Shown piece by piece: positions 1 to 64,000 of a stretch of DNA of 64,000 nt; the first letter of the stretch is position 1, and each line of letters begins with the position of its first letter. The DNA lies in assembly GCA_903823665.1 (NCBI GenBank), contig CAIJTR010000044.1, forward strand, positions 1 to 64,000, given 5' to 3'. The translations under genes were made by a program, and so were the position numbers. The notes beneath the pieces were generated by a model. It did not search any database and was not told where the DNA came from. It saw only the letters and a program-made list of their open reading frames with translations. Source of the DNA: an uncultured Rhodospirillales bacterium (GTDB lineage: Bacteria > Pseudomonadota > Alphaproteobacteria > Acetobacterales > Acetobacteraceae).

Positions 1-485
1 AGCAACGTCCCCGGCAGCACCGAAACCGTATGCCCCGCCTCATGCCGAGGGTTCGGCTGCTCATGCTGCAATGCGTTCTCGATGCTGTCCGGAATGTGCT
101 GAATGAGCGTCCCGCCGAGCACCACCGCCAGCAACTGCTCGCCGCCGCAAATGCCCAGCACCGGCTTGCCCCGTGAAAGCGCGCCGCGCACAAGCGCCAA
201 TTCCGCCGCCGTCCGCCCCGCCTTCAGCGAGACCGTCGCGTGCGTCTCCCCCTCGCCATACATCGCCGGGTCCACGTCGAACGCGCCGCCTGTGACAACA
301 AGCGCCGAGATACGATCAAGATACGCCTCCGCACTGTCATTGTGCGGCAGCGCCACCGGCAGGCCACCGGCCGCCGTGATTGCATCGGCATAGTTTTGCC
401 GCAGCGCATACCAGGGATATTTCGAGTAGCCGCCCGGCTGCTCCGCATCCAGGGTGACGCCGATGAGGGGGAATGTCATGGTCAT
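1..485 (-). CDS. PuuD-like gamma-glutamyl-GABA hydrolase family protein (C-terminus cut off by window edge)
   Basis: Class I glutamine amidotransferase-like peptidase of the PuuD/C26 type. In its family it cleaves gamma-glutamyl amides such as gamma-glutamyl-GABA. Reading leftwards from ATG 485 gives MTMTFPLIGVTLD, a VTGGAFDVDP segment that aligns with the family G-G-x-D block, and GICGGEQ with the nucleophile Cys. The start at 485 has AAGG seven bases upstream; ATG 479 is an alternative. About 160 residues are visible, so the catalytic His/Glu region lies outside the window. It is divergent from tadA with a gap of only about 45 bases. The substrate is not determined by the sequence. Confidence 0.85.
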   Translation of the reverse strand, partial: MTMTFPLIGVTLDAEQPGGYSKYPWYALRQNYADAITAAGGLPVALPHNDSAEAYLDRISALVVTGGAFDVDPAMYGEGETHATVSLKAGRTAAELALVRGALSRGKPVLGICGGEQLLAVVLGGTLIQHIPDSIENALQHEQPNPRHEAGHTVSVLPGTL

Positions 486-529
486 GTGCCTTGCTAGCCC
501 TGCATCCCGGTTTCAGGCAAGGAATGCGC

Positions 530-970
530 ATGGACATGATGCGAATAGCGCTGAATGAGGCCCGTTCCGCCGCAAACCGGGGCGAGGTGCCCGTCGGTGC
601 CGTGCTGCTCGCCGCCGATGGAACCGTGCTCGCCCAAGCCGGCAACCAAACCGAAGCCGATCACGATGCCAGCGCCCACGCCGAAATGCTGGTCCTGCGC
701 GAAGCCGGCAAACTCCGCCGCTCCCCCCGCCTGCCGGACTGCGACCTCGTGGTCACCCTCGAACCCTGCCCCATGTGCGCCGCCGCCATCGCAGCCTTCC
801 GCATCCGCCGCGTTATCTTCGGAGCGTACGATTCCAAAGGCGGCGGCATCGAACACGGCCCCCGGCTCTACCAATCCCCGGGCAGCCACCACCGCCCCGA
901 AGTGATCGGCGGCGTGCGAGAAGCTGAATGCGCCGAGTTATTGCGAGATTTCTTCAGGGACCGCCGCTAA
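530..970 (+). CDS. tadA: tRNA-specific adenosine-34 deaminase TadA
   Basis: Zinc-dependent deaminase that converts adenosine to inosine at the wobble position of tRNA-Arg(ACG). The 146-residue protein carries the HAE motif (His50, Glu52) and PCPMC (Cys80, Cys83), which supply the zinc ligands and catalytic glutamate, in the spacing typical of TadA. The reading frame is open further upstream, but ATG 530 has AAGGA at a spacing of seven bases, whereas ATG 524 lies directly against it. The length matches the family. A general cytidine/deoxycytidylate deaminase is unlikely because the N-terminal segment and the whole zinc motif read as TadA. Confidence 0.93.
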   Translation: MDMMRIALNEARSAANRGEVPVGAVLLAADGTVLAQAGNQTEADHDASAHAEMLVLREAGKLRRSPRLPDCDLVVTLEPCPMCAAAIAAFRIRRVIFGAYDSKGGGIEHGPRLYQSPGSHHRPEVIGGVREAECAELLRDFFRDRR

Positions 971-1035
971 ATCCACGTAGGATGGGGTGCCCTCTCGCAC
1001 CCTCCCGCCACCCTCGCACCTGTCAGGAAAATCCA

Positions 1036-1611
1036 ATGTCCCTCGACCCGAACCGTCTCATCCTGACCGGCGAGAACCCTTTCATCCGCCTCGCCGAAAC
1101 CGAGGGCGGCCCCACCCTCACCAATGCCAGCTTCTGGCGCATCATCATCTCGCCGTTTGGGGCCGGACACGTGCTCTACCTCAAAAGCGAGCTCACCCAG
1201 GACCGTTGGAAGATCTACTCCGACAACATCGCCATGACGCGCTGGCTGCAAAAAACCGTCCAGGGCATGCTCAACGAGGAACTGGCAGACACCTCAATTC
1301 CAGTGACCGACGCCGTGTTCGACACATCCGGTGACGCCCGAGATTTCTGGACCGAGCACGCCGTCTCCCACGATGAGGAGGTTGCGTTGACCTGGTATGA
1401 CATTGGCGAGCCACTGCTCATCCACACCCAACCCGGCGGCCCCACCGCCCGCAAATACGGTGTTTGCACCGTCTTGATCCCGGCACTCGGCGCACGCGTG
1501 ACGGTCAATGGCGTGCAAGCCAAGGGCCGCCCGCTGCCCACCGAACGCGACGGCCGACCCTTCAGCACCTGCGCCCTGGCCTTCTCCGAAAGCTGGACCG
1601 AAGCCCGTTAA
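1036..1611 (+). CDS. Conserved-looking hypothetical protein, 191 aa
   Basis: I do not recognise the family. The start at ATG 1036 is preceded by AGGAAA; a longer open frame upstream reads through low-information sequence and was not used. The protein is soluble, mixed alpha/beta in character, with no signal peptide or membrane segment. It has a Trp- and acid-rich middle (DFWTEHAVSHDEEVALTWYD) and a C-terminal Gly/Pro-rich part. It lies 65 bases after tadA on the same strand and could be cotranscribed. Codon use matches the neighbours, so it looks like a resident gene. Confidence 0.7.
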   Translation: MSLDPNRLILTGENPFIRLAETEGGPTLTNASFWRIIISPFGAGHVLYLKSELTQDRWKIYSDNIAMTRWLQKTVQGMLNEELADTSIPVTDAVFDTSGDARDFWTEHAVSHDEEVALTWYDIGEPLLIHTQPGGPTARKYGVCTVLIPALGARVTVNGVQAKGRPLPTERDGRPFSTCALAFSESWTEAR

Positions 1612-1838
1612 CAGCCACCATCACCCCGGCCCGTGCCGGATGGGTGAAACCCATCAATCTTCCGATGTGACGCAACGACACGAAGCGGTTTGAACAAAAA
1701 TGTGCCGTGGCCACGCATCCTGCCGCAGCAGGGATCGATGGATTTCACATCCTACGGGGTGCGTCAATTTTTCTTGCATTTTGGTGATGGTTGTGTCATA
1801 TAAAATAACTCATTCTCTGACATAGGAACCACATCCCG

Positions 1839-2300
1839 ATGACCGCCACTCGCTCTCCCGCAACGCCTGATCCGTTGGTGCTGCTTTGCATCATGGGTCG
1901 GGCTGTGCGTGGGGCGGAGGGGTTGGCGGTGTTGATGCAATTGATGGTGATCTGCACGCTGTGTCCGATGCTGCGGCACACCATGCTGGCGTGGCTGCTG
2001 ACCGAGGAGCGTTATGCGCATCTGGAGTTTGAGCAGGACGACAGCCTTGTCACGGATGATCGGGGCGGGCTGGATGGGCTTTATCGCGGGTTCATGACGC
2101 CGAAGGGCCGCGTGGTGCTGTGGCGTCATGTGACGCGGTTTGGGCTGGCGGTGATGATCCCGGTGGTGACGGGGCAGTATGTTCGCCCGGCGGCACCGGT
2201 GGTGGCGGCTCGCGCATGGAGCGTTGTTCGCCTGTTCGTGGGCGTTTCGTTTTTTCAAAATTTTCGCCCGGTTTGGACGCTGGGGAGAATTGCGCGCTAA
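1839..2300 (+). CDS. Hypothetical protein, 153 aa
   Basis: Unrecognised. The N-terminal half is hydrophobic and cysteine/methionine-rich (LLCIMGRAVRGAEGLAVLMQ) and could be a membrane-proximal or buried helix. The middle is acidic and the C-terminus basic. A possible promoter precedes it: TTGCAT at about 1774 and CATATAAAAT 17 bases later. AGGAACC lies about ten bases before ATG 1839. A longer antisense frame covers the same stretch but is rich in repeated His, Gln and Pro codons typical of shadow frames, so the plus-strand reading is preferred. Confidence 0.55.
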   Translation: MTATRSPATPDPLVLLCIMGRAVRGAEGLAVLMQLMVICTLCPMLRHTMLAWLLTEERYAHLEFEQDDSLVTDDRGGLDGLYRGFMTPKGRVVLWRHVTRFGLAVMIPVVTGQYVRPAAPVVAARAWSVVRLFVGVSFFQNFRPVWTLGRIAR

Positions 2301-2334
2301 TTGTTCCGGTATCGTAACAAGTGGCGCGGCTCTT

Positions 2335-2352
2335 GGTGGGCCGAAGCCCACC
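2335..2352. terminator. GGTGGGC hairpin between convergent genes
   Basis: Perfect 7-base inverted repeat GGTGGGC-CGAA-GCCCACC between the convergent ends of the 1839-2300 gene and the TauE/SafE gene. There is no clear T-run. The same stem with loop TTCA recurs at 14550-14567, so this may be a copy of a dispersed short palindrome that could act as a bidirectional terminator. Confidence 0.4.
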
Positions 2353-2391
2353 CTCACGCCTGTCTCAAACCGTGGTGCATTTGTCTGAGTT

Positions 2392-3174
2392 TCAAACCAC
2401 CAGCCGCCCGCCCACCAGCACCAGCGTCGCCGCCAAAATCGGCCGCAGCACCCGGTCCGGCACCCGCGCGGAGAAATAGCTGCCGATGACAATCCCAGGG
2501 ATTGACCCGCTCAGCAGCGAGGCCAGCATCATCCAATCGACCGACCCCAGCCACCAATGCCCGGCCCCGGCAATCAGCGTCAGCGGCACGGCGTGGGCGA
2601 TGTCGGTGCCGACAATCATCGCCATCGGCAGGTTCGGATACAGCATCAGCAACGCCGCCCCGCCCAAGGCACCCGCGCCCACCGATGAGATTGTCACCAG
2701 CACGCCGAGTGCCGCACCCACAGCCACCGTCAGCCGCACCGTCATCTGCTCCGGCAGCCGCGCCATCGCCGCGCCGAACTGGCCGAGAAACCAGCGCCGG
2801 AACACCAGGGACAGCGCCGTCAGCAGCAGCATCAGCCCCAGCACCAGCGAGATGACATGGTTGATCATCGGCCCCGTCAGATCGACCTGCGAGATCAGCA
2901 ACAATGTGAGCAACGTCGCCGGCACGCTGCCATAAGCCAACCTGCGCACCATGCGCCAATCAATCGTATGGTTCATGCCATGCACCAGCGTGCCCGCCGT
3001 TTTCGTCACGGCCGCATACAGCAGATCGGTGCCCACGGCGGTCGCCGGATGAACATGAAAGAACAACACCAGAATAGGTGTCATCAGGGACCCGCCGCCC
3101 ATGCCGGTCTGGCCCACCAGCATTCCGACAAAAAACCCCGACAGCGAATAAAGAGGATCCATCTGCGTCATCAT
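2392..3174 (-). CDS. Sulfite exporter TauE/SafE family membrane protein
   Basis: Integral membrane protein of 260 residues with about eight hydrophobic segments arranged as two related halves. Family hallmarks are the early glycine-rich GMLVGQTGMGGGSLMTPIL and the second-half SSVGAGALGGAALL. Members export sulfite, sulfoacetate or other organosulfur and carboxylate anions; the substrate here is unknown. ATG 3174 is chosen because GGGGAGA lies six bases upstream. The long in-frame extension further upstream is antisense to the glycosyltransferase gene and is low-complexity. It follows the glycosyltransferase gene on the same strand after about 40 bases. Confidence 0.88.
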   Translation of the reverse strand: MMTQMDPLYSLSGFFVGMLVGQTGMGGGSLMTPILVLFFHVHPATAVGTDLLYAAVTKTAGTLVHGMNHTIDWRMVRRLAYGSVPATLLTLLLISQVDLTGPMINHVISLVLGLMLLLTALSLVFRRWFLGQFGAAMARLPEQMTVRLTVAVGAALGVLVTISSVGAGALGGAALLMLYPNLPMAMIVGTDIAHAVPLTLIAGAGHWWLGSVDWMMLASLLSGSIPGIVIGSYFSARVPDRVLRPILAATLVLVGGRLVV

Positions 3175-3215
3175 CACGCATCTCCCCGTTGTTCCGACCA
3201 TCTTTATGCCACAAT

Positions 3216-4337
3216 TCAACGGGGAGCGGAAACAACTCCAGATGACCGGGCACTCTCCAGCAACAGCGCCTCCAGCCGGCGTGATTGCACCTTCGCGTTG
3301 AACTCCGCCGCCACCAGCGCCCGCGCCGCCTCGCCCATCGCCGCAGCCCGCGCCGGGTCTGCCAGCATCGAAGCCATCGCATCGGCCAGGGCGGCAGCAT
3401 CGCGAGACGGGAACATCATCCCGTTCACGCCGTCCACCACCAGCCCCTCCACACTCGCATCGGTGGACGCGATCACCGGAACCCCCACGCCCATCGCCTC
3501 CATCGCCACACTCGGCAGCCCCTCCGTCTCGCCAGAGCGCGCCACCACGCTGGGCAAACACAGCGCGACTGCCCCGGCCAGCGCGTCTTGCACCTGAGAG
3601 GGCGTCTGCCAACCGCGCAACTCCACGCCTTCAACGCCCACCAGCGCGGCCTCCACCTGCGCCCGGTCCGGCCCATCGCCGATCAGCGTCACGCGGTCCA
3701 TAACGCCCCGCGCCCGCAACAGCCGCACCGCCTCAACCAGCACCGGCACACCCTTCATCTCCACAAACCGGCCGATGAACAGCAGCCCGGTGCCGGAATG
3801 CCGGGCAGGGGGCTGCGCCGCGATCTCCACCCCAATCGGCAACAGCACCAGCTTGCTCTCAGGAAACCCCCGCCCCATCGCCCGCTGCCGCACCCCTTCG
3901 GACACGCAAACAAACGCCGACGCATACGCACACAGCCGCGCCATCCGCAGGCCAAGCAGGGCAGGGACGGGGAAGCGCCGGTAATGCGAGGCTTTCGAAA
4001 CATCGCCGCCATGCAGCGTCACCACCAGCGGCAATCCGAGGCGTTCAGCCATCGGCAAAGCCAGCGCCCCGCCACGGCCAAACTGCGCGTGCACGCAAAC
4101 AGCGCCCAGGGCGCGCAACGCCGCCATCTGCGGCACCACCGCCCCGAGCTTGAACGCAACGCCGCCCGCCCCCGTGAACACCTGCCCAAGCGGAAACACA
4201 TTTTGATCGAGAGATGGCTCAACGCGCCGCCCCAGCCAAACCGGGTTCAGGCTCTGAAAGCCCAAATACTGCCGCCGCATAAACTCGGTTTCGGATTTCG
4301 GCAGCAACACGTCGCGGTAGACGATCACGGCGGTCAT
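3216..4337 (-). CDS. Glycosyltransferase family 4 protein
   Basis: GT-B fold, retaining glycosyltransferase of 373 residues. It probably transfers an activated sugar onto a cell-surface glycan or lipid at the cytoplasmic side of the membrane. The N-terminal half has THGGD and the acceptor-side segments. The C-terminal donor domain begins near LLFIGRFVEMKG and holds the characteristic ETEGLPSVAMEAMGVGVPV block with the two conserved glutamates. The start ATG 4337 has GAGGAA upstream. There is no surrounding polysaccharide cluster, so acceptor and donor cannot be named. Confidence 0.88.
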   Translation of the reverse strand: MTAVIVYRDVLLPKSETEFMRRQYLGFQSLNPVWLGRRVEPSLDQNVFPLGQVFTGAGGVAFKLGAVVPQMAALRALGAVCVHAQFGRGGALALPMAERLGLPLVVTLHGGDVSKASHYRRFPVPALLGLRMARLCAYASAFVCVSEGVRQRAMGRGFPESKLVLLPIGVEIAAQPPARHSGTGLLFIGRFVEMKGVPVLVEAVRLLRARGVMDRVTLIGDGPDRAQVEAALVGVEGVELRGWQTPSQVQDALAGAVALCLPSVVARSGETEGLPSVAMEAMGVGVPVIASTDASVEGLVVDGVNGMMFPSRDAAALADAMASMLADPARAAAMGEAARALVAAEFNAKVQSRRLEALLLESARSSGVVSAPR

Positions 4338-4407
4338 CGCGTTCCTCGCCAGACCATGGACATGCCCATGATCTAAGCGAGCAAGCCGTTTCGGGCAAAG
4401 CCTAGTG

Positions 4408-5010
4408 TCAGACCGTAAACAACCCCTGCCGCAGCCCGCGCGTCACCGCCTCGGCCCGGCTGCGCGCGCCCAGCTTCGCGAACACCGCCTCCAGGTGATA
4501 CTTCACCGTATGGGCAGAAATCCCCAGCTTGCGGGCGATGGTCTTGTTGCTCATGCCTTCACCGACAAGGCCCAGCACCTCCAGCTCGCGCGGCGTCAGC
4601 GATACCCGTCCTTGCGCTGGTTCTGGGAAACTCTCCTCCGCACCCCGCACCCGCACCGTCAGCCCCTCGGCCAACGCCAGCACGGCCGCACTGATCTGGC
4701 GCGAGGCCGCAGCAGAAGGCAGCACGCCACGCAGCGTCTTGTCAGCCATCACGCTGGGGTCGTCGGACAGCACGAGGATCGCACCATCGAAATTGCTCGC
4801 CTCCGCCGGAAGCGCCTCGCCCTGCGGCAGATGCACTACCATCACCTCAGATTCAGCCTCGCCCTTGGCAAAGCAGCGCAAATCGCGCTCCAGCCGCTTG
4901 CGGCGCAGCTCATCGCTGGCGTGCAGGACGATGCTCGGCCCGGCGCTGCAACGCGACGGGAAACCCGGCTTGGCAAAGGCTGGGGCAGCGGACGGCATAG
5001 CAGCGATCAT
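4408..5010 (-). CDS. LuxR-family transcriptional regulator with degenerate receiver-like N-terminus
   Basis: A 200-residue regulator. Residues 138-195 form a clear NarL/LuxR helix-turn-helix (LTPRELEVLGLVGEGMSNKT and the HTVKYHLEAVFAKL recognition region). Residues 25-120 resemble a receiver domain in order and hydrophobic pattern (SIVLHASDE, FDGAILVLSDDP) but lack a convincing acidic pocket and the conserved Lys. Control by phosphorylation is therefore doubtful. No sensor kinase gene is adjacent. It is divergent from the rodZ-like gene across about 300 bases. The target genes cannot be inferred. Confidence 0.82.
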   Translation of the reverse strand: MIAAMPSAAPAFAKPGFPSRCSAGPSIVLHASDELRRKRLERDLRCFAKGEAESEVMVVHLPQGEALPAEASNFDGAILVLSDDPSVMADKTLRGVLPSAAASRQISAAVLALAEGLTVRVRGAEESFPEPAQGRVSLTPRELEVLGLVGEGMSNKTIARKLGISAHTVKYHLEAVFAKLGARSRAEAVTRGLRQGLFTV

Positions 5011-5307
5011 GGCGGAATCCCCTCATTGTACCAAAAGATATGGGTCACACAGAGCGTGATTGCATCGGGCGTATGGCGGGGGGCGTTGTGTTCCGTGCAA
5101 CACAGCCCGCTGTGGCGGGATTATGTCGTGCGCCCTCTCTCGCCGCCAGCGTCGCGTCCCGGTTGGCAAGCCCGGCTGCGCGGGCTAGAACCCGCCCAAG
5201 GGTGCATCACAGACGTATGTGGCGGACACTCGATTTTACCACGGATGTCACGGGGTTTGTTCGGGTTGCTGCAGGATCGCAAATCCAATTTGGCGGAAGG
5301 CGAGGCC

Positions 5308-6285
5308 ATGATGACGCCAGTGTCCACTGAATATCAGGGCGGTGGCAGCAGGGCCGGAGGGGTTGGTGCGGATCTGCGCGCGGCCCGTGAACGTCTGGGC
5401 TGGACGCTCCCGACCGTCGCCGCGCATCTGCGCATTCGGCTGCCCTATCTCGAAGCGATTGAGGCCGCGCGCCTCGACGAGTTACCCGGCAATGCTTATG
5501 CGGTCGGATTCTTGCGCGCCTACGCCAAGGCCGTGGGACTCGACCCCGACGAAATCGCCCGCCGTTTCCGCGCCGAAACAGCCGATCTCAACCGCCAGAC
5601 CAAGCTCTCCTTTCCGGCCCCAGTGCCGGAGCGCGGTATCCCCGCCGGTGCCGTCGTCCTCGTCGGCATGCTGATCGTGGTGATCGCCTACGTCGGCTGG
5701 TATCGCTTCTCCGGAAACCGCACTCCGGCAGTTGAAGTGGTGCAAGCTGTGCCCGAACGCCTCGTTCCGCTTGATGGCATGGCGGCGGACGGCAAGCCCA
5801 AGCCCATCATCGTGCCAGCCCCGCCCACGCCAGTTCTTGTTCCGACGGGATCTCAGGCGGCAACGGTTGCAACAGCTCCCAATCCGCCGCCTGTCCCTCT
5901 TGTGCCTCCGGCACCCGACGGAGGGCGCATGGTGCTGCGCGCCAAAGCTGAGGCCTGGGTGCAGGTGCGTGAGAAATCTGGCCCCGTCATCTTCAACCGC
6001 ACCATGCGCGCGAACGAAACCTGGGCCGTGCCGAACAAACCCAACCTCCTCCTTACAGTCGGCAACGCCGGCGGCACAGAGGTTCTGGTCGATGGCGTGG
6101 CCGCGGGCTCATTCGGCAACGAGGGTGCCGTCCGGCGTGACCTGCCGCTGGATCTCGAGCAGGTGCAGTCCGGCAAGATCATCGTCGCCAGCGCCGCCTC
6201 CGGTACCACGTCCGCCGTCCCGATGCCTCCGTCACCCGCCGGCGCGTCAAACATCAGCAAGCCAGCCCCGCCCAAGCAGCCTTAG
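5308..6285 (+). CDS. RodZ-like membrane protein: HTH domain, one TM segment, DUF4115
   Basis: A 325-residue protein with the RodZ layout. Residues 20-95 are a Xre-type HTH domain (DLRAARERLGWTLPTVAAHL). A single transmembrane segment spans about 111-133. A Pro/Ala-rich linker leads to a C-terminal DUF4115 beta domain at about 210-290. RodZ proteins link MreB filaments to the cell-wall elongation machinery, with the HTH domain cytoplasmic and DUF4115 periplasmic. ATG 5308 is chosen because GGAAGG sits seven bases upstream; the frame is open far upstream but without supporting sequence. It precedes ispG by 54 bases, a gene order common in this group. About 297 bases upstream hold no recognisable gene. 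Confidence 0.85.
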   Translation: MMTPVSTEYQGGGSRAGGVGADLRAARERLGWTLPTVAAHLRIRLPYLEAIEAARLDELPGNAYAVGFLRAYAKAVGLDPDEIARRFRAETADLNRQTKLSFPAPVPERGIPAGAVVLVGMLIVVIAYVGWYRFSGNRTPAVEVVQAVPERLVPLDGMAADGKPKPIIVPAPPTPVLVPTGSQAATVATAPNPPPVPLVPPAPDGGRMVLRAKAEAWVQVREKSGPVIFNRTMRANETWAVPNKPNLLLTVGNAGGTEVLVDGVAAGSFGNEGAVRRDLPLDLEQVQSGKIIVASAASGTTSAVPMPPSPAGASNISKPAPPKQP

Positions 6286-6339
6286 CGACGCGGCTCCAAT
6301 TTTGTTATCATCTGGTCCCCTTCCGAGGAGCCGACTGCC

Positions 6340-7467
6340 ATGAGCAGCTATCGTCCGTATCAGCACATCGAACGCCGCAAATCCCGTCAGATCCACGTAG
6401 GCCCTGTGCCCGTCGGCGGAGACGCGCCTATCACCGTGCAGACCATGACCAACACGCTGACCACCGACATCGAAGGCACCATTGCGCAGATCAAGCGCGC
6501 GGAGAAAGCCGGTGTGGACATCGTCCGCGTGTCCTGCCCGGATGAGGAAAGCACGGCCGCGCTGAAGCACATCATCGCCGGTGTGAACGTGCCGATCGTG
6601 GCCGACATCCATTTCCACTACAAACGCGCCATCGAAGCCGCCGAGGCCGGTGCCGCCTGCCTGCGCATCAACCCCGGCAACATCGGCAGTGCTGAACGTG
6701 TGCGCGAAGTCATCAAGGCCGCCCGCGACCATAACTGCTCCATGCGCATCGGCGTCAACGCAGGCTCCCTCGAACGCCACCTCCTCGAAAAATACGGCGA
6801 GCCGAACCCGGAAGCCCTGGTCGAGAGCGCCCTCGAACACGCCGCCATCCTGCAGGACAACGACTTCCACGAGTTCAAAATCTCGGTGAAGGCGTCCGAC
6901 GTGTTCATGGCCGTCGCCGCCTACACCCAGCTCGCCGAAGTGTGCGACCACCCGCTGCACATCGGCATCACCGAGGCCGGATCGAAGCGCGCCGGCACGG
7001 TGAAATCCTCCATCGGCCTCGGCAACCTGCTCTGGGCCGGCATCGGTGACACCATGCGCGTCTCGCTCTCCGCCGAGCCGGAAGAGGAAGTGCTGGTCGG
7101 CTGGGACATTCTGAAGTCGCTGGGCATCCGCCATCGCGGCATCAAAATCATCTCCTGCCCATCCTGCGCGCGGCAGGGCTACAACGTCATCGAGACGGTG
7201 CAGACGCTGGAAGACCGCCTCGCCCACATCGAAACCCCGCTCACCCTGTCCATCATTGGCTGCGTGGTGAACGGCCCCGGTGAGGCGCTGATGACCGATC
7301 TCGGCGTCACCGGCGGCGGCAACGGCAAGCACATGGTCTATGCGGCCGGCAAGACCGATCATACCGTCGATGGCGAAGGCATGATCGAACACATCGTCGG
7401 CCTCGTCGAAACCAAGGTCGCCCAGATCGAAGCCGAAAAAGCCGCAGCCAAACTCGCCGCCGAGTAA
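6340..7467 (+). CDS. ispG: 4-hydroxy-3-methylbut-2-en-1-yl diphosphate synthase IspG
   Basis: Iron-sulfur enzyme of the non-mevalonate (MEP) isoprenoid pathway; it converts MEcPP to HMBPP. The 375 residues cover a TIM barrel followed by the cluster domain. Cluster ligands are visible as Cys273 and Cys276 (SCPSCARQG), Cys308 and Glu315 ([10 protein letters not shown]). The start ATG 6340 is preceded by GAGGAG. This is the short bacterial form without the inserted A* domain. It lies between the rodZ-like gene and hisS on the same strand. Confidence 0.97.
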
Positions 7468-7481
7468 CGCCGCCCAAATTT

Positions 7482-7577
7482 CGTCATTGCGAGGCCCCGC
7501 TTGGGGCCGTGGCAATCCAGAGCATCACGGCGTGACCCCTGGATTGCCGCGGGGCCAAGTGGCCCCTCGCAATGACG
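7482..7577. repeat. Long imperfect inverted repeat (REP-like) upstream of hisS
   Basis: The two ends are complementary: CGTCATTGCGAGGCCCCGC on the left and GGCCCCTCGCAATGACG on the right. Inner blocks GCAATCCAG and CTGGATTGC also pair, so the whole 96 bases can form one long hairpin. The outer CGTCATTGCGAG word is shared with dispersed palindromic elements known from several alphaproteobacteria. Its right end lies eight bases before the hisS ribosome-binding site. Only one copy is present in this window. Confidence 0.75.
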
Positions 7578-7597
7578 GTGTGAACAAGGACGCCTCA

Positions 7598-8833
7598 TTG
7601 AACGACCTGCAACCCGTCCGCGGCACGCGCGATCTCATCGGTGATGATTTCCGCAGGCACGCCCACGTCATCGACACCGCCCGCCGGGTCGCCGCCACCT
7701 ACGGCTTCGACGAATGGGCCACCCCCATATTCGAAGACACCCGCGTCTTCTCCCGCACGCTGGGCGACACGTCGGACGTCGTCACCAAGGAAATGTACAG
7801 CTTCGAAGACCGAGGCGGCGACTCAATCACCCTCCGCCCAGAAGGCACCGCAGGCGTCTGCCGCGCCCTCGTCACCGGCGGCCTCACGCAATCCCTGCCG
7901 CAGAAAGTCTTCTACGCCGGCCCCATGTTCCGCTACGAGCGCCCACAAAAAGGCCGCTACCGCCAGTTTCACCAGATCGGCTGCGAACTCATTGGCCCGT
8001 CTGAGCCGCTCGCCGACGCCGAAGTCATCGCCTGCGGCTGGGACATTCTCGTCGCCCTCGGCATCTCCGGCGACACCGTCCTCGAACTCAACACGCTGGG
8101 TGACGCCGAAAGCAAACTCGCCTACCGCGCGGGCCTCATCGCCTACTTCACCGAGCACAAGGCCCAGCTTTCCGAGGAAAGCCTCTCCCGGCTGGAGCGC
8201 AACCCCATGCGCATCCTCGACAGCAAAGACGCCGGTGACAAAGCCATCGTCGCCCACGCCCCCGTCATCAAGCCCTTCCTCACCGAGCACGCCGCCAGCT
8301 TCTACGCCAAGCTGCAGGAGCATCTCGCGCGCATGGGCGTGCCCTACCGCGAAAACCCCCGCATCGTCCGCGGTCTCGACTATTACAGCCACACCGCCTT
8401 CGAATTCGTGACGGACGCCCTTGGAGCCCAAGGCACCGTCATGGGTGGTGGCCGCTATGACGGCCTCGTCGAAGAAATGGGCGGCCCGCCCACCCCCGCC
8501 GTCGGCTGGGCCGCAGGTATCGAGCGGCTGTCGATGCTGCTCGCCATCTTCCCCGAGACGGAATCACCCGTCACCGTCATCCCAACCGGAGCCGATGCTG
8601 AGCCCGTGGCCATCGACGCCGTGCAACTCCTCCGCCGCGCTGGCATCCGTGCCGAGATCGGCTATCGCGGCAACCTCAAGCGCCGCATGGAACGCGCCAA
8701 CAAGCAGAATGCCCGCGCCGCCATCATCATCGGCAGTGACGAAGCCGCCCGTGGCGTCGCACAAGTCAAGAACCTCGCCACCGGCGAGCAGCATGAGGTG
8801 GCACTCTCGGACCTCGCCACGCATCTGGCATGA
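7598..8833 (+). CDS. hisS: Histidyl-tRNA synthetase
   Basis: Class II aminoacyl-tRNA synthetase that charges tRNA-His; 411 residues with this start. Visible are the N-terminal [10 protein letters not shown], motif 2 region ([16 protein letters not shown]), the HisA block RGLDYY (residues 258-263), motif 3 MGGGRYDGL (from 282) and the C-terminal anticodon-binding domain. The start is a TTG at 7598 with AAGGA seven bases upstream. A GTG at 7580 is in frame but lacks a ribosome-binding site and lies against the inverted repeat. The gene end overlaps prfA by four bases. Confidence 0.95.
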
Positions 8834-9906
8834 GCGGCTCCGGTAAGGGGCTTGCCCTCAAACTCGACCGCCTGACCGACCGCGCCGCCGAACTCAACGC
8901 ACTCCTCGGCGAAGGCCAAATCACCGGCGATGCCTATGTCAAAGCCTCCCGCGAACTGAACGAGCTTGAGCCCATCGTAGCTCGCGTCGCCGAATTGCGC
9001 GCCGCCGAAAAGCAGGCCGCCGAGGCCGAAGCGATGTTCGACGACCCTGACATGCGCGACATGGCGGAAGAAGAACTACGCGAACTGAAAGACAAAATCC
9101 CAGCCCTCGAACGCGCCATCCGCATCGCGCTGCTGCCGAAGGACGAAGCCGACGACCGCTCCGGCATCCTCGAAATTCGCCCCGCCGCCGGGGGTGACGA
9201 AGCCGGCCTGTTCGCCGCCGAGCTGTTCCAGATGTACCAGAAATACGCGGCAACCCAGGGCTGGCGCTTTGAGGTGATGGATTTCGACGAAAGCGAACTC
9301 GGCGGCATCCGCAACGCCAGCGCCGAAATCACCGGCAAATCCGTCTTCGCCCGCCTCAAATACGAATCAGGCGTCCACCGCGTCCAGCGCGTTCCTGCCA
9401 CCGAAAGCCAGGGGCGCATCCACACCTCCACCGTCACCGTCGCCGTCCTGCCCGAGGCGGAGGAGGCGGACGTGCAAATTGACGAATCGCGTGACCTGCG
9501 AATCGACGTCTATCGCGCCCAGGGTGCGGGCGGCCAGCACGTGAACAAAACCGAATCAGCCGTGCGCGTCACCCATCTCCCCACCGGCCTCGCGGTGGCG
9601 ATGCAGGAGGAAAAGAGCCAGCACAAGAACAAGGCCAAGGCGATGAAGCTGCTCCGCGCCCGCCTGTATGAACTCCAACGCGCCGCCCTGCACGCCACCC
9701 GCTCGGCTGACCGCAAATCCCAGGTCGGCACCGGTGACCGCTCCGAACGCATCCGCACTTACAACTTCCCGCAAGGCCGCGTGAGCGACCACCGCATCAA
9801 CCTCACGCTGTATAAGATCGACAAGGTGATGGGCGGCGACATCGACGAGTTCATCGACACCCTCACCGCCGAAGACCAGGCCGCAAGGTTGGCCGCCGAG
9901 GAGTGA
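8830..9906 (+). CDS. prfA: Peptide chain release factor 1
   Basis: Recognises UAA and UAG stop codons and triggers peptide release on the ribosome. It has 358 residues with a coiled N-terminal domain. The GGQ catalytic motif is at residues 234-236 (GAGGQHVNK), and its Gln is the site methylated by PrmC. The stop-codon recognition region carries the PAT tripeptide ([12 protein letters not shown]), which marks RF1 rather than RF2. ATGA overlaps join it to hisS upstream and to prmC downstream, so the three genes are probably translationally coupled. Confidence 0.97.
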
Positions 9907-10754
9907 CCACCGGCGAACTCCTGCGCGCCGCCACCGCCCAACTCACCAAAGCCGGCATCGACTCCCCCCAACTCGAAGCCCGCCTCCTCCTCGCCCACGC
10001 CCTCGGTACCGACCGCAACACCCCCATCGACCGAGCACGCGAAATCGACCCCACCGCCTTCAACACCCTCCTGGCCCGCCGCCTCACTCACGAACCCCTC
10101 GCCTTCATCATCGGCACGCAAGGCTTCTGGACGCTCGACCTCGCCGTCTCCCCAGCCACCCTGATTCCCCGCGCCGACTCGGAGACATTGATTCAAGCCG
10201 CCCTCGAACACGCGAATCCAGCCTCGATTCTCGACCTCGGCACCGGCACTGGCTGCCTCCTGCTCGCAGCCCTGTGCGAATTCCCCGCAGCCTCCGGCAT
10301 CGGCATCGACCTATCCCCAGCCGCCGCAGCGCTCGCCGCCCGCAACGCACAAACCTGCAACCTCGCCACCCGCTCAGCCTTCCTGGCCGGCAATTGGAGC
10401 CACGCCATCAACGCCCGATTCGACCTCATCCTCTCCAACCCGCCCTATATCCCAGCCGCTGACATCCCCGCCCTCATGCCCGAAGTGGCGCGATTCGAGC
10501 CCGCCCGAGCACTCGATGGTGGCGAAGACGGCCTCACCGCCTATCGCGCACTGGCCAACATCCTCCCGCATCTGCTGACCGAAACCAGCCACGCCATTCT
10601 CGAAATCGGCCAGCACCAGGGGCCAGACATCACCGCCATCATGGCCGCACACGGGCTGCGCACCGTCACCATCAAACCCGATCTTGGCGGCATTCCGCGC
10701 GCGATGGTGCTGGTGCTCGAAAAAACATTTGGCAGGACAGCCGGTTCTCGCTAG
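9903..10754 (+). CDS. prmC: Release factor glutamine methyltransferase PrmC
   Basis: SAM-dependent methyltransferase that N5-methylates the GGQ glutamine of release factors. It has 283 residues: a helical N-terminal domain, the SAM motif [13 protein letters not shown], and the catalytic NPPY at residues 179-182 ([11 protein letters not shown]). The GTG start overlaps the prfA stop. Being directly downstream of prfA, its substrate, supports the call. The C-terminal ERAMVLV-type ending is replaced by [12 protein letters not shown]. Confidence 0.95.
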
Positions 10755-11005
10755 GTTCACATCGCCCGACGACGATGCAACATTGCGCATCGATCGGTGT
10801 TCCCGCTCTCATGGTAATCGTCTCGACATATTCATGACCAATGAAAGCGCGGACAGAGAGGGCAGCGGCCCAAAGACTGATTGTTGAACCAACTTGTCCC
10901 TGAAGCTGGCAGGGGCAACGGACCACACGGCCAAGTTCCGTGGTTGGTTCGTCAAGCGAACCGGACCAACCGATCCCGTCGCATCCAGAGACACAGGAAA
11001 GCGCT

Positions 11006-11020
11006 ATGGCACTCGCATGA
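11006..11020 (+). CDS. Four-codon mini-ORF (M-A-L-A) overlapping the DUF4167 start
   Basis: An AGGAAA at 10995-11000 is followed five bases later by ATG 11006, which encodes only Met-Ala-Leu-Ala before TGA. The TGA overlaps the ATG of the DUF4167 gene as ATGA. The only good ribosome-binding site therefore serves this mini-ORF rather than the main start. Whether it is translated is an inference; it could provide reinitiation-type coupling. Confidence 0.35.
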   Translation: MALA

Positions 11021-11541
11021 ATATGAAACGTATGCGCGGACGCAATCACCGCGGCGGCAATGGCAGTGGTGGCGGTGGTGGTGGCGGCGGTGGCGGTGGT
11101 CCGCAAATTCGCCCGCAAGGCGGCCAAACGCCGCTCAATCGCAACCATGTCTTTGACAGCTCCGGGCCAGATCTGCGCATTCGCGGCACCGCCCAGCAAT
11201 TGTTCGAGAAATATCTGCAGCTCGGCCGCGATGCCAGCAGCAGTGGTGACCGGGTAATGGCCGAGAGCTATTTCCAATACGCCGAACACTATTTCCGCAT
11301 TCTGAACGCCATGACGCAGGCCGCTCAGCAAGGCCAGCCAAACGGCCAGCAGCACCAGCAGCGTCCGCCCCGGCAGGAAAACAACGGCCCAGAAATCATG
11401 GGCAGCCATGAAGGCGAGAGCAACGATCCCGAGCAGGCCGAAGCGAGTGCCGCTCAGATCATTCACGCTCCTGGCCTTGGCGATCAGCCCAACGGCGAAG
11501 CCCGCGAAATCCCAATCGCAGCCGCTCCGCCCGAGGAATAA
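11017..11541 (+). CDS. DUF4167 domain-containing protein with polyglycine tract
   Basis: A 174-residue alphaproteobacterial protein with the DUF4167 core at about residues 45-100 (RIRGTAQQLFEKYLQLGRDA, then a second helix SYFQYAEHYFRILNAM). The N-terminus is basic (MKRMRGRNHR) and is followed by a glycine tract at residues 13-28. The C-terminal half is Gln/Pro/Asn-rich and probably disordered. The molecular function of the family is unknown; the basic and glycine-rich start suggests nucleic-acid contact, which is inference. ATG 11017 lacks its own strong ribosome-binding site; ATG 11023 is an alternative. Confidence 0.88.
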   Translation: MNMKRMRGRNHRGGNGSGGGGGGGGGGGPQIRPQGGQTPLNRNHVFDSSGPDLRIRGTAQQLFEKYLQLGRDASSSGDRVMAESYFQYAEHYFRILNAMTQAAQQGQPNGQQHQQRPPRQENNGPEIMGSHEGESNDPEQAEASAAQIIHAPGLGDQPNGEAREIPIAAAPPEE

Positions 11542-11566
11542 CCCGTTTGCGCGACGGGATGGCGGC

Positions 11567-12346
11567 CTAAACCGCCATCCCCAGCCGCTGAAACAAATCG
11601 ATCAGCACCAAATTCACGTTGAATTTGAACGCATCGCTGTCGCGCACCGCCTCGTACGCGCGCTCAACCGGCCAAAGTTCGAAGCTCTCCACCTCGCCAT
11701 CCGCCGCCACCGGCGTAAAATCCTCCGGCAGGTCGAGATCATAGCAATGCAAAATGTCCCGCCGTAGCCCCTCTGGCCGCATCATGGCGTAGGACACCTC
11801 TGCCCGCTTCACCGCCCGCGACGCCAGTGCCTCTGGAATAGACGCCTCCTCAGCACTCTCCTTGATCAGCGTCTCCCAGGCATCCATCCCCGCCGAAACC
11901 CCGCCGGCGGCGAGATGATCAAGCTTGCCAGGGTCCAGCGCCTTGTTCGCTGCCCGCCGCGCCACCCAAAGGTGCAGCCCATCCGCCCGCCGCACCAACC
12001 CGTTCAAATGCATCCCCACCGCCTGAATGCCGAACGCCGGCAGCGCGCCCCGGTCAATCGTCGATAGCACCGGCCCATCCGGCACCGCCCGCACATCAAA
12101 CAACTCACCCCGATGGCGAAACCGGCCGCGTGACGAAAGCGCAAACGCAATCCCAGGCAGCGCCTGCGGGTCCAGCAAATTCACAGTCTCATCCAGCACT
12201 GAAACCGATGAAAACCCGCGCAGATCGTCCACAATCCCGGCTGTCAGCCACCCGGCAAGCTGGCCCGAGATATGCAATGCCAACCGGCCCGATGGCGGCA
12301 CGAAAGTGTGGCAGGCGTCGAAATGGCGCTGAAATTCCGGGGTCAT
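11567..12346 (-). CDS. DUF4743/Nudix hydrolase family protein
   Basis: A 259-residue protein. The N-terminal DUF4743-like part covers residues 1-110, and a Nudix domain follows with the box at about 147-170 (GGVSAGMDAWETLIKESAEE). The box departs slightly from consensus, with Lys for Arg and Asp for the first Glu, but retains the EE pair. Relatives with this layout hydrolyse nucleoside or thiamine diphosphate derivatives; the substrate here is not deducible. It is convergent with the DUF4167 gene, 25 bases apart, and divergent from the ABC exporter gene. Confidence 0.85.
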   Translation of the reverse strand: MTPEFQRHFDACHTFVPPSGRLALHISGQLAGWLTAGIVDDLRGFSSVSVLDETVNLLDPQALPGIAFALSSRGRFRHRGELFDVRAVPDGPVLSTIDRGALPAFGIQAVGMHLNGLVRRADGLHLWVARRAANKALDPGKLDHLAAGGVSAGMDAWETLIKESAEEASIPEALASRAVKRAEVSYAMMRPEGLRRDILHCYDLDLPEDFTPVAADGEVESFELWPVERAYEAVRDSDAFKFNVNLVLIDLFQRLGMAV

Positions 12347-12428
12347 CCTCCCGCGTTAGCCCACCCCAGCCCGAATGAATAGCCGGGTCGCGGCCTCATC
12401 GCTTTGCAAACCCGCCTTGGAGTGCCAC

Positions 12429-14258
12429 ATGCGAGGAATGAAACCAGCCGCCTCCACCGAACCACACCCGCTCGACCGTCCGGCCTGGCGCACAATCATC
12501 TCCCTGCTGCCTTATCTGTGGCCGAAAGGTGAAACCTCCGCGCGCATCCGAGTGGTGCTGGCCACCGCCTGCCTCGTGGCCGCAAAAATCGCCACCGTCA
12601 TCGTCCCACAGGTCTACAGCCGCGCCGTCGATGCCCTCGCCCCCGGCCAGGCGATGCTTGTCATCCCCATGGGGCTAATCGGTGCCTACGGCCTCCTGCG
12701 CATCGCCAGCTCTGGTTTTGCCGAGCTACGCGACGCCATTTTCGCCGCCGTCCAACAGAGCGTGATGCGCAAAGCGGGCATGCAGAGCTTCGAGCATATG
12801 CACCGCCTCTCGCTCCGCTTCCATCTCGACCGTCAAACCGGCGGCCTCTCGCGCAGCATCGAGCGTGGCACCACCGGCATCGAAACCGTGCTCCGCCTCG
12901 CCGTGTTCAACATCGTGCCCACCTTGTTCGAGGTGCTGCTCGTCACCGCCATTTTGTGGGAGATGTTCGACTGGCGTTTCGCCGCCGTCACCTTCTCCGC
13001 CGTGTTCGCCTATCTCGCCTTCACCACGCTGTTCGCCAACTGGCGCGTCAAATTCCGCCGCACCATGAACGAGACCGACAGCGACGCCCGCACCAAGGCC
13101 GTCGACAGCCTGCTGAACTACGAAACCGTCAAATATTTCGGCAATGAACGCCATGAGGCCGACCGCTACGACCGGGCGCTCAAACGCTATGAGAAGGCCG
13201 CGGTGAAAAGCCAGGTCACGCTCAACGTGCTCAACATCGGCCAGGCCACCATCATCGCCGTCGGCCTCGCCCTCGTCATGCTGATGGCAGCGCAGGGCGT
13301 GAAAGACGGCACCATGTCTGTCGGCAAGTTCGTGCTGGTCAACACCTATCTCATGCAGCTCTACCAGCCGCTGAACTTCATGGGCTTCGTCTATATCCAG
13401 ATCAAACAGGGCCTCGTGGATATGGAGCAGATGTTCCGCCTCCTCGGCACCGACGCCGAAATCAAAGACCGCACAAACGCCAAGCCGCTGCCCGCAGCGC
13501 GTCAGGCATCCGAGCTGCGGTTTGATGATGTCGTGTTCGGCTACCGCCCAGATCGAACCATCCTGCACGGCATCAGTTTCGTGGTCCCGCCCGGCCGCTC
13601 CCTCGCCGTCGTCGGCCCCACCGGTGCCGGCAAATCCACCATCAGCCGCCTGCTGTTCCGCTTCTACGATGTGAACTCCGGTGACATCCGCATCGACGGC
13701 ACTGACATCCGCGACTTCACCCAAGACAGCCTGCGGGCCGCCATCGGCGTGGTGCCGCAAGACACCGTGCTGTTCAACGACACCATACGTTACAACATCG
13801 CCTATGGCCGCCCGGGCGCCTCAGAAGACGAGATCATCGAAGCCGCCAAACTCGCCCAGGTGCATGATTTCGTGCTCCGCCTGCCCGACGGCTATGACAC
13901 GAAGGTCGGCGAGCGCGGCCTCAAACTCTCCGGCGGCGAAAAGCAGCGTGTCGCCATCGCCCGTACCATCCTCAAAAACCCGCGCATCCTCATCCTCGAC
14001 GAAGCCACCAGCGCGCTTGACACGCAAACCGAGCAGGATATCCAAACTGCCCTGCGCAGCCTCTCGCGTGACCGCACCACGCTGACCATCGCCCACCGCC
14101 TCTCCACGGTGGTGGACGCCGACCAGATCATCGTCCTCGACCAAGGTGTGGTCGTCGAACGCGGCACGCACCAGGCTTTGCTCGCACAAGATGGCGTCTA
14201 CGCCCGCATGTGGGCGCTGCAAGCCGAACAACAGGCGCTCCCGGAAGCCGCCGAATAA
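12429..14258 (+). CDS. Atm1-type ABC exporter (fused membrane and ATPase domains)
   Basis: A 609-residue half-transporter that works as a homodimer in the inner membrane. Six transmembrane helices lie within residues 30-330. The ATPase carries Walker A GPTGAGKST (396-404), signature LSGGEKQR and Walker B ILILDEATSALD. The membrane domain has Atm1-like features: YETVKYFGNE, and LNFMGFVYIQIKQGLVDMEQ at the end of the last helices. Bacterial Atm1 proteins export glutathione-bound metals or related thiol compounds. The start ATG 12429 has GGAG six bases upstream. The small gene following at 14275 may be cotranscribed. Confidence 0.9.
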   Translation: MRGMKPAASTEPHPLDRPAWRTIISLLPYLWPKGETSARIRVVLATACLVAAKIATVIVPQVYSRAVDALAPGQAMLVIPMGLIGAYGLLRIASSGFAELRDAIFAAVQQSVMRKAGMQSFEHMHRLSLRFHLDRQTGGLSRSIERGTTGIETVLRLAVFNIVPTLFEVLLVTAILWEMFDWRFAAVTFSAVFAYLAFTTLFANWRVKFRRTMNETDSDARTKAVDSLLNYETVKYFGNERHEADRYDRALKRYEKAAVKSQVTLNVLNIGQATIIAVGLALVMLMAAQGVKDGTMSVGKFVLVNTYLMQLYQPLNFMGFVYIQIKQGLVDMEQMFRLLGTDAEIKDRTNAKPLPAARQASELRFDDVVFGYRPDRTILHGISFVVPPGRSLAVVGPTGAGKSTISRLLFRFYDVNSGDIRIDGTDIRDFTQDSLRAAIGVVPQDTVLFNDTIRYNIAYGRPGASEDEIIEAAKLAQVHDFVLRLPDGYDTKVGERGLKLSGGEKQRVAIARTILKNPRILILDEATSALDTQTEQDIQTALRSLSRDRTTLTIAHRLSTVVDADQIIVLDQGVVVERGTHQALLAQDGVYARMWALQAEQQALPEAAE

Positions 14259-14274
14259 CCAAGGAATTGTGAAG

Positions 14275-14538
14275 ATGTCTGACCACACCCATGACGGCAT
14301 GGACGCCGCCCCCGCCGATCTCAGCCACGCCGGCGCGGTGGTGGACAAAGCCATCGAGTTCATGACGAGCCAAAACATCAGCTCCATCGCCGTCGCCTCC
14401 GCCCTCCTCGGCGGCGCACTCGGAATGCTCACCCGCTCGCTAGACGACGCCTCCATCGTCCGCGTCCTCGAAAACGCCATCGAGAGCGTGCGGGCCGGGG
14501 AGTTTCGCACCAATGAGGATGAGGCGCAGGAGCATTGA
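14275..14538 (+). CDS. Small hypothetical protein, 87 aa
   Basis: Unrecognised. It starts with a His/Asp-rich segment (MSDHTHDGMDAAPADL), followed by a helical stretch with a small-residue hydrophobic centre (IAVASALLGGALGMLT). The end is acidic. AAGGA precedes ATG 14275 by about nine bases, and it lies 16 bases after the Atm1-type gene, so the two probably form an operon. The hydrophobic centre could be an amphipathic or membrane-associated helix. Confidence 0.7.
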   Translation: MSDHTHDGMDAAPADLSHAGAVVDKAIEFMTSQNISSIAVASALLGGALGMLTRSLDDASIVRVLENAIESVRAGEFRTNEDEAQEH

Positions 14539-14549
14539 CCCGAACGTAG

Positions 14550-14567
14550 GGTGGGCTTCAGCCCACC
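14550..14567. terminator. GGTGGGC hairpin after the Atm1 operon
   Basis: Perfect inverted repeat GGTGGGC-TTCA-GCCCACC just after the 87-residue gene, inside the wider word GTAGGGTGGGCTTCAGCCC that occurs as a dispersed palindrome in many bacteria. It has the same stem as the element at 2335-2352. A role in termination is plausible by position, although there is no T-run. Confidence 0.45.
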
Positions 14568-14664
14568 ATCACCCGTAAGGACACGTTCGCAGGGCGCGCT
14601 GGAAGCTTACTTCGGGGGGAAATTTAAACTAAGTTCCATGAACCAAGCCCCAAGGGCGCACCCC

Positions 14665-14913
14665 ATGCAAACCGTCAACATCCACGAAGCCAAAACCCAT
14701 CTCTCGCGCCTGATCGAGGCAGGCGTGCGCGGTGAGCCGTTCATTATCGCCAAGGCTGGCACCCCTTTGGTTGTGGTGACCGCCATCGCGCCGCCTGCGA
14801 CAAGCCCGCGCATTGGGTTTTTGGTCGGGCAAGGTTCGGCACCTGGTGATTTTGACACGATGTGCCAGGTGGAAATCGAGGAGATGTTTTACGGTGATCA
14901 CTCGCCGACATGA
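14665..14913 (+). CDS. Phd/YefM-type antitoxin of a VapBC-like module
   Basis: An 82-residue antitoxin of the prevent-host-death type. The N-terminal MQTVNIHEAKTHLSRLIE is the DNA-binding hallmark, and residues to about 60 follow the fold. The C-terminal tail would bind the toxin. ATG 14665 matches the conserved start, with AAGGG upstream; ATG 14638 would add nine residues. The stop overlaps the ATG of a PIN-domain toxin reading frame as ATGA, as usual for these modules. That toxin is broken, so the antitoxin is probably an orphan. Confidence 0.88.
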   Translation: MQTVNIHEAKTHLSRLIEAGVRGEPFIIAKAGTPLVVVTAIAPPATSPRIGFLVGQGSAPGDFDTMCQVEIEEMFYGDHSPT

Positions 14914-15179
14914 GGCTGCTGCTTGATACACATCTGCTGATCTGGTCGGCGTTCCACCCTGAGCGGGATCCCCGGCCGCTCGGGCGCTGATTGAGAACCC
15001 GGCAAACGACCTGATGTTCTCTGCCGTCTCGATCTGGGAAAGCGCCATCAAACGAAATCTGTGGCGCAAAGATTTGCTGTTCGACCCTCGGGTGCTGGCG
15101 AATGGACTATTGCAGTCTGGCTGCATAGAACTGCCTGTCACCAGCGCACACGCAGTCACGCGCGACCTGATCCCCGCCC
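14910..15179 (+). pseudogene. vapC-like PIN-domain toxin remnant, frameshifted and 3'-truncated
   Basis: The frame begins MRLLLDTHLLIWSAFHPER, the PIN-domain start with its first acidic residue, then stops at TGA 14988. The next frame continues the protein as AARALIENPANDLMFSAVSIWE...KRNLW through HAVTRDLIP. One base appears lost near 14970. The expected C-terminal block with the remaining acidic residues (usually like HHRDPFDRMLIAQA) is missing. Instead the sequence runs straight into the 3' end of the convergent cyanase gene. Both lesions should remove ribonuclease activity. Confidence 0.8.
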
Positions 15180-15629
15180 TCAATACCGCTTATACGGCAG
15201 GAACTTCCCTGACATCGTCATCTTCACCCGGTCGCCCTTCTGGTCCGGCTGGCGCTCCAACGTCATGTCGAAGTCGATGGCACTCATAATCCCGTCGCCG
15301 AATTCCTCGTGGATCATCTCCTTCCACGTCGTGCCATACACCTGGATCAATTCGTAAAAGCGATAGATCAGCGGGTCAGTTGGAACCGCAGTCGGCAGCG
15401 AGCCACGATAAGGGGCCTCTGCCAGCACCTCCGCTTCCTCAACTGACAAACCGAACAGCGCCGCCGCTTTGGCCGCCGTCTCCGGCGTCATCGACATCTG
15501 GCCCAGGCAGGCTGCGGTCGTCCAAACCGGCGCGTGGCCGAGTTTTGCCGCGATCTCAGCCCAGGTCCAGCCATTCTGCTTCTTGATCTTGAGCAGCTTT
15601 TTGCCGAGCGCGGTTTTCTCATCGTTCAT
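15180..15629 (-). CDS. cynS: Cyanate hydratase (cyanase)
   Basis: Catalyses bicarbonate-dependent breakdown of cyanate to ammonia and carbon dioxide; active as a decamer. It has 149 residues against about 156 in E. coli. The N-terminal helical domain is followed by the catalytic domain with Arg90, Glu93 (PLIYRFYELIQVYG) and Ser116 (GDGIMSAIDFDM), equivalent to Arg96, Glu99 and Ser122 of E. coli. ATG 15629 is the natural start; the open frame extends upstream without support. No cynT (carbonic anhydrase), cynX or cynR is adjacent. The gene end abuts the broken vapC remnant. Confidence 0.95.
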   Translation of the reverse strand: MNDEKTALGKKLLKIKKQNGWTWAEIAAKLGHAPVWTTAACLGQMSMTPETAAKAAALFGLSVEEAEVLAEAPYRGSLPTAVPTDPLIYRFYELIQVYGTTWKEMIHEEFGDGIMSAIDFDMTLERQPDQKGDRVKMTMSGKFLPYKRY

Positions 15630-15726
15630 GTAGGCACCATCTCCATTGCTTCTGCCGACGCGGCAGCCGCCATCGCAATGCAATCACCGGGCCAATGTGG
15701 TCCTTTGTTCTGGATCCGCGCAAAAG

Positions 15727-16407
15727 CTACCCGCCCACCAGCACCACATCCGCCGAAACACTCGCCTCAATCGACACCGGCTCGCTGGCAGCCTGTGGCG
15801 GGGCAGGGGCTGGTGCTGCCATCGCACTGCTCATCATCATCGCCCGCGGCATCACCGGCTGGAACGGTGGCTGGCCACCCAGCGTGACATCCTTGAAGCT
15901 GCCGAATTTCAGGCCCAGAATTCCCGCCGCTTCCTCCGCCCGGTGCCGCAACTGGCCGAGTGCGAGCTTGCTTGCCTCATCGCGGGCATGGCGTGCTGTG
16001 TCCGCCGAAACCCGCCAGCCCAGCTGGTTCACCGCCGCACCGTCGCCCTGCAACGTGCCAATCAGCTTGAGCAGCGTCGTGCCATCATTGCTGTGCAGAT
16101 TGATCATCTGCTCGCCGTGCCAAATCGCCGTTTTCTGCGGGGCCTGAGTGTTGTAGACCTGATAAAATCCGGTCGTCACCACCACGCCTACCGTCGCCTT
16201 CGCCTTTGCAAGCGCGTCCGCCATGGCCGTGTTCACATGCCCCTGAACGCCCGCCGCATCCGGCCCGTCCGAGCTGATGCGCAAAGTGGCGGCTAACTCG
16301 TCAGGGCTCACCATCACCTGCGCCTGCTCGGACAGATGCAGCAACGTCTCGGCAACGGCGGGAACAGGGGCTGCGAGGGCAAGGGCAAGAAGGGCTGCGC
16401 GGTTCAT
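15727..16407 (-). CDS. SIMPL-domain (DUF541) periplasmic protein
   Basis: A 226-residue exported protein. A signal peptide is evident at residues 1-19 (MNRAALLALALAAPVPAVAE). The SIMPL/DUF541 fold follows, with HLSEQAQVMVSPDEL at its start and the duplicated beta-alpha pattern. The C-terminal segment is Met/Ala/Pro-rich (MPRAMMMSSAMAAPAPAP). The biochemical role of the family is unclear; some members are oxidative-stress related. ATG 16407 is preceded by AGGAGATG. It is divergent from the EamA transporter gene. Confidence 0.85.
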   Translation of the reverse strand: MNRAALLALALAAPVPAVAETLLHLSEQAQVMVSPDELAATLRISSDGPDAAGVQGHVNTAMADALAKAKATVGVVVTTGFYQVYNTQAPQKTAIWHGEQMINLHSNDGTTLLKLIGTLQGDGAAVNQLGWRVSADTARHARDEASKLALGQLRHRAEEAAGILGLKFGSFKDVTLGGQPPFQPVMPRAMMMSSAMAAPAPAPPQAASEPVSIEASVSADVVLVGG

Positions 16408-16514
16408 AAAATCATCTCCTGCATCATCATGCCCGCCCATAATGCGCTGATCCGGCCAAAGCTTCCATCTTGGCGCGCATTGACCAATGACAACACACCA
16501 TTAGCGTGACCGGC

Positions 16515-17420
16515 ATGATCGAGCCCTGGATTCCCGTCACCGTCATCGCAGCCCTCGTCCAATCATGGCGCACCGCCTTGCAGCAGCGCCTGCGCGGCAC
16601 GCTGAGCGTGAATGCCACAGGCTTCGTGCGCTACGTTTATGCCCTCCCGCTCGGCATCGTGTTCCTGTTCGTGGCCGCCGGCCTCATATCATCGCCGATC
16701 CCCACGCCGGACGTTGGGTTCATCGTCCTCTGCGCACTCGGCGGATTGCTGCAAATCGTCGGCACCACGCTGCTTATCCGCGCCTTCGGCTACCGCAACT
16801 TCGCCGTCGGCACCGCCTATTCCAAAACCGAGTCTGTCCAAGGAGCCATCATCGGCTGGATCTTGCTGGGAGAAGCACTCCACGGCCTCGCCTGGATCGG
16901 CATTCTCGTCGGCGTGATCGGGGTGCTCGTCCTCTCCCTCGCCGGCCGGGGTCTGGCAGGATGGGACTTGCTGCGCGCCACCATCCAACCAGCGGCCTTG
17001 TGTGGTCTAGGGGCGGGGTTCTGCTTCACCACCACGGGCCTCGCCATCCGCATCGCCACGCATCGCATTGGCGGTGACGTTGTGCTGGCCTCGCTCCTCG
17101 CCCTGGTTCTCACCAACGCCCTGCAAACGATCATGCAAGGCACATGGCTCTATCTGCGAGAGCCAATCCAATTCCGCCTCGCATTCACCACATGGCGCAC
17201 CTCATCCTGGGTCGGCATCCTGTCCGCCTGCGGCTCAGCCTGCTGGTTCTACGGTTTCGCCTCCGCCCCAGTCGCCCTCGTGCGCGCCCTGGGGCAGATC
17301 GAGATGGTGTTCACCCTTAGCTTCAGCCGCTTCTACCTGCACGAGACACTGCGACGTGCTGATGTCGCAGGCCTCGTGCTGGTCGTCATCGGCGTGTTGC
17401 TGGTGGTGGTTGGGAGATGA
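16515..17420 (+). CDS. EamA/DMT-family transporter
   Basis: Drug/metabolite-type inner membrane transporter of about 301 residues with ten hydrophobic segments in two EamA halves. Small metabolites such as amino acids or purines are typical substrates; none can be named here. ATG 16515 (MIEPWIPVTVIAALVQ) is preferred for its fit to the family N-terminus; a GTG at 16506 is possible and neither has a strong ribosome-binding site. Its stop codon directly abuts the stop of the convergent four-repeat gene at 17421, with no intergenic base. Confidence 0.85.
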   Translation: MIEPWIPVTVIAALVQSWRTALQQRLRGTLSVNATGFVRYVYALPLGIVFLFVAAGLISSPIPTPDVGFIVLCALGGLLQIVGTTLLIRAFGYRNFAVGTAYSKTESVQGAIIGWILLGEALHGLAWIGILVGVIGVLVLSLAGRGLAGWDLLRATIQPAALCGLGAGFCFTTTGLAIRIATHRIGGDVVLASLLALVLTNALQTIMQGTWLYLREPIQFRLAFTTWRTSSWVGILSACGSACWFYGFASAPVALVRALGQIEMVFTLSFSRFYLHETLRRADVAGLVLVVIGVLLVVVGR

Positions 17421-20400
17421 CTACGCGCGCACCCTGAAGTCAGACGCCTTCAGCACCCGGTAAAACGCCAGATCATCCACCCCAGCCACCGCCTGCGGCA
17501 GACGATCTTCTGCCGCACCGTTCTGGTTCAGCTGCTCCAAATGCCCATTCTGCGCCACCGTCGGGAACGGGATGTGCGTCATAATGGCGTCATCGAACAA
17601 CGCCGCCACCGCGTTCTCGCCAGTGTCGAACCCACCGCCGACATACACCGTCTTGGTGTCCACATTGTTCTGGAAGTCATTGGTGTAGCCGTTATAGCGC
17701 GGGCTGGACGGATGGTTGAGCCCATGCCCCTGCAACGCCAACTCCTCCAGCAACGGATTGCCCTGCAGCGTCCGTTCCAGTGCCAGATACGACTTGGTGG
17801 TGAAAGCCGCATTCATCGAAATCCCCAGCACGTGCTGGTTGATCTGAGCCGCCATATTGATCGCATCGAACTCACGCTGAGCGTCCTCGCGGTCGCGTGC
17901 CTGCACATCGGCCGAGAGCTTGGACAAGCCGGTGTTCTCGAAGATGATCTCGGCATTGCCCTCCTGCCGCTGCTCGAACGTCAGCGTACTGGCGCCACCT
18001 GCCTGCATGATCTTCATATAGCCCTGCCATTCCGCTTTCAGATTGGCAGGCGATCCCAGCGAGCCATTGCTGGTCAGGTCATACGCATGAAACAGCCCGG
18101 TGGCATCGGCCACCCAATGATGCGGGCTATCAATCCCGAAGCCATCGGCCAGCGTGATGGTGGAGAAGTTGTTCGTCACGTTATAGCCGTAGAACGTCTT
18201 GATATCCCCGGCGGGCGGAGCCGCGTGCTCAACCTTGTCGTAGGCCGCATCGTCCGGCGAGACATATTTGTTGTTCGCCGTTGATGTGGTCTGGCTGAAA
18301 TCGGCCTTGGTGTAGAGCCGGTCATACATCGAGTCATTCGCCGCCAACACGTCCGTCTCCAGCCGGTCCTCCGGATTGCCGTTCTGGTTCAGCTGCTCCA
18401 GATGCCCGTTCTGCGGCACCACCGGGAACGGCAAATGCGTGATGATGCTGTCGTCGGCCAAGTTCCGCAGCGCGTTCTGGTTGTTATCAAGCCCGCCGCC
18501 GATGAACAGCGTGGTCTTGTCCACGTTGTTCTGGAAGTCGTTGGTATAGCCGTTATAGCGCGGGTTCGAGGGGCTGTTCAGCCCGTGGCCCTGAATGGCC
18601 AGTTCCTCCAGCTGGGCGTTGTCCTGCAACACCTGGCCCACACCGAGATAGCTGATCTGGTCGAACGGTTTGGAAGGATCATAGCCCGGCGTGATTTCTG
18701 CATAGATATTCTGAGCGGCCGAGATGGCGTCGAACTCGCGCTGCATGTCCTCCATATCGCGCAGCTGCACCGTCGCAGACAGCGTGTGCAAAGCGGTGTT
18801 CTGGAACAGCACCAGCGCATTGGCCTCGCTGTGCTGGAAAACGTTGCCACCACCGGCGGCCACAATGTCGAAGGAAGCCTGCCACTCCGCCATCAAATCA
18901 TTGTATTCGTTGCCGGTGGCGTTGACGATCGAGCTGTCCACAATGTGAAACAGCCCGTCTGTCCCGGCCAGCCAGGTGTGCGGCAGGCTCGCCGTCACCG
19001 CAGCCGCCTGCGTGGCCGACGGGTCGATGCCGGTGGTCACGGTGCGGAACTCGTTGGCAATTTGATCGCCAGTCAGGGTGGTTTCAAACCCGGCCACCGT
19101 CACCGGCTTCGAATTGTAGAAATCCGTGCTGTGCAGCGTCAGCTGGAACGCACTCTCATTCAGCCCGGCAACGGCCGTGCCGATCCGCTGTTCTGAATTG
19201 CCGTTCTGGTTGAGCTGCTCCAGATGGCCGTTCTGCGCCACGGTCGGGAACGGCACGTGCGTCAGCGCCACGTCATCGAAGAAATCAGCAATCGCCTTCT
19301 GCCCGTCATCCGGCCCGCCGCCCACGTAAAGCGTGGTGTTGTCGACGTTGTTCTGGAAGTCGTTGGTGTAGCCGGCATAGCGGCTGCTCGAAGGGTTGTT
19401 CAGCCCATGGCCCTGAATCGCCAGTTCCTTCAACGAGGCGTTGGCCTGCAGCGTGCGCTCCAGCGCCAGATAGCTTGATTGTGTGAACTGTGCCGACGCT
19501 GAAATCCCCAGCGTCTCGGCATTGATCTTCATCGCAGCGCCAATCGCGTCGAACTCGCGTTGTGCGTCCAGCCGGTCGATGTTCTGCTGGGCCGCGCTGA
19601 GCTTTGACAGGCCGGTGTTCTCAAACACCGCCTCGGCATTGCCCTCCATCCGCTGCTCGGCGGTCAGCGACGCACCGTTACCGGCCAGCATCGTGGCGTA
19701 ATCGGCCTGCCACTCGGCAGCGAGGTTGATGGTCTGGCCCTTGCTGTCCACCGCCTCGAACAGGCCCTGGCTGTTTGCCACCCAATTATGGTCCAACTGT
19801 ACCGTCGCAGTCCCTGGCACGGCTACCGAGGAAAGCGTGCTTGAGATCACATCGCCAAAGAACGTGACAATCTGGCCAGCACCAGCCGTCTTAATGTCGG
19901 CTGCATACATCTTCGCATCCGGCGAGACGTATTTGTCATTCACAGCCGATGTGTTCTGGCTGAAATCAGCGCTGGTATAAAGCCGGTCATACATCGCGTC
20001 GTCCGCCGCCAGCACGTCCGCTTTCAGTTGATCTTCCGGATTGCCGTTCTGGTTCAGCTGCTCCAGATGTCCGTTCTGCGCCACGGTTGGGAAGGTGATG
20101 TGAGTCAGAATGCTGTCATCAGCGAGGTTGGTCAGCGCGTTCTGATTGTTGTCGAGTCCACCGCCGATGAACACCGTTTTGGTGTCAACATTGTTCTGAA
20201 AGTCGTTGGTGTAGCCGTCATAGCGCGCGGCCGAGGGGGAGTTCAGGCCATGCCCCTGGATCGCCAACTCCAGCAGCTGCGCGTTGTCCTGCAAGGCCGT
20301 TTCCACGCCCAGATAGCTCGCCTGATCGAACGGCTTGCCCGGGTCATATCCAGGCACCTGAGTCTGATAGACCTTTTGCGCCGCTGCAATCGCATCAAAC

Positions 20401-20759
20401 TCGCGCTGCATGTCCTCCATGTCGCGGGTCTGCGTGGCGGCAGAAAGCGTGTGCAGCGTGGTGTTCTGAAACAGCACCTCTGCATTCGCTTCACTGTGCT
20501 GCAGTGACGTCATGGGGCCGCCAGCCAGCGCCGCCTTCAGCGAGTTCATCCATTCAGTGGCCAGATCGGTTAGCTGGCCGGTGGTGGTATCGTAGGGATG
20601 AAACAACCCATCCGCCCCGGCCTTCCAAACATGGGCGAGATCGATCGTCGTGCCGTTCGGGGCAACCACGTTGCTGAAGCTGCTCGGGATCGATGCTCCG
20701 AAGAATGTTGTCTGGGTTGGGATCGTTGCTGCAAGCAAATTGTTGCTGGTGTCGGTCAC
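17421..20759 (-). CDS. Unrecognised 1112-aa protein built of four tandem ~280-aa repeats
   Basis: I cannot assign a family. The repeats occupy about residues 18-266, 298-547, 558-821 and 854-1108. Each contains an aromatic FFG/FYG start, W-x-A-x-x-x-GLF, EANAEVLFQN or EGNAEAVFEN, QREFDAI, LAIQGHGLN, GYTNDFQNNVD, (I/V)GGG and QNGHLEQLNQNG. Repeats 1 and 3 share one subtype (HSEAN...LFQNT...LHTLSA...YLGV); repeats 2 and 4 share another (EGNAE...FENTGLSKLSA...YLALERTLQ). There is no signal peptide, membrane segment or cysteine, and it is rich in Asn, Gln and Asp, which fits a secreted or surface protein. No secretion gene is adjacent. Codon use resembles the neighbours. Confidence 0.9.
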   Translation of the reverse strand: MTDTSNNLLAATIPTQTTFFGASIPSSFSNVVAPNGTTIDLAHVWKAGADGLFHPYDTTTGQLTDLATEWMNSLKAALAGGPMTSLQHSEANAEVLFQNTTLHTLSAATQTRDMEDMQREFDAIAAAQKVYQTQVPGYDPGKPFDQASYLGVETALQDNAQLLELAIQGHGLNSPSAARYDGYTNDFQNNVDTKTVFIGGGLDNNQNALTNLADDSILTHITFPTVAQNGHLEQLNQNGNPEDQLKADVLAADDAMYDRLYTSADFSQNTSAVNDKYVSPDAKMYAADIKTAGAGQIVTFFGDVISSTLSSVAVPGTATVQLDHNWVANSQGLFEAVDSKGQTINLAAEWQADYATMLAGNGASLTAEQRMEGNAEAVFENTGLSKLSAAQQNIDRLDAQREFDAIGAAMKINAETLGISASAQFTQSSYLALERTLQANASLKELAIQGHGLNNPSSSRYAGYTNDFQNNVDNTTLYVGGGPDDGQKAIADFFDDVALTHVPFPTVAQNGHLEQLNQNGNSEQRIGTAVAGLNESAFQLTLHSTDFYNSKPVTVAGFETTLTGDQIANEFRTVTTGIDPSATQAAAVTASLPHTWLAGTDGLFHIVDSSIVNATGNEYNDLMAEWQASFDIVAAGGGNVFQHSEANALVLFQNTALHTLSATVQLRDMEDMQREFDAISAAQNIYAEITPGYDPSKPFDQISYLGVGQVLQDNAQLEELAIQGHGLNSPSNPRYNGYTNDFQNNVDKTTLFIGGGLDNNQNALRNLADDSIITHLPFPVVPQNGHLEQLNQNGNPEDRLETDVLAANDSMYDRLYTKADFSQTTSTANNKYVSPDDAAYDKVEHAAPPAGDIKTFYGYNVTNNFSTITLADGFGIDSPHHWVADATGLFHAYDLTSNGSLGSPANLKAEWQGYMKIMQAGGASTLTFEQRQEGNAEIIFENTGLSKLSADVQARDREDAQREFDAINMAAQINQHVLGISMNAAFTTKSYLALERTLQGNPLLEELALQGHGLNHPSSPRYNGYTNDFQNNVDTKTVYVGGGFDTGENAVAALFDDAIMTHIPFPTVAQNGHLEQLNQNGAAEDRLPQAVAGVDDLAFYRVLKASDFRVRA
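17436..20708 (-). repeat. Four coding repeats in A-B-A-B order
   Basis: Repeat units in gene order lie at about 20708-19962 (A), 19868-19119 (B), 19088-18297 (A) and 18200-17436 (B). The LAIQGHGLN block recurs at intervals of 281, 274 and 287 codons. The alternation implies that an A-B pair was duplicated as a block after A and B had diverged. Unit boundaries were judged by eye from shared words. Confidence 0.85.
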
Positions 20760-20818
20760 GGCGATTTCCCCTGATTGCGTGCCAGGGGTTTATGGGGCAG
20801 CAAATGTTTCTAAAAATG

Positions 20819-20854
20819 AAAATCGCGTGATGAAGCATTTCATCACGCGATTTT
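20819..20854 (-). terminator. Perfect 16-bp hairpin between the hydrolase and four-repeat genes
   Basis: AAAATCGCGTGATGAA, loop GCAT, then TTCATCACGCGATTTT: a perfect 16-base-pair stem with A/T ends. Read leftwards it ends in TTTTCATTTTTA, as expected of an intrinsic terminator for the hydrolase gene ending at 20933. Its A/T-flanked symmetry could also work on the other strand. It lies 60 bases before the start of the four-repeat gene, in a notably A+T-rich gap. Confidence 0.75.
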
Positions 20855-20932
20855 CTTGTGGCAGACAAAATATTTATTTTAATAAAACGTTATACGACGT
20901 CATTATTTGTAAATTATTGATACTAAGTTAAT

Positions 20933-23047
20933 TTAAGGTCCAGACCGAACGCCCTTTGATTGCGCTTCCGCAACCAGACGCTCCGCATCAGCCGGAAGCA
21001 GCATCCGCTTCGCCTGCAGCGCGTCTGCAGCCTTGCGAACCGCCGCCACATATGCGTCCTTCGTCGGATACCGCTCTTCCAAGGACGGCCGCGGATCATG
21101 TGCCGCCTCGCGGTCGGCGCGGGTTGCAGCGAACGGAATGAAGCTGCCCTGGAAGTTACAAAACCCGCCATCGAACAGCTCAGGCCGGAACGCGTTCCAG
21201 CTGGTATAGGTGCCAATTGGGGCCCCGAGATACACATCGCGCACGCCGGCCACGTCGATCCCGTCCGCATCCACTTGCGGCACCAGCACGCCATAGCTTG
21301 CAGCCCCCGGCACCGGCGGTTCCTTCGTGATCACGCCGGAACTGTCACCTGCGCGCCAGCCGGGGCCGTAATCCAGCACATGCAGCGTGCTCACCGCGCC
21401 CGTAAACCGAGGCTCCGGCCGCTCCACACCATAATTCGTCGCCGGAATAACCGGAAACCGCACCCGGTCCGGTGCCACCAAAGTCCCATCGGCCACCCGA
21501 GGCTTCTCCGATGGGGGAGGGGCCTGATCATCCCGCACCCACCCGGTCAAAGCGGCCAGCAGTGCCCGCATCGTCCAGGTATGCGGATTGGGGTTTGATT
21601 GCTGCTGACAGAACCCAAAATTCGGCCCCGCCGGCAGTGGCAGCGCGGCCGGGCCATGCTGCGTGCTCGCCATGATAAAGGTGCGAACATTCGCCGGCTC
21701 CACCGCATCACGCAGGCCCAGCGGATCGGTCAACCCCAGCGACTGCCGCCCCTCCCAAATCTCCAGCGCCGTCGCCGCATGGAAGATGCGTGGGCAGGTC
21801 TTGGTCGCCTCACACCGGTCCAGCAGCCCCTGTGTCCGCCCGGTCAGCGGATCGCTCTCCCGCGCATAAGTGAACGGGAAATCATAGGCCGGGAAATCAT
21901 GATCTACCTGCTGGCCCCAGGCACGCCCGGCCGGTGCGAAACGCAAATTCAGCGGCATCAGCCCGCCACCAATATGCGGCATGGCCCCGTCGTACACCCG
22001 CTTGCCGTCCTCGCCGCGGTTGAACCCCAGCGCGATCATGCTGCGGATGAACCGCCCGCTCTGCGATGTGCCCATCACGATGGACTTCACCGCAGCCCCA
22101 TGCACCACCGGATTGGCGTGCCCCGCACTGTCCTTGTCGGCATGCTGCAGGAACGCACCGATATCGCGCGCCACCGCAAAGCCCAGGCCCATCACCAGCG
22201 GATCGCGGGCACGATAAACCAGTTGATACAGCCGCCCCGGCTGAAACCCAGCGGGCAGGCAAATTTGCGTGTTGTTCGGAGTATCACAGCCACCGAAATG
22301 CCACTGACTGTTCGGGATCACCTCACCCGGCCCACCCGCGCGCATCTGCATCGTCAGCGTCGGCAGAAACCCGCCTTCCAGCTTCACCGTATTGTCTGTG
22401 TTCTCCGCAGGATAGCTCGCATGGGTCATCCCGGTGAACCAGCCACTCGCCAGATTGAGCGTGTTGACCGGCTTCTGCGTCACCAACTCACTGCGCATCA
22501 CGCCCGTGAGAGTGCCGCCACCCGGCTTATGCGCCACCGGCACATGAAACAGCATCCGCCCATCACCAGGCAGCACGTCCGCTTGCCAGCCGAACCAGAT
22601 GGTGGTGTAGCCCTCACGCTGCATCCAGCCATCGCCCGCCGTCGTCACGTTGTTGTTGGTGGCAACAGCGCCCGGCATGTCAGCATTGAACAGCGGCGTC
22701 GCACCCTTGTTGCCGCGATTGAGAATATTGAACAACAGAACGCGATTGGATTTTGTGGGATCGGCGGGGCGGACGATGTCGATATCGGTCGAATACTCCA
22801 CCATCCCGCGCGCATTGCGAGGTGCCAGCTCAATATCCTGAATAATCTTGTCGCCCGGCGCTTTGGGGTCCACCTCCCCGTACGCCACCCCAATCACCCG
22901 CTCATACGTCCCAGCCGCGCCGAACGTGGCACCGCCATAAGCAGGCTCGGTCTTGGTAATCTCAATTTTTGTGATTTTCGCCAGTGCTGGTGCGGCTGCA
23001 AGGCTCATAACAGCCACGGCGAATACGCCCAGGCTTCGTTTTTTCAT
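20933..23047 (-). CDS. Secreted alpha/beta hydrolase-domain protein (Abhydrolase_10-like)
   Basis: A 704-residue exported protein with a signal peptide at residues 1-23 (MKKRSLGVFAVAVMSLAAAPALA). The large body matches the group annotated as alpha/beta hydrolase domain-containing protein. The likely nucleophile elbow is GTSQSG in SIVMGTSQSGRFIRSM. Cys pairs (GGCDTPNNTQICLP, DRCEATKTCP) fit a periplasmic protein with disulfides. Substrate unknown; an esterase or lactonase type activity is the usual guess. ATG 23047 has GGGAGAG upstream. It follows the aquaporin gene on the same strand after 74 bases. Confidence 0.82.
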   Translation of the reverse strand: MKKRSLGVFAVAVMSLAAAPALAKITKIEITKTEPAYGGATFGAAGTYERVIGVAYGEVDPKAPGDKIIQDIELAPRNARGMVEYSTDIDIVRPADPTKSNRVLLFNILNRGNKGATPLFNADMPGAVATNNNVTTAGDGWMQREGYTTIWFGWQADVLPGDGRMLFHVPVAHKPGGGTLTGVMRSELVTQKPVNTLNLASGWFTGMTHASYPAENTDNTVKLEGGFLPTLTMQMRAGGPGEVIPNSQWHFGGCDTPNNTQICLPAGFQPGRLYQLVYRARDPLVMGLGFAVARDIGAFLQHADKDSAGHANPVVHGAAVKSIVMGTSQSGRFIRSMIALGFNRGEDGKRVYDGAMPHIGGGLMPLNLRFAPAGRAWGQQVDHDFPAYDFPFTYARESDPLTGRTQGLLDRCEATKTCPRIFHAATALEIWEGRQSLGLTDPLGLRDAVEPANVRTFIMASTQHGPAALPLPAGPNFGFCQQQSNPNPHTWTMRALLAALTGWVRDDQAPPPSEKPRVADGTLVAPDRVRFPVIPATNYGVERPEPRFTGAVSTLHVLDYGPGWRAGDSSGVITKEPPVPGAASYGVLVPQVDADGIDVAGVRDVYLGAPIGTYTSWNAFRPELFDGGFCNFQGSFIPFAATRADREAAHDPRPSLEERYPTKDAYVAAVRKAADALQAKRMLLPADAERLVAEAQSKGVRSGP

Positions 23048-23121
23048 CGTCACTCTCCCATCTTTTTCCGCAACCTTGCCCGCTCCCCAGGGAGCGGGCA
23101 AGTGCGAGACGGGCGTAAAGA

Positions 23122-23832
23122 TCAGTCGTCCGACTGCAGCACCTTTGAAACAACACCAGCCAGCACCGCACCCACAATCGGAGCCACGATGAACAGCCAG
23201 AGCTGGCCGATGTAATCACCACCAGCGAACAGAGCAGGCCCAATCGAGCGCGCCGGGTTTACAGACGTGTTGGTCACTGGAATGGTGATCAGATGGATCA
23301 GGGTCAGGCCCAAGCCAATCGCGATCGGCGCAAACCCACCCGGAGCGCGCGGCGAAGTGCTGCCCAGAATGATCAGCAGGAAAAAGAACGTTGCCAGCAC
23401 TTCGGTGATCAAGCAGGCGATCATCGAGTACTTGCCCGGGCTCAGATCACCATAGCCGTTCGAAGCAAAGCCACCCACGGTGAATCCTGCCTTGCCGCTT
23501 GCGATCACATAAAGCACGCCGGCCGCTACAATCGCGCCCAGCACCTGAGCAATCCAGTAAGGAACGATATCAGCGGTCTTGAAGCGGCCCGAAGCCCAGA
23601 GGCCAGCGGTCACGGCCGGGTTGAAATGACCGCCCGAGATGTGGCCAACGGTGTAGGCCATGGTCAGTACGGTCAGACCGAAGGCGAACGCCACGCCCAC
23701 GAAACCAATGCCGAGGAAGGGGCCACCCACGGCCGCCGGAAATGCAGCGGCCAGCACGGCGCTGCCGCAGCCACCAAATGTCAGCCAGAAAGTACCGAGA
23801 AATTCGGCGCCAGCGCGTTTTGCGATAGACAT
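23122..23832 (-). CDS. aqpZ: Aquaporin Z-type water channel
   Basis: Six-helix MIP channel of 236 residues in the inner membrane. Both NPA motifs are present (HFNPAVTAG and [10 protein letters not shown]). The residues around them and the short loops fit a water-selective aquaporin rather than a glycerol facilitator; the Arg after the second NPA is conserved. ATG 23832 is preceded by GGAGG. The C-terminus ends in KVLQSDD. Confidence 0.95.
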
Positions 23833-23926
23833 GCTGTTACCTCCGTTGAAGAAACGATCAGCGGTGCGGTCTATCAAACATGATTATGGCGATCAAACGA
23901 CGAAATGATGATGTTCTAAATGAGGA

Positions 23927-25447
23927 TCACATCGTTGCACCCAGCACCCAGGGTGCGAACTCTGCCCCACCAAAGTCAAATTCCTCAGACTTTGTGCGCT
24001 CTCCCGAGGCGGTGCGGAGAAGCTGGTCGAAGATCCGTTTGCCGCATTCCTGGACGGTTTCCGCACCATCCAGGACGGTCCCGCAATTAATATCCATGTC
24101 ATCTTCCATGCGGGTGTACATGGCGGTGTTGGTGGCAAGCTTGATCGAAGGCGAGGGCTTGCAGCCAAACACACTGCCGCGTCCGGTGGTGAAGCACACA
24201 AGATTCGCACCGCCTGCCACCTGACCGGTCGCCGCCACCGGGTCGTAGCCCGGCGTGTCCATAAACACGAAGCCCTTCTTGGTCACCGCCTCGGCATATC
24301 CCACCACATCCACAAGGTTCGTGCTGCCAGCCTTCGCCATCGCTCCCAGCGACTTTTCCAATATGGTCGTAAGCCCGCCCGCCTTGTTGCCGGGCGACGG
24401 ATTGCTGTCCATCTCAGCCCCTTGGCTCTTGGTGTAATTCTCCCACCAGCGCATCAGCCCCACCAGCTTCTCGCCCACCTCGGGCGAAACCGCACGACGC
24501 GTCAGCAGATGCTCCGCCCCGTAGGTCTCAGGCGTCTCCGACAAAATCACCGTGCCGCCATTGCGGACCAGCAAATCACTGGCAACGCCGAGTGCCGGGT
24601 TCGCAGAAACACCCGAATACCCATCCGAGCCACCGCATTGCAGCGCCAGCGTGATCTCACTCGCCGGAACCTGCACGCGCGTTACCTTGTTCGCGTCCTC
24701 CAGCGCCTCACGCACAAAGTCGATCCCGGCCATCACCGTCTTGCGGCTGCCGCCCATCTCCTGAATGTCCATCGCCCGCAGCCGTCCGGCCAGCCGCTGC
24801 TCGGTCATCAGCGAGCCGATCTGGTTCACCTCGCAGCCCAGGCCCAACATGATCACCGAGTGGAAATTCACGTGCCGCGCAAACCCGCCGAGCGTGCGGC
24901 GCAGCAGTGCCAACGGCTCATGCTGCGTCATGCCACAGCCGGTCTTGTGGGTGAGTGCGACCACACCATCCACATTCGGATAATCCGCCAGTGGATCATG
25001 CCCGGTGATCGGATTGCGCTTGAACGCGTCAGCCACCAGGCTCGCCACGTTCGCCGAGCAGTTCACACTGGTCAGAATGCCGATGTAATTCCGCGTCGCC
25101 ACCCGCCCATCCGGCCTGCGAATGCCCATGAACGTCGCGGGCGCATCCACATAAGCCGTCGGCGTCATTGCCTCGCTATAGGCATAGTCCTTGGCGAAAT
25201 CGCCCATGCCACAATTCTGCACATGCACGTGCTCACCCGGCGTGATCGGCTGGGTGGCAAAGCCGATGATCTGGCCATAGCGAATGATCGCATCCCCCGG
25301 CTGGAAGGCACGAATAGCGGCCTTGTGCCCAGCCGGAATGCGCATGGTGGCCACACAATTCTCACCAAGCGACGTGCCTGGAAGCAGTGTTGCGCGTGCG
25401 ATCACCACCCCGTCATCGGGGTGCAGGCGGATGACGGGGGTGCTCAT
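23927..25447 (-). CDS. UxaA/GarD-family sugar-acid dehydratase (altronate or galactarate dehydratase)
   Basis: A 506-residue single-chain enzyme. An N-terminal SAF-type domain lies at about residues 10-85, followed by the large dehydratase domain with GCGMTQHEPLALLRRTLGG, LGLGCEVNQIG, CGGSDGYSGVSANPALG and TGRGSVFGCKPSPSIKLATN. The family dehydrates altronate, galactarate or related acids. The gene lies 12 bases downstream of an HpcH/HpaI aldolase gene. This pairing fits galactarate breakdown (dehydration to 5-keto-4-deoxy-glucarate, then aldol cleavage) better than altronate, but the choice is inference. ATG 25447 has AAGGAC upstream. Confidence 0.87.
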   Translation of the reverse strand: MSTPVIRLHPDDGVVIARATLLPGTSLGENCVATMRIPAGHKAAIRAFQPGDAIIRYGQIIGFATQPITPGEHVHVQNCGMGDFAKDYAYSEAMTPTAYVDAPATFMGIRRPDGRVATRNYIGILTSVNCSANVASLVADAFKRNPITGHDPLADYPNVDGVVALTHKTGCGMTQHEPLALLRRTLGGFARHVNFHSVIMLGLGCEVNQIGSLMTEQRLAGRLRAMDIQEMGGSRKTVMAGIDFVREALEDANKVTRVQVPASEITLALQCGGSDGYSGVSANPALGVASDLLVRNGGTVILSETPETYGAEHLLTRRAVSPEVGEKLVGLMRWWENYTKSQGAEMDSNPSPGNKAGGLTTILEKSLGAMAKAGSTNLVDVVGYAEAVTKKGFVFMDTPGYDPVAATGQVAGGANLVCFTTGRGSVFGCKPSPSIKLATNTAMYTRMEDDMDINCGTVLDGAETVQECGKRIFDQLLRTASGERTKSEEFDFGGAEFAPWVLGATM

Positions 25448-25459
25448 CGTATCGTGTCC

Positions 25460-26236
25460 TTAAACGTGACCGGCCGCGTTCTCATGAACATGCTTCACAG
25501 CCGCTTTCGCCGCCATCTGCATCAGGCCGCTATCGTTGGCGATGGTCACCATCTTGAAGCCCATCTTGATGGCGCGAGCAGCATAGGCAGCCGAGCCGCA
25601 ATGAATGCCGGCAAACAGGCCGCGCTTGGCGGTGGCATCCAGAATCTTCTGATAAATCGCCAAAATCTCCGGCTCCTCACGGTCCAGCACCGGGATCAGG
25701 CCATACGAGAAGCCGAGGTCAGACGGTCCGATATACACGGCCGAAATGCCGGGAACGTCGAGAATAGCGTCGAGGTTCTCCACCGCCTGCTTGGTCTCGA
25801 TCATCGGCATGATGATGATCTCATCATTGGCGGTCTTCTGATATCCGGTCGCCTCGCCATACATCGCAGCGCGGATCGGCCCGTTGGAGCGTGCGCCATG
25901 CGGCGGATACTTGGCATAGGACACCAGCGCCTCCGCCTCAGCCTTGCTGTTGATCATCGGGCAGATCACGCCATAAGCACCGGCATCCAGAACCTTGCCC
26001 ACAATGCCCGGCTCGTTCCACGGCACGCGAACCATCGGCAGCACCGGATGCGCCTGCATCGCCTGGAAGCACTGCACCATCGACAGGTAATCCTGCACGC
26101 CGTGCTGCATATCAACAGTCACGGAATCAAACCCGCATTGTGCCATGCACTCAGCGGAGAAGCCGGACGGTATGGCCAGCCAGCCATTGACGGTGGCTTT
26201 GCCTGCGGCCCAGGCGTTCTTGATCTTGTTCTGCAT
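25460..26236 (-). CDS. HpcH/HpaI-family aldolase
   Basis: A 258-residue class II (metal-dependent) pyruvate aldolase of the HpcH/HpaI/GarL type. It shows NGWLAIPSGFSAECMAQCGFDSVTVDMQHG, the metal-site Glu in MPMIETKQAV, and YIGPSDLGFSYG. Related enzymes cleave 5-keto-4-deoxy-glucarate or 4-hydroxy-2-oxoheptanedioate, releasing pyruvate. It is the first gene of a two-gene unit with the dehydratase. ATG 26236 with GGGGAGA six bases upstream is preferred over the preceding in-frame GTG. Confidence 0.88.
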   Translation of the reverse strand: MQNKIKNAWAAGKATVNGWLAIPSGFSAECMAQCGFDSVTVDMQHGVQDYLSMVQCFQAMQAHPVLPMVRVPWNEPGIVGKVLDAGAYGVICPMINSKAEAEALVSYAKYPPHGARSNGPIRAAMYGEATGYQKTANDEIIIMPMIETKQAVENLDAILDVPGISAVYIGPSDLGFSYGLIPVLDREEPEILAIYQKILDATAKRGLFAGIHCGSAAYAARAIKMGFKMVTIANDSGLMQMAAKAAVKHVHENAAGHV

Positions 26237-26315
26237 CACATATCTCCCCTTGCTTTGTTATCGCTAACGCTAGGCCGGGGTTCGGCATGAGGCAAGACAC
26301 TGCAAGCCTTCTCGA

Positions 26316-27428
26316 TCACCCCGCCTGCGTGTGTCCGCACAGATCAGCCTTGCGCAACTCGCCGAGCAGACCAGGGCCCACCGCATCAAATCCCTGCCCC
26401 GCGCAGACGGGACCCGCCAACTTGAACGCCTCTGGCGTGCGCCCCTCCTGATGCAGCAGCAGCGCGTAGACGGCGCGGATCGACGCATCGAGAGTGGGGT
26501 ACGCGATGGCCACCATGCCCTTGTCGAGCTTGATCCCGGCGCGCAAATCCTCTTCGGCACCCTGGTAGTCCCCCTTGGCCGTCTTCACTTGCGCAGACAT
26601 CATGCGCAGCAGCGGATCATTTGGATACTTCGCCGAGAGCTGCCGCGCCTTGGCCATCATATCTTTCGTCGTGTGTGGGATTTGCGCGACAGGCAACAAC
26701 TGCCCAGCCAACGGCGCATATTGCGGATAATTCTGCACCACGGCGTAGCCGGTACTTGCAAAGCCGATCACGCCTGCAACAGCAAGTGCCGCCGCTTCCA
26801 GCCGGAACGGCGGCAAGGTCTCAGAATCTCGCCAGCCGGCCAGCAGCAGAATGCCCACCACCAGGCCAAATGCCGCCCCGCCGACATGCGCGCCGTAATC
26901 CACATGGCCACCGCCACCACTGAACAGCGGGTAGGTGTCGAGCACCAGCAGCACCAACGTCACCCATTGGCTGCGCATCTTCGCCCGGCTGTTTGGTATC
27001 CGAAACGTCACCAGGAAGCGCGCTGCCATCATCGCCATGATCCCGCCCGAGGCCCCCACGCCCACACTGCCCGGCGTCAGACACACCGACAGCACCGACC
27101 CCGCCAAGCCGCCGGCCGCGAAAATGCAAAAGAACCACGCCCGTCCAACCTGGCGCTCCAGGCTGTAGCCGAGCAGCATGAACGCAATGCCGTTAGAGAC
27201 CAGATGCTCCCGGCTGCCGTGCAAAAACGGGGCGGCCAGCATCCGGTAGAGCTCACCATCACGCACCAACGACCAGTTCAGCCCACCAAACGACAACAAG
27301 CTGATCACGCCCGGCGTCTCACCGGGTCCCGCAGGCTGCAATCCGTATTGCAGCTCAAGTGCAAACACGGTGCTAAAAATCGCCATCAGCAAAAATGTCA
27401 GCCACGGAACGACATATCGACGCGTCAC
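26316..27428 (-). CDS. Rhomboid-family intramembrane serine protease with C-terminal helical extension
   Basis: A 370-residue inner-membrane protease. The catalytic Ser127 is in GVGASGGIMAMMA and the catalytic His181 in HVDYGAHVGGAAFG; the loop-1 region carries LHGSREHLVSNGIAF with the conserved His and Asn. The membrane part ends near residue 240. The remainder is soluble and resembles a TPR pair (MMAKARQLSAKYPNDPLLRM, GDYQGAEEDLRAGIKL). The frame is open far upstream, but a GTG at 27428 with AAAGG nearby fits the first membrane helix. It is divergent from the quiC1-like gene. Confidence 0.88.
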   Translation of the reverse strand: MTRRYVVPWLTFLLMAIFSTVFALELQYGLQPAGPGETPGVISLLSFGGLNWSLVRDGELYRMLAAPFLHGSREHLVSNGIAFMLLGYSLERQVGRAWFFCIFAAGGLAGSVLSVCLTPGSVGVGASGGIMAMMAARFLVTFRIPNSRAKMRSQWVTLVLLVLDTYPLFSGGGGHVDYGAHVGGAAFGLVVGILLLAGWRDSETLPPFRLEAAALAVAGVIGFASTGYAVVQNYPQYAPLAGQLLPVAQIPHTTKDMMAKARQLSAKYPNDPLLRMMSAQVKTAKGDYQGAEEDLRAGIKLDKGMVAIAYPTLDASIRAVYALLLHQEGRTPEAFKLAGPVCAGQGFDAVGPGLLGELRKADLCGHTQAG

Positions 27429-27518
27429 GCGATACACCTTTCGTCTTGAATACCTGAATGGTGTTAGACACGAATTTCCATCAAGATAACCGTCATGTTT
27501 TGTCGATTGGATAACCGA

Positions 27519-29417
27519 ATGATCGCAGCCCACCGCCATGCTTTGACGGCATCTCCGCTGTCGATCGCCACCGTCTCGCTCAGCGGTTCGCTGCAAGAGC
27601 GTCTGGAGGCTGCGGCCAATATTGGCTTCGACGGTGTGGAAATGTTCGAGAACGACCTGCTCACCTTCGACGGCACCCCCGCCGAGGTGCGCCGCATGGC
27701 GGAAGACCTTGGCCTCGTCATCACCATCTTCCAGCCGTTCCGCGATTTCGAGGCGATGCCGGAAGCCCAGCGCCAGCGCAACATGGACCGTGCAGAGCGC
27801 AAGTTTGACGTCATGCAGGCCCTCGGCACCGACCTCATCCTCGTCTGCAGCGCCGTCTCCCCGCAGGCCCTGGGTGACGCCTCCCGCGCCGCTGCCGATC
27901 TGCGTGAAATGGCCGAACGTGCCGCCAAACGTGGCCTTCGCGTCGGCTACGAGGCCCTTGCCTGGGGCAAGCACGTCAATCGCTGGCAACAGGCATGGGA
28001 CATCGTCACCGCTGCCGATCACCCCAATCTCGGCCTTATCGTGGACAGCTTCCACACCCTCTGCCTCGATGACGACCCGTCCGGCATCGCCTACGTCCCC
28101 GCCGAAAAACTGTTCTTCGTCCAACTCGCGGACGCCCCGCGCCTGTCGATGGACGTCCTCTCCTGGAGCCGCCACTTCCGCAACTTCCCAGGCCAGGGCC
28201 AGCTCGATGTCGGCCGCTTCCTCCGCCCCGTCCTCGCCACCGGCTATAAGGGCCCGCTCTCGCTCGAAATTTTCAACGACGATTTCCGCGCCACCCCCGC
28301 CCGCCTGACCGCACGCGACGGCCTGCGCTCCCTGGTTCTGGTGCAGGACGAAGTGGGAGCCCTCCAACTGCCCAAGCCGCCGGTGTTTGACGGCGTGGAA
28401 TTCATCGAATTTGCCGTCGATGACGCAGCACGCAATGAACTTGCTGGCTTCCTCACCTCACTCGGCTTCCGCGAAGCCGGCCAGCACCGCTCCAAGGCCG
28501 TCTCCCTCTACCGCCAGGGCCGCATCAATCTGGTGCTGAATGCCGAGCAGGATTCCGCCGCGTCCGAGCACTTCCTCCTGCACGGCCCCTCCGTCTGCGC
28601 CATCGCCCTTCGCGTTGATGATGCCAAACGCGCCCTCACCCGCGCCCGCGCGTTGCTCTGCCCAGACTGGCAGGAACGCATCGGGGCAGGGGAGCGCCAA
28701 ATCCCCGCCGTCCGCGCGCCAGACGGCACACTCATCTACCTCGTCGAGCCATCCCCCACCGGCCGCAGCATCTTCGAGGACGACTTCATCCTCACCGACG
28801 CAGGCCAGGACCAAGACCACCTCGCCGAAACCGACCACATCGCCCAAGCGCTGCCCACCGGAAGGCTCGACAGCTACGTGCTGTTCTACCACGCCGTGTT
28901 CGGCTTCGAGGCGCAGGCCACGTTCGAACTGCCCGACCCCTACGGCCTCATCCGCAGCCGCGCGATGGTCTCAGCCGATGGCAGCGTGCGCCTGCCGCTC
29001 AACATCTCCGAAAGCCGAGAGACGGCAACCGGGCGCTTCGTCTCTGCCTTCGCAGGGGCCGGCGTGCAGCACATCGCCTTCTCCACCCACGATATCTTTG
29101 CAGCCGCGTTGGCCTTGGAAGGGAAGGGGCTGCAGATGCTCCCGATCCCACCGAATTACTACGACGACCTCACCGCACGCCACGGCCTCGAAGATGCGTT
29201 CCTCGAACAGCTCCAGGCGCACAACTTGCTCTACGACCGGGACGACCAGGGCGACTTCATCCACGGCTTCACCGAAACCTTCGATGACCGCTTTTTCTTC
29301 GAAATCGTCCAACGTCGCGGCTACCAGCAGTTCGGCGCGCCCAACGCCACCGTGCGAATGGCCGTTCAGGCCCAACGGCGCGAGGCGCTACGTATCGGCC
29401 ATCGTCTCGTGCTTTGA
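27519..29417 (+). CDS. quiC1: QuiC1-like 3-dehydroshikimate dehydratase fused to an HPPD-like domain
   Basis: A fusion protein of about 632 residues. The N-terminal third is a xylose-isomerase-like barrel (SIATVSLSGSLQERLEAAAN to about residue 265). Its likely metal ligands are in VGYEALAWG, LIVDSFHTL, FFVQLADAP and LSLEIFNDDF. The C-terminal two-thirds is a VOC domain like 4-hydroxyphenylpyruvate dioxygenase (VEFIEFAVDD, VQHIAFSTHDI, FFFEIVQRRGYQQFGAPN). In Pseudomonas such fusions make protocatechuate from 3-dehydroshikimate during quinate/shikimate use. ATG 27519 or 27495 may be the start. The 3' end overlaps the convergent tetR by 30 bases. Confidence 0.88.
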   Translation: MIAAHRHALTASPLSIATVSLSGSLQERLEAAANIGFDGVEMFENDLLTFDGTPAEVRRMAEDLGLVITIFQPFRDFEAMPEAQRQRNMDRAERKFDVMQALGTDLILVCSAVSPQALGDASRAAADLREMAERAAKRGLRVGYEALAWGKHVNRWQQAWDIVTAADHPNLGLIVDSFHTLCLDDDPSGIAYVPAEKLFFVQLADAPRLSMDVLSWSRHFRNFPGQGQLDVGRFLRPVLATGYKGPLSLEIFNDDFRATPARLTARDGLRSLVLVQDEVGALQLPKPPVFDGVEFIEFAVDDAARNELAGFLTSLGFREAGQHRSKAVSLYRQGRINLVLNAEQDSAASEHFLLHGPSVCAIALRVDDAKRALTRARALLCPDWQERIGAGERQIPAVRAPDGTLIYLVEPSPTGRSIFEDDFILTDAGQDQDHLAETDHIAQALPTGRLDSYVLFYHAVFGFEAQATFELPDPYGLIRSRAMVSADGSVRLPLNISESRETATGRFVSAFAGAGVQHIAFSTHDIFAAALALEGKGLQMLPIPPNYYDDLTARHGLEDAFLEQLQAHNLLYDRDDQGDFIHGFTETFDDRFFFEIVQRRGYQQFGAPNATVRMAVQAQRREALRIGHRLVL

Positions 29418-30047
29418 GTCCGCGTGGTAGCCGAGCAAGCCTAGAATGGCATCACCAAATATCCGCTTGTGCCGCTGCTTCACGCCAGCTTCCTGTAGGT
29501 CGAGATCGAACAGCGTGCCGAAAGTGTGCCGGTTGGACACGCGATAAAAGCACATCGACGTGATCAACAGGTGCAGATCAAGTACGTTGTAATTCGTGGT
29601 GAACACGCCCAACCGCTTGCCACGCTCGATAACGCCGCTCATCACCTCCAACACCGTCACGTTCAGCCCACGAATGGTGTCGGACCCCTTCAAATACCGG
29701 CCGTGGTGAATGTTTTCGATGCTGATCAGCCGCCCAAAATCTGGCGTTGAATCATGAAAGTCGAAGGTCGCATCAATCAGCTTTCGTATCGCCTGATCCG
29801 GCGGCAGGGTCGATAGCTCCAGAGTATTTTCCGCATCACGAACCTGCTTATACGCCCCCTCCAGCACTTCGAGGTAAAGCCCCTCTTTGCTGCCGAAGTA
29901 GTAATAGATCATCCGCTTCGTCGTCTGCGTCTTGGCAGCAATCGCGTCCACGCGCGCACCGCTCAAGCCATGCTCGGCAAACTCCTGGCGTGCCACACGC
30001 AGAATGTCGAGGCGGGTGCGCTCCGCATCCGGTTTGCGCACCGCCAT
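29388..30047 (-). CDS. TetR-family transcriptional regulator
   Basis: A 219-residue repressor-type regulator. The N-terminal TetR DNA-binding domain is at residues 10-60 (AERTRLDILRVARQEFAEHG, then TTKRMIYYYFGSKEGLYLEV). The C-terminal ligand domain resembles regulators annotated with a C-terminal TetR_C-type fold. Its ATG shares a base with the livF stop codon (TGATG), making it the last gene of the livHMGF operon. It converges with the quiC1-like gene. The arrangement suggests control of the transporter, of quiC1, or of both; the ligand is unknown. Confidence 0.9.
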   Translation of the reverse strand: MAVRKPDAERTRLDILRVARQEFAEHGLSGARVDAIAAKTQTTKRMIYYYFGSKEGLYLEVLEGAYKQVRDAENTLELSTLPPDQAIRKLIDATFDFHDSTPDFGRLISIENIHHGRYLKGSDTIRGLNVTVLEVMSGVIERGKRLGVFTTNYNVLDLHLLITSMCFYRVSNRHTFGTLFDLDLQEAGVKQRHKRIFGDAILGLLGYHADSKHETMADT

Positions 30048-30814
30048 CAGTTCACCTGCGGCGCGTTGTCACCACTCGCCTTCGGCTCAATGCTGCCACC
30101 AAGGAACAACGCCGCCACCCGCGGATCGTTCAGCACCGCCTCGGCAGTGTCCATAATGCGCGTCTGGCCCAGCTCCAGCACGATGCCAAAGTCAGACATC
30201 GCCAACGCCGACTTCGCATTCTGCTCAATCATCAGAATGGCCACGCCCTTGTTGCGCAGCTCGGTCAGGATCGCGAACGTCTCCTGCACCATCAACGGAG
30301 AAAGCCCAATCGACGGCTCATCGATCAGCACCAGCTTGGGGTCCAGCAGCAGCCCACGCACAATCTCAAGCTGCTTCTGCTCACCGCCGGAAAGTGTGGA
30401 AGCCTGCCGGTCCGCCTTCTTGCGCAACACCGGAAACCGGTCGAGCGCCGCCTCAATCCGCGCGGGCATATCCGTCAGCCCACGACCCGCCGCCACCGCA
30501 CCCAGTTCGATGTTATGGCGCACCGAAAGCTGCGGGAAAATGTTGCGCCCCTGCGGCACATAACAAATCCCAGCCTCGATCAACGCGCGCGGCGACAGAT
30601 TGGTTATATCCCGGCCCTGAAACCTGATCGTGCCAGTACGCGCCTTCAACAATCCAAAGATCGTCTTGAACACCGTGGACTTGCCCGCCCCGTTCGGGCC
30701 GATCACCGTTGTGATGGAGGACGCCGGCACCTTAAACGTGGTGCCGTTCAAAATCGTCATCTGGCCGTAGCCCGCGACAACGCCGTCTAGCTCAAGGGCT
30801 GCTTCAGTGGCCAA
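30047..30814 (-). CDS. livF: Branched-chain amino acid-type ABC importer, ATPase LivF
   Basis: ATP-binding subunit of 255 residues with Walker A GPNGAGKST, signature TLSGGEQKQLEI and Walker B LVLIDEPSIGLSP, the last typical of LivF. The start is assigned to TTG 30814, which has GGAGG six bases upstream and overlaps the livG end by 11 bases; ATG alternatives are absent from this region. It acts with LivG on the LivHM pore. The family also transports aromatic acids, amides and urea, so the substrate need not be an amino acid. Confidence 0.93.
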   Translation of the reverse strand: MATEAALELDGVVAGYGQMTILNGTTFKVPASSITTVIGPNGAGKSTVFKTIFGLLKARTGTIRFQGRDITNLSPRALIEAGICYVPQGRNIFPQLSVRHNIELGAVAAGRGLTDMPARIEAALDRFPVLRKKADRQASTLSGGEQKQLEIVRGLLLDPKLVLIDEPSIGLSPLMVQETFAILTELRNKGVAILMIEQNAKSALAMSDFGIVLELGQTRIMDTAEAVLNDPRVAALFLGGSIEPKASGDNAPQVN

Positions 30815-31547
30815 GATACGCCTCCACAACTTCAGGGTTGGCGCGCACTTCCGCAGGCGTGCCCATCGCCAGCACACGGCCCTCGGCCAGCACCAGCACA
30901 CGGGTGCACAGCGACATCACAAATTCCATGTTGTGCTCAATCACCACAAAGGTTGCCCCCTGTTCAGCATTGATCGCCCGCAGACGCTCCTTAAGGCTTT
31001 CCAACATGGTGAGGTTCACGCCACCCGCCGGCTCATCGAGCAACACCAGACGCGGCCCCGCCATAAACGCCATCGCCGCATCCAGCAGCTTCTGCTGGCC
31101 ATAACTCAGCCCACCCGCCTTCTCGCCCGCAAGATGCCCAAGGTTGAAAAAGCCGATCATCTTGTCTGCTTCAGCACCCAGCCCCGCATCCCGCCGTCCG
31201 AACAGACGGCCGGCCATACTTCCCTGATGCTCCTGGCCCGACAGGATCAGATTCTCCCGCACCGTCAGTTGCGGAAACACCTGCAACAGCTGGAACGTCC
31301 GGCTGACCCCGAGCCTGTTGAGGTCACAGGGCCGCATGCCCGTCACGTCCCGCCCATCCAGCTTCACGCTGCCCTCATTCGGCATCAACTGGCCAAGGAT
31401 GCAGTTGAACAAAGTGGACTTGCCACATCCATTCGGTCCGATGATGCCAAGGATCTCGCCCTCGAACACATCAAACGAAACGCCGCCCACAGCCGTGATG
31501 CCACCAAACCGCTTGGTAACACCGCTCACTTGCAGCACCTTCTTCAT
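30804..31547 (-). CDS. livG: Branched-chain amino acid-type ABC importer, ATPase LivG
   Basis: A 247-residue ATPase with Walker A GPNGCGKST, signature GGLSYGQQKLLD and Walker B LVLLDEPAGGVN, the LivG form. The C-terminal VIEHNMEFVMSLC and RVLAMGTPAEVRANPEVVEAYLG end is also typical. ATG 31547 overlaps the livM stop by four bases. Together with LivF it energises uptake. Confidence 0.95.
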   Translation of the reverse strand: MKKVLQVSGVTKRFGGITAVGGVSFDVFEGEILGIIGPNGCGKSTLFNCILGQLMPNEGSVKLDGRDVTGMRPCDLNRLGVSRTFQLLQVFPQLTVRENLILSGQEHQGSMAGRLFGRRDAGLGAEADKMIGFFNLGHLAGEKAGGLSYGQQKLLDAAMAFMAGPRLVLLDEPAGGVNLTMLESLKERLRAINAEQGATFVVIEHNMEFVMSLCTRVLVLAEGRVLAMGTPAEVRANPEVVEAYLGH

Positions 31548-32539
31548 GACTGTGCTCCAAAAGTGGCCGTGGCCGAAGCCCGCGCGGCCGAGGCCTTCTT
31601 GGTGCTCCGTGCAGTCAGGTATTTATCCAGAATGCCGAGCAGCCCAGTCGGCGAGTAGATCAGCAACCCCATCACAAACACCGCATAGATCAGCAGATAA
31701 TACCCCTCGGTGAACCGCAACCATTCCGGCAGCAGCACCGAAATCGCCGCCCCCAGAAACGGCCCAGCGAAGAAACCTGCACCGCCCACAATCACCATCA
31801 TCAGCAAGTTCAGCGACAGGCCCAGCGTGAACGGCGTGGGGTCAATGAACTCCACCAACGGCGCATACAGCGCGCCACACACGCCCCCCAAGGCGGAGCC
31901 AATCGCAAACGCCATCAGCGTGTAGCGTCGCGTATCAATCCCCAGCGACAGCGCCCGGATCGGGTTCTCCCGCAGCGCCACAAACGCCCGGCCCCACGGC
32001 GAACGGATCAACCAGCCAACAAGAAGGGTCACAATCCCCAGTGACGCCAAACACAGGAAGTAAAACCGCAACGGTGACTGCATCTTAAAGCCCAGTAGCA
32101 CCGGGCGTGGCACATCGCTGATGCCGTAAATCCCCTTCGTCAGCCACTCCTCGTTGCGAAACACCAGATACGCCAGTGTCGAAAATGCGAGAGTGACAAA
32201 GGCTAGATAGTGATGCTGCACGCGCAGGGCCGGATATCCAAGGATCCACCCCACCGCAAAGCAAAGCGCAATCGCCACCAGCACCGCCACACTCATCGGC
32301 CAGTGATTGGTCGTCAGAATCGCCGCACTATATGCGCCAATCCCCACAAACGCGCCCTGCGCCAGTGACACCTGACCGGCATACCCGAGCGTGAGATTTA
32401 ACCCAATCGCCCCAATCGCCATCACCGCCCACATGCTGAGGATATAGAGCCCGTAACGGCCCAACTGGAACGGCAGCACAATCAGCACCGCCGTGGCAAC
32501 AAACAGGCTCACCAGGAGAATGATACGATCAAGGTTCAT
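31544..32539 (-). CDS. livM: Branched-chain amino acid-type ABC importer, permease LivM
   Basis: A 331-residue membrane subunit with about nine to ten hydrophobic helices. It carries the LivM hallmarks GLNLTLGYAGQVSLAQGAFVGIGAYSAA and GRAFVALRENPIRALSLGIDTRRYTL. The tail after the last helix is short and Ala/Lys-rich. ATG 32539 has GAGGAG upstream and overlaps the livH stop as ATGA. Confidence 0.94.
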   Translation of the reverse strand: MNLDRIILLVSLFVATAVLIVLPFQLGRYGLYILSMWAVMAIGAIGLNLTLGYAGQVSLAQGAFVGIGAYSAAILTTNHWPMSVAVLVAIALCFAVGWILGYPALRVQHHYLAFVTLAFSTLAYLVFRNEEWLTKGIYGISDVPRPVLLGFKMQSPLRFYFLCLASLGIVTLLVGWLIRSPWGRAFVALRENPIRALSLGIDTRRYTLMAFAIGSALGGVCGALYAPLVEFIDPTPFTLGLSLNLLMMVIVGGAGFFAGPFLGAAISVLLPEWLRFTEGYYLLIYAVFVMGLLIYSPTGLLGILDKYLTARSTKKASAARASATATFGAQS

Positions 32540-33411
32540 ACCGTGCGCTCCTCAGCCGAGCCGAGCAGTCCCTGCGGACGGAACAAAATCACCGCAATCA
32601 GCAGCATCAACGGTACCGCCGCGCGATATTGGGTCGAAATGTAGGTCGCCGCCAGATTGTCCACGACGCCGAGCAACAAGCCGCCCACAATCGCCCCGCG
32701 CACCTGATTGAACCCGCCCACAATTGCCGCAATGAACGCAGCCAGCCCCAGCGTCTCGCCACTGGTGAATTTCGCCAGATACAAAGGTGTGACCAGCACC
32801 GAGGCAATCGCCACAAGCCCTGCATTGATCAAGAACGAATACATAATCATCCGTTCAACCGGAATACCCAAAATGCGTGCCGTCGTTGGGTTCTGCGCCG
32901 TCGCCTGCATCTGATGACCCACGGATGTGCGCGTCAGCAGAAACTGCAACGCCACCACCGCACCAATGCCCACCGCCAGCACACCCAGGCTCTGCGTGGA
33001 AACCACCGCGCCCAAAACATGCAGATCAATACTGGGAATGAGCGAAGGGAAGGGTTGTGCCTCCGCACTATAGAACTGCTTCACGCTCTCCTTCATCGCC
33101 AGCGACAGCGCCATCGTGGCAATCGCCAGCGGCAGTACGCCATGCTTCAGCATTGGGTCCACCAGCATCCGCTTGAACGCCACACCCAAAATCAGCATCG
33201 AGAGCGCCATGCCGATCAGAATGGCCGCCCAGAACGGAAACCCGGCATTCATCGCCGCCAGCATGAAAAACGCCGGCAGCATCACGAACTCGCCTTGCGC
33301 GAAGTTGATCGTCTGCGATGTCTGCCACAGCAGCGTGAAACCGATGGCCACAAGCGCGTAGATCGACCCGGTGGCAAGGCCGGAAATGATAAGATTGATC
33401 AGCGTGGACAT
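32536..33411 (-). CDS. livH: Branched-chain amino acid-type ABC importer, permease LivH
   Basis: A 291-residue membrane subunit with LivH features: SGLATGSIYALVAIGFTLLW, INFAQGEFVMLPAF, and GGFNQVRGAIVGGLLLGVVDN near the end. ATG 33411 with GGGGAAG upstream is chosen over the longer open frame. It is the first gene of livH-M-G-F-tetR. No LivK-type binding protein gene lies in or beside the operon, so the binding subunit must be elsewhere. Confidence 0.94.
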   Translation of the reverse strand: MSTLINLIISGLATGSIYALVAIGFTLLWQTSQTINFAQGEFVMLPAFFMLAAMNAGFPFWAAILIGMALSMLILGVAFKRMLVDPMLKHGVLPLAIATMALSLAMKESVKQFYSAEAQPFPSLIPSIDLHVLGAVVSTQSLGVLAVGIGAVVALQFLLTRTSVGHQMQATAQNPTTARILGIPVERMIMYSFLINAGLVAIASVLVTPLYLAKFTSGETLGLAAFIAAIVGGFNQVRGAIVGGLLLGVVDNLAATYISTQYRAAVPLMLLIAVILFRPQGLLGSAEERTV

Positions 33412-33574
33412 GGCTTCCCCCCGAAAGACCCCTGGCTGGTGTTGATCACCATGCCGGCCACAGGTCACTGCCATTTTACAAAATGGACATTTTCTTGTTC
33501 GAACTTGGATATCAAGGTTATGAACTAACTGGTTAATTCGCGTCAAGGTCAAAGCAGAGGGTGAAACAATCGCC

Positions 33575-34330
33575 TCAGCGCCCGTCGATCAGCCGCACCC
33601 GCCCGCGCAGCATCGCGCGCTCCAGCCGCCGCACCAGCGCATCGGCGGCCAAGCCCAGCAGCGCATAGACTAGCAGCCCCACCAGAATCACATCCGTGCG
33701 CAGAAAATCCCGCGCATCGTTGATCAAAAAACCAATGCCCGCCGTCGTGTTGATCTGCTCCGCCACCACCAGGCTCAACAGCGCCACGCCCATCGCATAG
33801 CGCAGGCCGGTGAGGGCGGAGGGCAGAGCAGACGGTAGAGTAATCTGACTGATCAACCCCACGCGGCTCAACCCACACACGCGCCCTAGCTCCATCAGCT
33901 TCGGGTCTGTCCCCCGGATGCCAGCGAACATATTGAGGTAAATCGGAAACATCGTGCCGAGGGCGATCAGTGCGATCTTCGGGGCCTCACCGATGCCAAA
34001 CCACAGAATGAACAGCGGCACCAACCCCACAAACGGCAAGGCGCGTACCATCTGCACCGGCGCATCCACCACATCCTCCCCCACCCGGCTGAGCCCCGCC
34101 ACCAACGCCAATCCGGTGCCAATCGAGCCCCCAATCGCGAGGCCCGCAGCCATCCGGAGCAGAGAGATGAGAAGATGATACGGCAGCGCTCCGCTCACCG
34201 TGAGATGCCAGGCGGCGGCGAGGATTGCACTCGGAGTCGCTAGAAAACGTGGCGATATCACGCCAGCCATTGACGCCGCCTGCCAAACCATCAGGATTAG
34301 CAACGGCGAAAGAAGGCGACGGAGCTGCAT
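33575..34330 (-). CDS. ABC transporter permease of the SsuC/TauC type
   Basis: Membrane subunit of 251 residues in the nitrate/sulfonate/taurine importer family, with about six helices. The EAA-loop region is visible (VCGLSRVGLISQITLPSALPSALTGLR). ATG 34330 is preferred; an upstream in-frame GTG at 34357 is possible. No partner ATPase or binding protein is adjacent, so it appears to be an orphan permease, perhaps the remnant of a fuller operon or one served by subunits encoded elsewhere. It is unrelated in sequence to the permease at 54233-55027 beyond the family. Confidence 0.85.
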   Translation of the reverse strand: MQLRRLLSPLLILMVWQAASMAGVISPRFLATPSAILAAAWHLTVSGALPYHLLISLLRMAAGLAIGGSIGTGLALVAGLSRVGEDVVDAPVQMVRALPFVGLVPLFILWFGIGEAPKIALIALGTMFPIYLNMFAGIRGTDPKLMELGRVCGLSRVGLISQITLPSALPSALTGLRYAMGVALLSLVVAEQINTTAGIGFLINDARDFLRTDVILVGLLVYALLGLAADALVRRLERAMLRGRVRLIDGR

Positions 34331-34451
34331 GGCACTATCATAGGGCGGGCGAGGCACGCGCGAAACCTATCAGGCCCGCCTGCCGACGCGGTCCGCAAAC
34401 GTCACACACATTAATCCGGCGCGAGCTGTGCGCCGGATCAAGCACGTCATC

Positions 34452-34877
34452 TCACGCAATATGCAACTTCACGTCCACATTCCCACGCGTCGCGTTCGAA
34501 TACGGGCACACCTGATGCGCGTCATGCACCAGCTTCTCGGCGTCGGCATGGGACAGGCCGGGCAGGGTAATGGTCAGTTCCACCGTGATGCCAAAGCCAC
34601 CCTCAGACCGCGGGCCGATGCCGATCTCAGCCTTCACCGACGCATCGGCCGGAACCTTTGTGCCACCCTGGGAGGCGACGAACTTCATCGCACCCAGGAA
34701 GCAGGCGGAATAGCCGGCGGCGAAAAGCTGCTCGGGGTTGTTGCCGGGGCCGCCAGCACCGCCGAGTTCCTTTGGCGTCGACAGCGTCACCTCCAGCGTG
34801 CCGTCAGCGGTTTTGGCGTGGCCGTCGCGGCCGCCGGTGGCGGTGGCGGAGGTGTGATAGAGAACATTTACGGACAT
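34452..34877 (-). CDS. ohr: Organic hydroperoxide resistance protein (Ohr)
   Basis: OsmC/Ohr-family thiol peroxidase of 141 residues. It reduces organic hydroperoxides through two cysteines, visible as Cys59 (GYSACFLGA) and Cys124 (HQVCPYSNATRGN). The NPEQLFAAGYSACF block marks Ohr rather than OsmC. ATG 34877 has AAGGA upstream. No ohrR (MarR) gene is adjacent. It is divergent from the chvE operon across about 270 bases. Confidence 0.95.
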   Translation of the reverse strand: MSVNVLYHTSATATGGRDGHAKTADGTLEVTLSTPKELGGAGGPGNNPEQLFAAGYSACFLGAMKFVASQGGTKVPADASVKAEIGIGPRSEGGFGITVELTITLPGLSHADAEKLVHDAHQVCPYSNATRGNVDVKLHIA

Positions 34878-35144
34878 GATGCGATCCTTTTCAGCGAGGC
34901 TTTGAATGTGTGGCCTGGAACTCGGGTATGGCACAAGATCGGCCGGGCCGCTGAGAATTCCAGCCCCGCATACCGGCTTTCTACGCTCCCAGGCCTGATC
35001 GCGCCGTCACACAAACGTGTGTCCTGCGGCGGGGCGCTCCACCCCTTCCGAAGGGGGCGGAAACAACGCAGTATTGGGCAGCGGCTGGCTGACTGGCTGG
35101 CTGCAATGCGATGACAAAAACGCATCACAAAAAGGGACGACACA

Positions 35145-36209
35145 ATGCGGCCAATCAAAACACTCATTGCGGCCTTTGCCGCCATCGCCTTGGGGCTGGC
35201 CACGCCCGCCTTCGCGCAGAGCAAGGGCACGGTCGGCATCGCCATGCCCACCAAATCCTCCGCCCGCTGGATCTTGGATGGTGAAAATATCGTCAAGGTG
35301 CTGAAGGCGCGCGGCTACACCACCGATCTGCAGTACGCCGATGACGATGTGCCCAACCAGCTCTCGCAGATCGAGAACATGCTGACCAAGGGGGCCAAGG
35401 TGCTGGTGATCGCAGCGATCGATGGCTCCACCCTGTCGGACGTTCTGGCCCAGGCCGCCAAAGCCGGCACCAAGGTCATCGCGTATGACCGCCTCATCCG
35501 CAACTCGCCCAACGTCGATTACTACGCCACTTTCGACAACTTCCAGGTCGGCGTGCTGCAGGCGAAGTCACTGACGGACGCACTCGGCCTGCCCGCCGCC
35601 GCCGGTCCGTTCAACATCGAGCTGTTCGGCGGCTCGCCGGACGACAACAACGCCTTCTTCTTCTATGACGGTGCCATGTCCGTGCTCGACCCGCTGATCA
35701 AGTCGGGCAAGCTGGTCGTGGGCTCCGGCCAGACCGGCATGACCAAGGTTTCCACCCTACGCTGGGATGGTGCCACCGCCCAGGCGCGTATGGATAATTT
35801 GCTGAGCGCCTATTATAGCAAGAGTCATGTCGATGCCGTGCTGTCCCCTTATGACGGCATTTCCATCGGTATTCTGTCCTCGCTGAAGGGCGTCGGCTAC
35901 GGCAGCGGCAAAACCAAGCAGGCCATCGTCAGCGGTCAGGATTGCGAAATCCCGTCGATCAAGTCGATCATCGCCGGTGAGCAGACCGCCTCCATCTACA
36001 AGGACACCCGCGAACTCGCGAAGGTCACGGCGGACATGGTCGATGCCGTGCTGACCGGCAAAGAGGTCGTGGTGAATGACACCAAAACCTACAACAATGG
36101 CGTGAAGGTCGTGCCGTCCTACCTGCTGAAGCCGGTTGTGGTCGACAAGAGCAACTGGGAAGCAGTTCTGGTCGGTGGCGGCTACTACACGCTGGCGCAA
36201 ATCAAGTAA
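35145..36209 (+). CDS. chvE: Multiple-monosaccharide periplasmic binding protein ChvE
   Basis: A 354-residue sugar-binding protein with signal peptide 1-24 (cut after ATPAFA). The mature part matches the ChvE/MmsE group ([67 protein letters not shown]). It delivers monosaccharides such as glucose, galactose, arabinose or xylose to GguAB; in Agrobacterium ChvE also signals to a virulence sensor. ATG 35145 has AAGGGA upstream. It is the first gene of a three-gene operon. The 270 bases before it contain small inverted words but no operator I can name. Confidence 0.94.
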
Positions 36210-36261
36210 CTGGGGCGTCCGGGGCGGCTCAGTCTGGGTCGCCCCACTTCCGGAGTGTTTC

Positions 36262-37797
36262 ATGCCTCCCATTTTGACCATGCGTGGCATTTCCAAGAGC
36301 TTTGGCAATGTGCAGGCGCTGAGTGATGTCAGCTTCACCGTCGAGCCCGGCGAAATCCATGCCTTGGTGGGCGAAAACGGGGCCGGCAAATCCACGCTGA
36401 TGAAGGTGCTGAGCGGCGTCTATCCCACCGGGCGCTATGGCGGCGATATCGAGTTCGACGGTGCCATCCGCCAGTTTCGCGGCATCAATGACAGCGAGGC
36501 GCTGGGCATCATCATCATCCACCAGGAACTCGCCCTCATCCCGCTGATGTCGATAGCCGAGAACATCTTCCTCGCCAACCCGCCCTCCCGCTTCGGCGTC
36601 ATCGACCGTGCCGCCGTCTATACCCGCACGCTCGAACTGCTGAAGAAAGTGGGGCTCGACGAAGCGCCAGACACGCTGATCACCAATCTCGGCGTCGGCA
36701 AACAGCAACTGGTGGAGATCGCCAAGGCGCTCTCGAAAAAAGTGCGTCTGCTGATCCTCGACGAGCCCACCGCCAGTTTGAACGAAAGCGACTCCCAGGC
36801 CTTGCTCGACTTGCTCGTGGGCTTCCGCGCCCAGGGCATCTCGTCGATCCTAATCTCGCACAAGCTCAATGAAATCTCCAAGGTCGCGGATAAAATCACG
36901 GTCCTACGCGATGGCCGTGCTGTCGAGACGATGGATTGTGCGGACGGCCCGGTGCAGGAGGAGCGCATCATCCGCCGCATGGTAGACCGAGACCTCGAAA
37001 GCCGCTTCCCCCACCGCACGCCTGAGATCGGCGAGCAGATCTTCGCCGTCGAGAACTGGACGGCCCATCACCCGCAACACGCCGAACGGCAAATGGTCAA
37101 GCGCGTGAACTTTCACGTCCGCAAAGGTGAGATCGTCGGCATCGCGGGCCTGATGGGGGCAGGGCGCACCGAATTTGCCATGAGCATTTTCGGAAAATCC
37201 TACGGCCAGAACATCACCGGCCGTGCCACGATGTCAGGCCAGGAGATCGACGTCTCTACCGTGCCGCGTGCCATCGCAGCTGGGCTCGCCTACGTCACCG
37301 AAGACCGCAAACAGCTCGGCCTGCTGCTGGCCGAGGACATCCGCAAGAACATCTCACTGGCCAATCTTAATGACGTCTCCAGCCATCTCGTACTCGATGA
37401 CATTCGCGAGCTGCAGGTCGCCAACGGCTACCGCGACCGCATGCGCATTCGCAGCCAGAACGTCTATCAGGAAACCGGCACTCTCTCCGGCGGTAACCAG
37501 CAAAAGGTGATCCTGTCGAAATGGCTGCACACCAATCCGCGCGTGCTCATTCTCGATGAACCGACACGCGGTATCGACGTGGGGGCGAAATATGAGATCT
37601 ATCAGATCATCAACGAACTGGCGCAGCAGGGCCGAGGCGTGATTATGATCTCGTCTGAAATGCCCGAACTGCTCGGCATGTGCGACCGCATCTGCGTGAT
37701 GAACGAGGGCTCGTTTGTGGCCGAGTTCTCTCGCGAAGACGCCAGCCAGGAGAACATCATGCGCAGTATTGTGCGCCGTGGAGAACAAGCTGCATGA
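36262..37797 (+). CDS. gguA: Multiple-monosaccharide ABC importer ATPase GguA
   Basis: A 511-residue tandem ATPase of the sugar importer (Mgl/Rbs/Ggu) class. Domain 1 has GENGAGKST and [13 protein letters not shown]; domain 2 has the altered Walker A region GLMGAGRTE, signature [16 protein letters not shown] and [19 protein letters not shown] 36262 has CGGAG upstream; the longer open frame overlaps the chvE end in another frame. The stop overlaps the gguB start by four bases. Confidence 0.94.
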
Positions 37798-38987
37798 GCG
37801 AGATCGCCGCCGCCCCGCCGCCGCCCGGCCTGTCCGCCGGCGGCTTCCTTAAGAACAATCTGCGTCAATACGGTATGCTGCTGTCGCTGGTGGTGATCAT
37901 GATCTTCTTCCAGATCACCACTGACGGCACGCTGATGCGCCCACTCAACCTTACCAATCTGGTCCTCCAGAACAGCTACGTCGTCATCATGGCGCTCGGT
38001 ATGCTGATGGTGATCGTCACCGGCCATATCGACTTGTCCGTAGGCTCCGTCTCAGGCTTTGTTGGCGCGCTCGCGGCCGTGATGATGGTGCAATACCACG
38101 TGCCAATCGGGCTCGCCGCCATCGCCTGCCTCGCTGTTGGTGGGCTGATCGGGGCAGCGCAGGGCTATTGGGTCGCGTATTTCAAAATCCCCTCGTTCAT
38201 CGTCACACTCGCGGGAATGCTGGTATTCAAGGGCATGATGCTGGCAGTGCTCGGTGGTCAGTCTGTTGGCCCATTTCCGGTGATCTTCCAGCGCCTGTCA
38301 TCAGGGTTCCTGCCGGAGTTCATTCTTGGCCAAGATGATTTCCACCTTTCGTCGCTGCTGCTCGGCATCGCCGTGGCGCTGGCGCTGGTCTATTTCAACG
38401 TGCGCGGCCGGGCGCGGACGCAAAGCCACGGCATCGCGGTCGAACCAGCCAGTCTGTTCTGGGCCAAGAACGCTATTCTCTTTGGTGCGATCTCGGGCTT
38501 CACCTACCTCATCGTCTCCCATCGCGGCCTGCCCAACGTGCTGGTGATCATGCTCGTGTTAATTGCGCTTTATGCCTTCATCACCAATCGCACCATCATC
38601 GGCCGGCAGATCTACGCGGTCGGTGGCAACGTGAAGGCGGCCAAGCTGTCAGGCATTCGCACGGAGCGGCTGACCTTTTTCACCTTCGTGAATATGGGCG
38701 TGCTGGCGGGCCTTGCAGGTTTGGTGTTCGCTGCCCGTCTGAACACCGCCACCCCAAAAGCAGGCCTTGGGTTTGAACTCGATGTCATCGCCGCCTGCTT
38801 CATCGGCGGTGCCTCCGCCTATGGTGGAGTGGGGCAGGTGACGGGTGCCGTGATCGGAGCCTTCATCATCGGCGTGATGAACAACGGCATGTCTATCCTT
38901 GGTGTCGGTATCGATTATCAGCAGGTTATCAAGGGCCTCGTGCTGCTGGGTGCTGTATGTGTGGATGTCTACAACCAAAGGCGCTGA
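37794..38987 (+). CDS. gguB: Multiple-monosaccharide ABC importer permease GguB
   Basis: A 397-residue permease with about ten helices. Family hallmarks are [38 protein letters not shown] and [29 protein letters not shown] 37794 overlaps the gguA stop (ATGA), indicating coupling. A strong hairpin follows the gene within five bases and probably ends the operon. Confidence 0.94.
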
Positions 38988-38991
38988 CGGC

Positions 38992-39023
38992 AGCTTCAGT
39001 CAGACGGGTGTCTGACTGAAGCT
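38992..39023 (+). terminator. Hairpin terminator after chvE-gguA-gguB
   Basis: Perfect 14-base inverted repeat AGCTTCAGTCAGAC-GGGT-GTCTGACTGAAGCT starting five bases after the gguB stop. The following TGCATGATTTGT is only mildly T-rich. The position between convergent genes suggests it serves both strands. Confidence 0.7.
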
Positions 39024-39052
39024 TGCATGATTTGTGCGTTCCACCGAAGGCG

Positions 39053-39469
39053 TCAGGCTCGCGCCATGTGGCCAGGTGCCGGAACCGTCCACCGCACGCT
39101 ACCACTGCGCTTCTCGATGCCCCGGCTGGTCACGAGCAGCAGCACGCCGCCGTCATAGAGCGGCACAATGTTTTCGATCAGACCCTCAGCCTCCAACTCT
39201 CGAAGCGCATCGGTCATCTGTGCTTGATCGGCCTGCAGGCCGCTGCGGTTCATCGCGGCCGACAGATCGGCCTGCCGCCGCTTGCTGCGCACTGCCATGG
39301 TCGCCAGCGCATTCAGCAGCTTGTCGGTAAAGCTCGGCAGACCCATATCTGTGCCAGTTTGTGCGTTCGCTTCGTTCTGGCAGACTCCGCTGATCCCATT
39401 CGCCAATGCGGCCGAATAGCCCGGCGTCGCCTCAGTGAGAGCTTCGATTCCCATCCCGTCGTGTGGCAT
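39053..39469 (-). CDS. Hypothetical protein with winged-helix-like C-terminal half, 138 aa
   Basis: I do not recognise the family. ATG 39469 has AAGGGA upstream, supporting a real gene. The C-terminal half looks like a winged helix: DKLLNALATMAV, then SGLQADQAQMTDALRELEAEGLIENIVPLYDGGVLLLVTSRG, where a helix pair leads into a two-stranded wing. The N-terminal 45 residues look disordered. It may be a small DNA-binding regulator, which is inference. It is convergent with gguB and divergent in spacing from the two-component genes by 189 bases. Confidence 0.72.
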   Translation of the reverse strand: MPHDGMGIEALTEATPGYSAALANGISGVCQNEANAQTGTDMGLPSFTDKLLNALATMAVRSKRRQADLSAAMNRSGLQADQAQMTDALRELEAEGLIENIVPLYDGGVLLLVTSRGIEKRSGSVRWTVPAPGHMARA

Positions 39470-39658
39470 CGCGCATCCCTTCTATCTTGGCATTAACTGT
39501 TACAACGAACTGATCTAACGACGGGTTGGCGGTCCTCTCCAGTCAGGAAAGATACCTAACGCACGCTTAATGCAGGAAACGCCGAGCTCTTGGCGAAATA
39601 ATGGACGGTTTGCAGTGCCTCATTTCGCTGCACCTCCCGACACGCATGCCGAGCGGCA

Positions 39659-40348
39659 TCATGAGGTTCGAAACCCCGCCGTGATTGCGATCCGCACCGC
39701 CTCGGCCAAGCTCCGACAGGCGAGCTTCTCCATCATATTGGCGCGGTGAATCTCCACCGTGCGGGGGCTGATGCCGAGTTCATGAGCAATCACCTTGTTG
39801 GGCCGCCCCTCTACCAGCCTTCCCAACACATCACGCTCTCGCGGTGTGAGATTAACGATCCGTGCCTGGGCCGCTTCGGCGGATGCGGTGCTCTGTTGAG
39901 TATTCGCCAAACGCTCAAGTGCGTGGTTCACGGCGCGCAGCACGTCCTCCTCAGAATACGGCTTCTCGATGAAATCGACCGCCCCGGCCTTCATTGCGCG
40001 AACTGCCAGACCAACATCGGCGTGGCCGGTTACGATCACCACGGGCAGTGCGCATTGTCTGCGGGTGAGTTCGGCTTGAAGTGCCAACCCATCCATGCCC
40101 GGCATGCGGATATCGACGATCAGGCAGCCCGGCCGCAGCGTGTCCAGCCGCTCCAGCAGTGCCTCCGCAGACGCATGCATTTCGGCCAGTACGCCATGCG
40201 AGGAAAGCAGCAACGCCAGCGAGCGTCGCACCGCATCGTCATCGTCAATAACGTGAACCGTCAGCGAGGTGGAGGTTGGTGACGCGATCAGCGTTTGATC
40301 GATGGGAAGGGCATCTACGGCGATCGACACATCGGCTAGAATGTTCAT
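39659..40348 (-). CDS. FixJ-type response regulator (receiver plus LuxR HTH)
   Basis: A 229-residue regulator. The receiver domain at about 30-145 has the acidic pair in VHVIDDDDAVRRS, the phosphorylated Asp79 in LIVDIRMPGMDGLAL, and Lys in FIEKPYSEEDVL. The output domain at about 168-225 is a LuxR HTH (LTPRERDVLGRLVEGRPNKV, HELGISPRTVEIHRANMMEK). The start overlaps the stop of the sensor kinase gene as ATGA, so the pair is coupled. An N-terminal extension of about 28 residues precedes the receiver. Targets are unknown. Confidence 0.93.
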   Translation of the reverse strand: MNILADVSIAVDALPIDQTLIASPTSTSLTVHVIDDDDAVRRSLALLLSSHGVLAEMHASAEALLERLDTLRPGCLIVDIRMPGMDGLALQAELTRRQCALPVVIVTGHADVGLAVRAMKAGAVDFIEKPYSEEDVLRAVNHALERLANTQQSTASAEAAQARIVNLTPRERDVLGRLVEGRPNKVIAHELGISPRTVEIHRANMMEKLACRSLAEAVRIAITAGFRTS

Positions 40349-42534
40349 GTGTGTTCTCCGTGCGGATGCAGGTCGGGAAGTGTGATTCGGAATAGCATGC
40401 CACCGAGCAATGTTGTCTCGTTGGTCAGCGTTCCGCCGTGGCCCTCAACAATGGTCTGGCAGATTGCCAGACCGATCCCCATGCCGGTGCTTTTGCTGCT
40501 CACGAAGGGCTGATACAGGCGGTCGGCAATACCAGGTGCAAGGCCAGGGCCGTTGTCGCTCACCTCGATACAAACCCCTTTGTTCCGCTCGCCAACTGCA
40601 ATGGCGCTCACCAGGATGTCGCCGGGTCTGTCCTGTACGCCGCTGCTAATGGCCTCAGCGGCGTTGCGGATCAGGTTGAGCAGCACCTGCTGAATCTGCG
40701 TCCGGTCCACCATCACTTGGCCTTCGCAGGCCCCAAGCCGCAGCTCGATCCCAGTGAGGCTTGCATCGTTGCGTGCGAGATCACAGGCCTCGCTTAGCAT
40801 TTCAGCTAAATTCTGGGGCTGTAGCTCTACCTCGCCGCGTTCCACGAAGTCTCGCAACCGCCGCACGATTGCGCCCGCCCGCAACATCTGCCGTGCACCC
40901 TCTGCCACCGCCTCTCGCGCTGATGCGAGGGCCCGCATGTCGCCTTCGGACGCGCGTTCCAGCAGCCGGTGGCCAGCATTAAGAAAATTTGTCGCCGCAG
41001 CCAGCGGCTGGTTCAACTCGTGTGCAAGCCCGCTGCCCATCGCGCCCATCGCCGTCAGCCTCGTGGTACGCAGCAGATCTGCCTGTAGTCCACGCAGCCG
41101 CACCTCTGCCTGCCTACTTTCCGTGATGTCGCGTCCGACTGTCACAACGCCCACAACCCGACCTTCGGCATCCTGCCAGGGCGTTGTGGTCATGGAAAGC
41201 CAGTGCTGCTGTCCTGTGTACGGATCGACATAACTTTGCTCAATGCGGGTCAGTTGCCCCGTGGCCAACACGGTGCGATCCGCCGCCTCGATCCGCCGGG
41301 CCAGCGACGGTGGGAACAGTTCTGCAGTGTCCCGCCCCAGAACCTGCCACTCCGCCTGGGGTTTCGTCCCACTGAGCAGAGCGGCGCGGTTTACCAGCAC
41401 GTAGCGGAGATCAAGATCTTTCACATAGATCGACTCCGTCGTTCCGTTTAGCACCGAGACGAGCAATTCCTGTTGGGTTCGTGCCTCGCGAAGCGCCATC
41501 CGCTCCGCGGCTCCCCGCCGCCTGAGGACTGCATCGGCGCGCAGCAATGCCAGACGAACCGTCTCCAACTCGGCCACAGCCGAGGCTGCCGAGGGCAGCA
41601 GTTTCGAGTCATTGCCCATTGCCACGTTGCGCGCTAACTCCGCCAACAGTTGCAGGGGCTTGCTCAATTGGCCGCCCAACGCCGTAACCAGGCCCAGGCT
41701 GAGTGCGGTCGCCACAATGACGGCAAGCACGCTATAAGCCATTGAATTGCGCTCTGAAAAAACCAGTGGGTTGTCACGGCCGACGCGGCTTATGACGCGC
41801 CAACCCGGTGCCTTGCGCAACATCTCGGCAGTTTGATTAAAAGCCTCTCCACTCGCTAAGGCCTCGCTGGGTCCCGTTTGTCCATTATGCACAATCTCGC
41901 CAACCAGCTGTGCCCCATCGCCGGTTGCTGCGGCGATGCGGCCGGTGGGGTCCACCAGGGCAGCCACATCGCCTTCGGAAAGTTCGACGCGGCGCAGGGC
42001 CGCTCCCATCGTGGCGCAGGGCAGCAAAACCTCTATCGTGGTGATGCCTTCGGGCCGCTGAATAGGCATCACAATCGCGACCATTACTGGTATGCCGCCG
42101 CCCTGGATGATCACATTGCTGATCACGGATCGCCCACTCTCGCGTGCCTTAAGCACGGCACGCAGCAATTCCGCCTGCCGTGGCATCGACACGGCCTCGC
42201 CGTCCCGTTGAACAACGGGGGCACCCAACATATCGCTCAGCAGTTTGCGCTGCGCTTCGAACGTAGGCCCGTCTGAGGTGGTGCGTGCCAACAATGCGAG
42301 GTCGAACAGATCGTTTGCCAGTTCTTGATCAATCGCTGCCGCCAGATCCCGCGTCAGCCGCTCCAGCGTGGCCGTGCTGGCTGATTTAACTTTACCAACG
42401 GCCTCCGCGGTGATGAACAACGCGACGATTATCACTGGCAGGATCGCCGCCACCACGGCCATCACCAACAAGGCACGCAGGCCGAACGCCGCATCATGGC
42501 TCCGCTTGCCAATGTGCCTCCATAAACGCGTCAA
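40345..42534 (-). CDS. Membrane sensor histidine kinase with PAS domain (FixL/DctB-like)
   Basis: A 729-residue kinase. One membrane helix lies at about 20-42, a periplasmic sensing domain at about 43-265, a second helix at about 268-290, and then a HAMP-like segment (GGQLSKPLQLLAELARNVA). A PAS domain starts near LNGTTESIYVKDLDLRYVLVN. The kinase core has the H box GSGLAHELNQPLAAATNFL, the N box QQVLLNLIRNAAEAI, and the G boxes VSDNGPGLAPG and GMGIGLAICQTI. The start is uncertain: TTG 42534 is the only ordinary start codon near the first helix, with no ribosome-binding site. No signal can be inferred. Confidence 0.92.
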   Translation of the reverse strand: MTRLWRHIGKRSHDAAFGLRALLVMAVVAAILPVIIVALFITAEAVGKVKSASTATLERLTRDLAAAIDQELANDLFDLALLARTTSDGPTFEAQRKLLSDMLGAPVVQRDGEAVSMPRQAELLRAVLKARESGRSVISNVIIQGGGIPVMVAIVMPIQRPEGITTIEVLLPCATMGAALRRVELSEGDVAALVDPTGRIAAATGDGAQLVGEIVHNGQTGPSEALASGEAFNQTAEMLRKAPGWRVISRVGRDNPLVFSERNSMAYSVLAVIVATALSLGLVTALGGQLSKPLQLLAELARNVAMGNDSKLLPSAASAVAELETVRLALLRADAVLRRRGAAERMALREARTQQELLVSVLNGTTESIYVKDLDLRYVLVNRAALLSGTKPQAEWQVLGRDTAELFPPSLARRIEAADRTVLATGQLTRIEQSYVDPYTGQQHWLSMTTTPWQDAEGRVVGVVTVGRDITESRQAEVRLRGLQADLLRTTRLTAMGAMGSGLAHELNQPLAAATNFLNAGHRLLERASEGDMRALASAREAVAEGARQMLRAGAIVRRLRDFVERGEVELQPQNLAEMLSEACDLARNDASLTGIELRLGACEGQVMVDRTQIQQVLLNLIRNAAEAISSGVQDRPGDILVSAIAVGERNKGVCIEVSDNGPGLAPGIADRLYQPFVSSKSTGMGIGLAICQTIVEGHGGTLTNETTLLGGMLFRITLPDLHPHGEHT

Positions 42535-42726
42535 CGCGCCGCTAAAAGCGAATGGGTGGGAGTCACGCAGCGATATGAGGCTAGGCCAGGCGATAGCGGC
42601 CTCCGTGACAATGCTATCAACAATGGTAGCCTATCACCGGGGATGAACCGATAAGGGTTTCTCCCTAATGCCTCCGAATACTAGGTGGGCGCGGGAATAA
42701 TGTGTGAAACACGGTAAGAGGCGGCA

Positions 42727-42975
42727 TTAAACCTTTAGATCGAGCAACGAACCGCGTGGCAAAATCTGCCCAGGCAAAGGCTGCGGTCGAGGCTGAGTTG
42801 TTCCGGTGCCTGCTTGGCCGGGCAAAGTTGACTGTGCCCGCGCAGTCTGAAAACCGCTTGCCTGGGGTGGCGGCGTTGCTCGTGCCGCAGCAACCGACCC
42901 GGCGGATACGGCACCATTGGTTGCGCTGGCAGAAAACGCGGAAAGAGAGCTTGGTGAGATCATGCGTCGTATCAT
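42727..42975 (-). CDS. Possible small Pro/Gln/Ala-rich protein, 82 aa
   Basis: The only plausible gene in the 500 bases between the kinase and pgk genes. The frame is low-complexity (Ser/Ala-rich, then Gln/Pro/Gly-rich) and ends LPRGSLLDLKV, an ending I associate with short unannotated proteins of this bacterial group. ATG 42975 has GGGA close upstream; ATG 42963 is an alternative. Overlapping frames on both strands of similar length weaken the call. Outside this frame, 42535-42726 and 42976-43036 show nothing recognisable. Confidence 0.42.
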   Translation of the reverse strand: MIRRMISPSSLSAFSASATNGAVSAGSVAAARATPPPQASGFQTARAQSTLPGQAGTGTTQPRPQPLPGQILPRGSLLDLKV

Positions 42976-43036
42976 GATCCCAACCAGTAAACACTTCCTT
43001 AATAGGGCAAAAGATAATTAATGAGAAAAATCGTGA

Positions 43037-44236
43037 TTAAATGATAATTTTCTCAAGTGCTGCAACGCCAGGCAACGTCTTGCCTTCCATCCACTCCAAG
43101 AACGCGCCGCCCGCCGACGACACGTAGGTGAGCTTGGCAGCAACGCCCGCGTGACGTAATGCGGAGACCGTGTCACCGCCACCTGCCACCGAAATCAACA
43201 CACCTGATTCCGTCGCCGCCGCCACAGCATGCGCAAGAGCCACAGTGCCCGCATCGAACGGATGGGTCTCAAATGCCCCTAGCGGTCCGTTCCACACCAA
43301 AGTCTTCACATGGCCCAGACGTGCGACCAAATCGGCCACCGTCGCAGGGCCCACATCCAGCATCATCGTGTCAGCCGGAATGTTTGCAATCGCCACCGTC
43401 TCAGTCGGCGGATCAGCACGGAATTCGCGAGACACCACGGCATCCACCGGCAATACGATCTCGCAACCCGAAGCCTTCGCCAGCGCCACAATATCAAGTG
43501 CGGTCGCGTGCATCTCAGCTTCCTGCAGCGACTTGCCAACGCTCACGCCCTGCGCCGCTAGGAACGTGTTGGCCATCGCACCGCCGATCACCAGCAAATC
43601 CACCTTGGTCACCAGATTTCCGAGCAGGTCGAGCTTGGTCGAAACCTTTGAGCCACCAACAACGGACATCACTGGCCGCGTCGGCGTGCCCAACGCCTTC
43701 TGTAGTGCCTGAAGCTCCGCCTGCATCAGCCGACCGGCATAAGCAGGCAGCAGATGTGCCACTCCTTCGGTGCTCGCATGCGCACGATGGGCCGCCGAAA
43801 ACGCGTCGTTGACAAAAATGTCGGCCAGCTCAGCCAACTCCGCCGACATTGTCAGGTCATTGTTTTCCTCGCCAGCGTGAAAGCGGGTGTTTTCTAGCAC
43901 AGCGACGTCCCCGGCCGCCAGTCTTTCAACCACCTGCTGCGCCTGCACACCGATGCAATCATCGGCAAAGTGCACGTGCTTGCCGAGCACTTCGCCCAAT
44001 GCCGCCGCCATGGGCGCGAGTGACATCTCTGGCACCCGCTTGCCCTTTGGTCGGTCGAAATGGCTGCACACGATCACCCGCGCCCCCTTCTCCGACAACT
44101 CGCGGATGGTAGGGGACAGGCGCTCGATGCGCGTCAGATCCGTGATCCGTCCGTCCCTGACGGGCACGTTGAGGTCGGCGCGCACCAGCACGCGTTTGCC
44201 TGCGACATCAAGCCCATCAAGGGTGCGGACGGTCAT
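43037..44236 (-). CDS. pgk: Phosphoglycerate kinase
   Basis: Interconverts 1,3-bisphosphoglycerate and 3-phosphoglycerate with ATP formation, in glycolysis or the Calvin cycle. The 399 residues contain the hallmark [15 protein letters not shown], the substrate-binding HFDRPKG region, [14 protein letters not shown], and the nucleotide-binding WNGPLGAFE and [11 protein letters not shown]. It is the third gene of tkt-gap-pgk, three bases after gap. The usual final fructose-bisphosphate aldolase gene is not next to it. Confidence 0.96.
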
Positions 44237-44239
44237 GGA

Positions 44240-45253
44240 TCAGAGGCTCCCGAGCAACGCAGCAGTGTCAGACATACGGTTGGAGAAGCCCCACTCGTTG
44301 TCATACCACGCCATCACACGCACCAGCGCGCCATCGACCACGGCGGTCTGGGTCGCATCGAAGGTGGACGAAAACGCCACGTGGTTGAAGTCAGCACTGA
44401 CCAGCGGTGCCGTGTTGTAGCCCAGAATGCCCTTCAGCGAGCCCTCCGAAGCAGCCTTCATCACAGCGTTGATCTCGTCCTTGGTCGGCGTCTTTTCCAG
44501 CACCACATCCAGGCTCACCAGCGATACGTTCGGCGTCGGCACGCGGATCGAGCTGCCGTCGAGCTTGCCCTTCAGCTCCGGCATCACCAGGCCCACGGCC
44601 TTGGCAGCACCGGTCGAGGTTGGGATCATCGAGACAGCAGCGGCGCGGGCGCGGTGCGGGTCCTTGTGGAAGGTGTCCACCGTCGGCTGATCGCCTGTGT
44701 AGCTGTGGATGGTGACCATGTAGCCGCGCATAACCTTGTAGTTATCATGCAGCACCTTCACCACTGGCACCAGGCAGTTGGTCGTGCAGGAGGCGTTGGA
44801 CACAACCACCATGTCCTTCGTCAACGTGTGATGGTTTACGCCGTAAACGATGGTCGCGTCGGCGTTCTCGCCAGGGGCCGAGATCAGCACCTTGCGGGCG
44901 CCGGCAGTCAGAAGGGCCGAGGCCTTCTCCTTGCTGGTGAAGATGCCGGTGCATTCCATCGCCACGTCAATGCCCTGATACGGCACCTTCGTCGGGTCGC
45001 GCTCGGCGGAAACGGTGATCGGGCCATAGGTGCGGCCGTTATGGGTGATCGTGATGGTCTGCCCATCAACATGCACTTCGCCAGGGAAGCGGCCATGCAC
45101 GCTGTCATAGCGGAACAAATGGGCGCTGGCTTCCACCGAGCTCAGATCGTTGATCGCCGTCGGGATCACGTCGGTGCGGCCGCTTTCGATGATCGCGCGC
45201 AGCACCAGACGTCCGATGCGGCCAAACCCGTTGATGGCAACTTTGACAGCCAT
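44240..45253 (-). CDS. gap: Type I glyceraldehyde-3-phosphate dehydrogenase
   Basis: NAD(P)-dependent enzyme of 337 residues that forms 1,3-bisphosphoglycerate. The Rossmann start is INGFGRIGRLVLRA and the catalytic Cys is in SNASCTTNCLVPV. The C-terminal block WYDNEWGFSNRM is intact. It has INDLSS after the second strand, compatible with NAD use, though cofactor preference is not certain. It lies 23 bases after tkt. Confidence 0.96.
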   Translation of the reverse strand: MAVKVAINGFGRIGRLVLRAIIESGRTDVIPTAINDLSSVEASAHLFRYDSVHGRFPGEVHVDGQTITITHNGRTYGPITVSAERDPTKVPYQGIDVAMECTGIFTSKEKASALLTAGARKVLISAPGENADATIVYGVNHHTLTKDMVVVSNASCTTNCLVPVVKVLHDNYKVMRGYMVTIHSYTGDQPTVDTFHKDPHRARAAAVSMIPTSTGAAKAVGLVMPELKGKLDGSSIRVPTPNVSLVSLDVVLEKTPTKDEINAVMKAASEGSLKGILGYNTAPLVSADFNHVAFSSTFDATQTAVVDGALVRVMAWYDNEWGFSNRMSDTAALLGSL

Positions 45254-45276
45254 GGTCTCGTTCTTCCTTCGCTTTG

Positions 45277-47316
45277 TTAAACCGCGAGCCGTTTTTTGAC
45301 CGCGGCGGTGATGGCGTCGGCGGTTATGCCGAATTCCTTGTAGAGTTCCTCAAACGGAGCCGATGCCCCGAAGCTGCTCATGCCGATGAAGATGCCGTCT
45401 TGCCCGATCCAGCGATCCCAGCCGAGTTGTACGCCAGCCTCCACACCCACCCGCAGCACTCCGCCAAGCACGGAGGCGCGATAGGGTTCATCCTGCATTG
45501 CAAACAATTCCCAGCAGGGCAGCGATACCACGGCGACCGCGATGCCATCCACTGCCAGCTGCTCACGGGCCGCCATGGCGATGGCAACCTCGCTGCCGGT
45601 GGCGATCAGCGTCGCCTGCCGGGCACCCTCGGCCTCCGCCATCACATAACCACCGCGTGCGGTGCGGTTCTCACCGGTATCCGTCCGCAGGCATGGCAGC
45701 GCTTGGCGAGACAATGCAATCAGGCTCGGCCCATCAGCGCGACGAATGGCGAGTTCCCACGTCTCTGCCGTCTCCATCGCATCCGCCGGGCGGAACATGA
45801 ACACACCCGGCATAGCGCGCAGGCTCGCCAGATGCTCGACCGGCTGATGCGTCGGGCCATCTTCGCCAAGGCCGATGCTGTCATGCGTCAGCACATGGAT
45901 CACCCGCAGCCGCATCAGCGCCGCCAGACGAATGGCCGGGCGCATGTAATCGGTGAACACAAAGAACGTGCCCGAATACGGGATCACGCCGCCATGCAAA
46001 GCGAGGCCGTTCATCGCCGCCGCCATGCCATGCTCACGAATGCCGTAGTGGATATAGCGCCCGGTGAAATTGCCCGGCGTCACATAGCCCATGCCTTTTA
46101 CGAATGTTAGGTTAGAGCCGGTGAGATCCGCCGAGCCGCCAATCAGCTCCGGCACCGCGGGTATCAGCGCATCGAGCGCCTTCTGACTGGCCTGACGCGA
46201 CGCAATCTTCGGCTTGGTTTCAGCAATATCGGCGCGCAGGGCAGCCACCGCCTCGTGGAAATTCTCCGGCAGCTTGCCCGCCATCACGCGCTCGAACTCG
46301 GCGCGCATCGGGTGATGTGCCAGGCGCTTCAGCCACGCCCGCCGCGCCGTGGCACCGCGCGCACCGGCCGCGTGCCACATTTCCAGCAGGCCCTCCGGCA
46401 CCTCGAACGGCCCTTCGTTCCAGCCCAAGGCCGCCTTCGCCGCCTGCGCCTCCGCCGCCCCCAGCGGAGCACCATGCGAAGCCGCCGTGCCAGCCTTGGT
46501 GGGCGCCGAGAACCCAATAATCGTCTTGCACGCAATCAACGTCGGACGACTGGACCGCATCGCCGAGGACAGTGCCGCCGCCAACTCCGCCGGATCATGC
46601 CCGTCCACCCGCTTGGTGGCCCAGCCGGACGCTGCGAACCGCTTCAGCTGATCATCGGATGTCGAAAGCCCCGTCGAGCCATCGATGCTGATCGAATTGT
46701 CATCCCACAGCACGCACAGCTTGTTCAGCTTGAGATGACCGGCCAGCGAAATCGCCTCCTGGCTCACGCCCTCCATCAAATCGCCGTCGCCACACGTCAC
46801 CCACGTCCGGTGATCGACCAGCGACTTGCCGAAGCGTGCCGCCATCAGGCGCTCAGCAATCGCCATGCCCACAGAAGTAGCCAGCCCCTGACCAAGCGGC
46901 CCTGTGGTCGTCTCAATCGCCGGATGCTCGCCATATTCCGGATGACCGGCGGCGGGCGAGTGCAACTGACGGAAATTCTTGATCTGCTCGATCCCCATGC
47001 CCTCATGGCCGGTCAGATAGAGCAGTGCGTACAGCAACATCGAGCCATGCCCGCCGGACAGCACAAACCTGTCCCGGTCCGGCCAGCGCGGATCGGCGGC
47101 ATCGAACTTGTGGGCGCGAGTCCACAGCGCCGTCGCCACATCGGCCATGCCCATCGGCATGCCGGGATGGCCTGAATTCGCCTTCTGCACGGCATCAATT
47201 GCCAACGCGCGAATGGCATCTGCCATACGCCGCTCGGTGGTCATGGGGCGTGTAAGAATCTCTGCCTGCACCGCCAGCGCCGGGTTGTCCCCGGAGATAT
47301 CTGCAACCGACGCCAT
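45277..47316 (-). CDS. tkt: Transketolase
   Basis: Thiamine-diphosphate enzyme that moves two-carbon units in the pentose-phosphate or Calvin cycle. The 679 residues cover the TPP domain (SGHPGMPMGMADVATALW, GDGDLMEGVSQEA), the pyrimidine-binding domain (DSIGLGEDGPTHQPVEH) and the C-terminal domain. ATG 47316 has GGAGG five bases upstream; the longer frame overlaps the intergenic region. It is the first gene of tkt-gap-pgk. The lack of cbb genes nearby means a Calvin role cannot be claimed. Confidence 0.96.
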   Translation of the reverse strand: MASVADISGDNPALAVQAEILTRPMTTERRMADAIRALAIDAVQKANSGHPGMPMGMADVATALWTRAHKFDAADPRWPDRDRFVLSGGHGSMLLYALLYLTGHEGMGIEQIKNFRQLHSPAAGHPEYGEHPAIETTTGPLGQGLATSVGMAIAERLMAARFGKSLVDHRTWVTCGDGDLMEGVSQEAISLAGHLKLNKLCVLWDDNSISIDGSTGLSTSDDQLKRFAASGWATKRVDGHDPAELAAALSSAMRSSRPTLIACKTIIGFSAPTKAGTAASHGAPLGAAEAQAAKAALGWNEGPFEVPEGLLEMWHAAGARGATARRAWLKRLAHHPMRAEFERVMAGKLPENFHEAVAALRADIAETKPKIASRQASQKALDALIPAVPELIGGSADLTGSNLTFVKGMGYVTPGNFTGRYIHYGIREHGMAAAMNGLALHGGVIPYSGTFFVFTDYMRPAIRLAALMRLRVIHVLTHDSIGLGEDGPTHQPVEHLASLRAMPGVFMFRPADAMETAETWELAIRRADGPSLIALSRQALPCLRTDTGENRTARGGYVMAEAEGARQATLIATGSEVAIAMAAREQLAVDGIAVAVVSLPCWELFAMQDEPYRASVLGGVLRVGVEAGVQLGWDRWIGQDGIFIGMSSFGASAPFEELYKEFGITADAITAAVKKRLAV

Positions 47317-47457
47317 CGCTGCCTCCTTTGATTGACGCCCCCATAAAAGCAGCCTGCCCTCGCGGCAAGCCCTGCTTTGGGTGCGTAAGCATGCAGCCCT
47401 GGCCGAACAGGCCTCGCCGTGCCACATGGCAGAGACCACAAATAAGAGATTTTGCCT

Positions 47458-48216
47458 ATGTCCGCCCAAATGGTCTTTGATGCCCTACGCCTGCTGACAC
47501 CGATGGACGTGCCCGGCATCGGCAAGCGGCGCATCGGCGGCCAGGGCGATGGAGCCTACGTGTTGCTCGACCGGCTCGACCCATCGCAGGTCATCATGAG
47601 CTTCGGCATCGGCTGGACCGTCGAGTTCGATCTCGAAATGGCGAAGGCCGGCCACCGCATCATCATGTTCGACCACACCATCGGCGCATTGCCCGCCGAG
47701 CACCCGAACTTCACTTGGCACTGCGCGGGCCTCGCCGGCGTCTCCGATCCAGCGGCCTCGCTGTTCACCCTCCAGGAACAGATGGCCAAACTGCCCGAGG
47801 GCACGGTCGATCCTATCCTGAAAATGGACATCGAAGGCTTCGAATGGGCGGTGCTCGGCACCACGCCGCGCGAAACCCTGGCCCGCTTCGCCCAGATCAC
47901 CCTGGAATTCCACAATTTGCTCGACCTCGATCAGCCGGTGGTCAACGCCCGCGCCCAACTCGCGCTGCGCGCCCTGCTGCAGGATTTCGCCCTCGTCCAC
48001 GTCCACGGCAACAATTTCGGCACAATCGGCAGCGTCGGCGGCTTTGCCAGCGTCGAAACCCTCGAAGCCACCTACGTCAGGCGAGACCTCTTTCCAACCG
48101 TCCCCTCAAAAACCCTCTACCCTACGCCGTACGACACGCCGAATTTTGACGAGAAGGAGGAATACAAACTCTGGTTCTTCCCTTATCTCCCGGGCAGCGA
48201 GAACCTTACACTCTAG
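47458..48216 (+). CDS. FkbM-family methyltransferase
   Basis: A 252-residue SAM-dependent methyltransferase-like protein. FkbM hallmarks are the early GGQGDGAYVLLDRL, the SAM-side segments HRIIMFDHTIGA, and LKMDIEGFEWAVLGTTP, the K-x-D-x-E-G-x-E motif. Such proteins O-methylate sugars or other small molecules, often in surface glycan biosynthesis. ATG 47458 is preferred over the in-frame TTG 47452. It is divergent from tkt, with about 140 bases between, which should contain both promoters. Confidence 0.85.
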   Translation: MSAQMVFDALRLLTPMDVPGIGKRRIGGQGDGAYVLLDRLDPSQVIMSFGIGWTVEFDLEMAKAGHRIIMFDHTIGALPAEHPNFTWHCAGLAGVSDPAASLFTLQEQMAKLPEGTVDPILKMDIEGFEWAVLGTTPRETLARFAQITLEFHNLLDLDQPVVNARAQLALRALLQDFALVHVHGNNFGTIGSVGGFASVETLEATYVRRDLFPTVPSKTLYPTPYDTPNFDEKEEYKLWFFPYLPGSENLTL

Positions 48217-48236
48217 ACGCACCAGAGGCATTTCAT

Positions 48237-48602
48237 TTGCTCGGGAAGCAGGCCGTTGAGTTACGGCGGCTCTCTGATGCATTACACGGCGATTTTTCCC
48301 GCAAAGGGCCGTATCAAAAGCAAGTCGTTAAGTTGAAGAAACGTACTAATAGACTGATTTATGACCTAAGGGATGCTATTGATACTGGCACGAAAGCAGA
48401 GGCACCTCCTGCAAGCGGAAAAAAGAAAGAAGCAAAGACAACCGCATCTGAGGCTACAAAACACACGAAGGCTCTGTCGGATCTTATTCATATCAAAAAT
48501 GTCTCGCCCGGTCTCGAACCTGTTAGCCAGATAGTGGCGTTCCATGCGCTGATGAAGTCAGCGCAGGTGGCATATAAAAGGTGGAAAGCAAGTCAGCCAT
48601 GA
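48237..48602 (+). CDS. Lysine-rich hypothetical protein of lower GC, 121 aa
   Basis: Unrecognised. The frame opens with TTG 48237, with GAGG about eight bases upstream, 20 bases after the methyltransferase gene. It is helical and basic (KKRTNRLIYDLRDAID) with a Lys/Ala/Ser-rich middle (KKKEAKTTASEATKHTK) that looks disordered. The base composition is clearly lower in GC than the flanking genes, suggesting recent acquisition. The low background chance of an open frame in this composition makes it less secure than its neighbours. Confidence 0.55.
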   Translation: MLGKQAVELRRLSDALHGDFSRKGPYQKQVVKLKKRTNRLIYDLRDAIDTGTKAEAPPASGKKKEAKTTASEATKHTKALSDLIHIKNVSPGLEPVSQIVAFHALMKSAQVAYKRWKASQP

Positions 48603-48753
48603 GCGCCGTAGTCGAGCGTCACCTCATTCTGATGGCGGAGGTGGGCGGCGCTCAGGCGCGATGCACCCTACGGATTTGATGTCTGGCTGGATATTTTGAC
48701 CGTTCTAATAGGCCGCCACAGTCATTCCGAGGTGAATTTCCTGAACCCTGCAA

Positions 48754-49632
48754 TCAGGCCCGAACACGTGCGTCGAGGCGGTCCCGGATGGCCCGAAGAC
48801 GCGCACCCTGCGTGATTCGTGGCGCGCACGGCATCATCAGCAAATCATGGGCGGGTGTGCCGGCCCAGTTGTCAAACTTGTTGAAATCGTCGTCAGGCAA
48901 ATAGCTTTCCACAGGCAAGTTCTCGGCGAGGATCACGTCGTGGTGGTCCAACATCACGTGGTAATAATCAACGTCGCCCATTGAAACGCTTGTGATGGTG
49001 TCGCCGTTGACCAGATTTTGTGCTGGCACCAGCACGCCATCAACGAACACCGCGTGTTCGGGGCTGAGGAACAGATCACGCGATGGCCGACCTGCGCCGA
49101 AGCTGTCGGCAAGAATGCGCACCGGCTGCAGCTGTACATCAGCGCTTGTGACCCGGAAATGTCCAATCCATGTTATCGTGGAGACCAAGCCGCGCTCCGT
49201 GACCACACGGTCCCCGGTCTTCAAGTCTTCGACGACCACTTCCCCAAGCTCTGTCAAAATTTGGGTGCCGGCGGCGAAACATGGAAACGTAGTAGCCGCA
49301 ACAGGTGTCACAGATTTCGCTACGCTCGAAAACTCGTTGCCGGTGTTTGATCCTAAAAAATATACTCCATTGACTGAAATGATGGGCGATTCTAAATAGT
49401 AAAGTCCTGTATAAGATCCGGATAAATTTGTATTAAAGCCAGTTATAGTAACTGTATTGCCTGTATTCAGGGATGCTCCTGAGAATGAAAATGCTACTGG
49501 GGTCACAGGAACTACAAACTGGAACTGGCCGTTAGATAAGGTTGTTACCTCAAAAGAAGACGACGTTTGGCCAGCAACAGGGATTGAATTCAATTGAAAC
49601 AAATAAGAATAGCTTGTTGTGGTTCCAGACAT
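48754..49632 (-). CDS. Hint (hedgehog/intein) domain protein with short N-terminal beta-rich segment
   Basis: A 292-residue protein. Residues 1-115 are Ser/Thr/Asn/Gly-rich and beta-like, encoded by lower-GC DNA. A Hint_2-type domain runs from Cys118 (PCFAAGTQILTELGEVVVEDL) through GDRVVTERG, LQPVRI, LSPEHAVFVDGVLVPAQNL and YYHVMLDHHDVILAENLPVESY. In the wider family such domains self-cleave after a Cys-initiated acyl shift; in these bacterial proteins the function is unproven. No signal peptide is evident. The C-terminus is Arg-rich (RLRAIRDRLDARVRA). Confidence 0.85.
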   Translation of the reverse strand: MSGTTTSYSYLFQLNSIPVAGQTSSSFEVTTLSNGQFQFVVPVTPVAFSFSGASLNTGNTVTITGFNTNLSGSYTGLYYLESPIISVNGVYFLGSNTGNEFSSVAKSVTPVAATTFPCFAAGTQILTELGEVVVEDLKTGDRVVTERGLVSTITWIGHFRVTSADVQLQPVRILADSFGAGRPSRDLFLSPEHAVFVDGVLVPAQNLVNGDTITSVSMGDVDYYHVMLDHHDVILAENLPVESYLPDDDFNKFDNWAGTPAHDLLMMPCAPRITQGARLRAIRDRLDARVRA

Positions 49633-50143
49633 TGATATGCCCCAAATATATATTGGTCAGGTCGTGGCTTGATTTACATGTATCACCGGATGAACGGAGT
49701 CATTAAATCTTACTTCCTTAATGCGCCATTTCGGCGCGTTAAAGCAACAAAATTTTAGAGATGACGGAGCATGGTGCTGGGGTCATTTCGATTGGTGAAG
49801 CCGGAATGCGACCTGCGTTGCAGCCGTTGGGGATCGGCGGTTAGATGGGGGGAAGGCGGCCGGTTTTTGTGGGCTGTTGCACATCAAAGGATGCAGGGAT
49901 GGATGCGCTGGTTGAGGCTCGGGCGGAGGGTTCGCAGGCGGTCCGGCATTGTAATGCGAGGCGATCATGAATCAAGGAGGGTGCAGTTCGCTTTGGAACA
50001 GCCCCTCACGCCCAGTCACACCCGGCATGAGTATTTTCCGGCGCTCGACAATCCCGGAACGATACGTTTGTTTCATGTCGTCAGCGCGGATTGCGGTCGC
50101 GCAAGCCACGCAGCCAGTGCACAAATTGGGTGAGGAGGCGGCC
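49633..50143. other. Intergenic stretch without a convincing gene
   Basis: About 510 bases between the Hint gene and the next small gene. The left third (to about 49760) is A+T-rich and probably holds the Hint gene promoter; it includes a short GCGCC-ATTTC-GGCGC hairpin. The remainder is G-rich with overlapping short frames on both strands, none with both a ribosome-binding site and a plausible protein. Confidence 0.5.
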
Positions 50144-50446
50144 GTGGCGCATATCGATCCATTTAAATATTGGACCGAAGCAGACCGCTGCCATGCAATC
50201 AGCCAGTCTTCAGCAGACGCGCAGCAATGGATCGAGTTCTCTCGGGCATGGGAAAAGCTAGCTGAAATCAGCGGAGCGCTTGAGGTCAGAAAACGGGTTG
50301 AGGAAGCCCACACCAACGACGACTCTTTGAAACTCAATGGCCATGGCACGTGTGTAAACCCCAGCAGATCGCTCCTGCAGGCTGGGGCGTTCTGCCCCTG
50401 GAGAGCACCAGGCTTCCTGTGCGACCCGATCGCCTGTAATAAATGA
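50144..50446 (+). CDS. Small hypothetical helical protein, 100 aa
   Basis: The GTG at 50144 follows GAGGAGG by five bases, which is the best evidence for translation. The first 50 residues are helical (DPFKYWTEADRCHAISQSSA, then FSRAWEKLAEISGALEVRKR). They resemble the many short alphaproteobacterial proteins with a D-P-x-x-W...A-x-x-W-x-x-L-A pattern and unknown role. The C-terminal 40 residues look like random read-through with several Cys and Pro. The frame is open further upstream, but those starts lack support. Confidence 0.5.
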   Translation: MAHIDPFKYWTEADRCHAISQSSADAQQWIEFSRAWEKLAEISGALEVRKRVEEAHTNDDSLKLNGHGTCVNPSRSLLQAGAFCPWRAPGFLCDPIACNK

Positions 50447-50534
50447 CAATGCGCCCGCAGGGGCAGAGGCTCAAACCGAGTGGGCCGGTTCGTCGCCATT
50501 TACCAGCGCCGCGGCACCATGCTTGACTGCTGGC

Positions 50535-51461
50535 ATGACCCACCCCCCCTACCCACGTGACATGGTTGGCTACGGCCGCAACCCGCCTGATCCGAAATGG
50601 CCGGGCCGGGCGCTGATCGCGTTGAGCCTCGTGCTGAACTACGAGGAAGGCGGCGAAAGCTCGGTTCTGCATGGTGATCCAGAGTCGGTCTCGTTCCTCA
50701 CTGAACACATCACCACCGCGGTTCCGCACCGCGCTCCCACCGCCGAATCGCTGTGGGAATACGGCTCCCGCGTCGGCTTCTGGCGACTGTGGCGGCTGCT
50801 CTCGCAACGAAATCTGCCGGTCACCGCATTCGCCGTCACCATGGCGATGCAACGCAATCCCGAGGCCGTCGCAGCGATGATCGAGGCGGGCTGGGAGATC
50901 GCCACCCACGGCATGCGCTGGAACATCAAACCGCCCGAGAGCGAGGAGGGGGAAAGGGCAGAGATTGCAGCCACCCTGGCCCTGCATGAACAGATCACCG
51001 GGCAAAAGGCGCTAGGCTGGTATAACCGCAGCACCGCGCGCACCTACCGCTTGCTATCCGAGCATGGCGGCCTGCTCTACTTCGCCGACAACTACGCCGA
51101 CGACCTGCCGTTCTGGGCGGATGTCGCCGGAAAGCCCGAGTTGTTCGTGCCCTACACACTCGAAGCCAACGACATGCGCTTCACCGTCTCGAACAATTTC
51201 CCAAGCTCAGACGAGTTCTTCGCCTACCTGCGCGACACGTTTGACGTTCTGTATCAAGACGGTCTCGAAGGCCGCCCGCGCATGATGAGCGTCGGCTTGC
51301 ACGGCAGACTTGCAGGCCGGCCCGGCCGTACCGCAGGCCTCATCCGCTTCCTCGACCACGTAGCCCAACGCGACCGCGTCTGGGTCGCCACAAGAGCCAA
51401 CATCGCCCGGCATTGGCGCGCGCACTTCCCACCGGGTGATAACCTCGTTCAGAAGTGGTAA
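50535..51461 (+). CDS. Polysaccharide deacetylase-family protein (PuuE/allantoinase-like)
   Basis: A 308-residue NodB-fold hydrolase. The start (MTHPPYPRDMVGYGRNPPDPKWPGRALIAL) and SLVLNYEEGGE are characteristic of the PuuE-type group that includes cofactor-light allantoinases. Further blocks are EYGSRVGFWRLWRLL, GWEIATHGMRW with the metal-site His, and MSVGLHGRLAGRPGR. The group acts on allantoin or on related amides and N-acetyl groups. With no ureide-pathway neighbours, the substrate stays open. ATG 50535 fits the family start. Confidence 0.87.
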   Translation: MTHPPYPRDMVGYGRNPPDPKWPGRALIALSLVLNYEEGGESSVLHGDPESVSFLTEHITTAVPHRAPTAESLWEYGSRVGFWRLWRLLSQRNLPVTAFAVTMAMQRNPEAVAAMIEAGWEIATHGMRWNIKPPESEEGERAEIAATLALHEQITGQKALGWYNRSTARTYRLLSEHGGLLYFADNYADDLPFWADVAGKPELFVPYTLEANDMRFTVSNNFPSSDEFFAYLRDTFDVLYQDGLEGRPRMMSVGLHGRLAGRPGRTAGLIRFLDHVAQRDRVWVATRANIARHWRAHFPPGDNLVQKW

Positions 51462-51518
51462 GCTCCGTGGGGTTCAGTGCGCTTTGGCACGGCACCCTAC
51501 GGCACTCCACGGCGCGCC

Positions 51519-51950
51519 TTACGATGGTGGAACAGCCGTCTCTGATTTCATCGTATCCACCTTCAACCCGCCAAGATTATTCGCGGCGATGGTAAATTCC
51601 TTCTTCGGCGTGTCAGGGGACACTTTCTTGAGTTTATCAGCAAGCTTATCGGCATCATTGAAATAAGACTTCACACCAATAAAAAAGTTATCTACATCAG
51701 ATTGGAGTGTTGCCTCTTTTTTCTTTTGCTCTGCCTGGGCTTTTTCGATCTCGATTCGGGCTTTTTTGACGTCATTGATCTTCGTTCCCAGGGCTTTTTG
51801 CTTGTCGATCCAGCTTTTCATCTCTTTCACCGAATCCCCCAGATCATTGATGAGAGTCGCTTTGTTTTTATCCTTCATCAAGTCTTTGTTCTGGCTTAGT
51901 TTTTGAGAAACAGTGGTGAGGTTTGAGTACCATCCTTCAAGATAAGCCAA
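51519..51950 (-). CDS. Lysine-rich coiled-coil hypothetical protein, 143 aa
   Basis: Unrecognised. It starts at TTG 51950 with GGGAG six bases upstream. The sequence is almost wholly helical: LTTVSQKLSQNKDLMKDKNK, then a coiled coil around KKARIEIEKAQAEQKKKEAT, then VKSYFNDADKLADKLKKVS. No cysteine, signal peptide or membrane segment is present. It is lower in GC than its surroundings, like the gene at 48237. The helical hairpin layout is reminiscent of secreted or structural helical-bundle proteins, but no family can be named. Confidence 0.68.
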   Translation of the reverse strand: MAYLEGWYSNLTTVSQKLSQNKDLMKDKNKATLINDLGDSVKEMKSWIDKQKALGTKINDVKKARIEIEKAQAEQKKKEATLQSDVDNFFIGVKSYFNDADKLADKLKKVSPDTPKKEFTIAANNLGGLKVDTMKSETAVPPS

Positions 51951-52111
51951 AATAATCTCCCTCGGTTACAACGGGAAAAATAGTGATTCTGCCAGTCGTT
52001 ACGCAGAGCCATAAAAATGCAACACGTCTTCTATGTTTCCTGTCAAGGGCAGCTTCGTGCGGACGGTAAGATGGTGGGTAACGCCGTGCGGCTAGCCGAC
52101 CGCAGGAGGTC

Positions 52112-52171
52112 ATGACCAATCTTGCCGAAACTCGCACATCCTGCGACTTTATGGCATGGCACACGCACTGA
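52112..52171 (+). CDS. 19-residue mini-ORF overlapping the class II aldolase start (TGATG)
   Basis: AGGAGG at 52104-52109 is followed by ATG 52112, encoding MTNLAETRTSCDFMAWHTH and ending in TGA 52169-52171. The final A is the first base of the aldolase ATG at 52171. This is the strongest ribosome-binding site in the region, and it drives this short frame rather than the aldolase. A leader peptide that couples translation, or a regulatory uORF, is the likely reading; expression is not shown. Confidence 0.45.
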   Translation: MTNLAETRTSCDFMAWHTH

Positions 52172-52941
52172 TGGGCTCCGCCCCCGCAATCCACTCCCTC
52201 AAGACTCTCGACAGCGCCGTGGTCGAGCAGGCTCGTATCGACCTCGCCGCCTGCTTCCGGATGGCGCACAAGCTTGGGCTGCATGAGGGCATCTGCAATC
52301 ATTTCTCCGCCATGGTGCCGGGCAGCAACGAGCTGTTCCTCGTCAACCCCTACGGCTGGGCCTTCGCCGAAATCACCGCCTCCCGCCTGCTGATCTGTGA
52401 CTTTGGCGGCAACGTCGTCGCCGGTTCAGGCGTGCCGGAAGCCACCGCCTTCTTCATCCACGCCCGCGTGCACCTGAACAAGCCGCGCGCCCGCGTCGCC
52501 CTGCACACCCACATGCCGAACGCCACGGCACTCGCCATGCTTGAAGGCCCGCCGCTGGTCTGGGCCGGTCAGACGTCGTTGAAATTCCACGGCCGGCTGA
52601 TCGTAGACGACCATTACAACGGTCTCGCCCTCGACAATGACGAGGGTGATCGCATCGCAGCCTCCCTCGGTGATGCCGACATCGTCTTCATGCGCAATCA
52701 CGGCGTGATGGTCGTCGGCCCCGACATCGCCACCGCCTGGGACGATCTTTACTACCTCGAACGCGCTGCCGAGGTGCAGCGTCTCGCCATGTCCACCGGC
52801 CGGCCGCTTAAGGAGGTAGCCCCTGACGTGATCGCCCACACCGCTGCCCAGATGCGTCAGACCGACGGGGAAAGTGCGCGCCTGCATATGGCCAGCATCC
52901 ACCGCATTTTGGAACGAGAGCAGCCGGATTATCGTTCGTGA
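52171..52941 (+). CDS. Class II aldolase/adducin-family protein
   Basis: A 256-residue zinc-type aldolase-fold protein. The metal-ligand pair HTH is in VALHTHMPNATALAML, a later His in FMRNHGVMVVGP, and the catalytic-region Glu in SGVPEATAFFIHARVH. It resembles the subgroup near fuculose-phosphate aldolase and ribulose-5-phosphate epimerase, many of which have unknown substrates. Start 52171 overlaps the mini-ORF stop; ATG 52156 would add five residues but has no ribosome-binding site. The stop overlaps the next gene as GTGA. Confidence 0.88.
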   Translation: MGSAPAIHSLKTLDSAVVEQARIDLAACFRMAHKLGLHEGICNHFSAMVPGSNELFLVNPYGWAFAEITASRLLICDFGGNVVAGSGVPEATAFFIHARVHLNKPRARVALHTHMPNATALAMLEGPPLVWAGQTSLKFHGRLIVDDHYNGLALDNDEGDRIAASLGDADIVFMRNHGVMVVGPDIATAWDDLYYLERAAEVQRLAMSTGRPLKEVAPDVIAHTAAQMRQTDGESARLHMASIHRILEREQPDYRS

Positions 52942-53360
52942 AACGAGCCCTACTGCTCGCCTTGATGCTCCCGGGCTGTGCCCCCAGCACCGGCTATCCA
53001 TACATCTCCCTCATTGATCAGCGAACCTTCCGCGGCACTCCGGTCGCGCCGGCAAGTGCCGACGTGAAGCCGCTGCCCGCACTCCCACTTGCCGTCATCC
53101 GGTTCGATCAGCCTGACGACATGATCCAAACCCAGCTTGCAACAGCCGTCGTTGCCGCTGAATCGCGCAAGCCGGATGTAGAGTTCAACGTCATGGCCGC
53201 CGTGGCACAGGGGCAAGCACCTAATGAGCGCGCCACCGGCGACGCGGCTCAAGTTGCGCGCATGCTCGCCCTCGATAGCGTTGATCCCGAGCGTATCCAT
53301 GTTGGGATCATCGAGGACGCCGGAACCCCCGCCCGCGAAGTGCGCGTCTACGTTCGCTAA
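52938..53360 (+). CDS. Small predicted lipoprotein, 140 aa
   Basis: A GTG start overlaps the aldolase stop. The N-terminus is a lipoprotein signal with lipobox LPGC (lipidated Cys14; KRALLLALMLPGC). The mature part has no family I recognise. It has alternating hydrophobic strands (LPLAVIRFDQPDD, REVRVYVR) and an acidic helical middle. The overlap suggests cotranscription with the aldolase gene, but a functional link is not evident. Confidence 0.78.
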   Translation: MKRALLLALMLPGCAPSTGYPYISLIDQRTFRGTPVAPASADVKPLPALPLAVIRFDQPDDMIQTQLATAVVAAESRKPDVEFNVMAAVAQGQAPNERATGDAAQVARMLALDSVDPERIHVGIIEDAGTPAREVRVYVR

Positions 53361-53470
53361 TCAGCTTCCTTTGGTGGCACTCATTTAAGTGCCGGTGAAC
53401 CAGGGGAGGGAAGCGCAGATATTCGCGTTCATTAACTAACCGGAACGAATATGGCGTAAGTTCACTCCGG

Positions 53471-54142
53471 TCAGTCCTTTACTCGTTTGAAGCCACCTCG
53501 TTTCACGTTCGGATTCTTATAAATCCGCAGCACGTACCGGGGCTCACCCGGCGCGAACGTGCGATATTCAAAATCAAAGTAAGGCTTTGTGCGCACCCGA
53601 GGCTTCCAGGGCTTCGGCACGCGAACCTTGCGCGGTAAACGCAGCAATACCGTATCCACTCCAAAAGCCCGGCAGATCGGTCGCAGCTTGCGCGCCACGT
53701 TCGGAAACTCATCGTGGAACGCCGCAAACTTGGGCTGTTCCAGCAAAGCCTGAAGCTGAACAGTACAGGGGGAGGCGTCCCATTTCATGTGTTTGAGCAA
53801 CCAGCCGAACTTATAGGGCAACCGCTGCCCTGTCGCCCGCACCCGGGCTGGAGCCTTGGCTTCGTCCGCTTCTGCCGCATCCGCATCCGTCGCGACGGCT
53901 TCCTCGAAGTCGGCCACCACCTCTGGTGTCGAAACCGGCTGGGCGACACGAGGCGTGCGCCGATTCAGCGTGCCGGCCTCAAAGCGCACCCACATCTCCT
54001 GCACATCGCACAACCGCTTGATCAGCAGCTGCCCAACCTCACGGCGCAGCTGGGTGCCGGCAATCCAGTTGCCCACAACGCCCATGATGGTGTTAAGCAC
54101 TCTGTAAAGCGTCGGTTGCGGAAAGGCGTCTGCGTTCATCAT
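53471..54142 (-). CDS. Hypothetical protein, about 223 aa
   Basis: Unrecognised. The N-terminal 60 residues are helical (LYRVLNTIMGVVGNWIAGTQ, EVGQLLIKRLCDVQEMWVRF). An Ala/Asp/Glu-rich linker follows. The C-terminal half is basic and aromatic (KPWKPRVRTKPYFDFEYRTF, KNPNVKRGGFKRVKD). ATG 54142 or 54139 may be the start; neither has a clear ribosome-binding site, and the frame opens with a TTG at 54172. The pattern suggests a nucleic-acid or membrane-adjacent protein particular to this bacterial group, which is inference. Confidence 0.65.
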   Translation of the reverse strand: MMNADAFPQPTLYRVLNTIMGVVGNWIAGTQLRREVGQLLIKRLCDVQEMWVRFEAGTLNRRTPRVAQPVSTPEVVADFEEAVATDADAAEADEAKAPARVRATGQRLPYKFGWLLKHMKWDASPCTVQLQALLEQPKFAAFHDEFPNVARKLRPICRAFGVDTVLLRLPRKVRVPKPWKPRVRTKPYFDFEYRTFAPGEPRYVLRIYKNPNVKRGGFKRVKD

Positions 54143-54232
54143 GAACGTATCAAGAACACACGGCGCGGCCAAAGACCAAGTTAATAAACCGCGAAACCGT
54201 GAGTAACGGCGATTTCACGAGGTCCCGCGGCG

Positions 54233-55027
54233 TTACCGATCCCGTCGCACAGCACTCTCATGCCATCTATGCAGCACCAGCCAGGAAATGCCGGAAAGTG
54301 CAGCAAATATCAAAACACCTGTGCCGGAGAGCAGCGCCAAAGCCGCATACATCCGTGCGATATCAAGCCGGTAGCTGCTCTCCAAAATGCGATACGCAAG
54401 CCCGGTGCCCGCCGTGGCCGTCCCTGCTGTGAACTCCGCCACCACCGCCCCGATAAGGCTCAGTCCACCGGCAATCTTCAGCCCCGCCAGAAAATACGGC
54501 ATCGCCTGAGGCAGCTTCAAATACCACAGCACCTGCCACCGCTTCGCGCGATACAGTTGCATCAAATCCAAGAAGTTTGGATCCGTCGAATTCAGCCCCA
54601 TCGTCGTGTTCGACAGAATGGGAAAGAACGCCACAATCCACGCGCACAGCAGCAAGGCGGCCTGCGTGTTCGGCACATAAATCAGAATGAGCGGTGCAAT
54701 TGCCACAATCGGCGTCACCTGCAAAATCACCGCATAGGGATAAAGGCTCGCCTCCAGCAGCCGCGAACTGGCGAACAGCACCGCCAACCCGCCACCGCCC
54801 ACAATGGCCGCGATCAGCGCCCCCAGCGTCACTTTCAGAGTTACGATCAGGCTGTCCGACAGCGTGCCCCAATCCTGGACCAACCGCTCGGCAATGCGCA
54901 TTGGCCCGGGCAGCACGTAAACTGGCACCTCATTGATGCGGACCAATATCTCCCACGCCACCAGCACCGCCAGACCCACAATCAGCGGCAATATTGCGCG
55001 CAACACCCGGTCACGCCGCACGATCAC
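54233..55027 (-). CDS. ABC importer permease of the NMT1/SsuC type
   Basis: A 264-residue inner-membrane subunit with about six helices. It has the coupling-loop segment LYRAKRWQVLWYLKLPQAMPYFLAGLKIA. The GTG start at 55027 overlaps the ATPase gene end by 17 bases. It is the last gene of parA-like, binding protein, ATPase, permease. The substrate class could be sulfonates, pyrimidines, riboflavin or similar. Confidence 0.92.
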   Translation of the reverse strand: MIVRRDRVLRAILPLIVGLAVLVAWEILVRINEVPVYVLPGPMRIAERLVQDWGTLSDSLIVTLKVTLGALIAAIVGGGGLAVLFASSRLLEASLYPYAVILQVTPIVAIAPLILIYVPNTQAALLLCAWIVAFFPILSNTTMGLNSTDPNFLDLMQLYRAKRWQVLWYLKLPQAMPYFLAGLKIAGGLSLIGAVVAEFTAGTATAGTGLAYRILESSYRLDIARMYAALALLSGTGVLIFAALSGISWLVLHRWHESAVRRDR

Positions 55028-55772
55028 GCTCCCCCATCGCCGCCCGCAGCGCCTGCGACACCACGCGGCAATGCTGGTTGTAGCTGTCCGATGTCCGAAA
55101 CACTTCGTCGCGCCGCGCAGGGCCTAGCACTTCAATATCCGCGACCACCCGCCCGGGCCGTGCTGCCATCACCACAATGCGGTCAGACAGGTAAACGCTT
55201 TCGTAAACGCTGTGCGTCACGAACACGATGCTCAACCCCTCCGCCCGCTGCAGCGCGAGCAGATCATCGTTAAGCCGTGCCCGCGTGATCTCATCCAGCG
55301 CCGCAAACGGCTCATCCATCAGCAGCAGCCTGGGCTTTGTCACCAGCGCACGGGCGATGGAAACCCGCATCTTCATGCCGCCTGAAAGCTGGCGCGGATA
55401 GGAGCGAACGAAATCCGAGAGCCCCATCTGCGACAGTGCCGCTGCAATCCTGGGCTCCGCCTCCGCACGAGACACGCCTGCCAGCCTCAACGGCAGATAC
55501 ACATTGCCCCATACCGTTCGCCACGGCATCAGTGTGGGCTCCTGAAACACGAACCCCAACCCCTCCGTGTCCCGCGGATTGTCCCAGATCACCCGCCCCG
55601 CACTCGGTGCCGCCAGCCCCGCAATAAGCCGCAGCACCGTCGATTTGCCGCAGCCGGATGGCCCGAGTAGGCTGGTGAATGTGCCTTCCTCCAGCGCGAA
55701 GGAAAGTCCTCGTAGCGCCTCGGTGCCGTCGGCGAACCGTTTGCCGATGTCCTCAAGGCGCAGCAGGCTCAT
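55011..55772 (-). CDS. ABC importer ATPase of the nitrate/sulfonate/NMT1 class
   Basis: A 253-residue ATPase with Walker A GPSGCGKST, signature QLSGGMKMRVSIARAL and Walker B LLLMDEPFAALDEITR, the last typical of the SsuB/TauB/ThiZ class. It shares ATGA with the end of the binding-protein gene. It probably energises the adjacent permease. Confidence 0.94.
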   Translation of the reverse strand: MSLLRLEDIGKRFADGTEALRGLSFALEEGTFTSLLGPSGCGKSTVLRLIAGLAAPSAGRVIWDNPRDTEGLGFVFQEPTLMPWRTVWGNVYLPLRLAGVSRAEAEPRIAAALSQMGLSDFVRSYPRQLSGGMKMRVSIARALVTKPRLLLMDEPFAALDEITRARLNDDLLALQRAEGLSIVFVTHSVYESVYLSDRIVVMAARPGRVVADIEVLGPARRDEVFRTSDSYNQHCRVVSQALRAAMGERDRAA

Positions 55773-56770
55773 TTTGGGCGCAGTTCCATACCCACGCGCT
55801 TGTTGACGAATTGCAGGGTGTAGGCACCGGCAGGATCAACGCCCGACGGATAAACACCCGCCTCGGTCATCTGGTCGAGGAAATGCTTCCAGCGCCCGGC
55901 CGTCATCGCGCCGATGCCCAACGTCAGGCTGTCGCCAGAATCAACAATCCCGTACTGCGTCATCACCTTGATCGAATTGTCGATGATGGCCGCCGTCATC
56001 TCCGGGTTTGCCGCAAGGATCAGCGCATTGCCCGGCTTTGGGTCGCCATACATGTAATGATACCAGCCCTCGGCGGAGGCATCGACAAATGCCTGCACCA
56101 CGTCCGGCCGCTCGCGGATGGTTTTGGTCTGCGCCAGAATAACGGTGGAGTAATTGTCAAACCCGTTATCCGCCAACAGATTAACCACCGGCTTGAAGCC
56201 GCCCAGCTGCTCGATCTGATACGGCTCAGAGGACACAAACCCCTCCAACACCAAATCCTTATTGACCAGAAACGGTGCTACGGAGAAGTTGTAGGGGCGG
56301 ATCTGATCGTCGGTGTAGCCGAACTTCGCCCGCAAAAACCGCCACAGCCCGTCGCGTGCCCCCGCCGAGATCATGACCGGATGGCCCTTGATATCGGCCA
56401 GTGTGTCCAGCCCCCGGCCAGGGTGGCTGATCAGAACCTGCGGATCCTTTTGGAAATACGCCGCCACCGCCTGCACCGGCACATGCTGCTGCACCATGCT
56501 CAACGCCGCGAAACTGCCGGACGATAGCTGGAAATCCACCTGTCCCGTCGCCACCGCCGCCGAGCCGTTCACCTGTGGCCCGCCCATTTTGATCGAAACG
56601 TCAATGCCGTGCTTCTTGTAAAGCCCCAGCGCCACCGCCTCGTAGAAGCCGCCATGCTCTGCCTCGGCCAACCAATCGGTGCCGAACACCACCTTCGGCA
56701 TTGGCTGTGCTGCAGCAGGAAGATTGGCGCAAGCCACAAGGCCCGCCGCGATCATCAAACCCTTCAACAT
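55769..56770 (-). CDS. NMT1/THI5-like substrate-binding protein
   Basis: A 333-residue periplasmic binding protein. The signal peptide runs to about residue 22 (MLKGLMIAAGLVACANLPAAA). The mature start KVVFGTDWLAEAEHGGFYEAVALGLYKKHG matches the D-W-x(5-8)-H-x-G-F-Y pattern of binding proteins for thiamine precursors, riboflavin and related compounds. That pattern hints at a heteroaromatic ligand, without proof. ATG 56770 shares its A with the ParA-like gene stop (TGATG) and has AAGGG four bases upstream. Confidence 0.9.
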   Translation of the reverse strand: MLKGLMIAAGLVACANLPAAAQPMPKVVFGTDWLAEAEHGGFYEAVALGLYKKHGIDVSIKMGGPQVNGSAAVATGQVDFQLSSGSFAALSMVQQHVPVQAVAAYFQKDPQVLISHPGRGLDTLADIKGHPVMISAGARDGLWRFLRAKFGYTDDQIRPYNFSVAPFLVNKDLVLEGFVSSEPYQIEQLGGFKPVVNLLADNGFDNYSTVILAQTKTIRERPDVVQAFVDASAEGWYHYMYGDPKPGNALILAANPEMTAAIIDNSIKVMTQYGIVDSGDSLTLGIGAMTAGRWKHFLDQMTEAGVYPSGVDPAGAYTLQFVNKRVGMELRPK

Positions 56771-57405
56771 CAAGCCCTTTCCCTGATTGTTTCAATTTCC
56801 GCGACCACGGCAGCCAATTCCTGCGCAGCCAAAGATTTCGGTGCGGTTTCGCTCACGCCAAGCCCAAGTGCGAACGCATTGGCAAATCCAACCCGGTTGC
56901 CCAGGCTCGATGCCAGACACGCCGCGCCGGACGCTGCCAGCGCCGCCTCCACCTTCGCACGCAGACTACCAGAAGCCGCAGCGCGGTTCAGCATCACACG
57001 CACTGGCCGCTTCTCCTCCAGCGCCAGCGCGAGCGTGCCCTCCGCCGCCCATAAATCTGGCATGCTTGGCTGCATCGGAACCAGCACAAGATCCGCGCCG
57101 CGAATGGCCAGTTTGGCATCTGTTGCGATTTGCGGTGGGCTGTCGATGATCACAATGTCATGGCTTTTGCGCAGCCGGTCCAGTTCCGCCGCCAGCCGCC
57201 AGCCGGCAACTTCGCTCAGATGAACCGCGCCGTGGGCCTTGGCCGCCTTCGTTCGTAGCCCATACCAGCGCGACAGACTGCGCTGCGGATCGATGTCCAG
57301 CAGCGCCACGCGCAGCTGCCCAGACCAGGCCGCCGCCAGATTGGCAGCGAGCGTGGTCTTGCCCGCACCGCCCTTTTGCTGCGCAACCGTGATGATGAAG
57401 GCCAT
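56770..57405 (-). CDS. ParA-family ATPase (orphan, no ParB)
   Basis: A 211-residue deviant Walker A ATPase of the ParA/MinD group: QQKGGAGKTTLAANLAAAW at residues 8-27, LLDIDPQRSLSRWY, IVIIDSPPQIATDAKLAIRG, and LVPMQPSMPDLWA. It is short and lacks an N-terminal HTH domain, like the small ParA proteins that position chromosomes, plasmids or protein cargo. No parB or parS-like repeats were seen nearby. It is the first gene in an operon with an ABC importer, joined by TGATG. ATG 57405 has AAGGA seven bases upstream. Confidence 0.92.
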   Translation of the reverse strand: MAFIITVAQQKGGAGKTTLAANLAAAWSGQLRVALLDIDPQRSLSRWYGLRTKAAKAHGAVHLSEVAGWRLAAELDRLRKSHDIVIIDSPPQIATDAKLAIRGADLVLVPMQPSMPDLWAAEGTLALALEEKRPVRVMLNRAAASGSLRAKVEAALAASGAACLASSLGNRVGFANAFALGLGVSETAPKSLAAQELAAVVAEIETIRERA

Positions 57406-57522
57406 GGTCAATCCTTCGATGAAAGCCGAGCAACGCCTGCATTGTCACTGCCATGCAAAGAGGTTCTCGGCAAATCCATCCGTTCATGGCACCATTGAAG
57501 CAATGAACCGGAGACCCGCCGC

Positions 57523-59031
57523 ATGAGTGAGACGACACTGCCTGCCGCTGCAGCCGCAGCACCGGGAGCTATCAAGGCACCCATATCGTCACCATCGCAG
57601 CCACCCGCATCGTTGCCAGCCACGGCCCCGGCTGCACCGCCCGCTGTTCCGCCCGCTCCAACCCCGGGTCTTCTAGACCGCGCGCTACGCCGCATCACCG
57701 GTGCGTGGCGCGACATGGCAGCCAGCGTGTCGTCCGGCGAGGATGACGGCATCGAGGCGCAAATGCGCGAATGCCTCGCCGGTCGCGGTGGCGAGGTCTC
57801 AGCCCGCAACCGTGCTGCCAAGCTTGCAGAGACCTATCTGCAGCTCGATGCCGACGGCAAACGTAACTTCCTGCGCGCCATCGCCAGTTTTGATGCGGAA
57901 GCCGACGCCATCAGCGCCGCTGTCGCCCGTCTTCAGGCCACAAAGGACGAAGCTGAAGCCAGCGCCGCCAAATCCGCCCTCAGGCGCGCGTTGGAGCCGC
58001 CCCGGGTTCGCCTGCTCACCCAGTTCACCACCATTCCAGACGGCATGAAGTTCCTGGTCGAACTGCGCACCACGCTGCTCGGTGTCATGAAGGGCGACCC
58101 GCATCTGGTGGCGCTCGAAGCAGACATGCGCACGCTGCTGGCCAACTGGTTCGATGTGGGCTTCCTTGAACTGCGCCGCATCGACTGGAACAGTCCTGCC
58201 GCCCTGCTCGAAAAGCTGATCGGCTATGAGGCCGTTCACGAAATCCGCTCCTGGCGCGACCTCAAGAACCGCCTCGACAGCGACCGCCGCTGCTATGCCT
58301 TCTTTCATCCGCGAATGCCCGCCGAGCCGCTGATTTTTGTGGAAGTGGCGCTGGTCAAGGGCCTCGCTGGCTCCGTCCAGAAACTGCTGGATGAGGACGC
58401 GCCGGTGCAGAACCCGAGTGAGGCCGACGCCGCCATCTTCTACTCGATCAGTAACTGCCAGTTGGGTCTCGCCGGCATCAGCTTCGGTAACTTCCTGATC
58501 AAGCGCGTTGTGGGCGAATTGTCAGGCGAGTTCGCCAACCTCAAAACCTTCGCCACCCTCAGCCCCATCCCAGGCTTCAGCCGCTGGCTTTCCCGCCAGT
58601 TCGAGGCCGACGACAACACGCTGATCACGGAGGACGAAACCAAGGCGCTGCTCGCCATCGAGCCGGCAGAAACCGGTGTGCTGGCGCTGCAAACCCTCGT
58701 CAAGCGCGCCACCTGGCCAGAGGAGGCCGCGCAGGCCAAGGCGCTCGAGCCAATCCTCACCCGGCTTGCCGCCCGCTACCTGCTGGCAGAGACCAACGGC
58801 AGGCGCGCTGCTGACCCTGTGGCGCATTTCCACCTTTCCAACGGTGCCCGTGTGGAACGCATCAACGTCGCTGCCGACGTTTCCAAGAAGGGCCACAAAG
58901 AAAGTGCCACCCTCATGGTCAATTATCTCTATGCCCCGGACAAAATCGAGGCCTACCACGAGGACTACGCGGGCGAAGGCAAGCGCCACGCCTCAACCAC
59001 GGTGCGCAAACTGGTGAAGGGCTGGGCATAA
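57523..59031 (+). CDS. Malonyl-CoA decarboxylase
   Basis: Converts malonyl-CoA to acetyl-CoA and carbon dioxide. It has 502 residues. After an Ala/Pro-rich N-terminal stretch (residues 1-48) come the helical domain and the acetyltransferase-like catalytic domain. The catalytic region shows SISNCQLGLAGISFGNFLIK and DPVAHFHLSNGARVERIN, with the active His at 435 or 437. The end VRKLVKGWA is typical. No matB or matC lies beside it. The N-terminal extension is unusual for the family and probably disordered. Confidence 0.94.
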   Translation: MSETTLPAAAAAAPGAIKAPISSPSQPPASLPATAPAAPPAVPPAPTPGLLDRALRRITGAWRDMAASVSSGEDDGIEAQMRECLAGRGGEVSARNRAAKLAETYLQLDADGKRNFLRAIASFDAEADAISAAVARLQATKDEAEASAAKSALRRALEPPRVRLLTQFTTIPDGMKFLVELRTTLLGVMKGDPHLVALEADMRTLLANWFDVGFLELRRIDWNSPAALLEKLIGYEAVHEIRSWRDLKNRLDSDRRCYAFFHPRMPAEPLIFVEVALVKGLAGSVQKLLDEDAPVQNPSEADAAIFYSISNCQLGLAGISFGNFLIKRVVGELSGEFANLKTFATLSPIPGFSRWLSRQFEADDNTLITEDETKALLAIEPAETGVLALQTLVKRATWPEEAAQAKALEPILTRLAARYLLAETNGRRAADPVAHFHLSNGARVERINVAADVSKKGHKESATLMVNYLYAPDKIEAYHEDYAGEGKRHASTTVRKLVKGWA

Positions 59032-59240
59032 GCGCTCGCGACGTTGGTGCGGCGCGGGAGGGGCGAAGAATCTTGCTCGCGCATAAGAACCTCAAGTCCG
59101 AGGCGCATCTAGCTCCATGCCACAGCCCACCTCGCACGAAATTGGCCTCCTTTGTGCAGTTGGCGTTGTCTTAGGCCAACCCAACCCTTGCTCCCGCCTC
59201 GCCATCTTGCTACCACCCCGCCCCTGCGTTGCGCGTGGTT

Positions 59241-59324
59241 GCGGGCGTGGTGGAATGGTAGACACGCCAGATTTAGGTTCTGGTGGCGCAAGTCGTGGAG
59301 GTTCAAGTCCTCTCGCCCGCACCA
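59241..59324 (+). tRNA. tRNA-Leu, anticodon UAG, CCA encoded
   Basis: An 84-base cloverleaf. The acceptor arms are GCGGGCG and CGCCCGC followed by A and an encoded CCA. The anticodon arm CCAGA-TTTAGGT-TCTGG places TAG at positions 34-36. An extended class II variable arm follows, then the T arm GAGG-TTCAAGT-CCTC. It decodes CUN codons, chiefly CUA. It lies 46 bases before tig and could be cotranscribed with it. Confidence 0.96.
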
Positions 59325-59369
59325 CTGGCCGGTTTGATGCGTGCAGCGGGCACAGGAATTTTTACGAAA

Positions 59370-60716
59370 ATGCAGGTCACCGAAACGCTCTCCGAGGGCC
59401 TCAAGCGCGCCTATAATGTGGTGGTGCCGGCCGCTGACACCGATGCGCGCCGCGACAAGCGCCTCGCTGAGGTCGCGAAAACGGTCAACATCCCGGGGTT
59501 CCGTCCGGGCAAGGTTCCGATGGGCGTCGTCAAAAAGCGCTATGCCGGTGCCGTCACCGCCGAGGTGCTGGAGGCTGCTGTGAATGAAGCGACAACCCAG
59601 GTGATCAACGAGCGTGGTCTGCGCACGGCAAGCCAGCCGAAGGTTGAGATCGTCAGCATCGAAGATGGCCGTGATCTCGAATTCAAGATCGATGTCGAGC
59701 TGCTGCCCGAGATTGTTGTCCCGGATTTCTCTGGCGTTGAACTTACCCGCCTCAAGGCCGAGGCCACGCCTGAAGCCATCGACAAAACCCTTGGCGAAAT
59801 CGCTGCCCGTCAGCGCGAACTGGTCACGCTGGAAGGCGATGACATTGTCCCGGCCGAAGTCGGTCACGTGCTGAGCGTCGATTTTCTTGGCAAAGTTGAT
59901 GGCGTGGCGTTCGAAGGCGGCACCGGCACCGACATGGATGTCGAGCTTGGCGGCACCGGCTTCATTCCAGGCTTTGCTGATCAGCTCGTCGGCATGAAGC
60001 CCGGCGAAGAACGCCAGATCAACGTAACCTTTCCGGAGGATTACGGCTCCAAGGAACTCGCTGGCAAAGCCGCAACGTTCGACATCACGGCCAAGGCGCT
60101 GAAGAAGCCGAGCGTGGTTGAGTTGAACGACGAACTTGCGACCAAGCTTGGCTTCGAGAACCTGGAAGACGTGCGTAAGGCGATCTCCAGCTCCATGCAA
60201 CGTGAATACGACCAACTCTCCCGCCTGCGTATCAAGCGCGAACTGCTCGATGCGCTGGCCAAGCTGGCCGATTTCCCGACGCCGGACAGCATGGTCGATG
60301 CTGAGTTCGCCCAGATTTGGGAGCGCATCGAAGCTGATCGCGCCAAGGGCGAGGGTGACGCCGAGGACGCCGGCAAGGATGACGCAACGCTGAAGGCGGA
60401 ATACCGCGCCATCGCCGAACGCCGCGTGCGCCTTGGTCTGCTGCTGGCAGAGATCGGTCGCATCAACACCATCACCGTGGGCCAGGACGAAATGACCCGC
60501 GCCATGATGCGTGAGGCACAGCGTTATCCCGGCCAGGAGCAGATGGTCATTGACTTTTTCCGCAAGAACCCGCAGGCCGCCGAGTCTTTGCGTGGGCCGA
60601 TCTATGAGGAAAAGGTCGTCGATTACGTGCTCGAACTGGCCAAGGTCACCGACAAGATCGTCACACCGGAAGAACTGGCCAAAGAGCCGGAGGGTGAGAC
60701 TTCGCTCGTCGGCTGA
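59370..60716 (+). CDS. tig: Trigger factor
   Basis: Ribosome-bound chaperone and peptidyl-prolyl isomerase of 448 residues. The N-terminal ribosome-binding domain has the signature GFRPGKVPMGVVKKRYG-like segment (here KRYAGAV). The FKBP-like domain at about 155-245 includes GDDIVPAEVGHVLSVDFLG and FIPGFADQLVGMKPGEER. The long helical chaperone domain follows. ATG 59370 gives the conserved start MQVTETLSEGLKR; the open frame upstream runs through the tRNA gene. It opens the order tig, clpP, clpX, lon. Confidence 0.96.
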   Translation: MQVTETLSEGLKRAYNVVVPAADTDARRDKRLAEVAKTVNIPGFRPGKVPMGVVKKRYAGAVTAEVLEAAVNEATTQVINERGLRTASQPKVEIVSIEDGRDLEFKIDVELLPEIVVPDFSGVELTRLKAEATPEAIDKTLGEIAARQRELVTLEGDDIVPAEVGHVLSVDFLGKVDGVAFEGGTGTDMDVELGGTGFIPGFADQLVGMKPGEERQINVTFPEDYGSKELAGKAATFDITAKALKKPSVVELNDELATKLGFENLEDVRKAISSSMQREYDQLSRLRIKRELLDALAKLADFPTPDSMVDAEFAQIWERIEADRAKGEGDAEDAGKDDATLKAEYRAIAERRVRLGLLLAEIGRINTITVGQDEMTRAMMREAQRYPGQEQMVIDFFRKNPQAAESLRGPIYEEKVVDYVLELAKVTDKIVTPEELAKEPEGETSLVG

Positions 60717-60736
60717 CCGGCTGGATGATTGGCCGG

Positions 60737-60775
60737 GGCGTGGTTTTGCCCCTAGCGCCGGGGCCGAACCACGCC
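60737..60775. terminator. GGCGTGGTT hairpin between tig and clpP
   Basis: GGCGTGGTT and AACCACGCC pair across a GC-rich loop that can itself fold (GCCCC with GGGGC). It starts 21 bases after the tig stop and has no T-run after it. It could be a weak terminator, attenuator or mRNA-stability element before clpP. Confidence 0.4.
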
Positions 60776-60859
60776 AAATATGGGTGGCGTTAAACTTATA
60801 GTGAGGATTCCCGGTCAGCATGGCGTAGCGACCGGGCGTGCAGGAAGGACATCAAGTTT

Positions 60860-61504
60860 ATGTTGGATCGCGATCCGCTCGAGATTTACGCCAATAATCT
60901 GGTTCCCATGGTGGTCGAGCAGACCGCACGGGGCGAGCGTTCCTACGATATCTATTCGCGCCTGCTGAAGGAGCGCATTATCTTCCTCACCGGCCAGGTG
61001 TATGATCAGGTCAGCTCACTGATATGCGCCCAGTTGCTGTTTCTGGAGAGTGAGAATCCGACGAAGGATATCTCCTTTTATATCAACAGCCCCGGCGGCG
61101 TGGTTTCGTCCGGCCTCGCGATCTATGACACGATGCAGTATATCCGCTCGCCAGTAAGCACGGTTTGCATTGGTCAGGCCGCTTCGATGGGTTCGCTACT
61201 GCTTTGCGCCGGCGCTCCGAAGAAGCGTTATGCTCTGCCGAATGCCCGCGTCATGGTGCATCAGCCTTCTGGCGGCGCGCAGGGTCAGGCGACGGACATC
61301 GAAATTCAGGCCCGCGAAATCCTCACCCTGCGCAAGCGGCTGAACGAGATCTACGTCAAGCACACTGGCCAGCCAATCGAAGCAATCGAGCGCAAGCTGG
61401 AACGGGACTCGTATCTTTCGGCCGAGGAAGCACGCGATTTCGGTTTGGTCGATGAGGTCGTAACCGATCGTCCGGTTCCGGTCGACCCCGACGCCAAGAG
61501 CTGA
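60860..61504 (+). CDS. clpP: ATP-dependent Clp protease proteolytic subunit
   Basis: Serine protease of 214 residues forming the two-ring barrel. The catalytic Ser109 is in [12 protein letters not shown] and His134 in [16 protein letters not shown]. The acidic partner lies in the [20 protein letters not shown] segment. The start ATG 60860 has AGGAAGGA upstream. The adjacent clpX encodes its unfoldase partner. Confidence 0.97.
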
Positions 61505-61664
61505 TTTTCAGGGTTTTCGGCGTTAATTTGCCGTCAGCTCCTTCGTTTTTCACCGAAAAGCCCATTCTTTGGGTGTATCGAACCTCCCGTGGTTCTTGTC
61601 CCCGGCGCGCAGGCGGGGCTAGACTTCATGGATTGCGTCCCCTGGTATCGGGGCAGGAGCGGTC

Positions 61665-62921
61665 ATGAGCAGCAAATCAGGCGATTCGAAGAACACACTT
61701 TACTGCTCGTTCTGCGGCAAGTCGCAGCACGAGGTCCGCAAACTTATTGCCGGCCCAACCGTGTTCATCTGCGATGAGTGCGTTGAGCTATGCATGGACA
61801 TAATTCGCGAGGAGCACAAAACCCATCTCGTAAAATCGCGCGATGGCGTGCCGACTCCGAAGGAGATTTGCCGCGTCCTCGATGATTACGTGATCGGCCA
61901 GTTGCACGCCAAGAAGGTGCTCAGCGTCGCGGTTCACAACCACTACAAGCGTTTGGCGCATGGTGCGAAAAACAACGACGTCGAAATTGCCAAGTCGAAC
62001 ATCATGTTGGTTGGGCCCACTGGCTCTGGCAAGACGCTGCTGGCGCAGACACTGGCCCGTATTCTCGACGTGCCGTTTACGATGGCAGACGCGACGACTC
62101 TGACTGAGGCTGGCTATGTCGGCGAGGATGTCGAAAACATCATCCTCAAGCTGCTCCAAGCGGCCGATTACAATGTCGAGCGCGCCCAGCGGGGCATCGT
62201 CTACATCGACGAGGTCGATAAAATCAGCCGCAAATCTGACAACCCCTCGATCACGCGTGACGTGAGCGGCGAGGGTGTGCAGCAGGCCTTGCTGAAGATC
62301 ATGGAGGGCACCGTTGCCTCCGTGCCGCCGCAGGGCGGGCGCAAGCATCCGCAGCAGGAATTCCTGCAGGTCGATACCACCAACATCCTGTTCATCTGCG
62401 GTGGTGCCTTCTCCGGTCTTGAGAAGATCATCTCAGCTCGTGGCAAGGGCTCGGGCATCGGCTACGGCTCGGAAGTCCGCAGCCCTGATGAACGTCGCAC
62501 GGGTGCCATTCTGCGTGAGGTGGAACCCGAGGATCTGCTGCGTTTCGGTTTGATCCCTGAGTTCATCGGCCGTCTTCCTGTCGTGGCAACTCTGGAAGAC
62601 CTGGATGAAGCGGCCCTAGTAGAGATCCTCACCAAGCCGAAAAACGCGCTGGTGAAGCAGTACGGCCGCCTGTTTGAAATGGAGGGCGTAAAGCTGACTT
62701 TCACCGAAGACGCCATGTCCTCTGTTGCCCGCCGCGCCATCGCCCGCAAAACCGGTGCTCGTGGTTTGCGTTCGATCATGGAGCAAATTCTGCTCAGCAC
62801 CATGTTCGACCTGCCTGGCCTCGATGGCGTGGAAGAGGTGGTGATCAACCGCGAAGTGGCGGAAAGCCGTGCCAACCCACTGTTTATCCACGGCAAGGAA
62901 ACGCGCGAGAACACGGCCTGA
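61665..62921 (+). CDS. clpX: ATP-dependent Clp protease ATP-binding subunit ClpX
   Basis: AAA+ unfoldase of 418 residues that feeds substrates into ClpP. The N-terminal zinc-binding domain has Cys14, Cys17, Cys36 and Cys39 ([18 protein letters not shown]). The AAA+ core has Walker [16 protein letters not shown], Walker [10 protein letters not shown], and the IGF-type ClpP-binding loop region near [13 protein letters not shown] 61665 has AGGAGC upstream. It lies 160 bases after clpP. Confidence 0.97.
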
Positions 62922-63094
62922 GCCGAGGGCCGTCATGCTTGGTTCACATTGCTTGTGCCATGATCTTGCAGCATGGAGCGCGCATACCGATTTAGAGCTC
63001 AGCATGGGTGCCCGTTTCCCGAAGGGGCCTATGCTTCACCACCCCGCGCCGCTGATCGGGCGGGCCGTTCGAGACTGTCCTTCAGGAGGTCATG

Positions 63095-64000
63095 ATGCCG
63101 GATAAAACTCCCCCCACTCCCCGCGCCACAGGCCGCACCGGCGATTTGTTGCCGGTCCTGCCGCTTCGCGACATTGTTGTCTTCCCGCATATGATCGTGC
63201 CGTTGTTCGTCGGCCGCGAGAAATCTGTCCGCGCACTCGAAGCGGTGATGAAAGATGACAAGCAAATTCTGCTCGTCGCGCAGAAAAACGCTGCCCAGGA
63301 TGATCCGGGCTCTGACGACATCTATCGCGTCGGCACCGTCTCCACGATCCTTCAACTGCTCAAGCTACCAGATGGCACCGTCAAGGTGCTCGTTGAAGGC
63401 GGCAAGCGCGCCCGTATCACTGGCTTCAAGGAAACCGACTCGTACTTCGAGGCGTTCGTTGAGCCGATGCCGGATCTCGACACCAACGCCAAGGAACTGG
63501 AGGCGCTTGGTCGCACGGTCGTCACCCAATTTGAGCAATACATAAAGCTCAACAAGAAAATTGCTCCCGAGGTGTTGGTCTCGCTCAACCAGATCGAGGA
63601 GCCGAGCAAGCTGGCGGACACTGTCTCCAGCCACCTCAACCTCAAAATTGCCGAGAAGCAGGAACTCCTCGACACCGCTCGCGTGGGTGAGCGTCTGGAG
63701 CGCGTGTTCGGTCACATGGAATCCGAAATCGGCGTCCTGCAGGTCGAAAAGCGCATCCGCAATCGCGTCAAACGGCAGATGGAGAAGACCCAGCGCGAGT
63801 ACTATCTGAACGAGCAGTTGAAGGCGATCCAGAAGGAACTCGGCGAGGGCGACGAGGGCAAGGACGAAACCGCCGAGCTCGAAGCTCGCATCAAGAAAAC
63901 CCGTCTGTCGAAGGAAGCGCGCGAGAAGTCCATGTCTGAGCTGAAGAAGCTCAAGACCATGAGCCCGATGTCGGCCGAGGCCACGGTGGTGCGCAACTAC
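63095..64000 (+). CDS. lon: ATP-dependent protease Lon (3' end beyond window)
   Basis: The first 302 residues of Lon, a homohexameric AAA+ protease. The LonN substrate-binding domain is visible ([28 protein letters not shown]). The helical region before the ATPase follows ([30 protein letters not shown]). The ATPase and protease domains lie outside the window. ATG 63095 with AGGAGG five bases upstream is preferred to the adjacent ATG 63092. In the 170 bases before it, CTTG at 62938 and CCAT at 62958 weakly resemble a heat-shock sigma promoter. Confidence 0.95.

Follow-up and report, generated by a model that had tools for sequence, protein, structure and literature searches.

A tandem array of four copies of an undescribed domain with a candidate polar site, encoded in an Acetobacteraceae genome

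The stretch of DNA analyzed here ("the window," 64,000 nucleotides from an uncultured Rhodospirillales bacterium of the family Acetobacteraceae) carries a gene for a repeat protein at positions 17421 to 20759 of the minus strand. The gene starts with a GTG codon at 20759, ends with a stop codon at 17421 to 17423 and encodes 1112 amino acids. A preliminary description of this DNA gave these coordinates without a strand. The interval reads properly on the minus strand only, and there the 1112-residue reading frame that it proposed is real. The gene has a GC3 of 0.78 and is present in a single copy in its own genome, as judged by a genome search.

An EamA transporter gene is convergent with the repeat gene and abuts it at 17420/17421, and an Abhydrolase_10 gene lies upstream. 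The gap that separates the latter from the repeat gene contains promoter-like hexamers and, at 20818 to 20855 on the minus strand, a 17-pair hairpin with a T-rich tail. This hairpin was found by pattern matching, under which the count of terminator-like sites is not above that in shuffled sequences, and it has no match in Rfam. Its terminator-like form suggests that the repeat gene may be transcribed separately. Elsewhere in the window, a cyanate hydratase (cynS) gene is found close to the repeat gene (15180 to 15683), and an MsbA-like ABC exporter is encoded ~3 kb from it (12375 to 14258). Upstream, at 23122 to 26239, Aquaporin Z is followed by galactarate dehydratase-like and 2-dehydro-3-deoxyglucarate aldolase-like genes, and this region is likely a sugar-acid catabolic cluster. 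A 683-amino-acid rhomboid-domain protein encoded at 26316 to 28367 is weakly similar to rhombosortase (TIGR03902, below cut-off).

No neighbor family recurs consistently across the loci of relatives. Flanks are conserved only between loci from one genus. At three loci an ABC transporter reappears, at varying distance. No clean empty insertion site was seen: within the same genus, orthologues of the Abhydrolase_10 gene (70 to 76%) reside in other contexts, with no other flank gene of the window beside them. The repeat gene behaves as a solitary accessory gene.

The protein is divided into four units of 260 to 294 amino acids, all encoded on the minus strand. Unit 1 (type A, 19872 to 20714) and unit 2 (type B, 19086 to 19871) are supported by the unit alignment, a tree and a structural model. 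Unit 3 (type A, 18204 to 19085) is 67% identical to unit 1, and unit 4 (type B, 17424 to 18203) was also modeled alone. Units 2 and 4 share 58% identity, and units 1 and 2 share 49%. In a tree of 87 units from the window protein and its relatives, unit 1 is sister to unit 3 (SH-aLRT 100) and unit 2 is sister to unit 4 (SH-aLRT 92), which supports the earlier proposal that the A-B-A-B order arose by duplication of an A-B pair as a block. The conserved sequence blocks on which that proposal drew are present in all four units. Internal units of the window protein and its relatives mostly end in DFS. A short basic tail (RVRA, KKA, RKV, KRWW, KRG) closes the last unit of four relatives (L027, L028, L037 and L040) and of the window protein. 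Most likely, the protein consists of four intact tandem copies of a self-folding, undescribed domain of ~260 residues.

The composition of the protein is unusual for the window. It contains no cysteine, against 11 expected from the rate in other window genes, and its pI is 4.4. A high content of Asn, Gln and Asp had been reported, and Asn and Gln together indeed make up 14.7% of the residues, versus 6.1 ± 1.5% for 34 other open reading frames of the window. The proteobacterial forms likewise lack cysteine, are low in Lys and Arg, and have pI values of 4.1 to 4.7. No N-terminal signal is visible in the window protein, as had been noted, or in the other proteobacterial forms. Between orthologous pairs elsewhere, dN/dS is ~0.1 to 0.2, and thus the repeat protein is under purifying selection.

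Searches with the window protein and with 32 units gave nothing above the curated cut-offs of Pfam or NCBIfam. The best matches beneath the cut-offs are noise: PcrB at an E value of 9e-4 over 33 residues for the whole protein, and PF22256 at 0.0055 for the units. Neither phmmer (best E value 0.82) nor a profile hmmsearch (best E value 0.24) matched a sequence in the PDB, and PHROGs and PADLOC gave only short, weak PHROG matches and no phage or anti-phage defense family. The repeat protein also has no match in phage, plasmid or IMG/VR records. The statement that no domain could be recognized therefore holds for Pfam, NCBIfam, PHROGs and PDB sequences, and the domain family is undescribed when set against curated families and solved structures.

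An AlphaFold2 model of unit 4, made with an alignment of 32 units, predicts an alpha+beta domain (pLDDT 96.4, pTM 0.93) in which beta-rich residues 1 to 54 are followed by a helical core and then by a C-terminal alpha+beta part. A full-length model (25 alignment rows) has the identical order of elements in all four units, which look equivalent. Its linkers are of low confidence, and its pTM of 0.54 fits beads on a string and rigid pairs alike. That each unit is a complete fold, as had been supposed, agrees with the shared secondary structure in this model and with a one-unit homologue, L046, whose existence shows that the unit is self-contained. When the unit model was compared with the PDB by Foldseek, the best E value was 0.93 and TM-scores were below 0.2; comparison with viral models gave no significant match. 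VIA-align against the unit model reached a best Z of 4.1, on the helical part, and a fold search with the full-length model returned no significant match. Judged from the model, the unit is likely, although not proven, to be a new fold.

Relatives are rare. They occur in 14 of 397 genomes of the host family, and in the host genus four of eight genomes carry a repeat gene, with 4, 2, 6 and 6 units. In a sample of 289 genomes of the class, only the window's own genome was positive. No true relative apart from the query genome was present in three further samples, drawn from the planctomycete phylum (~300 genomes), the actinobacterial class (~300) and the Roseiarcus order (~400). The last of these gave one weak profile match (E value 6.6e-4 over 36 residues), which was judged to be due to chance; the matching open reading frame presumably encodes the N-terminus of a PHA synthase. 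A scan of 84,980 species, with one genome each, found 20 loci, all of them in metagenome-assembled genomes (MAGs); it relied on one peptide pattern and is not exhaustive. The MAGs are labeled as Acetobacteraceae, Rhodospirillales or Rhodopila, Roseiarcus, Sphingomonadales, Schlesneria or Planctomycetales, and an actinobacterium. The distribution is patchy, and the sequences are divergent even inside one genus. The MAG names of many relatives (Umea, Kiruna, Alinen, AM-lipid) appear to resemble those of a stratified-lake metagenome project (PMC8121793).

The number of units in intact multi-unit proteins is even throughout. Two units are found in L033, L034, L036 and L040, four in the window protein, L027 and L028, and six in 11 proteins, among which L038 is counted. 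The single one-unit protein, L046, carries an actinobacterial label. Because the even counts derive from roughly six lineages, they are suggestive of a pair as the basic element of the array, and do not prove it. In the 87-unit tree, units at the same position of six-unit proteins mostly cluster across genera, indicating that the six-unit layout is old and stable. The four-unit layouts of the window protein (ABAB) and of L027 and L028 have different unit relationships and appear to have separate origins. The Roseiarcus-labeled locus L038 has 12 units at 4128 to 13031 in an open frame of 3170 amino acids. Units 7 to 12 repeat units 1 to 6 with 100% DNA identity across ~4 kb, as a result of a very recent duplication or of an error in assembly. 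Two loci contain damaged copies. At L045 (6900 to 9700), a decayed copy has an extra insert in unit 1 and in-frame stops, and one unit begins as a unit 3 and finishes as a unit 6; this join suggests a deletion through recombination between units. A two-unit copy at the Planctomycetales-labeled locus L043 (7791 to 9456) has an in-frame stop and a frameshift, owing to decay or sequence error.

Alignment of the 87 units, with 44 high-scoring units contrasted with 16 low-scoring ones, separated two groups of conserved residues. A core is kept nearly everywhere (H28, W30, E58, W59, Q78, E81, N83, R105, D107, Q109, R110, D113, E154, Q158, Y170 and G172). A polar set is missing from the low-scoring units (H160, N163, T174, Q178, T185, D204, H210, Q224, N226, Q227, N228, E232 and D255). 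D176, D182 and D205 were joined to the latter as partly retained neighbors, to give 16 residues. In unit 4 of the window protein, the stretch with these candidate residues (unit residues 160 to 255, defined by their joint retention or loss across units) corresponds to 17439 to 17726 on the minus strand. The polar set is nearly all-or-none: 54 of the 87 units keep 14 to 16 of its residues, and 33 keep 12 or fewer. Every unit retains 13 to 16 of the 16 core residues, except unit 4 of L032, which has 10 and an intact polar set.

Loss of the polar set follows the architecture of the arrays. The set is complete (16/16) in each of the four units of the window protein, and in proteins with one, two or four units it is lacking only from unit 4 of L028, whose sister, unit 4 of L027, is intact. 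Among six-unit proteins, all 11 first units have the set, and none of the 22 fifth and sixth units does. Because the residues were first chosen by contrasting high and low scores, the set is biased. A held-out test, in which the set was derived again from four proteins and the short forms and then applied to eight other proteins, lessens this bias and does not remove it. In these eight proteins, retention was 70 to 100% in units 1, 2 and 4, 50 to 90% in unit 3, and 10 to 50% in units 5 and 6, with core retention mostly at 0.9 or more. A tree built without the polar-set columns requires at least seven changes of site state. The lost positions are confined to the C-terminal half of the unit, and this half may just be less constrained. 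The concerted loss of the polar set while the core is kept suggests a site, together with "dead" units that retain the fold, rather than a purely structural repeat. From the sequence pattern we infer that the polar residues form one functional pocket, presumably a binding or catalytic site that is dispensable in some copies.

The best indication of cellular location comes from the one-unit relative. L046, in the actinobacterial MAG, has an apparent Sec signal (recognized by eye) and an Ala/Pro linker to two He_PIG domains (E value 1.6e-32); its contig is only 4.6 kb, and the bin label may be wrong. The signal and the He_PIG domains make an extracellular role likely, and the repeat protein itself likely acts outside the cell. 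The part of the preliminary description that placed the protein outside the cell or at its surface is thus favored, whereas the case for an S-layer protein with a purely structural role is weaker, because the polar set is kept or lost in concert. The N-termini of the planctomycete proteins L033, L036 and L043 have an E-x-L-E-x-R-like motif that resembles the LEPR-XLL-like extracellular tag and has no Pfam match. This pattern is ~1.5- to 2.5-fold above a reversed control in the three planctomycete genomes; three other genomes show no such excess.

We assign a probability of roughly one half to the reading that the protein is a multi-site extracellular protein, binding or catalytic, built from the undescribed domain. 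Each copy would carry a polar site comprising H160 and H210, the acidic residues D204, D205, E232 and D255, and a cluster of Asn, Gln and Thr residues in the GHGLN, YTNDFQ and LNQNG segments. This site would bind, and possibly cleave, an external ligand, most likely at or outside the cell surface, and repetition of the unit would provide several sites per chain. In the longer relatives, the site would be kept in unit 1, and units 5 and 6 would have turned into fold-only units, probably for spacing, assembly or anchoring. One guess, from the polar, Asn/Gln-rich character of the site, is that the ligand may be saccharide-like. A more far-reaching version is offered tentatively: the fold would be new, the domain would define a new extracellular class of catalytic or binding domain, the pair would be the functional element of arrays with 2, 4 or 6 units, and the terminal pair would regularly have been made a site-less scaffold.

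Several properties could also be those of a structural or adhesive repeat at the cell surface (S-layer, matrix or adhesin), whose units would be blocks without a ligand pocket in arrays tuned in length by recombination. The cysteine-free, acidic, Asn/Gln-rich composition, the tandem arrays of 2, 4 or 6 units, the shortening of L045 by recombination, and the patchy distribution with divergence within one genus, as for surface proteins, would all fit. However, a pure building block is not expected to split into units that lose a site in concert and units that keep it on the same scaffold, and no LPXTG, SLH, RTX or beta-barrel anchor in the profile libraries matches the window protein. We consider this account rather unlikely. 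Almost no weight is given to a misassembled repeat or a spurious open reading frame. The exact 6+6 duplication of L038 could be such an assembly error, but the window units differ from each other by 33 to 51% in sequence, which refutes this reading for the window gene; moreover, orthologues are under purifying selection, and relatives are present in independent assemblies.

Two further explanations concern the route out of the cell. If the actinobacterial and planctomycete proteins owed their extracellular architecture to a later re-use of the domain, the Acetobacteraceae forms might be cytosolic, or at least not exported, in keeping with the lack of a visible signal peptide and with the fact that no secretion genes adjoin the repeat gene in the window or at the relatives' loci. 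Against this unlikely reading are the complete avoidance of cysteine and the strongly skewed composition, which are typical of exported proteins, and the one-unit form that looks exported. Type I export had been suggested at the outset, and would be compatible with the favored multi-site extracellular reading if an uncleaved C-terminal signal lay inside the last unit and the secretion system were unlinked. The composition fits, the MsbA-like exporter is nearby, and the genome encodes an HlyD-family type I adaptor on another contig (G000:C47). However, 29 of 30 genomes contain such an adaptor irrespective of the repeat gene, and none was found in one carrier genome (G011, a MAG that is 90% complete). 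Pfam and NCBIfam profiles detect no RTX nonapeptide repeats in the window protein. In proteobacterial forms, nothing but a short and often basic tail follows the last unit, which leaves no room in the window protein for a separate C-terminal secretion signal. With no type I genes beside the repeat gene in the window or in its relatives, the suggestion is not supported, and we regard it as improbable.

The domain is compact and confidently modeled, with no relative detected among curated families or solved structures. A catalytic site would make it a new family of enzymes from lake bacteria, and a binding site would make it a new type of modular binding domain. Along six-unit arrays the site is lost in an ordered way, a clean case of sub-functionalization within one protein. 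The site-less units that share a chain with intact ones, and the loss in unit 4 of L028, are natural "mutants" that point to candidate residues.

Among known systems, extracellular proteins with He_PIG/Ig-like domains (PF05345) are linked to the family through L046, in which a unit precedes two He_PIG domains. The unit itself differs in being an alpha+beta domain without a He_PIG match, and Ig-like domains are absent from the window protein. RTX and other repeat proteins exported by type I systems, and alphaproteobacterial S-layer proteins of the RsaA type, are cysteine-free, acidic, rich in Asn and Asp, and without an N-terminal signal. The repeat protein shares these traits, but it lacks RTX repeats, a C-terminal extension and an adjacent exporter operon, and its units keep a conserved polar site. 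Multidomain proteins that mix active and pseudo-active repeats are a general arrangement, which the family resembles in having the full residue set in some copies and the fold alone in others, in an ordered pattern. In the present case, no sequence or fold relation to any enzyme family was found. Finally, novel families derived from metagenomes, with no Pfam or PDB match, form a general class. The domain is similarly rare, found in uncultured lineages and without a match to a described family, but here the alignment of units yields a confident predicted fold and a testable candidate site.
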